DNA of 26,481 bases from a virus. A program made the position numbers and the translations under genes. The stretch is taken from IMG/VR virus record IMGVR_UViG_3300025896_000166, positions 1 to 26,481 of that record, one strand, 5' to 3'. The notes under the pieces are model-generated. The model saw only the letters and a list, made by a program, of their open reading frames with translations, was not told where the DNA came from and ran no database searches. Shown here in pieces: positions 1 to 26,481 of this stretch (its first letter is position 1; the number at the start of each line of letters is the position of its first letter).

Positions 1-252
1 GCCGACAGCTTGAGTGCCTGAACCATTCGGGCTTATCAGGCTGGATGCTGGAACACGGCCCTTTCCCTGAAACGAGCGATTAGGAGCAGCAAGGCCAGCA
101 TCAACAAGGTCACGAAAGGTAACGCCACGGTCTAGCGCATTGCCGCGAACGCCCTCACGCACGCCCATAGTCTCGTGCACTGCCCGCATGAAGCCCTCTG
201 GGTCAGATGCAGGATTAGGAAGTGATGGTGTCTTTGTTTCATCATTAGCCAT
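1..252 (-). CDS. Unrecognised phage protein, 3' end beyond window (84 codons visible)
   Basis: An open frame starts at ATG 252 and runs off the left edge without a stop, so only the N-terminal 84 residues are visible. It begins MANDETKTPSLPNP and contains a polar stretch followed by ALDRGVTFRDLVDAGLA. It starts one base after the TGA of the 550-aa tail protein (TGACATG), which implies translational coupling with the tail gene block. No signal peptide or membrane segment is visible. The context suggests a virion or tail-associated protein, but I do not recognise the family. The reading frame is well supported by the tight junction and by the lack of stops over 252 bases. Confidence 0.72.
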   Translation of the reverse strand, partial: MANDETKTPSLPNPASDPEGFMRAVHETMGVREGVRGNALDRGVTFRDLVDAGLAAPNRSFQGKGRVPASSLISPNGSGTQAVG

Positions 253-253
253 G

Positions 254-1906
254 TCATAGCTCCGATACGGATTCGGCTATGGCAACAGAACGAATATCGC
301 CCGTAGTCCGTACCTCAATCTCAATTCTGCGGGAGCGGCCCATACGAGGAAGCCGAACCGGCTTATTGTCAGTTATGACGGTCGTTGAATGAAGCACATC
401 ATCAGAGTAAATGCGAATCTCGGTCGTTTCCGGCCTCACTGTTTCCACTCGCAATGCTGTGAAGCTGGAAGGACGGTCTAGTTCAATCACCCTGCTGCGC
501 CAGACAGCCTGCAATGGGCTTGCTCCGCCTTCAAACTTGGCAATGTTTTTTGACCAGTCCAGAAGGTAAAGATCCTCATTCAGCGGGTCACGATGCACAG
601 CCCTTGCATTGCCTTCAAGCTGAATGATGCCGGTATTTGGTGCCAGCGGATTCATAAAGAAGCCACCGCCAGTGCCGGCATCATCGCCATAGTACGCCAT
701 GTACTGCTGGCGGTACTCGCAAGCCCGTATGGTGTCAGGATTGAACGCTACCCATTCGTTTCGGGTAACAATGCCCTCAGTGATAAGTCTTGCGCCAGCG
801 CCGGTAACGTAGACGAGCCCATTGCTTGAAGCATAAACAACGCCATGCCCCATGCTTACCATCGAGCGCATAGATACGCACGGCTCAATCAGGTCTAGCT
901 CGCGCTGGCTCATGCTTTCAGGATGAGAGCCAGTGATAATGAATGGTCTGCCCTGGGTAGCCACAACAATGGTTGTGTCATAGCTACCAAGCGACACAAT
1001 GGGGTAATCAACCGTCAGCCGGTACCGCGGCGGCCATGCGTGAGGAAGGTACGGCTCAGAGAAGCATATTTCATTGCCGACAAAGCCAATCATCACGCCA
1101 TTTGCCATCAATCGAAGGCCGCGCAATCCTACAGGCGGCTCAAGCCAATCAGTAGATGGCATGATCTCGACAAGCTCATCACTGTTTTTTGAGTCGGTAT
1201 AGGTGGAATCAGCAATAGCAAGTTCGGCCACAAACTGAAATGCAGCCCCGTAATTGCCCGTGCTGGTGCGGTAGATGCGTTGCTTTGTGATATTGCGAGC
1301 AGTGCCATCGCCCGCGCTAAGGCCAAGCTCAGTGATAACGACAGACTGACCAGGACCAACAGATAATTGTGGTGATGGCTCGCATGGCGGGCCTTCTTCC
1401 CCAAGATCAGTTACATAGGTACGGACGTAAGAGCGAAACTCTGCAAGTTCAGGCTCAAGCGTAGCGCCAGAAGGCGTAATGCTCACCGGCATGGATGGGA
1501 TAGGCACGCCAAGGCGGTAGCTGTTTATTGGGTAGTCAGTGCCACCAGTATAAGCGAGAGGCGTATAGCTCATTTGTGGGTAGGCAAGGCCATTAGCGTC
1601 AATCATGCGATTGTCGCCAGTCCAGTAGATCCGCTTATTCTCATCATCAGCGATAGGCGAGCGGGCAAGCTCTACTTCATGCTGGAATCGAAACCAATAC
1701 TCAGTGTTATTGACTCGCCAAAGATAGGCAGTTTGAAGAATTGGCTTTGTAGTCGTAAGCGCGACAGGGGTTCCGGCCTGCTTGAATGGCGTAATGTTTC
1801 CCGTGTGCAGGTCTGTATTCTGCGCAATTTGAGCGGCTAATTCTGGCAGCTTCTCTGGCGAGTACCTTGGGAAGATGCCGCCAAATTGTGAGAGAAGAAT
1901 GCGCAT
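254..1906 (-). CDS. Phage tail protein, beta-propeller/nozzle-like
   Basis: A 550-aa protein with no signal peptide or membrane segment, starting MRILLSQFGGIFPRYSPEKL. The opening (residues 1-40: SPEKLPELAAQIAQNTDLHTG) and the centre (about 260-330: NGVMIGFVGNEICFSEPY, then LPHAWPPRYRL) match a widespread phage structural family that I know mainly as hypothetical or tail protein. Alternating short strands with repeated small motifs such as VVYASSNGLVYV suggest a beta-propeller-like fold, as in podovirus nozzle proteins. It lies downstream of the adaptors and tail fibre and couples to the partial gene at the left edge. The distal tail nozzle role is inferred from position. The family resemblance is fairly sure, the precise function is not. 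Confidence 0.75.
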   Translation of the reverse strand: MRILLSQFGGIFPRYSPEKLPELAAQIAQNTDLHTGNITPFKQAGTPVALTTTKPILQTAYLWRVNNTEYWFRFQHEVELARSPIADDENKRIYWTGDNRMIDANGLAYPQMSYTPLAYTGGTDYPINSYRLGVPIPSMPVSITPSGATLEPELAEFRSYVRTYVTDLGEEGPPCEPSPQLSVGPGQSVVITELGLSAGDGTARNITKQRIYRTSTGNYGAAFQFVAELAIADSTYTDSKNSDELVEIMPSTDWLEPPVGLRGLRLMANGVMIGFVGNEICFSEPYLPHAWPPRYRLTVDYPIVSLGSYDTTIVVATQGRPFIITGSHPESMSQRELDLIEPCVSMRSMVSMGHGVVYASSNGLVYVTGAGARLITEGIVTRNEWVAFNPDTIRACEYRQQYMAYYGDDAGTGGGFFMNPLAPNTGIIQLEGNARAVHRDPLNEDLYLLDWSKNIAKFEGGASPLQAVWRSRVIELDRPSSFTALRVETVRPETTEIRIYSDDVLHSTTVITDNKPVRLPRMGRSRRIEIEVRTTGDIRSVAIAESVSEL

Positions 1907-1961
1907 ATCAGTTATCAGCCTATTTGTTCACGCCATTGTGTCAGGTATTTCATTGTCAGGG

Positions 1962-2627
1962 CTAAAGTGGGTTTCCGCATACAGTGCTAAGCCCTAGGTA
2001 CGGAGCCATATCGGTTACATCAACATTCAGCGTAAGCGATGCGCTGCAGTCTCCTGCTGCAGTAGTGCCTCTGGTTATCTTTCCGGCAAGGTAGCAGTCA
2101 GTATTGTCGAAGCTGTACCCTGATATTGATTGAGCCGCACCATTTATCTTGAATATACTGTTGAGTCCTGGCTCGTAAGCCATTGTTATAAGCAACGGCC
2201 CCATCGGAACGTAAATATCAGACTTCTGAGAGTCATTTACGAATACCACTACTCTATAGGCAGTAGGGGATATTGAAATATAAAACCCGACCTTTTGCTG
2301 GTTAGATGCCTTTGATATTAAGTGTAATTCCACTGACCCGCTAAAGTCGGACGACTCTATTCTGGCATCAAAAGCTGCGCCTGGATGAAATGGGAATGTC
2401 TCCCCATATCTTTGCATCGGAGTGCCAAAGATGTATTTATATTCCTTTGCAGGGGATGCGTCAGCAGGAAATGATCTCGATGCCGTCTGGTTATCGTTGC
2501 TCATGTCGGCAATGCCATCGACTAGAAAGTATCCTGATGCAGTAAAATCAATCAGCGCCGCATTTAATGGGTACTTGCACATCTTTTCTGGCTTGCGAAC
2601 AAGCCTCATCACCTTAATGCCAAGCAT
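1962..2627 (-). CDS. Tail fibre accessory protein, unrecognised
   Basis: 221 aa, starting MLGIKVMRLV. The start is fixed by the junction TAATG at 2625-2629, where the stop of the tail fibre gene shares a base with this ATG. An AAAGGG ribosome site lies about 9 bases upstream inside the fibre gene. The frame stays open to 2765, but that extension is inside the fibre gene and reads as Cys/Arg/Trp-rich shadow sequence. The protein is strand-rich (ASGYFLVDGIADM, GFYISISPTAYRVVVFV) without membrane segments. Its place after the fibre gene suggests a fibre tip, chaperone or host-range protein. I do not recognise the family. Confidence 0.75.
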   Translation of the reverse strand: MLGIKVMRLVRKPEKMCKYPLNAALIDFTASGYFLVDGIADMSNDNQTASRSFPADASPAKEYKYIFGTPMQRYGETFPFHPGAAFDARIESSDFSGSVELHLISKASNQQKVGFYISISPTAYRVVVFVNDSQKSDIYVPMGPLLITMAYEPGLNSIFKINGAAQSISGYSFDNTDCYLAGKITRGTTAAGDCSASLTLNVDVTDMAPYLGLSTVCGNPL

Positions 2628-4744
2628 TAGGCCGCACCCTTTATGGCGAGCCCACCAATTATTGTCGATCCACCGTCTCGCGTGTAGAAGGTAAGAACGT
2701 CGATTGCATTTGCAGCGGTCGATAATACGGGAGCAGTGCCGCCCCACCACTTTACGCCAGTCCATGTCGGAATCCTTGAGCCAATGCCATCTTGCTTTAT
2801 TTCAAGCGTATGGGAGTAAACCTTTCCGGCAACAGCGCCGGTAAAGCTGATCGCCGCATTGCCGGATAGGATTGCATGGGTAAGCGCAGCAGCGCCAAGA
2901 TCAATTACAAGTGTCGTTGGCTGTGTGCCGCCATCTACTACGCCTTCCGTGTAGACGCTCAGTGCATTTCCGGTCTTTGATACATTAACGCCATCGGCAT
3001 GAACGACAAGAATATCGCCATCCGTATAGGTCTGCGTCCTGTAGTTGCCGGCTGTGCTAACGATAATCACGCTATTGGGCCCAGAAGGCAGGCCGGCATC
3101 ACCAATGATATGCCCGCAAAGGTCGGCAGCGCCTGCAGCGTGGGTGTCCGTGAAGTCGCTGGCAGCAGTTAATTGCTTTGCGCTAAACGCCTTGCCGAAT
3201 GCGAAGCCGGTAACAGAGGCAGGCTCTACGAATTGAGTAATAAGCGTTGCGTCAGCAGTCGGAGTGTATGTGCTGGCAGAGAATGCTTGCGCCACGTTAT
3301 CAACGCGAACAGCAATAGTACCGGCATTGAACGCTAGTGATATGTGTGATGGTGCAGACGCAAGGGTAACGGCAGAACTAGAGCCAAGGTCGGTCGTCAG
3401 AACAGCCGTTACGGAGCCATCTTCTTTGTAGTTTAGCTCGATAAAGCCAACGGCAGACGCAAGAGCGGATGCTTTTACTAGGCCAATGCTCAGCTTTACA
3501 GCGGTAGTAGCAGCGCCGCCAGATAGTGCGTCACTGGTAATTGCCCACTCGACCACTCTTGTTCCGGTCAGCACGGGCGATGCTAACTTGATTGCGCTCA
3601 GTGCAGCGTAGGATTCAGGAGCGCCAAGGCCGGATTGAACAATATAGGCGGCTTTTGTGAATAATTCTGAAACGGTCGGAATGCCAGTAAAGCCATTTGA
3701 TATGGCAGTAGCGCCATCCATGTTTAGCGGCTTATTGCAAGTAACCGTCAGGTTTGTCATGTCCCATGCAGTTACGCCTGATATTCCCACTAGCGTAGCA
3801 AGCCATTCAGGCTCAGAGCCAAGAAACCCATCAGCGACAGCAATCTCGTAGGCTGAGCGGCCATCAATGCCATTAACGCCATTAACGCCCGCATCCCCCT
3901 TGAGCGATGCAATCCAAGAAGCCTCAGATCCAGCATAGCCATTCTGAACCGCAAGCTCGTAAGCCGAATATCCACGAGGCCCGTCATTGCCTACATCGCC
4001 CTTTACGCCTTTCAGTGATGCAATCCATTGAGCTTGGTTGCCGACAAAGCCAAGCGCAACAGCCAGAGCGTATGCAGACTGGCCAGCCGCGCCGGTATTG
4101 CCTGTCGCGCCCTGAATGCCTTGAGCGCCACGAAGCGAGTCTATCCATGCAGCTTCATTGCCAACAAAACCACCGGCAACAGCAAGAGCATAGGCCGACT
4201 GACCATTGGTGCCATTGGTGCCATTGGTTCCTGCTGCGCCTTGAATGCCTTGGTCGCCCTTTGCGCCATCTGCCCTTGTATTCGTAATGATGATGCCATC
4301 GCCAACTGTAGCAATGGAAATACCGCTTCCGGCTAGCAGTGTTCGCAAGTGAGCGACCGACAGAACAACGCCGGTAAATAGCTCAGCGCCGCCGCCATCG
4401 TTTTGCATCGTCGATAATCCGGCGACAAACTTGTCATCGCCAGCGTAGGGGTCGCCCTCTACATTCATCGGTAGTTCATCAAGGAATGCGTCAGCGCCAG
4501 GCATAAAGAATGTGGCGGAAAAGACTACATCGCCACGAATCACTATGCGTACTTCATTGACCTGCCCTAGTTCAGCAGGAACAAGTGTGGCAGTGGCAGT
4601 GCCGGCTACACTGGTAAAAACGTAGGTCGCCGTACTTGGTACGATAGTACCTTTTGTGTCATTCGTTCGATCCCACAGAACAACGGTCGCATTTTCGACA
4701 GCGGGAAGGCCTAGTTGCGGTAAGCGTATCGAAAGAACGGCCAT
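2627..4744 (-). CDS. Collagen-like tail fibre with four SAY-type repeats
   Basis: 705 aa. Residues 1-110 form an N-terminal attachment-type region (MAVLSIRLPQLGLPAVENAT). Residues about 155-330 contain Gly-X-Y collagen-like runs (GDQGIQGAAGTNGTNGTNG) alternating with four copies of a roughly 26-residue unit with consensus G-SAY-LAV-GF-G-W-SLKG. The C-terminal half is Ala/Ser/Thr-rich, ending with motifs such as GVKWWGGTAPVLS and VLTFYTRDGGS, which are common in phage fibre tips. This architecture is typical of trimeric receptor-binding fibres. The gene starts two bases after the adaptor stop (TGATAATG) and ends at a TAATG overlap with its accessory gene. The repeats may allow length variation by recombination. 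Confidence 0.88.
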   Translation of the reverse strand: MAVLSIRLPQLGLPAVENATVVLWDRTNDTKGTIVPSTATYVFTSVAGTATATLVPAELGQVNEVRIVIRGDVVFSATFFMPGADAFLDELPMNVEGDPYAGDDKFVAGLSTMQNDGGGAELFTGVVLSVAHLRTLLAGSGISIATVGDGIIITNTRADGAKGDQGIQGAAGTNGTNGTNGQSAYALAVAGGFVGNEAAWIDSLRGAQGIQGATGNTGAAGQSAYALAVALGFVGNQAQWIASLKGVKGDVGNDGPRGYSAYELAVQNGYAGSEASWIASLKGDAGVNGVNGIDGRSAYEIAVADGFLGSEPEWLATLVGISGVTAWDMTNLTVTCNKPLNMDGATAISNGFTGIPTVSELFTKAAYIVQSGLGAPESYAALSAIKLASPVLTGTRVVEWAITSDALSGGAATTAVKLSIGLVKASALASAVGFIELNYKEDGSVTAVLTTDLGSSSAVTLASAPSHISLAFNAGTIAVRVDNVAQAFSASTYTPTADATLITQFVEPASVTGFAFGKAFSAKQLTAASDFTDTHAAGAADLCGHIIGDAGLPSGPNSVIIVSTAGNYRTQTYTDGDILVVHADGVNVSKTGNALSVYTEGVVDGGTQPTTLVIDLGAAALTHAILSGNAAISFTGAVAGKVYSHTLEIKQDGIGSRIPTWTGVKWWGGTAPVLSTAANAIDVLTFYTRDGGSTIIGGLAIKGAA

Positions 4745-4746
4745 TA

Positions 4747-5397
4747 TCAGTACCAGAATGCTTTGCAGCGCCGCTTAGGGGCTGCAGAGAAGTTGCGGGA
4801 TGCTGTAGCGGTAGCCTCAGACGAGGCGAAGTCTGCTACCTGCAAGTGATATACAGCCATTTCGGCATTCGTCCACGGCTTGCCAGGCATCAGCATCAGC
4901 GAGTTTTTGGCAAGAGAGGAAATAGCATCGCCATAGCTCTCAAACAAATCATCAATTATGTAGTTGCCATCACGGGCAGGAGCAACCGCAATCTTTCCGG
5001 TCAGCTTCACTACTGCAGTGGTGGCAATGGGAATAGGGCGAACCCATGCGGCAGACGTTGAGATAAACTGACTTGGCCGACCTTCTTTTGTGCGCCAATT
5101 AGACTCGGAGCGGTCTAGTTCGTCCTCGGATACGGGCTCTAGCGGCCTGCCATCGGCCTGGAGCGATAGTGTGGCAATCGGAACGCACTCAGGAGCAAGG
5201 CTAAATACCTCGTACTCTTGGATGGTTGCATCCATTTGCGTCATAACCGGAACAATGTCCTCGCGCCAGTACCGTGTTTTACGGCAGAAGGCAATGCAGG
5301 CTGTCCGCAATTCGTGCATGGCCACCTCTCGTGGCACCTGCGGGCAGTCACGCAATACCATTGGAAGCAAATCTTCAATCAGGCGATAGGTGCGCAT
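4747..5397 (-). CDS. Head-tail adaptor/connector-like protein
   Basis: 216 aa. The N-terminal region DLLPMVLRDCPQVPRE followed by AMHELRTACIAFCRKTRYWRED matches a phage family usually found with podovirus or siphovirus head-tail adaptors. Mixed alpha/beta composition and no membrane segments. It sits between another adaptor-like gene (stop at 5401, three-base gap) and the tail fibre, so assembly at the portal-tail interface or as a tail-tube subunit is a reasonable inference. The C-terminus ends in a basic RRCKAFWY tail. Family membership rests on recognition of the N-terminal motif; the structural role is inferred from order. Confidence 0.72.
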   Translation of the reverse strand: MRTYRLIEDLLPMVLRDCPQVPREVAMHELRTACIAFCRKTRYWREDIVPVMTQMDATIQEYEVFSLAPECVPIATLSLQADGRPLEPVSEDELDRSESNWRTKEGRPSQFISTSAAWVRPIPIATTAVVKLTGKIAVAPARDGNYIIDDLFESYGDAISSLAKNSLMLMPGKPWTNAEMAVYHLQVADFASSEATATASRNFSAAPKRRCKAFWY

Positions 5398-5400
5398 TGC

Positions 5401-6042
5401 TTATTTCCCCGAAACCTTTGGTGAGCTAGCCATATCCGCACTTGCCTTATAGCCAAGCAATTCAAAGCAAGCAGAGCGATGGAATCCAGCACGCTGGCCA
5501 GTTGGCGATATTTCGTCGTCGCCGCGCCACGCTAGGTACAACATCCATTCCTCTAATGCAGACGAAAGCGAGTCCTCAACAGGGAGAGCATCGGATACGC
5601 TTGTTATTTCAGCGGGAGAGACGGAGTAATAAGCCCTGATTTTGGTGCCTGCGACCACTGGATTAGTCCAGAACAGACGAGGATTGCGCTCGTCGTACCA
5701 GTATTCGTGAACGGACGGCCTCGGATTAGCTGTAATCCATGAGGCCATAACGTCATCAAGTGATAGCTTGTCGATATTGCGAATGGCCGGCCCGATAAGA
5801 GCGCCAAGCGCATTCACATTGCAGAAAACTGAAAGGAGGCGAAGCCCGCCAGCGGGGAGAGTCTGCTCGGAGCCCTCCGATAGTGTCAGTACAGCATTCG
5901 TTGACACAGCATCGGGGCGAATACCCATCAACATCTTCAATGCCTGGTTCAGGAACCCAATTAAGTCTGGGTCTGACCAAGTTATCTTTGACGGGTCATT
6001 CAGTGGCTTTCGGACGTTATCGAGCAGTTCTCCAGCCAGCAT
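5401..6042 (-). CDS. Phage adaptor protein (DUF6682-like)
   Basis: 213 aa. The N-terminus (LLDNVRKPLNDPSKITWSD, then LIGFLNQALKMLMGIRPDA) has the pattern of phage adaptor proteins in which a helix of ordered Asn/Gln-Ala residues follows a W-S/T-D-x-x-L motif. The middle contains NPRLFWTNPVVAGTKIRAYY, a strand-rich segment typical of this family, and the C-terminal third is helical. These proteins sit below the portal and connect it to the tail. It starts four bases after the stop of the small gene at 6046 and is followed after three bases by the second adaptor-like gene, so the two are probably co-translated. I am fairly confident of the family and less so of the exact ring position. Confidence 0.75.
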   Translation of the reverse strand: MLAGELLDNVRKPLNDPSKITWSDPDLIGFLNQALKMLMGIRPDAVSTNAVLTLSEGSEQTLPAGGLRLLSVFCNVNALGALIGPAIRNIDKLSLDDVMASWITANPRPSVHEYWYDERNPRLFWTNPVVAGTKIRAYYSVSPAEITSVSDALPVEDSLSSALEEWMLYLAWRGDDEISPTGQRAGFHRSACFELLGYKASADMASSPKVSGK

Positions 6043-6045
6043 TGC

Positions 6046-6480
6046 TTATTCCTCAGTCAATTCATCATCTTCAATGCCGATATGGGCAATCAATGCGCGA
6101 AGCATTGGCGATGCGCCCTTGCGAGCATCCAGTTTAAGACCATGCGCTTCTGCCATTACGAGAATTGCGGTCTTATCTTCTGGAACCTTCAAGCCAAGCA
6201 CTTCTTTGGCGTAGGTCATCGTTTTCTTGTTGCTCCATGACTCAACGGCTTGCACTTCTGGAAGTGGTGCCAGTTCTTCATCAGGAACAGGGTCGTTAAT
6301 TTGGTCGAGTGGCACATAAGCCTCACGAATAGCAAGCAGTATTGCTTGGTGCGCTTTGTCAGCCACATCGGCAATATGCAAATCTTCATCATCCGGCGAA
6401 GGCTTGAAGTTATATTTCTTGCCATCGGGCATTTCAACGAGTGAGCCGCCAGGACGGATAACCTTGCAGACGATCTTCAT
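6046..6480 (-). CDS. Small unrecognised head/tail-region protein
   Basis: 144 aa, starting MKIVCKVIRPGGSLVEMPDG. The first 35 residues look like a small beta-rich module, followed by an acidic middle (PSPDDEDLHIADVADK) and a proline-rich linker (NDPVPDEELAPLPEV). The C-terminal half resembles a small helical fold (TYAKEVLGLKVPEDKTAI) of the kind that mediates protein contacts. The ribosome site is AAGGTGAT just before the ATG. This gene is the first one after the terminator at 6496-6532, so it should be expressed less than the capsid genes upstream. Function unknown; head completion is possible from position only. Confidence 0.7.
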   Translation of the reverse strand: MKIVCKVIRPGGSLVEMPDGKKYNFKPSPDDEDLHIADVADKAHQAILLAIREAYVPLDQINDPVPDEELAPLPEVQAVESWSNKKTMTYAKEVLGLKVPEDKTAILVMAEAHGLKLDARKGASPMLRALIAHIGIEDDELTEE

Positions 6481-6495
6481 ATCATCACCTTCATC

Positions 6496-6532
6496 AAAAG
6501 AAAAAAGGGGGAGGCGTTATGCCAACCCCCCC
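6496..6532 (-). terminator. Rho-independent terminator after capsid genes
   Basis: On the minus strand a GC-rich stem (GGGGG, TT, GGC paired with GCC, T, CCCCC around a five-base ATAAC loop) is followed directly by six T and a further T-rich stretch. It lies between the decoration-type gene (6549) and the gene starting at 6480, in the direction of late transcription. It probably reduces read-through from the heavily needed capsid genes into the adaptor and tail genes. Confidence 0.8.
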
Positions 6533-6548
6533 GTGTACCAAACTGCTA

Positions 6549-6995
6549 TTAAGCAGGACGATACAGCACTGTAACGCCAATCTTGCCACTGGTGGTGCCA
6601 GTAGCAGGAGCAGCAGCCACAGTAACATACACTGCACGAGACACGGCAGCCGGCACGCAGCGCAAGCCAGCCTTGTTTGTCATGCGCACCATGCCGACAG
6701 CAGCTTGCGCCACAGTCGATGCCGTGATGAATGTAACCGGATCATCAGTCGTGCCATCTGCCTTACGGAGTCCTACGCTCAGGGTAATGGTAGGAGTGCC
6801 AGTATCCAAGTCGTCAGCATCCAGAATTACGTCGAACGGCACATGACCGGCAGGTACTTCTACCATGTCGATGGTGTCATTCAGCGCAAGAGCAGCAGAC
6901 AGGTCAAACTCGCCGCGAACGGCAACAACACCCACTTGGGCAGTTGTTTTTGCAGGCTGATTGCGAGTCAGCTTTGCGGTTTTATAAGCAGCCAT
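6549..6995 (-). CDS. Putative capsid decoration/stabilisation protein
   Basis: 148 aa, starting MAAYKTAKLTRNQPAKT, with good ribosome site GGGAG eight bases before the ATG. Almost entirely short strands and Ala/Thr/Val-rich (VAVRGEFDLSAALALND, PTITLSVGLRKADGT), with no helices of note and no membrane segment, as expected of a small beta-sandwich surface protein. It follows the major capsid gene directly and precedes the terminator, so both are probably made in high amounts from one transcript. Decoration or head-fibre role is inferred from composition and position. I do not recognise a named family. Confidence 0.72.
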   Translation of the reverse strand: MAAYKTAKLTRNQPAKTTAQVGVVAVRGEFDLSAALALNDTIDMVEVPAGHVPFDVILDADDLDTGTPTITLSVGLRKADGTTDDPVTFITASTVAQAAVGMVRMTNKAGLRCVPAAVSRAVYVTVAAAPATGTTSGKIGVTVLYRPA

Positions 6996-7059
6996 TTTTG
7001 AAACTCCCAGAACAATGGATTAGGTGAGTGAGGCTCATTACAAGCCTCAGTCGTACCTA

Positions 7060-8166
7060 TTAGGTGCGCGGATCTTTGGCAGCGGTATCCAGCGCCATCA
7101 TTCCAAAGTCCTTGTTGTTGAACCGAGTCTTTTTCAAGCCAAGGATGCAGGACGATGTAATGACAACCTGATTTCCGTTGTCGCGGGTTTCTTCATTCCA
7201 GCCGTAACGGGTTTCGCCGTTAGCTGAACCGTAGGCCACTTCGATAGCCTGCGCGCCCATGAACAAGGCACGGGCAGCTTTAACAGCGCCAGAACCGTAG
7301 TCATTGAAGCGAATGACGTTCTTGTGCTTATGCAGCACTACATCATTGTACAGGCCGAGGTTGCCATTGAAGATGGCGCTAGACTTGCCTTCTGCAGCAG
7401 CAGCAGCTTTCTGAATATCGAGCCACTTGCCGTCACCGGTAGCAGTACGAAGGTCATGGGCCTGCCACGGATTCATAACGAGAACGTAATGTTCGCCGCC
7501 ATCCACCATGATTTTCTGCAGAGCAGGAGTCTGTTCAACGCCACCGCCCATCATTTCCGACACGGCCACAGCCTTGTCGATCAATGCTAGGGTCATTACG
7601 TCACTGGCAATCATCGCGCCCTTAGTGCCAGCTGAGTTACCGTAGATGATATGGTCGGCATCAGGAGCAGCGAAAGCATTACCAGCAAAGCCGGCATAGC
7701 TTGAGCGGAACAGGAAGTCGTCGTTTACACCACGAGCGCCGGAGCCATACATAAAGTGCAGCTCATCAAAGCAACGCGCCCACCACTCGGACTGACGCTT
7801 GCGCGCAATCTTGCGGTAGTCATGCACGGTACGCTTGCGGCTCATCTTGCCGCCAGTGTTCACGCCACAGCGCATCTGGTCGATCAGGATTTCATCGCTG
7901 GCAAACTTCAAATCTTCTTCGTTGCCTTCGAGAATGTCGTCACCCTCAACCGGCTCCATCGCCATCTGCAGGGACAAGTCATAAGTGATCTTGTCGCCAG
8001 CTTCATTTTCTAGCTGCGTGAGAATCTGTACCGGAGTAGAAGATTCAGCACCCTTGCCGGAAAAGCGCGAGGTGAAGTAAGACTTTTTCGGCGTATCATT
8101 TGCAAGAAAGGCCGAGTATTTGCGCACAGCCTTGGGATCATTGACCCCTGTTACTGTAATGCCCAT
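7060..8166 (-). CDS. Major capsid protein, N4-gp56 family
   Basis: 368 aa, ATG at 8166 with GAGGA eight bases upstream. The order of motifs follows the N4-gp56-type capsid family: early SYFTSRFSGKGAESSTPVQI, LENEAGDKITYDLSLQM, the basic segment MSRKRTVHDYRKIARKRQSE followed by WWARCFDELHFMYGSGARG, a conserved YVLVMNPWQAHDLR, and RALFMGAQAIEVAYG near the end. It has the HK97-type role of forming the icosahedral shell. It is preceded by scaffold and portal genes, as expected for the module. A short hairpin (7029-7049) follows its stop but lacks a T run, so transcription should continue into the decoration gene. Confidence 0.92.
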   Translation of the reverse strand: MGITVTGVNDPKAVRKYSAFLANDTPKKSYFTSRFSGKGAESSTPVQILTQLENEAGDKITYDLSLQMAMEPVEGDDILEGNEEDLKFASDEILIDQMRCGVNTGGKMSRKRTVHDYRKIARKRQSEWWARCFDELHFMYGSGARGVNDDFLFRSSYAGFAGNAFAAPDADHIIYGNSAGTKGAMIASDVMTLALIDKAVAVSEMMGGGVEQTPALQKIMVDGGEHYVLVMNPWQAHDLRTATGDGKWLDIQKAAAAAEGKSSAIFNGNLGLYNDVVLHKHKNVIRFNDYGSGAVKAARALFMGAQAIEVAYGSANGETRYGWNEETRDNGNQVVITSSCILGLKKTRFNNKDFGMMALDTAAKDPRT

Positions 8167-8190
8167 TGGTAGTTCCTCATTTCAGTTGAA

Positions 8191-8388
8191 TTAAGCACTC
8201 GTGCGCTTTTTTTCTCGGCCACCCGAGAAAACCTTGTCTTTCCCATCGCCACTCTTGAGCGTAATGGGTATCGAATTGTCAGCCTCTATCACTACCCTGG
8301 CCCTTCGGCCAATTTTCTGGGTTAGGGTAATCTCTGCATCACCGATACAGATTGTGTCACCAACCCCAAAATCCAGATGAAGGCCCAT
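8191..8388 (-). CDS. CsrA-like small protein in the capsid operon
   Basis: 65 aa from ATG 8388; a GTG at 8406 is also in frame but lies inside the scaffold gene. The stop/start junction with the scaffold is TAACAATG, with GGGAG upstream inside that gene. The sequence VGDTICIGDAEITLTQKIG followed by RRARVVIEADNSIPITL aligns with the beta strands of CsrA (VGETLMIGDEVTVTVL, then QVRIGVNAPKEVSV), including the VG-[DE]-T-x-x-IGD signature at about residues 9-17. Two arginines that contact RNA in CsrA (R6 and R44) appear changed here, to Phe and Lys by my alignment. It may thus bind different RNA or serve as a structural small protein with the same fold. The resemblance is clear by eye but short. 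Confidence 0.6.
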   Translation of the reverse strand: MGLHLDFGVGDTICIGDAEITLTQKIGRRARVVIEADNSIPITLKSGDGKDKVFSGGREKKRTSA

Positions 8389-8390
8389 TG

Positions 8391-9212
8391 TTATGAGCGC
8401 TCCCACTCGTCTAGTTCGGCTTTGCTCATCCTTTCAAGAGCATTTTCAAGTGCCTCGCCAGTCAGTCGATTCAAGTGTGCAAACTTGCCGTCTTGTGGTC
8501 GCTCGCCTGCAGCTGCAGGAGCCCCGCCAATATCAGGCAACGTCTGCGGTCGGCTTGGTCGTTGCGGGCGACTGTCCGGCTTAACTGCCTCAGCCATGCC
8601 AAAAGACTTTGCCACCCTGCTGCGTGCTGCAGCCAGTATCTCCTCCCCGCTTGCATTCGCCATCTCACCACGAGCCAGCTTAATAACCTGGTTGTTCAGT
8701 GCGCTAAGCAGGATTTCGTCATCAGAGAAACGCTTATTCTCTGCTCGTGCGAAAAACTCTCCCTGCACTCGCTTCCATTCTTTGTCGCCTGCCTCTTTCG
8801 CCGCCTGATCTCTGGCCTCTGCTAAGAGGGAAGCACGTTCAATTTCGCGCTCTCGCTTCTCTAGTTCGGCAATGGCAGCACGGTATTCCTTGCTTGTCAT
8901 GTCGCCGTTGTCGAAGTCCTCGCCTGCCTGCGCCTTCTGCGCTTCAATATCGGCAAGCTCAGCAGAGTTATCCTCGACCACTACCGGCTCTACTGCAGCC
9001 GGCTCTGTAGGCTTAGTATCTACATGGGTTTCTTTGTCAGACAATCCATCAGCATCAGGATTAATACTGGTATCAGTAGCGTCAGCATCATTGTCGTCCA
9101 GGTCTAGGTCTGTATCGTCACCGTTATCAGTGACTACTTCCTCCTCGCCTTCCAGCACTTCTGCCATAGCTGCAATTTCTGCCTCTGACAGGTCGTTCAA
9201 TTCATCATCCAT
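8391..9212 (-). CDS. Putative scaffolding protein
   Basis: 273 aa. The first 100 residues are very acidic (EGEEEVVTDNGDDTDLDLDD), residues about 110-145 are a charged helix or coiled coil (AAIAELEKREREIERASLL), a Pro/Arg-rich linker follows (SRPQRPSRPQTLP), and the end carries a short helix with FAHLNRLTGEALENAL. Acidic N-terminus, coiled middle and a short C-terminal capsid-binding helix are usual for scaffolds, and the gene sits between portal and capsid. The ATG at 9212 overlaps the portal stop by eight bases, with GAGGG upstream. The role is strongly suggested by composition and position; scaffolds have little sequence conservation. Confidence 0.82.
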   Translation of the reverse strand: MDDELNDLSEAEIAAMAEVLEGEEEVVTDNGDDTDLDLDDNDADATDTSINPDADGLSDKETHVDTKPTEPAAVEPVVVEDNSAELADIEAQKAQAGEDFDNGDMTSKEYRAAIAELEKREREIERASLLAEARDQAAKEAGDKEWKRVQGEFFARAENKRFSDDEILLSALNNQVIKLARGEMANASGEEILAAARSRVAKSFGMAEAVKPDSRPQRPSRPQTLPDIGGAPAAAGERPQDGKFAHLNRLTGEALENALERMSKAELDEWERS

Positions 9213-11442
9213 TTGGATTTCCCTCTTGAGTCATCGTTTGTTGTTGCTGCTGCTCTTGCACTTGCCCGCGCTGCGCATCAAGTTGTGATTGTGCCTGCTG
9301 CTCAGGTGTCATTTGCTGCTCGGGTACGCCTTGTGATGCCTGCGGAATAGGAGGCTCAGCAGGAATAGGCTGTTCGCCAAGCGCAATCTGCGCGTCATCC
9401 TCTGCCTCGTTGCCTAATTCACGGATAAGATCATCGGCAATGCGTGCAAGCGCCGGAGCCCCTGCCAATGTGCTTGCGCTTTCCAGTGCTTCCTTCATCG
9501 TCATCAGTCGCTCGCGCTTTGTCTTTGCGTCAGACAAGCCTGCATCAGCCAGAATCTTCTTGGCCTGGGCTTCGCGTACCGGATCTGGCGGTGGTGCGCT
9601 TTCTTTTGGCGGATTGACTAGCTCGCGGATTCGGTCAACGAACTCGTCTTTGTTCGGAATATCAGACATACCGACAACAAGGTCGAGCATACGGATAGCA
9701 ATGTCAGGCGGGAACTTGCCTAGCATCTCCATCATTGATTCAAAGAAGGCTTGACGCATTGATTCGCGGTAGTCTTGTGTGGCAACAATGAAGTCAGCGG
9801 CAGTAGCGGTCATGTCATTCTTGAATATGCCGTCATCTTCCTGCCATCGGTTAATCTCTAGCCACTCCATCTCATCCTTTTCTTTGCCAACACCAATACG
9901 GATAACGCGCTCATCCGTGTAAAACTGACCGATCATGGAAATAATCATCTCGCCCATCATCTGAAAGGCAAGCATCTTGTTGTCGTACAGCGGAGCCAGA
10001 ACCACGTTGCCCTGCTCTTGCCGCGCAATGATGGCACGCCCAGAAGTAGCGTTCGTGTTTAGTCCTAGATTCTCGCCGGTAACGCCGGATACCTGCCGGA
10101 TATAAGCAGCGTCTCGCTCCTCAATCTGAATGTGAACGCCTGCCAGTTGCAGGTTATTCTCCATCCGTAATTCTTTACCTTCATTCCTCTCAATGACGGC
10201 ATCAGGTCTAGCCGCCTCGTCTCTCAGGCAATCAACATCGTCAACCGCGCCCTTCTCCATGATGATGCGATTAACTGACAGCAAGAAGTCAGACTTAGAC
10301 CGTCTCTTGTTCAGGCCATCTTGTGGATCTCGCTGGCGGCGGATAACACCATAGAAGGCACCGTCTCGTGCAAAGCGATAGGCTTGCACTGGTATAAATG
10401 GGATTCGATTGTGTCGGTAAGGGGTAGGCTTCGATAGCAGTAGGTCGCCGCGGTCAGCAAAGCAGGCGAATTTGACCACTAACTGAATGGAATCGAACGT
10501 GCTTGTCAGTCCCTTTTCCAATTGGTCAACGTGAGACTGGTTGCTTTCGTCGTACTGCATACCGGAATACCGGCCACCTCGCAGCATCTTGACCGTGCCT
10601 GGCTCCTTGTACCAGCACTCCCAGACTCGGACCACCTTTCTCTGCCCGTCTACTTCTGTGTCGCCTGGCCGAATGGAACCGGAGCCTAGGCCCACTTCAT
10701 ACTCATCATCTGCCGATGGCATGGCGGTAACGTCTGCCGCTACCTGCTCAAGTGACTCGATGCGGTCAGGAAACATTGCTGAGGCAATATCGAAGTCCAG
10801 AATGCGAGCGCGAAACAGATACCGCATATCCTGGGCATCCACTTCACGAAACATGGAGTCATGCCAGATATTGCGCCAGTCCTCGGAGCGGACAAATAGC
10901 GGGTCATCTTCCCAGTCATTGCGAGCGCCACACTCAAGCCAGCCCAATCCAGCCTTAACCGCACGGGAAAAGGCATCAGACATACAGTGCTTGGCTTTGT
11001 TTACATCAGATACGAACTTACACAGCTTGGTCATGGCCATAGAGCCACCATGATCTTCTGGCCCTCGCGGCAGAACGCGCCAATCTACGGCAGTCTTGCG
11101 CTCAGTCCCCAGAATCCAGTCAATGGCAGGCCCAATCTCGTTGATAACGACAGGGCGCTGGCCACGACTGTTAAGCACCTCGATTTCTTCCTCTGTCCAT
11201 TGGATAGAGTCGTAATAATCCTCGTCAATGGCCATCTGTACGCGATTGTCACGCTGTACGTCACGTTCGTGCTGCAGCCATTGCTTTAGCTTTGCCAGCA
11301 GGGCGATGCTTTTCTCGGAGTCGAGAGAGCCCTCGCCCTCTGATTCTTCATGCTCAGGCGTATCTAGGTCATCGTCGTCGTCAATTTCTTGGCCGATGGG
11401 GTCAGACTTGCGGATAACCTTTACGTCAAAATCAGCTGGCAT
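9205..11442 (-). CDS. Portal protein, P22 type
   Basis: 745 aa from ATG 11442; a TTG one codon upstream is possible. After an acidic N-terminus the sequence has EDYYDSIQWTEEEIEVLNSR, then GQRPVVINEIGPAIDWILG and the TERKTAVDWRVLPRG segment, which are characteristic of P22-type portals. Other matches are DAFSRAVKAGLGWLECGAR, WHDSMFREVDAQDMRYLFR, ATSGRAIIARQEQGNVVLAP and a very Gln-rich C-terminus (EQQMTPEQQAQSQLDAQ), like the long P22 barrel. It forms the dodecameric DNA channel at one capsid vertex and docks terminase and adaptors. Its first 11 bases overlap the end of the preceding gene, and it overlaps the scaffold by eight bases. Confidence 0.93.
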   Translation of the reverse strand: MPADFDVKVIRKSDPIGQEIDDDDDLDTPEHEESEGEGSLDSEKSIALLAKLKQWLQHERDVQRDNRVQMAIDEDYYDSIQWTEEEIEVLNSRGQRPVVINEIGPAIDWILGTERKTAVDWRVLPRGPEDHGGSMAMTKLCKFVSDVNKAKHCMSDAFSRAVKAGLGWLECGARNDWEDDPLFVRSEDWRNIWHDSMFREVDAQDMRYLFRARILDFDIASAMFPDRIESLEQVAADVTAMPSADDEYEVGLGSGSIRPGDTEVDGQRKVVRVWECWYKEPGTVKMLRGGRYSGMQYDESNQSHVDQLEKGLTSTFDSIQLVVKFACFADRGDLLLSKPTPYRHNRIPFIPVQAYRFARDGAFYGVIRRQRDPQDGLNKRRSKSDFLLSVNRIIMEKGAVDDVDCLRDEAARPDAVIERNEGKELRMENNLQLAGVHIQIEERDAAYIRQVSGVTGENLGLNTNATSGRAIIARQEQGNVVLAPLYDNKMLAFQMMGEMIISMIGQFYTDERVIRIGVGKEKDEMEWLEINRWQEDDGIFKNDMTATAADFIVATQDYRESMRQAFFESMMEMLGKFPPDIAIRMLDLVVGMSDIPNKDEFVDRIRELVNPPKESAPPPDPVREAQAKKILADAGLSDAKTKRERLMTMKEALESASTLAGAPALARIADDLIRELGNEAEDDAQIALGEQPIPAEPPIPQASQGVPEQQMTPEQQAQSQLDAQRGQVQEQQQQQTMTQEGNPNG

Positions 11443-11824
11443 CAATCATTTTCTCGCCATCAATGGTCACGACAAGCCGATCTCGCTCGATTAGCTTGTT
11501 GATGGCCACTTCAATTTCAGGCTTGTAGTTGAACACAAGGTCGTAATTCTTCAGTACGAAGTCCATTAGATGATGCACTTCTGTTTTTGTCAGGGAAGTC
11601 TTGAACAGGTGAGAACTGTACTGCCTGGCTGCAACGTCAATGGATTCAGGGGATAGCGCGAACTCGCCATACTTAGAAAAGGGAATGATGATTGTTCGCC
11701 TTGCCCCGATATTGCGGAGGATAAGGCTGTCCTCGTCATCAATGTTGCGGGCAAAGCCAATGATGGTGGTATTGGCTATGTTCACCGTGCGCATTGATTG
11801 TGGCGTGAAGATTGTTTCGGTCAT
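11432..11824 (-). CDS. Unrecognised protein between terminase and portal
   Basis: 130 aa, ATG at 11824, five bases after the stop of the 236-aa gene. The N-terminal half is strand-rich (TVNIANTTIIGFARNIDD, RRTIIIPFSKYGEFAL), the second half helical (TEVHHLMDFVLKNYDLVF). It has no membrane segment and no cysteine. Its end overlaps the portal start by 11 bases, so it belongs to the packaging operon. A role in packaging or portal assembly is possible from position only; I do not recognise the family. Confidence 0.68.
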   Translation of the reverse strand: MTETIFTPQSMRTVNIANTTIIGFARNIDDEDSLILRNIGARRTIIIPFSKYGEFALSPESIDVAARQYSSHLFKTSLTKTEVHHLMDFVLKNYDLVFNYKPEIEVAINKLIERDRLVVTIDGEKMIDAS

Positions 11825-11828
11825 GGGG

Positions 11829-12539
11829 CTATCTCCTTTGTAGCTGCTGAATCATTACCTTTGCCGCCACTCTGAAAATGGCGAACCTTGACCGCTCTGC
11901 ATCCGATAGCATATTGAAGCTCTTTAGCAATGGCGTTGCTTTCTCCTTGAAGCTGTACGCCTCGCCACGAGACCAGCCAATTTTGGTCATCATTTCCGAC
12001 CATATCCGATGCGACCCACTTGGCCCGCCATTGGGATTATGCAAAACGCCAGAAACCATATTTATGTACCCGCAACGCTCTGCTAAAAACTGCCCTCTAA
12101 AGTCGCTATGCCCGTATGAAGGCATGGCTACACGGTCATGCTCGTATAGGATTCGTGCGCAAGCCTCTGCGATTGAGGCAATGCCCTCATCATTGAGCGG
12201 ATTGTCGTAAGCCTCTATTTGCGCAAGGGCTACGCTTGCACGCCCGATCAGGATTGCAGATTCTTTGCTATGCTCAGCCTCCATCTTCTTGATGGCTTCC
12301 ATGTGCCTGGCCTCAGCTTCATCCAAGTCCCTGCGAGACTGCCAATAAGTCTCCTTCCTTGCCTTTCCGACAGCCTCGAAAACTGCCTTCTCCGTTATAC
12401 GCTCGCATTCCTTTGGTGTTAGCAGCTTCTCCTGCCTCTTACCCCAATAGCCGTTTGCGATAAAGTCCAGTGCGCCCCTATGCTTGCTGGCTGCGTGAAT
12501 GTCGCTGAATGCTTCTGCATCAATGCTCATGACTGTCAT
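11829..12539 (-). CDS. Unrecognised helical protein of the packaging operon
   Basis: 236 aa, ATG at 12539. Residues about 55-105 form a long charged helix, likely coiled coil (RRDLDEAEARHMEAIKKM, then EAEHSKESAILIGRASVALA). The remainder is mixed with several Trp/His residues (SYGHSDFRGQFLAERCGYIN) and a basic end. No signal peptide or membrane segment. The upstream ribosome site is weak (AGAGAAC). It is placed between terminase and the 130-aa gene that precedes the portal. I do not recognise a family; no function is proposed. Confidence 0.68.
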   Translation of the reverse strand: MTVMSIDAEAFSDIHAASKHRGALDFIANGYWGKRQEKLLTPKECERITEKAVFEAVGKARKETYWQSRRDLDEAEARHMEAIKKMEAEHSKESAILIGRASVALAQIEAYDNPLNDEGIASIAEACARILYEHDRVAMPSYGHSDFRGQFLAERCGYINMVSGVLHNPNGGPSGSHRIWSEMMTKIGWSRGEAYSFKEKATPLLKSFNMLSDAERSRFAIFRVAAKVMIQQLQRR

Positions 12540-12632
12540 TTTATTGTTCTCTGTTATGTTGATTCGGTAGATCCGCCGTCCTTGGCAGTCGTTTTCTCGA
12601 TGCTCATGGTGATTCCCTCTTGGGTTGTGGTG

Positions 12633-14069
12633 CTACATTGTTTTCCAGCTTGCCTTGCGTACTGCCCTTGCGGCTCCTGCGGGTCTAGGCTTTGACTTGG
12701 CAAAACGCCTCATCATGTAGGCGTATCGGGTTGCTGCCATTAAGTCGTCTGCCTTCTTGACCACTTTGCCGTCTTTTCGATGATACAGCCTAAACTCCTC
12801 AAACCAATCATTTAGATTGCTGAACACGCGAAACCTACCTTCTTGCATCATGTCCAGCATTTCCATTAGTCCGGCTTCTACGCCATTGCTCTTGCCATCC
12901 TCAAAGGTTGCCCGTGATGCGAGCACGGCCAGGCCATTGGCCTCATAGAGTGATGCAAGTTGGTCGCCGCTGCCCTTGTCGTGCTGCAGACCATCGTGAG
13001 GCCATGCCCAGGGTAGCCAGTCGCCCCAATGCTTGAGCGTGAGAGAGTGAATAGCTGGTGTTGCCGCCTTTAGCCGGTATGAAGCCGTGACATAGATAAC
13101 ATCGTCGTCTCTGTCCCATGCCAGCCTGACCGCAGCAGTTGGATGATCCCAGCCAAAGTCTATGCCAGCCACTTGAACCCAGTGCTTTGGGATTTCAAAG
13201 GGCTCACAAGTGATTAGTTCCTCGCTAACCGGAAAGATTCGACCGGAACCAAGTGTAGGCGTGCCGCTAGACCGCGCTTCTCGCTCGTGCGCCGGATAGG
13301 TCGCGACAATGGCATCGGCTTCTTCTTTGGTGTAATGCCCTACGTCATAAATCGTCATTACCGTGACAGACGTACCGATTGGCTTGTCCACGATAAAGCG
13401 CCGTACTACATCGGACATACCGAGCAGCGGCGTGAAGGTCATAAAGGCCATGCCGCCAGTCGCATTCGTGCGGGTCAGTCCTTCCGTGTAGATAGCTTGC
13501 GGTGGCTCCTCATCGAACCAAACCCAATCCAGTGTCTCTCCCTGCCACTTCTCGCGGCCCTTTTCGTATGACTTGAAGGTAATGCGGGAAATGTCGCCAT
13601 TAACGTGGCGTACCGTTACGCTATCAACGGCATCAGGCACGCCACGCGCCATTTTAATGTCGATAATGAGCCGCTTGGGGATTGTGCCCGTGCCAAACTC
13701 ACCAGGACGACCAAGTAAGAGTCGCTGCGTTGTCTCACGGACTGACTCAGAAGTAACGCCAGAAGCCCAACCCACGTTAGCGGACGGGAATCGCCTGCCG
13801 TTCCACCAATCAGGATAAAGGCCCGTAGCGTGATATGCAGCTTCATAGGCACCCGACCATGTTTTACCAAGTTGATTGCCAGCCATGAACAAACGTTCGC
13901 GGTCGGTCGCACCCCTGCCATGAAACTCTAGCTGCTTGTCGTAAGGACTGTATGCGGCCAGCTTGTTCTCTCGCCTGCGCTTTACCCGCTCGCGTAGGGC
14001 AATTGCTAGCTGTGTCTTTGGCGGCAGGTCTTTAATCGAGTCAGGCAGCAATGCAGTCACCTGCAACAA
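12633..14069 (-). CDS. Terminase large subunit (packaging ATPase and nuclease)
   Basis: 478 aa if TTG 14069 is used. The ATPase has Walker A AGNQLGKT (63-70) and Walker B WVWFDEE (about 183-188). The C-terminal nuclease of RNase H-like fold has GIDFGWDHPTA with Asp304, WPHDG (about 357-360) and DDLMAATRYA (441-450). The enzyme pumps DNA into the prohead through the portal and cuts the concatemer. No ATG is available before the Walker A region, so the start is TTG or GTG; TTG 14051 has AGGTGA five bases upstream and is a good alternative. The 5' end overlaps a 37-aa ORF (14041-14154), suggesting coupled, low-level initiation. Confidence 0.94.
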   Translation of the reverse strand: MLQVTALLPDSIKDLPPKTQLAIALRERVKRRRENKLAAYSPYDKQLEFHGRGATDRERLFMAGNQLGKTWSGAYEAAYHATGLYPDWWNGRRFPSANVGWASGVTSESVRETTQRLLLGRPGEFGTGTIPKRLIIDIKMARGVPDAVDSVTVRHVNGDISRITFKSYEKGREKWQGETLDWVWFDEEPPQAIYTEGLTRTNATGGMAFMTFTPLLGMSDVVRRFIVDKPIGTSVTVMTIYDVGHYTKEEADAIVATYPAHEREARSSGTPTLGSGRIFPVSEELITCEPFEIPKHWVQVAGIDFGWDHPTAAVRLAWDRDDDVIYVTASYRLKAATPAIHSLTLKHWGDWLPWAWPHDGLQHDKGSGDQLASLYEANGLAVLASRATFEDGKSNGVEAGLMEMLDMMQEGRFRVFSNLNDWFEEFRLYHRKDGKVVKKADDLMAATRYAYMMRRFAKSKPRPAGAARAVRKASWKTM

Positions 14070-14154
14070 GATTCACTGAAAATGGCTGAATAGCCGCTAA
14101 TTCGGGTAGTACGGTAACACTTTTGGCGCCGACAGTGCTGTTGTTTAATTTCAT
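14041..14154 (-). CDS. 37-aa ORF between small and large terminase genes
   Basis: Reads MKLNNSTVGAKSVTVLPELA and ends NLVAGDCIAA. It has an ATG at 14154 with GGGAG about nine bases upstream, and it fills most of the otherwise empty stretch between the two terminase genes. Its stop at 14041 lies inside the large terminase start region, next to the TTG 14051 candidate. It could be a translated leader that delivers ribosomes to the non-ATG start of the large subunit, or a small packaging protein. No homology is recognised; support rests on ribosome site and placement. Confidence 0.45.
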   Translation of the reverse strand: MKLNNSTVGAKSVTVLPELAAIQPFSVNLVAGDCIAA

Positions 14155-14191
14155 CAGGGTAATCTCCCGCGCAATCGCACTGTCAGCGCCA

Positions 14192-14731
14192 TCAATGCTT
14201 GGTCGGCCTGGCGATGCCAAGCTCCGTGCTTAATTGGTTGATAATGGCATCTAGTTGATGCTCAGACATATCTTCCAGTTTGCCGTGCAGGACTTCCTTG
14301 CGATCCACGAACATCCCAAGCTCCTTACCCAGCGGAACCAAGGCAGCTACAGCCCCACGCGAATCGAAGGAGTACGCTGGTGCCATTAAGCCATCCGGTG
14401 TCTCGACAAAGACCACGCCGCCATCCTTGTCCAAGATAGGCTCAGTCTGCATACATCGCTCAGCCACGCTCTTGAGAGAACGCATGACATAGGCTTTATC
14501 GACCATCACGTCCTCGATGATCTTTTTTGTGGCCTCAGTGTGGCTTGAAAGCTGTTCTGCGCGCAGTTCATCCATGCGAGCGGCGATCTTATGGTTCCTT
14601 AATAGCCGGCTGGCAGTCGCCTCAGACGATCTTTCAGTAAAGCCAGCCATCTTTGCAGCGCGAGCAGCCATCTCGCCCTTAGCGTGATACTGACAGAATA
14701 GTTCCCATCTATTGTTTTCAAGGCTTGCCAT
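14192..14731 (-). CDS. Terminase small subunit
   Basis: 179 aa, ATG 14731 with a strong AGGAGG site. Residues 6-50 (WELFCQYHAKGEMAARAAKM, AGFTERSSEATASRLLRNHK) have the DNA-binding helix-turn-helix pattern of Terminase_2-type small subunits, ending RMDELRAEQ. The middle is helical for ring formation, and the C-terminal EDMSEHQLDAIINQLSTEL likely contacts the large subunit. It recognises the packaging site on concatemeric DNA. It is the first gene of the leftward morphogenesis block, so its promoter should lie in 14732-14907, but I cannot point to clear hexamers on this strand. Confidence 0.88.
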   Translation of the reverse strand: MASLENNRWELFCQYHAKGEMAARAAKMAGFTERSSEATASRLLRNHKIAARMDELRAEQLSSHTEATKKIIEDVMVDKAYVMRSLKSVAERCMQTEPILDKDGGVVFVETPDGLMAPAYSFDSRGAVAALVPLGKELGMFVDRKEVLHGKLEDMSEHQLDAIINQLSTELGIARPTKH

Positions 14732-14823
14732 AGCTTCCTCCTATAATCAGTGAAGCCTAGTAATGATGCGCCTTTCCGCGATTTTGAGCAATATCATCCT
14801 GCCGTTCGTCGGCTTTATCCGTA

Positions 14824-14863
14824 TCACGGTAAATCTAGCTTTACTTGGGTATAATTACCGTGA
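14824..14863 (+). promoter_or_regulatory. Plus-strand promoter inside a 9-bp inverted repeat
   Basis: A consensus TATAAT (14850-14855) lies 50 bases before the 82-aa gene. Its -35 region at about 14827-14832 is weak (CGGTAA). The perfect arms TCACGGTAA (14824-14832) and TTACCGTGA (14855-14863) cover the -35 area and the end of the -10 box. This arrangement is typical of a repressor operator or an activator site that compensates for the poor -35. It is the only promoter-like signal for the plus-strand cassette. Dyad seen directly; regulation inferred. Confidence 0.6.
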
Positions 14864-14907
14864 GACGATTAACTCATCGAATCGGCCACAGCAAAAAGGA
14901 ATACGAA

Positions 14908-15156
14908 ATGATAAATCTCCCGAATATCACTGAAGCCAGCAAGTCCTTGTTCATTGCCTATGCAGAAGATGCGGGAAATTGGGGCGGCAATCCTTTGGTT
15001 GGTGGCAATGTAGGTGATGCTCCTGCAGACAAGGGCAACCTGACTCAACTCAAGAAGGCCGGCCTCGTAAGAACCGAAATTGAAGAAGGTAATGCTTGGC
15101 TGTTCTTCACTACCCTTGGCAAGGCCTACGCTACTCAGCTTGGCATTGAAATCTAA
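14908..15156 (+). CDS. Small winged-helix-like phage protein
   Basis: 82 aa starting MINLPNITEASKSLFIAYAE, chosen because AAGGA lies eight bases before ATG 14908. The frame also opens at 14845, but that extension would cover the promoter. The C-terminal half GNLTQLKKAGLVRTEIEE then AWLFFTTLGKAYATQLGI looks like a winged-helix recognition helix and wing; similar small proteins are known in other phages without defined function. First gene of the plus-strand cassette, so it may regulate its own promoter. The fold is inferred from pattern only. Confidence 0.78.
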   Translation: MINLPNITEASKSLFIAYAEDAGNWGGNPLVGGNVGDAPADKGNLTQLKKAGLVRTEIEEGNAWLFFTTLGKAYATQLGIEI

Positions 15157-15158
15157 AT

Positions 15159-15181
15159 AAAAAAGCCCGCTAACCACGGGC
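15159..15181 (-). terminator. Minus-direction terminator inside the plus-strand cassette
   Basis: Plus-strand AAAAAA (15159-15164) followed by GCCCG, seven-base loop, CGGGC. Read on the minus strand this is GCCCGTGGTTAGCGGGC followed by six T, a standard Rho-independent terminator. On the plus strand there is no T run after the stem. It would therefore stop transcripts entering from the lysis side and not the cassette itself. Confidence 0.65.
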
Positions 15182-15208
15182 ATATCCCAAGACTACAGGA
15201 CTAAGAGC

Positions 15209-15310
15209 ATGAGCCAGATTATAGACCACCTACCCCATGTTGCGATACTGCTAGTGATTATCGGCTTTGTTGTGTCAGACCTGATTAAGCTAACCCGCAA
15301 GAAAGTCTAG
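15209..15310 (+). CDS. 33-aa single-pass membrane protein
   Basis: MSQIIDHLPHVAILLVIIGF continues with VVSDLIKLTRKKV. A hydrophobic stretch (about residues 10-23) is followed by a basic tail, the pattern of a small inner-membrane protein with cytoplasmic C-terminus. AGGA lies eight bases before the ATG. Its first five codons (MSQI) resemble those of the next gene, which starts MSQITYQAE. Function unknown; small membrane proteins in phage early regions may affect host envelope or superinfection. Confidence 0.6.
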   Translation: MSQIIDHLPHVAILLVIIGFVVSDLIKLTRKKV

Positions 15311-15366
15311 GGCTGTTACCTGCAGTCCTACGCTTTACCACCACATACACCGTACCGGAGAACACC

Positions 15367-15684
15367 ATGAGCCAGATTACATACCAAGCCGAGCCAGAAG
15401 GCATACTGAACCTTGACAACCGAACAGCCTGCACTGGATGGACAGAAGATGCAGCTGCTCGTTCCTTTGCTGCTGGCAAGGCCGCTATTCGCGTTAATGG
15501 GGTTTGGTTTGCCCCCATGCCTACATCGTCTGGCGAGCCGCTGTACATGAATCCGCACACTGGCGCAATCGGCCCTATGGACGAGTGGGACTACATTGAC
15601 GAATCCGGCAACACAGTAAACGCCGTGGACCTGGATGAAGTCGTGCAGGTTGCCCGCCGGTATGGCGAGTGGGTCGAGCTTTAA
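15367..15684 (+). CDS. Unrecognised small cassette protein
   Basis: 105 aa, starting MSQITYQAEPEGILNLDNRT, GGAG six bases before the ATG. Acidic overall, with many Trp/Tyr (WTEDAAARSFAAGKAAIRV, GEPLYMNPHTGAIGPMDEWD). No membrane segment, no recognisable motif. It is separated by short gaps from its neighbours, with its own ribosome site. Probably an accessory early protein; no function proposed. Confidence 0.72.
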   Translation: MSQITYQAEPEGILNLDNRTACTGWTEDAAARSFAAGKAAIRVNGVWFAPMPTSSGEPLYMNPHTGAIGPMDEWDYIDESGNTVNAVDLDEVVQVARRYGEWVEL

Positions 15685-15709
15685 TAACCAATAACAAGAG
15701 TATACCACA

Positions 15710-15970
15710 ATGAGCGTAAACGTGATTTATGAAGTGAATAACCGAGGCCGTCAGCAGATCCGCAAGGCCTTGCAGCAGCATCATACCAAAGGGTTTTTCA
15801 CCGACTCTCAGGTACGGGCATGGGCAGAGGATGTAGAAAATAATCTCTGCGAGGGCAATGGCGCTTACTTCGAGATACCAGGCTTCAACACAGTGAGCGG
15901 CAGGCCGGAAGTTATCTACATTGACGACAAGGGCATCACTAAGCACGAAAGCGAGGCCGACGATGAATAA
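15710..15970 (+). CDS. Unrecognised small cassette protein
   Basis: 86 aa, starting MSVNVIYEVNNRGRQQIRKA. An N-terminal basic helix (RQQIRKALQQHHTKGFF) is followed by a mixed region (GAYFEIPGFNTVSGRPEV) and a very acidic tail (KHESEADDE). Weak AAGAG ribosome site. Its last eight bases overlap the start of the next gene, so the two are coupled. No family recognised. Confidence 0.7.
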   Translation: MSVNVIYEVNNRGRQQIRKALQQHHTKGFFTDSQVRAWAEDVENNLCEGNGAYFEIPGFNTVSGRPEVIYIDDKGITKHESEADDE

Positions 15971-16196
15971 AGTAATTTGCGTGCTGGCCAGCAAGAGCGC
16001 CGACTCTATGGTTTTCATCCTTAATACCGGAGTGTGCATACCCTTTTGCTACGATCCAGTCAGCGTAGAGTCCCTGCAGCACCAGATTGATAGCAACGAA
16101 GGGCATGGTTATGTAATCGAGTACATGGCCTTATTCGTAAACCACATTGGCCGCAACCCTGACCTTGAGTCACTACCGCTGGAGCAGACAGCATGA
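15963..16196 (+). CDS. Unrecognised small cassette protein
   Basis: 77 aa from ATG 15963 (MNKVICVLASKSADSMVFIL), which lies in GATGAATAA and so overlaps the upstream gene by eight bases; a longer frame to 15921 would overlap that gene more. Strand-rich start, then EYMALFVNHIGRNPDLESLP. It ends in the classic ATGA overlap with the next gene. No membrane segment with certainty, no family recognised. Confidence 0.68.
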   Translation: MNKVICVLASKSADSMVFILNTGVCIPFCYDPVSVESLQHQIDSNEGHGYVIEYMALFVNHIGRNPDLESLPLEQTA

Positions 16197-16675
16197 GCAT
16201 ATCAATGAAGAACTATCCGCCGCGCCCAAAGGCAACGCCAGAAATGGTGCTGCAGGCCGCTAAGCGTATCGAGGAGCTTGAGTCTTTAGAGAGCGGTAGT
16301 GCCGAGGAAATTGCTCGTTACTACCGCCCAGGCATTAGCGGATTTGAATTGGCATTGGAGCTACATAGGCGCGAGAGCTGGGAGATTCAGGATTCGTTTA
16401 TTGAGTTCTTTGGGTCACTGGATGATGCGGTTGATACTTACCTGAAAACGGCTGAGTTTGAATGGGAGCGCGAAAACAACATTAAGCCACCACTGCCTAT
16501 CGGTACTCGCGTTAAGACTTATGCAGGCATGGCCACAATCACTGGCGAACACCGTTATAGCGCCGCTACTTACCTACTGAAGCCCGATGGTCAGGATGAT
16601 GCAGCAACCAATACCAGTCGCATCCTAATGACCTTTGAGAAGGCAGAAGAAGCCGTAGAGGCGCAAAATGACTAA
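16193..16675 (+). CDS. Unrecognised cassette protein
   Basis: 160 aa, starting MSISMKNYPPRPKATPEMVL. Residues 15-80 are helical and acidic (AAKRIEELESLESGSAEEIA), then KPPLPIGTRVKTYAGMATIT and HRYSAATYLLKPDGQ form a short beta barrel-like end reminiscent of SH3-type modules. Joined to the previous gene by ATGA overlap and to the next by an eight-base overlap. No catalytic motif seen. Function unknown. Confidence 0.72.
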   Translation: MSISMKNYPPRPKATPEMVLQAAKRIEELESLESGSAEEIARYYRPGISGFELALELHRRESWEIQDSFIEFFGSLDDAVDTYLKTAEFEWERENNIKPPLPIGTRVKTYAGMATITGEHRYSAATYLLKPDGQDDAATNTSRILMTFEKAEEAVEAQND

Positions 16676-16835
16676 GCCAGCGCGAGGCCGACCGCCAAAG
16701 GCAGAAGGTGATGTATTCGTTCAGGGCTCGCTACGGCTGAATGCCGCCCAATGGGATGAGTTTAGCAAGGTTGGCGGGGTAGACTGGCTGCGAGGCGTAC
16801 TAGACCGCCGTATACGCAAGGATCAACAGAAATGA
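16668..16835 (+). CDS. 55-aa ribbon-helix-helix-like protein
   Basis: Starts MTKPARGRPPKAEG, an AT-hook-like or basic arm (RGRPPK), followed by FVQGSLRLNAAQWDEFSKVG and DWLRGVLDRRIRK. A short strand, then two helices with a Gly-Gly turn, is the pattern of Arc/MetJ-type repressors in phages. It overlaps the previous gene by eight bases and ends in an ATGA overlap with the next. It is a candidate for the protein that binds the inverted repeat at 14824-14863, but that is inference. Too small to be found by simple length filters. Confidence 0.7.
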   Translation: MTKPARGRPPKAEGDVFVQGSLRLNAAQWDEFSKVGGVDWLRGVLDRRIRKDQQK

Positions 16836-16999
16836 AGTACAGAATGAGCTTGATATGCCAGTTTTGCGGGAATCCTTTTAGTGCGCATAGGGCATCAACC
16901 GGTCAATGCCCTACCGGAAAGGCAGATCCACGGTTTAGCCACCAGGCATTCGAGCCAAAAGGCCGGACAAAGAAGCCGTTGAAGGACTGGCCAATATAA
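16832..16999 (+). CDS. 55-aa Cys-rich protein, possible zinc knuckle
   Basis: Starts MKYRMSLICQFCGNPFSAHR and continues ASTGQCPTGKADPRF. CxxC at residues 9 and 12, His19 and Cys26 could bind a zinc ion in a treble-clef-like or short ribbon. Basic C-terminal tail (KGRTKKPLKDWPI). ATGA overlap with the previous gene supports translation. Similar CxxC-type miniproteins are common in phage accessory blocks, usually without defined role. Confidence 0.65.
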   Translation: MKYRMSLICQFCGNPFSAHRASTGQCPTGKADPRFSHQAFEPKGRTKKPLKDWPI

Positions 17000-17080
17000 C
17001 TTACCCGTATACCGTAGCAAAATGCGCCCGTACCTGAAAACGGCTGTATGCCTTGCTGCGTATGGCCTTGCAGGCTTTCC

Positions 17081-17123
17081 TTGTCGGGGAGCCTTGTCGG
17101 GATGTTGTCGGGATGTTGTCGGG
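17081..17123. repeat. Four direct copies of TTGTCGGG
   Basis: TTGTCGGG starts at 17081, 17094, 17105 and 17116; spacing 13, 11 and 11 bases, the last three forming an 11-bp tandem unit TTGTCGGGATG. It fills the 143-base gap between the Cys-rich ORF and the DUF551 gene. Spacing close to one helical turn suggests protein-binding iterons or a regulatory leader; replication slippage is the plain alternative. Confidence 0.7.
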
Positions 17124-17142
17124 CAAACAAGAGGGGATTGTG

Positions 17143-17364
17143 ATGAGCGAATGGCAGCCGATAGAGACGGCACCGAAGGATGGGACTTATGTGATGGTCA
17201 GCAATGGCGGCGGGGTATGGGTCGCTAGATATAAAGGTGTTTTTGTGTCGGGATGGGTTCCGCCAATCCCATGGCAAAGCATGATGCTAAACCACGACCA
17301 CATCCCGAGCGCAAAGCGAAAAGGCCCACCAACCCACTGGATGCCACTACCGCCGAACCCGTGA
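17143..17364 (+). CDS. DUF551 protein
   Basis: 73 aa from ATG 17143 with GAGGGG upstream. It begins MSEWQPIETAPKDGTYVMV and ends PTHWMPLPPNP, the two conserved ends of DUF551 proteins common in phages of enteric and other proteobacteria. The frame continues upstream to 17053, but that extension crosses the TTGTCGGG repeats and is probably not translated. Function of the family is unknown. Part of the plus-strand accessory cassette. Confidence 0.86.
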   Translation: MSEWQPIETAPKDGTYVMVSNGGGVWVARYKGVFVSGWVPPIPWQSMMLNHDHIPSAKRKGPPTHWMPLPPNP

Positions 17365-17432
17365 CAGCGAACTGCCACTAAAAAATGGTATTGCCTCCGC
17401 CAATGAGAGAGGCATTGGAGATTAAGATTAAA

Positions 17433-17669
17433 ATGAAAATACCATGCTGGCTAAATGGCCACAGAATGATTGTCACGCAAAGATTCGGCAAGTATAGCTA
17501 CCGGGCATCCTGTATAGATTGCGGATTGATGTTCGCGGAAAGCGATCAGCTTCGACTAAGAACCTTATGGTCGTCTGAGTTTCACCGTATGTTTGAACAC
17601 TACGGCTTTAAGATTGACTACCAAGAATGGGAAGGAACCGGAGGCCGCAAGAACTACAAGCTAGTGTGA
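17433..17669 (+). CDS. Small prophage-type protein (DUF1660-like)
   Basis: 78 aa starting MKIPCWLNGHRMIVTQRFG. The opening (M-K-x-P-C-W-L-x-G-H) and CIDCGLMFAE match a small Cys-rich family found in prophages, with Cys5, His10 and the CxxC pair as likely zinc ligands. Start chosen by family; ATGs at 17385 and 17403 are in frame upstream. It is the last cassette gene and faces the holin-like gene tail to tail across 11 bases. Confidence 0.72.
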   Translation: MKIPCWLNGHRMIVTQRFGKYSYRASCIDCGLMFAESDQLRLRTLWSSEFHRMFEHYGFKIDYQEWEGTGGRKNYKLV

Positions 17670-17678
17670 TAAAGGTAT

Positions 17679-17714
17679 CTCTACCCCTTATCCGGTATAT
17701 GGATAGGGGCAGAG
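17679..17714. terminator. Hairpin at the convergent junction
   Basis: Arms CTCT-A-CCCC-TTATCC and GGATA-GGGG-C-AGAG around a seven-base loop GGTATAT, with one bulge and one mismatch. It straddles the stop codon of the minus-strand gene and lies 10 bases past the plus-strand stop. Neither side has a strong T run, so it is a candidate bidirectional terminator or an mRNA end stabiliser. Confidence 0.5.
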
Positions 17715-18061
17715 TACACCTGATTCCACACAAAGCCGCCTGCAGCCACGACGACAGCCAGGATGGCTGCAATTACCCACTTCCTCGTCTCGCGCAAGGC
17801 AGGCAGGTCGGCGTTAATAGCCTTGATCACGTCAGATTGCTTGTCTATCCGCTCGTGAACCTTCTCGATGGCCATGAAGATTCTGTCTGTAGTGTCTTTA
17901 TGGTCTGAATGCCTTATTTCAGCTAGCCTGCTTGTCTCTGCTATCAGGGAAATTGAGCGGCTGATCTCGCCTAGCGTACTCTCTACGCATACGCGCCACT
18001 CGTCATGCCGGTTCCTTGCATCCTCTAAAAGGGCAAGTCGCGTATCAGTGGTCATAGTCAT
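17681..18061 (-). CDS. Holin/XhlA-like membrane protein
   Basis: 126 aa from ATG 18061 (MTMTTDTRLALLEDARNRHD) with AAGG nine bases upstream; the frame opens earlier at 18121 but that part lies inside the previous gene. Residues 25-95 form an amphipathic helix or coiled coil (EKVHERIDKQSDVIKAINAD), then one C-terminal transmembrane segment (KWVIAAILAVVVAAGGFVW). This order of long soluble helix then membrane helix after RETRKW is typical of XhlA/hemolysin-type small phage membrane proteins. It follows the transglycosylase and membrane protein, so a holin or lysis accessory role is likely. Its stop is within the hairpin at 17679-17714. Confidence 0.7.
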   Translation of the reverse strand: MTMTTDTRLALLEDARNRHDEWRVCVESTLGEISRSISLIAETSRLAEIRHSDHKDTTDRIFMAIEKVHERIDKQSDVIKAINADLPALRETRKWVIAAILAVVVAAGGFVWNQVYSAPIHIPDKG

Positions 18062-18071
18062 GCCGCCAGCC

Positions 18072-18689
18072 TTAAAAAATAGGCACCAGCACAGAGAGAG
18101 CAGGCACTGCCTCTCCGTCAAAGTGGAATATCCCCGCCCCTGCAGATACAGAGACCCCCATCACATTGAATTGCTTAACCAGCGACAGTGAGTATCGGTC
18201 ATTGCTCGCGTAATTGGCGCTAAGCGCCAGCTTCTTGGTCTGGTAATAGCCGGCATCGCCAATGGGTATATTGATTGACTCGATAACCGTGCCATCTTTT
18301 GAGCTTGCTATAACGTCTCTATCGCCGCCAGCGTTACGCACGACAGATAGATCCACAGTTATCGCGGGGCATACTACCTGCTCCGCATGACACTTACCGT
18401 TAATGTCCGGCAAAAAAGTCTTATCAGGATGCTTTGCAGGCTGAATTGTGACGCTTACGCGCCTTTCCTCCTTGCTACCCGTTGGAATGGCATGGGGAGC
18501 GGCTGGCACAGCATCAGCAGGAACCCTGGCACTGATAACGCTACCGTCCTTCTGAATGACTTGCGGCTTGAAAGTCTCCCGCTCCATGACTGCAGGGCTG
18601 GCGGTCAGCTTCCAGTGCATGAAAGCGCCCGCCAGCAGCATCGCAATAGTCCAGATGATTGTTAAGACGAGGAACACTCTCATGCTCAT
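18072..18689 (-). CDS. Membrane-anchored lysis-block protein, unrecognised
   Basis: 205 aa with an N-terminal transmembrane segment (MSMRVFLVLTIIWTIAMLLA) and a long outside domain. The domain has a proline/alanine linker (PADAVPAAPHAIP), two cysteines in GKCHAEQVVC and a strand-rich end (RYSLSLVKQFNVMGVSVSAG). ATG 18689 overlaps the transglycosylase stop as ATGA. Position and topology fit an inner-membrane protein with a periplasmic domain, possibly in the place of an inner spanin, but it lacks the coiled coil of Rz proteins. The beta-type C-terminus is unlike known spanins to my eye. Function not assigned. Confidence 0.72.
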   Translation of the reverse strand: MSMRVFLVLTIIWTIAMLLAGAFMHWKLTASPAVMERETFKPQVIQKDGSVISARVPADAVPAAPHAIPTGSKEERRVSVTIQPAKHPDKTFLPDINGKCHAEQVVCPAITVDLSVVRNAGGDRDVIASSKDGTVIESINIPIGDAGYYQTKKLALSANYASNDRYSLSLVKQFNVMGVSVSAGAGIFHFDGEAVPALSVLVPIF

Positions 18690-19648
18690 GTCTGTAACTC
18701 AGGCTTGAAGTATCCAGTATACTTGGCCTTTCGGATGTTCATCACGTTTCGGACGTATTCACGATTGATTTCGAAGAATGATTTTCCGTACCCCTTGACT
18801 GCAATCTTGGCTTTGTAGCTTGTTTTCTCAACGTGGCCAGTCCACTTAGATTGGTCGCATCCTGGCGTAGCGCGACACAAGCGACGATCTTGGGCTAATC
18901 CGCCCAGGCCACCATTGTAAGCCGCCAGCGCCATAGCCGTATGTCCCCATTCGTTATAGGTATCTTTGATGGCGGCATGGTTGTCGCGCATTTTCAGCAC
19001 TACGGCCCGCGCCTGCATTGTTGGGTTATATCGGTCGGCCCATTGCCAGCCTCGCAAACTCTTATGTCTGGCAGTAATTTCCGTGAAGGCATTAAACTTC
19101 GGCGTGACAGTTAGCTGGCCAAGCCCAAAGCCGTACTCTCGCGCAGTCCGCAATTCAGCCCGTGGGCTCCAACACTTTGAATGAGTGAGGCTTGCGCAGG
19201 TTTCCTGCTCTACCAGCCCTGCGAGGGCATCAGGCACGACCATAGCCGGCCAGTGAGCCCGCTGCTCGGCCACTAGCGTATTGATATGAATGCTCGCATT
19301 AGCCGGCATTGCTGCTGCAGCAGGTCTGATACTTAGGATAACTGCCGCCAGCACGATGCACATTCCCAAAAACACCGTTCCAGCCCCCTGTGGCGTTGAT
19401 GCAGCGTCTCTTGCAGTCTGCCGCATACCAATTCCAGGAAACAGTAGCCGCCGCGCCACATGGGACACTGCGATCCCGCCTAGCAGCATTGCCGTGTACA
19501 CACCAAAGACTTCGATGCCTGGCTCCATTAGGGCACCAGCAAGGAAAGGCGATACCGTAAGCACGACGAAGGCCGCGAGCATGATGCCTATAACCCTGAA
19601 AGCATCAGAGGCCAGATTACAAAGTACATTTTCCATTTTACCCTTCAT
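18686..19648 (-). CDS. Membrane-anchored lytic transglycosylase (endolysin-like)
   Basis: 320 aa. Three hydrophobic segments precede the enzyme (about residues 17-40, 46-65 and 91-110), the last ending in an AAAA-type signal-like stretch. The SLT-type domain follows: LVEQETC with probable catalytic Glu149, EYGFGLGQLTV (171-181), and AMALAAYNGGLGGL. It should cleave the glycan strand with formation of anhydromuramic acid. The multi-pass anchor is unusual for an endolysin and would hold it at the inner membrane. It may be released or activated by the holin-like neighbour. Alternatively it is a DNA-entry or virion-type transglycosylase, but gene order supports lysis. Confidence 0.85.
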   Translation of the reverse strand: MKGKMENVLCNLASDAFRVIGIMLAAFVVLTVSPFLAGALMEPGIEVFGVYTAMLLGGIAVSHVARRLLFPGIGMRQTARDAASTPQGAGTVFLGMCIVLAAVILSIRPAAAAMPANASIHINTLVAEQRAHWPAMVVPDALAGLVEQETCASLTHSKCWSPRAELRTAREYGFGLGQLTVTPKFNAFTEITARHKSLRGWQWADRYNPTMQARAVVLKMRDNHAAIKDTYNEWGHTAMALAAYNGGLGGLAQDRRLCRATPGCDQSKWTGHVEKTSYKAKIAVKGYGKSFFEINREYVRNVMNIRKAKYTGYFKPELQT

Positions 19649-19672
19649 CGCACACCTCTTTAGCTTTCAACA

Positions 19673-19742
19673 CAAGCGAGGCCGGAATCGAACCGGCGAT
19701 AGGAGGCTTTCGCCCTGCTCTACCTGCTGAGCCATCTCGTTA
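19673..19742 (-). tRNA. tRNA-like element with short anticodon arm (degenerate)
   Basis: On the minus strand there is a perfect T arm (GCCGG-TTCGATT-CCGGC, 19681-19697) and a perfect D arm (GCTC, eight-base loop, GAGC, 19717-19732). A partial acceptor has CGAG paired with CTCG and one mismatch beyond. Only 19 bases separate D and T arms where about 23 are normal. They fold as GGGC-GAAA-GCCT, a tetraloop, or as an imperfect stem with a loop lacking U33. There is no encoded CCA. It is therefore a tRNA fossil, an insertion-site remnant or a non-translating tRNA mimic. Amino acid identity cannot be given. Confidence 0.5.
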
Positions 19743-19756
19743 AAAACATATTACCA

Positions 19757-19843
19757 CTACTCCTTGCACCATTCAGCACTTGGTCGGTTGCCATGCCATG
19801 CTTTATTAAAACAGTGCAGCGATTCTTCTTTCTCGGGGGTCAT
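19757..19843 (-). CDS. 28-aa ORF coupled to the lipoprotein gene
   Basis: Reads MTPEKEESLHCFNKAWHGNR then PSAEWCKE. ATG 19843 lies one base after the lipoprotein TGA (TGACATG), with AAGGA five bases upstream, an excellent ribosome site. The HGNRPSAEWC-type motif recalls tiny phage proteins of unknown role. Its two Cys and single His could bind metal. Well placed for translation, but length makes it uncertain. Confidence 0.5.
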   Translation of the reverse strand: MTPEKEESLHCFNKAWHGNRPSAEWCKE

Positions 19844-19844
19844 G

Positions 19845-20123
19845 TCAGTCCTTGCAGTACATCGAGTTGTATTTATCGTTGTCGTGCCGCCAGCCCATGC
19901 AGTGGGCAACCTCATGGGTCACGCAAGCAGGGTACACCGATGGCCGAACGATGACGGTGCACGGCTCGCCCGGATAGGCTACGGCAAGTGCGCCATCAGG
20001 TACGCCAGCATCCTGCACTGAGAAGCGTATCGTCACCGCATCACGGTCGCGGTACGGCGTTGGTGCGTCGAATATTCCGCATCCGGTCATAAACAGCAGG
20101 GTCAGGTAGCAGATGGTACGCAT
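19845..20123 (-). CDS. Small lipoprotein with matrixin-type zinc motif
   Basis: 92 aa. The N-terminus MRTICYLTLLFMTGCG is a lipoprotein signal with Cys15 as likely lipidated residue. The C-terminus has HEVAHCMGWRH (70-80), the full HExxHxxGxxH metzincin zinc site, followed by DNDKYNSMY with Met88 as Met-turn, at matrixin-like spacing. Glu71 would be catalytic, His70, His74 and His80 zinc ligands. It lacks room for a complete matrixin domain, so it is a minimal or reduced version. As an outer-membrane lipoprotein near the lysis genes it could act on envelope proteins or peptides. It overlaps the 87-aa gene by 22 bases. Motif seen directly; activity is inference. Confidence 0.8.
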   Translation of the reverse strand: MRTICYLTLLFMTGCGIFDAPTPYRDRDAVTIRFSVQDAGVPDGALAVAYPGEPCTVIVRPSVYPACVTHEVAHCMGWRHDNDKYNSMYCKD

Positions 20124-20365
20124 GGTTTTAGTCCTTTATCCGTCATCGACTCATCAGGCGGTAATTCAGATACAGCACACATTGTCAACGCCTCAACAAT
20201 TTCCGCTGGAATCCAGCCGCTCGATATGTAGTGCGTAGCCGGAGCGTTGCCTGTTGCCGACAGTTCGCTGGTGAACATGCCATCGCCGCCTGTGAATTGT
20301 GCGGCAAGGGTGCGGGCCTGTTCGGCCTTGTCAGCCGTGACGATAATCGTTGCGAAAATATCCAT
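20102..20365 (-). CDS. Small conserved-type phage protein, unknown function
   Basis: 87 aa, starting MDIFATIIVTADKAEQARTL. It has a ferredoxin-like alternation of strands and helices, with MFTSELSATGNAPATHYISS and GWIPAEIVEAL in the middle. The segment APATHYISSGW recurs in small phage proteins next to fibre or lysis genes that I know only as hypothetical. It starts two bases after the stop of the 385-aa gene (TAATCATG) and overlaps the lipoprotein by 22 bases. Confidence 0.75.
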   Translation of the reverse strand: MDIFATIIVTADKAEQARTLAAQFTGGDGMFTSELSATGNAPATHYISSGWIPAEIVEALTMCAVSELPPDESMTDKGLKPCVPSAT

Positions 20366-20367
20366 GA

Positions 20368-21525
20368 TTAGTATGCTCGGGCCTTAGAGTTGCACCATGC
20401 TTCACCTGCTGCGATCTGGCCGGCATTGCTGGCAGCGCCACGGACGATTAGCTGGTAGATGCGCCCGTTGAATGGCCGCGTTGTTCCACCACGACGACCA
20501 ATGTAGAGCGGGTAGCTGCCGTAGTTGCCGGTGCCTGCTGGCCCTGCATCGACGGTAAGCAGCGACGGAACCGCACCATTAACTTTTGGCTTTATTTCGT
20601 CTACCGCTGCTGATGCCGATAGATCGAATGCGCATGATATAACCAGCCGCGCCGTGTCTGCTGGTGCGCTTGTAGAGCGAGATGCAAGCGCGGCTCCGGC
20701 AAGCGCGAAATTGACGGCATACGGCAAGCGCGGCCACAGGATCGCCATCGACCCGGGATTTCCAGCGCCGGTCGCGCTGGATAGCTCGGCGATAATCGCC
20801 GTGTCGGCAGTTGACGCCGATTGAGCCCCCGCCCAAACAGTCATCTTGTCCGTGCCGGTGAAGTCGATGCTCGGCGTTGCCATGCCATCGTCGGTGCCGT
20901 CGAAGTTCAGGTAATACAGACCGTTGCTGTCCTGCTGTAGTGTCGGCCTGCTCGCAGATGTCGTCTGGTAGGCGTGGTTGCCGGGTAGTTCTCGGACGGT
21001 TACGTTGTCAACCGAATAAACAGCCCCAGCCGAGGCGCATGAAAAATAGAAGGCGTTTGTCCCGGTCGCTTGCCGTATGTACTTTTTATGCCCGGTTGAC
21101 CCAGTGATAGTAGTGGTTCCGCCACCGGCATCAAACCGAGCAGTGCCTGATGTATACGTCAAATCAAACTCGACTACATACCACCTACCAGATACGCAAG
21201 ATGCGCCAGTCGCTGTGGCAGTTCGTGTCGCAGTCGCGTTAAAATTTAGCGACCCGCTAGATATGGATGCTTCACTCTGGAGAACCCAGCCGTCAGCATT
21301 GTCGAAGTCGCCATTAGTGACAAGCTCCGCCCCCAACGCCAGCCCCAACCGCTTATCCAGCGCCAAGCCGACAGGCTGCCCAACAGCCGTCACAGGCGTA
21401 GTGCCTGCCGCATCCTGATACAGCGTACTGAAGTCGGACGGGTCTAGCCAGATGCCTTGCTCGCCGGACACGAATAGCGAGTTGATGTAATAGTCTTTTG
21501 GTAGCGCCCCGAGCAGCATGAACAT
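20368..21525 (-). CDS. Phage structural protein with lectin-like (LamG) domain
   Basis: 385 aa, starting MFMLLGALPKDYYINSLFVS; a second in-frame ATG at 21519 is possible. Residues 20-65 (GIWLDPSDFSTLYQDAAGTT, PVTAVGQPVGLALDKR) are a signature of phage tail or fibre-associated proteins. Residues 70-180 resemble a carbohydrate-binding jelly roll (ELVTNGDFDNADGWVLQSEA, YSVDNVTVRELPG). Residues 190-385 resemble a concanavalin A/LamG fold (LYYLNFDGTDDGMATPSIDF, YPLYIGRRGG, FNGRIYQLIV). It probably binds receptor or cell-surface glycan. It lies far from the main tail genes, beside the lysis block. Confidence 0.8.
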   Translation of the reverse strand: MFMLLGALPKDYYINSLFVSGEQGIWLDPSDFSTLYQDAAGTTPVTAVGQPVGLALDKRLGLALGAELVTNGDFDNADGWVLQSEASISSGSLNFNATATRTATATGASCVSGRWYVVEFDLTYTSGTARFDAGGGTTTITGSTGHKKYIRQATGTNAFYFSCASAGAVYSVDNVTVRELPGNHAYQTTSASRPTLQQDSNGLYYLNFDGTDDGMATPSIDFTGTDKMTVWAGAQSASTADTAIIAELSSATGAGNPGSMAILWPRLPYAVNFALAGAALASRSTSAPADTARLVISCAFDLSASAAVDEIKPKVNGAVPSLLTVDAGPAGTGNYGSYPLYIGRRGGTTRPFNGRIYQLIVRGAASNAGQIAAGEAWCNSKARAY

Positions 21526-21529
21526 GGCT

Positions 21530-21880
21530 TTATACCAGTCGAAGGCCGATTTTATACTCGTATTCTGCCGCCGCCGGAGCAGGTAGCTTCACACGAATAT
21601 ACGGAGGGAGCGCCATAGGATTCATTGCAGGCGGAATGTCGGTTAGCTTGTTGGCTGCAACAGGGAATGTCTTTGCTATACCCACTGAGTCCAATACGTC
21701 GAACCCTGCATCAGCGCCGCCAGCAAACGATCCTTGAATAGCGCAGGAAGTCTGGTTTGCACCGGTTGGGGCATAAATACCGACAATGGCTAGCCGCTCG
21801 GAATCAATAGATCCGAAAGAAGAAGTCGGAATCCATGCGGAAGTCGTGCCGGAAGCTGGAATAGTGGCAGTAATATACAT
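21530..21880 (-). CDS. Small structural-type protein behind a regulatory hairpin
   Basis: 116 aa from ATG 21880 (MYITATIPASGTTSAWIPTS), with AGAGGA about eight bases upstream; the frame also opens at 21916 but lacks a ribosome site. Beta-rich, with YAPTGANQTSCAIQGSFAGG and a C-terminal PPYIRVKLPAPAAAEYEYKI, as in small virion proteins of phages. It directly precedes the lectin-like gene, to which it could be a partner. Both its ribosome site and start codon are inside a strong hairpin (21878-21917), pointing to translational control. No family name can be given. Confidence 0.72.
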   Translation of the reverse strand: MYITATIPASGTTSAWIPTSSFGSIDSERLAIVGIYAPTGANQTSCAIQGSFAGGADAGFDVLDSVGIAKTFPVAANKLTDIPPAMNPMALPPYIRVKLPAPAAAEYEYKIGLRLV

Positions 21881-21917
21881 GACGCAATCCTCTGATATTG
21901 CCAGAGAATGCGTCATG
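21878..21917 (-). promoter_or_regulatory. Hairpin covering ribosome site and start codon
   Basis: In the minus-strand transcript, CATGACGCA pairs with TGCGTCATG (nine perfect pairs) and, inside, CTCTG pairs with CAGAG around a seven-base loop. The inner arm holds the AGAGGA ribosome site and the outer arm ends on the AUG of the 116-aa gene. The fold would block initiation in long read-through transcripts, and a transcript starting within it would not be blocked. The outer arms could also be a DNA operator. Confidence 0.65.
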
Positions 21918-21925
21918 CGGTTTTG

Positions 21926-22393
21926 TCAGGCTATAGCTTCCTGAATGAGTCTGTTTACGTTCGTTTCCCAGATTGCCTCATCCTTTGGCATGGTGAAATT
22001 ATGCTTTATGGCTAGATACTCGCATATCTTGAAGGCGGCAACCTCCCATGTTCGCGCAAACTGGACGCTGTTGTCGCACTCTCTAAGGGCAATAGCCCTT
22101 GTTCGCTGAACCAGCTTAACGGCTGATGGTATGGCGGTCGGCTTCTTCATCTCAATGTAAAGCCCAATGTGATTGTCCGTCCTGCTGGCCATTGGCAGGT
22201 GATAATCAGGCATACCGGCTTTGACTCCCTCGCCATTCATAATGCCAGCCTCGGTTGCGTTTCTCTTGCCGCCATTCGGGATATGGTAAAGAGCGTCTGA
22301 TAGCATCAGGCCATTATCTAGCTTAATAAGCCTCGCCCACTTCATTAGCGCCAGGCACTCATTTGACTCATCATGGCAGATCTTCTTTATCAC
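21926..22393 (-). CDS. VRR-NUC family nuclease
   Basis: 155 aa, starting with GTG 22393 in a GTGA overlap with the previous gene. Conserved VRR-NUC features are an N-terminal helix ECLALMKWARL, LYHIPNGGKRNATEAGIMNG, EGVKAGMPDYHLPMA with the catalytic Asp of PDY, and GLYIEMKKP with the Glu-x-Lys pair. These nucleases act on branched or flapped DNA; phage members are used in recombination and junction processing. It follows the NinB and HNH genes, supporting a recombination block. The C-terminal third is a helical extension. Confidence 0.9.
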   Translation of the reverse strand: MIKKICHDESNECLALMKWARLIKLDNGLMLSDALYHIPNGGKRNATEAGIMNGEGVKAGMPDYHLPMASRTDNHIGLYIEMKKPTAIPSAVKLVQRTRAIALRECDNSVQFARTWEVAAFKICEYLAIKHNFTMPKDEAIWETNVNRLIQEAIA

Positions 22394-22680
22394 AATAACC
22401 CCTTAACCTTCTCTAGTAACTCTGACTCAGTGCCAAAAATTGACTCCCAAGTGAATCTTCCCGCATGAATGGCAATGCATGGCCCACCGGTACGATGATG
22501 AGTAGGGCATAGCGGTATAACGTCAAAATGGCTTGCCTTCTTTCCCATGCCGACTCCGTGCCTCGGATGATGCGCCTCTGCAGGCGAGTCTTGATGCCCC
22601 ATGTCCCTGCAAACAATACAGCCAAGCCTCACTACGGCTGAAACGTGGGCCTTCTCTGCCTTATTCATTGCCTTGCTCAT
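22390..22680 (-). CDS. HNH nuclease, Ref-like (RecA-dependent nuclease family)
   Basis: 96 aa. Motifs: CIVC (21-24), AEAHHPRHG (35-42), HFDVIPLCPTHHR (51-63), and IHAGRFTWESIFG (71-83). These correspond to the zinc-binding and catalytic HNH positions of the phage P1 Ref C-terminal domain, which cuts DNA at RecA-bound D-loops. P1 Ref has an additional N-terminal part that is missing here. Joined by ATGA to NinB and by GTGA to the VRR-NUC gene, so all three are co-translated. Ref-like assignment is good; RecA dependence is from the family. Confidence 0.82.
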   Translation of the reverse strand: MSKAMNKAEKAHVSAVVRLGCIVCRDMGHQDSPAEAHHPRHGVGMGKKASHFDVIPLCPTHHRTGGPCIAIHAGRFTWESIFGTESELLEKVKGLL

Positions 22681-23117
22681 CGTCTCGAACTCATTGCTTC
22701 GTGGTAACTATCGTCTTGGTGAGGAAGTATTAGCTGCAGGCCTTCAATGCAATACGCCTCAAGCATCGTAAGGTAGTCTGCCATTTCACGAACGGTTGCC
22801 TTGCTTGACCGCCAGCGACCTATATTAACCCTCTCGCCACCAGGCATAAGTATCCACTTATCATCTACCGGCATTAGCTTTCTGCAAAATACATCATGCC
22901 ATTCTTCGGATGATGCTATCTGGCCATAGCAATCTCTCATGTGCGCCTGAATCACGCCCATCCACACCCATAGCAGCCTGTTTTGAATATCCCGTCTCTT
23001 GGCAGAATATCGCTTCCACTCCAAAATCCATGTGTCACCATCAAGAGGAAGTCCAGAAACAAGCCTTACTGCCCGCTCCCTGCCTATGGCATCGCTGAAT
23101 TGATACTTCTGAATCAT
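22677..23117 (-). CDS. ninB: NinB recombination protein
   Basis: 146 aa from ATG 23117 (MIQKYQFSDAIGRERAVRLV), with GGAGAAGG just upstream and ATGA overlap with the previous gene. A TTG four codons earlier is less likely. Family matches are WILEWKRYSAKRRDIQNRLL, WVWMGVIQAHM, EEWHDVFCRKLMP and RWRSSKATVREMADYLTML. NinB (lambda Orf) binds single-stranded DNA and SSB and helps early steps of RecBCD-independent recombination. Length is that of lambda Orf. It is the first clear member of the recombination block. Confidence 0.92.
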   Translation of the reverse strand: MIQKYQFSDAIGRERAVRLVSGLPLDGDTWILEWKRYSAKRRDIQNRLLWVWMGVIQAHMRDCYGQIASSEEWHDVFCRKLMPVDDKWILMPGGERVNIGRWRSSKATVREMADYLTMLEAYCIEGLQLILPHQDDSYHEAMSSRR

Positions 23118-23425
23118 GGCCTTCTCCAAATCGCCATCATTCGATTGAACTCTGCTGCGCCTCTCTGCTCTTTTGCTTTTTTCGTCTGCGTCTTATCGCT
23201 ACGCCTTACCCTGTCGCGCTCAGCCTCGCAACGCTTACACCATCCTCTGCGATAAATGCGCCCTCTTATTTTGCAGTAGCTAAAGTCATGCAGCGGCATT
23301 AGCCGTCCCTTTCTCGCGCAATCCTCATTCCTGCAAAACTCCATAGCAAGTAGCAGAACATAAACTCGTGTGCTTTCTTCGCCCATGCCCTTATTCCCTG
23401 CATCTTTAGCTATTAGGTTTTGCAT
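23114..23425 (-). CDS. Cys-cluster protein, unrecognised
   Basis: 103 aa if ATG 23425 is used; ATG 23386 (after AAGGG) is equally possible. The frame opens to 23452, inside the previous gene. Cysteine pairs in FCRNEDCARKG and CKRCEAERDR, with a further Cys in YCKIRGR, suggest a zinc ribbon. The end is a basic helix (RRSDKTQTKKAKEQRGAAEF). This looks nucleic-acid binding. ATGA overlap with ninB. Confidence 0.65.
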   Translation of the reverse strand: MQNLIAKDAGNKGMGEESTRVYVLLLAMEFCRNEDCARKGRLMPLHDFSYCKIRGRIYRRGWCKRCEAERDRVRRSDKTQTKKAKEQRGAAEFNRMMAIWRRP

Positions 23426-23642
23426 CTCTCCGCGCCTCACCCGAAAACCCATTTCTTACAACAAAGCCGCCAGTCTTTAGGTCAGTCCATGCAATGACAA
23501 GAACCTCTCGCACAGCGGCCCTGTATGGCCATATTCTACCGAATACTAGCTTTCTTTCAGGCAATTCAAGCAATGCCTGCCCCCAGTCACTTCTTGGCAC
23601 TGTTTTCCATATCCGCAATGCCTCGTCGATTACTGCGCTCAC
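23406..23642 (-). CDS. Unrecognised small protein
   Basis: 78 aa from GTG 23642, which forms a GTGA overlap with the HTH gene's stop; the preceding codon is also GTG. Reads VSAVIDEALRIWKTVPRSDW then ELPERKLVFGRIWPYRAAVR. A central hydrophobic strand (EVLVIAWTD) and TGGFVVRNGF follow. No family recognised; located in the regulatory/recombination chain. A 20-base overlap with the next gene depends on which start that gene uses. Confidence 0.65.
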   Translation of the reverse strand: MSAVIDEALRIWKTVPRSDWGQALLELPERKLVFGRIWPYRAAVREVLVIAWTDLKTGGFVVRNGFSGEARRDAKPNS

Positions 23643-24457
23643 CACTTCATCTTTAGAATGTCTGGCTGTTTTTGAGCATATTGAATAATAATTTCCTGTT
23701 TTTCGTTATTCTCAGGCGACTGCGATCCTGCAGCAATAGGCTTCTTCGTTATTCGCCCCTTATCCCGCATTGCCTTGCTCTCTTTATGTGCATACCATTC
23801 TGCTATTCTTTGTTTTTCAGCCTCCTTTCTCTCTAGTAAACCCGCCTTCCTTTCTGTTATCGCCCTAAGATGCGCATCCCTTTTTGCTTTAGCGCCATCC
23901 CTGAGTCTTATTCTTTTATAAACAGATTCAAAATACGCGCATTCTTGCTCTGGCGTTAGATTTCTTATTTTTCTTACCCAGTATGATGCAGTGCTGAGCC
24001 CTATATTCTTATCTGTAGCGGCCTTGAATCTGCAGCACAAGTCCTCCCTGCTCATTCCTCTGCATGACTTCACTATGTCAAACATGGTGAAAATATCCTC
24101 AAGCTCTATGCGATTCGTCACAAGCCCCCTACTTCGTATTGAGAGTCGCCCTATATACGAAAGCGTTAGTGGCATACCGTCACTGCTCATCTTTCTGAAA
24201 ACCTCCACGATGCTCATTCCAGATGCTAATAGGCTTATTGCAACAACGCCCCATCCATTTTTATATCTATCTCGGGTTACGCCTTTCGGGTAGGTTCTTT
24301 TCTCTCTTACCGGCCATCCCTCAAGAATTGCATCAAGTTTCATTTTGCTTATCCCTAATTCCATTTGTATTTGAAAGTCTTTGCTTCCATTTCTGTACAT
24401 TTCAATGGCTTTGTTTCTTCGCTGCTCGACAAGTGCGCCCTCATGTGTGCCGCCCAT
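23639..24457 (-). CDS. Helix-turn-helix-like phage protein, unknown
   Basis: 272 aa if ATG 24457 is used. Residues 12-45 (RRNKAIEMYRNGSKDFQIQM, ELGISKMKLDAILEG) match a helix-turn-helix of the resolvase/Trp-repressor type; a second possible HTH lies at about 75-110 (ISLLASGMSIVEVFRKMSSD). The C-terminal third is a long basic coiled coil (AITERKAGLLERKEAEKQRI). It appears more AT-rich than its neighbours. Its first 103 bases overlap the 61-aa gene; a later start at 24364 would avoid this but removes the first HTH. Likely a DNA-binding regulator; target unknown. Confidence 0.72.
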   Translation of the reverse strand: MGGTHEGALVEQRRNKAIEMYRNGSKDFQIQMELGISKMKLDAILEGWPVREKRTYPKGVTRDRYKNGWGVVAISLLASGMSIVEVFRKMSSDGMPLTLSYIGRLSIRSRGLVTNRIELEDIFTMFDIVKSCRGMSREDLCCRFKAATDKNIGLSTASYWVRKIRNLTPEQECAYFESVYKRIRLRDGAKAKRDAHLRAITERKAGLLERKEAEKQRIAEWYAHKESKAMRDKGRITKKPIAAGSQSPENNEKQEIIIQYAQKQPDILKMKW

Positions 24458-24540
24458 GTTTTTACGCTTCTTTTGTTTGGGTTTTTGGATAGGTATTTTG
24501 CTCTACTCATTGCCAGCGCAAAGTGCTTTGATTTAGTCAT
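24355..24540 (-). CDS. 61-aa basic protein overlapping dnaB-like and HTH genes
   Basis: Starts MTKSKHFALAMSRAKYLSKN and ends MEAKTFKYKWN. ATG 24540 lies eight bases inside the helicase gene's end with GAGG eight bases upstream, a good coupled start. The frame opens to 24687 but that would be wholly inside the helicase gene. It is rich in Lys/Ser/Met, with NPNKRSVKTWAAHMRAHLSS. It shares 103 bases with the HTH gene in a different frame, so one of the two may not be as drawn. Confidence 0.5.
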   Translation of the reverse strand: MTKSKHFALAMSRAKYLSKNPNKRSVKTWAAHMRAHLSSSEETKPLKCTEMEAKTFKYKWN

Positions 24541-25897
24541 TATACCCACCTCGCCTATTTGTTTTCTGATTGTTTTCTTCCGGCCTCGACTCTTTGAATG
24601 CTTGCAGCGTTGTCGGCCTAAACCGACTATGCGCAAAGTCTTGCAAAAGTACGTCAGTGCCTCGACTTCCTCTGCGCACCTTATCAAAGATGATCTCTGA
24701 GAAGTCGGCGCTCGTCCCGTCTGGCTTGTCGTCGCTGTGAATCAGCATAACAACGTCTGCATCCTGCTCGATAGCGCCAGAATCACGAAGGTCAGAAGCC
24801 TTTGGCTTGGTCTTGCCTCCTTCCGGCCCTCGGTTTAGCTGAGCAAGGCAAAGCACTGGAACGTCAAAGTCCTTGGCCAGAATCTTAATGTCTCGGCTGA
24901 TATTTGTGACTTGCTCGTAGCGTGACTTTCCTTCCCCTTTGATAAGCTGCAGGTAGTCAATAACAATCAAGTCAAGCCCGCCAAGCGTCCGTTTCGCTTT
25001 CTTGCAGGCTAGGTTTATGCGCCCCATCGTCTGCCCTGCCTTGTCGTCAATCAGCATGGAATACCCATCGCTTCTGGCAATAAAATTGCTTAGCGGCCCC
25101 GCGAAGGCATCCCAATCAAGGGTAGCTATTGCTCTCGACCTGATGTTTCCTTCGGCGCAAGCTATTCTGTTGGCTAGTTCGCCCTTGCTCATTTCCATTG
25201 AGAAGAAGATCGTTCTCTTGCCTGACTTGGATGCGAATGTCGCAATGTTTAAGCCAAGATTTGTTTTCCCTTTTCCTGGTCTTGCCGCCAAGACAATCAT
25301 CTCCCCGCCAGCCATGCCCATCATTCGGTCGTCAAGGTCTTGGAATCCGGTCGATAATCCAGCTAGTCCTCCGCCTCTTGCGTGATCTGCCTCTAACTTA
25401 GCGTGAAGATCCGCCAAGCCCTGATTAACAGTGAAAAGCTCAATGTCCTCTGTGGCCTCATCGGCTGCGTCTAAGATGGCTAACGATGCTTTGGCTGCCC
25501 TTTCCCCTAGTGAGAGGCTTTCGTCGCTGAGAATGGCCTCGCAGGTCGATATTGACGCATGAAGTCGGCGCATTGTGTTTCGGTCGCGCACAATTTCGGC
25601 ATGAGTCGCTATATTCCATATTCCCGATGTGGATTTAACCAATTCCATCAGGTACTCGCTTCCGCCAGCGTCAACGCTTTGTTGGCTGAGCTTTAGGCTG
25701 GATGATACGGATAGCGCATCTGTCGGCTTTCCCCTTGTGGCCAGTGCTTGTGCTGCTGCAAAGATTAACCTGTGTGGCGGGAAGAAGAACATTTCACTGG
25801 TCACGATGCCTGAGATCATATCCCAAGCCTTCTCGTCACAAAGAATTGCGCCAATGACAGTCTGCTCGGCCTCTCTCGACCAAAGCGAGTTAGACAT
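24533..25897 (-). CDS. Replicative DNA helicase, DnaB family
   Basis: 454 aa. The N-terminal domain (SREAEQTVIGAILCDEKAWD) is the DnaB primase-contact domain. The ATPase has Walker A ARPGKGKT (205-212; most relatives have S-M in place of G-K), Walker B LIVIDYLQLI (310-319), the LAQLNRG sensor (351-357) and the DLRDSGAIEQDADVVMLIH block (369-387). It unwinds the phage fork. Its ATG overlaps the O-like gene by eight bases. Having its own helicase, the phage probably needs only host primase and polymerase. Confidence 0.94.
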   Translation of the reverse strand: MSNSLWSREAEQTVIGAILCDEKAWDMISGIVTSEMFFFPPHRLIFAAAQALATRGKPTDALSVSSSLKLSQQSVDAGGSEYLMELVKSTSGIWNIATHAEIVRDRNTMRRLHASISTCEAILSDESLSLGERAAKASLAILDAADEATEDIELFTVNQGLADLHAKLEADHARGGGLAGLSTGFQDLDDRMMGMAGGEMIVLAARPGKGKTNLGLNIATFASKSGKRTIFFSMEMSKGELANRIACAEGNIRSRAIATLDWDAFAGPLSNFIARSDGYSMLIDDKAGQTMGRINLACKKAKRTLGGLDLIVIDYLQLIKGEGKSRYEQVTNISRDIKILAKDFDVPVLCLAQLNRGPEGGKTKPKASDLRDSGAIEQDADVVMLIHSDDKPDGTSADFSEIIFDKVRRGSRGTDVLLQDFAHSRFRPTTLQAFKESRPEENNQKTNRRGGYND

Positions 25898-26481
25898 GGT
25901 ATTTCCCCTCTAGGATTTTATCGAAGTTAGCGCGCTTGAGTATCCAGCCAAGATCAGCCTTGAACGGCTTGTCAGTACGGCCCATCAGGAAGTCAGACTT
26001 GGCGATGTACTCGAACAGTCCTTGCCACCATTCCGCCTTTTGGCGCTTTGGCGATTCCTTCCATCTCGATTGAAGTGATGCGGCCCTGGTGCTGCCAGTC
26101 CACAAGGACGGGTTTACAGAAACCGGCAGTCCGTTATCGGAGACGATTGAGTTGTACATCTCGATGATTTTCCCGTGAGGACAATTCGGCACTGCGTCAG
26201 CAGGGGCAGTCGGAATACCGACAAGAAGGTTTATTACTGGTTCTTGGTTAATGGTTCTTGGTTCTTGGTTAGCTTTCGATCCGGTTATTTCTGGGTTAGC
26301 TAAAATAACCGACTGGGTTATTTCTGGGTTATTTTCGACGTATTTGCTAGGCCTTCCGCCCTTTCTGCCGTTCGCCCTAGCCGTGTTTGCTTTGTCGTGA
26401 TAGGCGGAAATCTCCTTATCGGCGCGTGAATTGTGCCATCCGTCCTCGCGCAAATCGAAGAACTCATTGAGAATTAGATCG
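25890..26481 (-). CDS. Replication initiator, O-like/DUF1376 (5' end outside window)
   Basis: 196 residues are visible; the frame is open to the right edge, so the gene begins beyond it. A TTG at 26453 is not a convincing start because the upstream codons read LILNEFFDLREDGW, the conserved end of a DUF1376 domain, followed by ADKEISAYHDKANTARANGR and KGGRPSK. A low-complexity linker (NPEITQ, NQEPRTINQEP) is encoded by DNA repeats. The C-terminal part (KIIEMYNSIVSDNGLPV, WWQGLFEYIAKSDFLMGR) resembles helicase-loading regions of phage initiators. It would bind origin repeats and load the adjacent DnaB. Confidence 0.85.
   Translation of the reverse strand, partial: DLILNEFFDLREDGWHNSRADKEISAYHDKANTARANGRKGGRPSKYVENNPEITQSVILANPEITGSKANQEPRTINQEPVINLLVGIPTAPADAVPNCPHGKIIEMYNSIVSDNGLPVSVNPSLWTGSTRAASLQSRWKESPKRQKAEWWQGLFEYIAKSDFLMGRTDKPFKADLGWILKRANFDKILEGKYHV
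26239..26331. repeat. Direct repeats inside the initiator gene, candidate origin
   Basis: Three copies of GGTTCTTGG (26239, 26253, 26260) and two identical 16-base copies of GGTTATTTCTGGGTTA (26283-26298 and 26316-26331, 33 bases apart). They encode the linker of the O-like protein. Lambda-type phages keep their origin iterons within the O gene, so this is a plausible origin. Coding-level duplication is an alternative. Confidence 0.55.

Follow-up and report, generated by a model that had tools for sequence, protein, structure and literature searches.

The lipoprotein gene and its surroundings

The stretch of viral DNA considered here (the window; 26,481 nucleotides of IMG/VR record IMGVR_UViG_3300025896_000166) carries a run of minus-strand genes that encode, in reading direction, a LamG/lectin-like protein of 385 amino acids, an 87-aa protein, a 92-aa lipoprotein, a 320-aa holin-like/endolysin protein, a 205-aa transmembrane protein and an XhlA-like protein (Table 1). 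The lipoprotein, whose translation is MRTICYLTLLFMTGCGIFDAPTPYRDRDAVTIRFSVQDAGVPDGALAVAYPGEPCTVIVRPSVYPACVTHEVAHCMGWRHDNDKYNSMYCKD, starts at an ATG with AAAGGA just upstream. A sequence-only reading of this DNA had described the open reading frame without naming a strand; the frame is real and lies on the minus strand, and the plus strand of 19845-20123 is interrupted by a stop. The residues picked out by that reading (H70, E71, H74, H80, M88 and the lipobox MTGC15) are all found where it placed them. Cys15 is followed by Gly, and a glycine after the lipobox cysteine would favor the outer membrane.

Table 1. Features of the window at and around the lipoprotein gene
Feature	Position	Strand	Basis
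385-aa LamG/lectin-like protein, probably tail-associated	20368..21525	minus	Laminin_G_3 E 0.0027, below cut-off
87-aa protein, overlaps lipoprotein gene start	20102..20365	minus	no family match
92-aa lipoprotein gene, minimal zincin-like, phrog_27783 lineage	19845..20123	minus	ORF; phrog_27783 E 7e-7; five-lipoprotein profile 33.9 bits
Lipobox-like M12-T-G-C15	20079..20090	minus	sequence; lipobox also in five of the closest full-length homologues
Putative zinc motif H70-E71-V-A-H74-C-M-G-W-R-H80	19884..19916	minus	sequence; H70, E71, H74, C75 invariant in alignment A5 (largely pattern-derived, see text)
Met88, proposed Met-turn	19860..19862	minus	not conserved
28-aa ORF MTPEKEESLHCFNKAWHGNRPSAEWCKE directly after the lipoprotein stop codon, 3' remnant of a WHG-type homologue	19757..19843	minus	DNA identity to L196; phrog_27783 profile 68-88
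Degenerate tRNA-like sequence between lipoprotein and endolysin genes	19674..19741	minus	Rfam tRNA 26.6 bits, gathering score 29
320-aa lysis protein: three hydrophobic segments (about 19, 47, 89), then transglycosylase-type endolysin domain	18686..19648	minus	phrog_669 endolysin 1.9e-24
205-aa protein, one N-terminal TM segment	18072..18689	minus	position of the annotated i-spanin of phage Sonora; no family match
146-aa XhlA-like protein, C-terminal TM segment	17681..18121	minus	Pfam XhlA 6.9e-5, below cut-off

The earlier description of the gene as a neighbor of lysis genes holds within the window, because the product of the next same-strand gene downstream carries a phrog_669 endolysin domain; relatives of this 320-aa protein are annotated as endolysins or SAR endolysins. 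It may be a natural fusion between a holin-like membrane portion, with two or three hydrophobic segments, and a transglycosylase-type endolysin. In the stretches scanned for lipoprotein-like frames (minus strand 17000-22500 and plus strand 14000-17700), 19845-20123 is the sole example, and no second one was found near the gene. The tRNA-like sequence has recognizable D- and T-arms and a shortened anticodon arm, and ARAGORN called no tRNA there. Farther away, positions 2627-4744 (minus strand) encode a 705-aa, probably tail-associated protein in which collagen-like GxxGxx repeats occur along with several units that resemble one another (SAYELAVxxGFxGxxxxW). Another IMG/VR contig, 3300006805_000246 (L007), is 99.9% identical to window positions 2632-15221 (12.6 kb) and ends before the lysis region.

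A family of small phage lipoproteins

Residues 1-76 of the window protein match positions 1-74 of the 88 in phrog_27783 (PHROGs v4). The window protein shows both marks of membership, a profile match over most of the length and an HExxHC helix with a downstream His and Cys, and the best members are phage lipoproteins of 88-99 amino acids with the arrangement C-x-I...HExxHC...H. Although members occur in well over 60 IMG/VR contigs, the family has no functional annotation in PHROGs and no Pfam match, and no description of it came up in a limited search of the open-access literature.

A tblastn search of phages and plasmids with the window protein returned nothing useful, and the genome matches L003-L006 were discarded as chance, the matched peptide VQDAGVPDG belonging to aldehyde dehydrogenases. 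The degenerate DNA pattern HE..HC....WHG recovered 26 stretches, nearly all of which encode small exported proteins. This WHG type is equivalent to phrog_27783, as judged from the matches of L181 (2e-19), L184 (6e-13) and L173 (1e-10). L181 is a full-length homologue, also of 92 amino acids, with 31% identity to the window protein over residues 1-90. A profile built from five homologous lipoproteins gives the window protein a score that was not equaled in 1000 shufflings of its mature part, and on this basis we place it in the WHG type. Searching with L181 by tblastn, and thus independently of the motif pattern, yielded AKA61210.1, a homologue in the cultured Pseudoalteromonas phage H103 that keeps HE, H, C and the third His. 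At loci with related terminases, a motif scan found no family gene and phrog_27783 gave weak partial matches only.

The window protein and the other phrog_27783 members, including the H103 protein, have in common their size, the lipobox (seen in L173, L181, L182, L184 and H103), a strand Cys, the C-x-x-HExxHC helix, a third His and a C-terminal Cys. They differ in the position of the third His, which follows the first by 10 residues within GWRH in the window protein and by 11 residues within xWHG or xFH elsewhere. Thus, in alignment A5 the nearly invariant third-His column of the homologues falls on window position 81, one residue beyond His80. Fourteen of the 16 rows of A5 were obtained with HE..HC....WHG; because WHG belonged to the search pattern, conservation within the type is best read from the H103 homologue and the profile rather than from the pattern matches. 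A search with the pattern HE..H..GWRHD had no match, and hence no close relative with the exact window motif was found.

The window appears to have housed a second member of the family. Over its last 69 bp (19757-19825), the 28-aa frame shows 95.7% identity with the end of the L196 gene of WHG type, which reads ...CIAHESLHCFNKAWHGNRPSAEWCKVDK, and no other common stretch was detected between L196 and the window. We therefore take the window to carry the tail of a second homologue that has lost its first zinc His. The simplest reading of this arrangement is that one variant was replaced by another at the same locus, which would suggest that the lipoprotein slot itself matters. L196 and contig 3300006805_000246 bear the same metagenome number.

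A second and larger group of sequences, here called the GW type, carries an HExAHCxGWxH helix. With the degenerate DNA pattern HE[VILMF]AHxxGWxH, 47 viral stretches were recovered against an expectation of about one (roughly estimated from the size of the collection and the length of the pattern), and most of the matches are small phage ORFs that end at the motif, usually with a signal peptide or lipobox; several members have no recognizable signal peptide. When the third His was left free, 26 further stretches appeared, nearly all of them true members in which the motif reads GWPxDH or the like. The set amounts to about 55 distinct sequences, 48 in native order and 7 permuted, and one clade has pN/pS values of 0.12-0.45, indicating constraint. 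Concatenated GW-type queries had no match in the phage collection. Homologues with a lipobox are also encoded chromosomally in 2 of 399 Pseudomonadota genomes (L170 and L171), so the family is not exclusively viral, though rare in cells; both proteins have C-terminal extensions of well over 100 residues and identical neighbors, a phosphatase-like gene and a gene for a secreted protein of 185-195 amino acids.

The permuted members (L094, L106, L114, L115, L117, L124 and L125) have the HExxH helix near the N-terminus, followed by the PPxxY...C...GC part. In L124, the native profile matches positions 66-101 first and 19-65 second. After rotation back to native order, L124, L106 and L094 score 51, 46 and 41 bits, whereas their shuffled counterparts reach at most 34, 32 and 28.5, and these profile scores support the view that some GW-type members are circular permutations of others. 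The two types themselves are likely to be homologous. This relationship is unproven because similarity between the window protein and the GW type is confined to the motif helix: the window protein scores 26.5 bits against the GW type, whereas shuffles of its N-terminal part that keep the motif reach 31.7, and similarity beyond the motif is thus not demonstrable.

Putative active site and fold compared with metzincins

The HExxHxxGxxH motif of metzincins (HExxHxxGxxH/D) spans residues 70-80 of the window protein. One could suppose that so short a motif arose by chance in a protein without zinc chemistry, all the more as the resemblance to the GW type is restricted to it. We regard this as hardly credible. 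The motif occurs once in the window against a mean of 0.0015 per window in residue-shuffled versions of its ORFs, and the family match covers the whole length and extends beyond the motif. The sequence-only reading had proposed that homologues lacking the histidines or Glu71 would expose a chance motif; when a search of the GW type imposed neither the first His nor the Glu, both were nonetheless kept by each of the 13 true members, and the other five matches were unrelated or out-of-frame sequence. A third His is present in 48 of the 49 aligned native-order sequences (window included), the exception being L143, and lies either at G+3 (10 residues after the first His; 24 sequences) or at G+5 (12 residues; 24 sequences). 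Hence the expectation that homologues would conserve the proposed zinc site and Met-turn holds for the first His and Glu in the GW type and for a third His with lineage-dependent spacing, and fails for M88. Together with the lipobox and the family match, these data support the description of a small, probably lipid-anchored, phage-encoded protein with a conserved HExxH...H site.

The same data do not favor a matrixin. A Met-turn at matrixin spacing had been proposed, and the Met is indeed present as a letter; however, M88 distinguishes the window protein from the other phrog_27783 members: at this column the closest homologues (L181, L182, L184, L196 and the H103 protein, L199) have Glu, Asp or a gap. 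Moreover, most of the 49 aligned sequences have only 0-4 residues after the third His (median 3 in the GW type). Because M88 is not conserved and GW-type sequences stop so soon, the Met-turn of the window protein is probably coincidental. Pfam matches to Peptidase_M10, Reprolysin_5 and M57 are confined to the motif region and stay below threshold (11.7 bits against a curated 24 for M10, 19 against 27 for Reprolysin_5).

For the window protein, AlphaFold predicts strands at 31-34, 45-48 and 56-59 and a helix at 66-75 (pLDDT 71, pTM 0.61). In this model, which is of moderate confidence, three strands and one long helix stand in place of the five-stranded N-terminal subdomain and C-terminal subdomain of metzincins. 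Neither it nor the model of the permuted L124 has a significant PDB match, and there is no metzincin among the 50 PDB matches listed for the window protein. The weak viral matches are IrrE-like and SprT-like zincins. The L124 model, most of whose core exceeds a pLDDT of 90, comprises a strand at 28-34, the HExxH helix at 40-51, a strand at 85-90, a helix at 92-98 and a strand at 104-109, which are the elements of the window model in swapped order. The window family thus shares HExxHxxGxxH with matrixins and other metzincins and differs from them in lacking a conserved Met-turn and a C-terminal subdomain, in having three rather than five modeled strands and in its variable third-His spacing. 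Since the Met-turn is not conserved among homologues, we read the window protein from its sequence as a minimal zincin-like domain and not a matrixin. The family, so far known only as an unnamed PHROG, is best filed among the zincins as a variant outside the metzincins.

The cysteines vary together. All 28 aligned native-order sequences with HExxHC also have the strand Cys of C-x-I, and among those without the HExxHC Cys, others carry Cys pairs elsewhere, a pattern that fits alternative disulfides in an oxidizing compartment. An undescribed class of minimal zincins might even be envisaged, with a disulfide-stabilized core of about 70 residues and no Met-turn, tolerant of permutation and of a sliding third ligand, and repeatedly placed by phages in the host envelope as an aid to lysis. 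We consider this broader idea doubtful.

Possible roles and known counterparts

Membership in a widespread, unnamed phage family makes it probable that the lipoprotein is a genuine enzyme, one that aids the phage in perturbing the envelope of the cell. More specifically, and tentatively, we favor a late-made, lipid-anchored zinc metallopeptidase of the envelope that is accessory to lysis. The protein would be produced late, together with tail and lysis proteins, and would be anchored in the host envelope, probably on the periplasmic side, in the inner leaflet of the outer membrane. Removal of the signal peptide would leave about 78 residues, predicted to form a three-stranded sheet and one HExxH helix, in which His70, His74 and His80 would hold zinc and Glu71 would activate water. 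Disulfides (probably C54-C75, perhaps C66-C90) may take over the stabilizing role of the missing subdomain. Cleavage of one or a few host envelope proteins, or of a wall-associated lipoprotein, could then make lysis more complete, with the lipoprotein assisting holin, endolysin and spanins. Against this proposal stand the modest model, the members without signal peptide, the lack of a third His in L143 and a weak wider link to lysis.

Constant proximity to lysis genes, as the sequence-only reading had anticipated, is observed only in the window's own lineage, where the family gene lies between lectin-like tail genes and the lysis cassette. In L196 the genes after the family gene encode a holin (4e-13), an enzyme of the lysozyme type and an Rz-like spanin. 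The idea is rejected for the wider set, since lysis genes lie within roughly 1 kb in only about 7 of 49 non-redundant GW-type records (L096, L100, L106, L124, L150, L154 and L156), and other members are near terminase, DNA-metabolism/DNA polymerase or ParB/methyltransferase genes. Such variable neighborhoods, and the replacement at the locus implied by the second-homologue remnant, are also what would be seen for accessory genes such as morons, and the lipoprotein might instead exclude other phages from the infected cell through its envelope, for example by cleaving or masking a receptor. Small lipoproteins are a classic form of phage exclusion proteins, and three family members are weakly similar to the Cor exclusion family. 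This similarity is nevertheless restricted to the signal peptide, masking would not need an invariant HExxH, and in the closest lineage the gene sits among same-strand late tail and lysis genes rather than in a separate moron unit. We therefore judge exclusion unlikely.

The adjoining endolysin genes in the window, L100, L154, L156 and L196 could also point to an accessory wall enzyme, a zinc metallo-hydrolase with peptidoglycan or its peptides, rather than proteins, as substrate, and a membrane anchor would hold such an enzyme close to the wall. To our knowledge, however, phage wall peptidases use M15, M23 and NlpC/P60 motifs rather than HExxH, and no wall hydrolase was matched by family or structure, which makes this reading improbable. 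Slightly less probable still is a virion- or tail-associated protein whose HExxH domain aids a tail or lectin module at adsorption or serves as a processing protease. Lectin-like or tail genes precede the family gene in the window, H103, L181 and L182 (in H103 a LamG gene lies directly upstream with a 4-bp overlap, and in L182 a LamG-like gene lies two places upstream), and such genes are found immediately upstream in L098, L134 and L159 as well. Yet virion proteins are not usually directed to the envelope, as this one is by its signal peptide and lipobox, and other relatives are found away from tail genes.

A spanin-like function had been raised as well. As the only lipoprotein-like ORF found around the lysis region of the window, the protein could be imagined as the outer-membrane o-spanin, and the downstream 205-aa transmembrane protein occupies the place that the i-spanin has in phage Sonora, a likeness of position only. 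Nevertheless, this role is very unlikely, because relatives adjoin spanin genes of their own: an Rz-like gene and a separate Rz1-like lipoprotein gene in both L096 and L150, and an Rz-like gene in L196. Furthermore, the protein would be globular, with four cysteines and a conserved HExxH, and is neither proline-rich nor equipped with a coiled coil.

If the lipoprotein is active as the lysis-assisting peptidase that we favor, it would be among the smallest natural metallopeptidases and would add an unrecognized accessory step to the lysis of Gram-negative cells by phages. The naturally permuted versions would offer an experimental handle on the minimal zincin fold needed for zinc catalysis. That metallopeptidases of about 100 residues are possible is evident from the minigluzincins and selecase (about 110 amino acids); these differ from the window family in that no His immediately following the active-site helix serves as their third ligand, and they gave no sequence match. 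Small HExxH domains are also found in the Acidothermus zincin 3e11 and in SprT-like, ImmA/IrrE-like and ArdC-like proteins, all among the best, though weak, structural matches. SprT-like, IrrE-like and ArdC-like proteins are cytosolic, and in our comparisons they are unrelated in sequence to the window family. The SprT-like, ImmA/IrrE-like and ArdC-like proteins have been described as minimal zincins of phages (PMC7824862).

The closest functional precedent for a role in assisting lysis, by analogy, is Mtz of Listeria, a phage-derived secreted metzincin whose gene is often located downstream of holin-lysin genes and which boosts phage-mediated lysis in a manner that requires its HExxH Glu (PMC8235301). 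Like the window protein, Mtz of the Mtz-Tim pair combines HExxHxxGxxH with an export signal, a phage origin and an accessory gene. Unlike the window protein, it acts in a Gram-positive host, has a true Met-turn, and is the larger of the two, since its active-site Glu is residue 136. Mtz is paired with a TIMP-like lipoprotein, and in the scanned stretches near the window gene no second lipoprotein-like ORF was seen; the likeness is drawn from its description rather than from sequence (PMC8235301).
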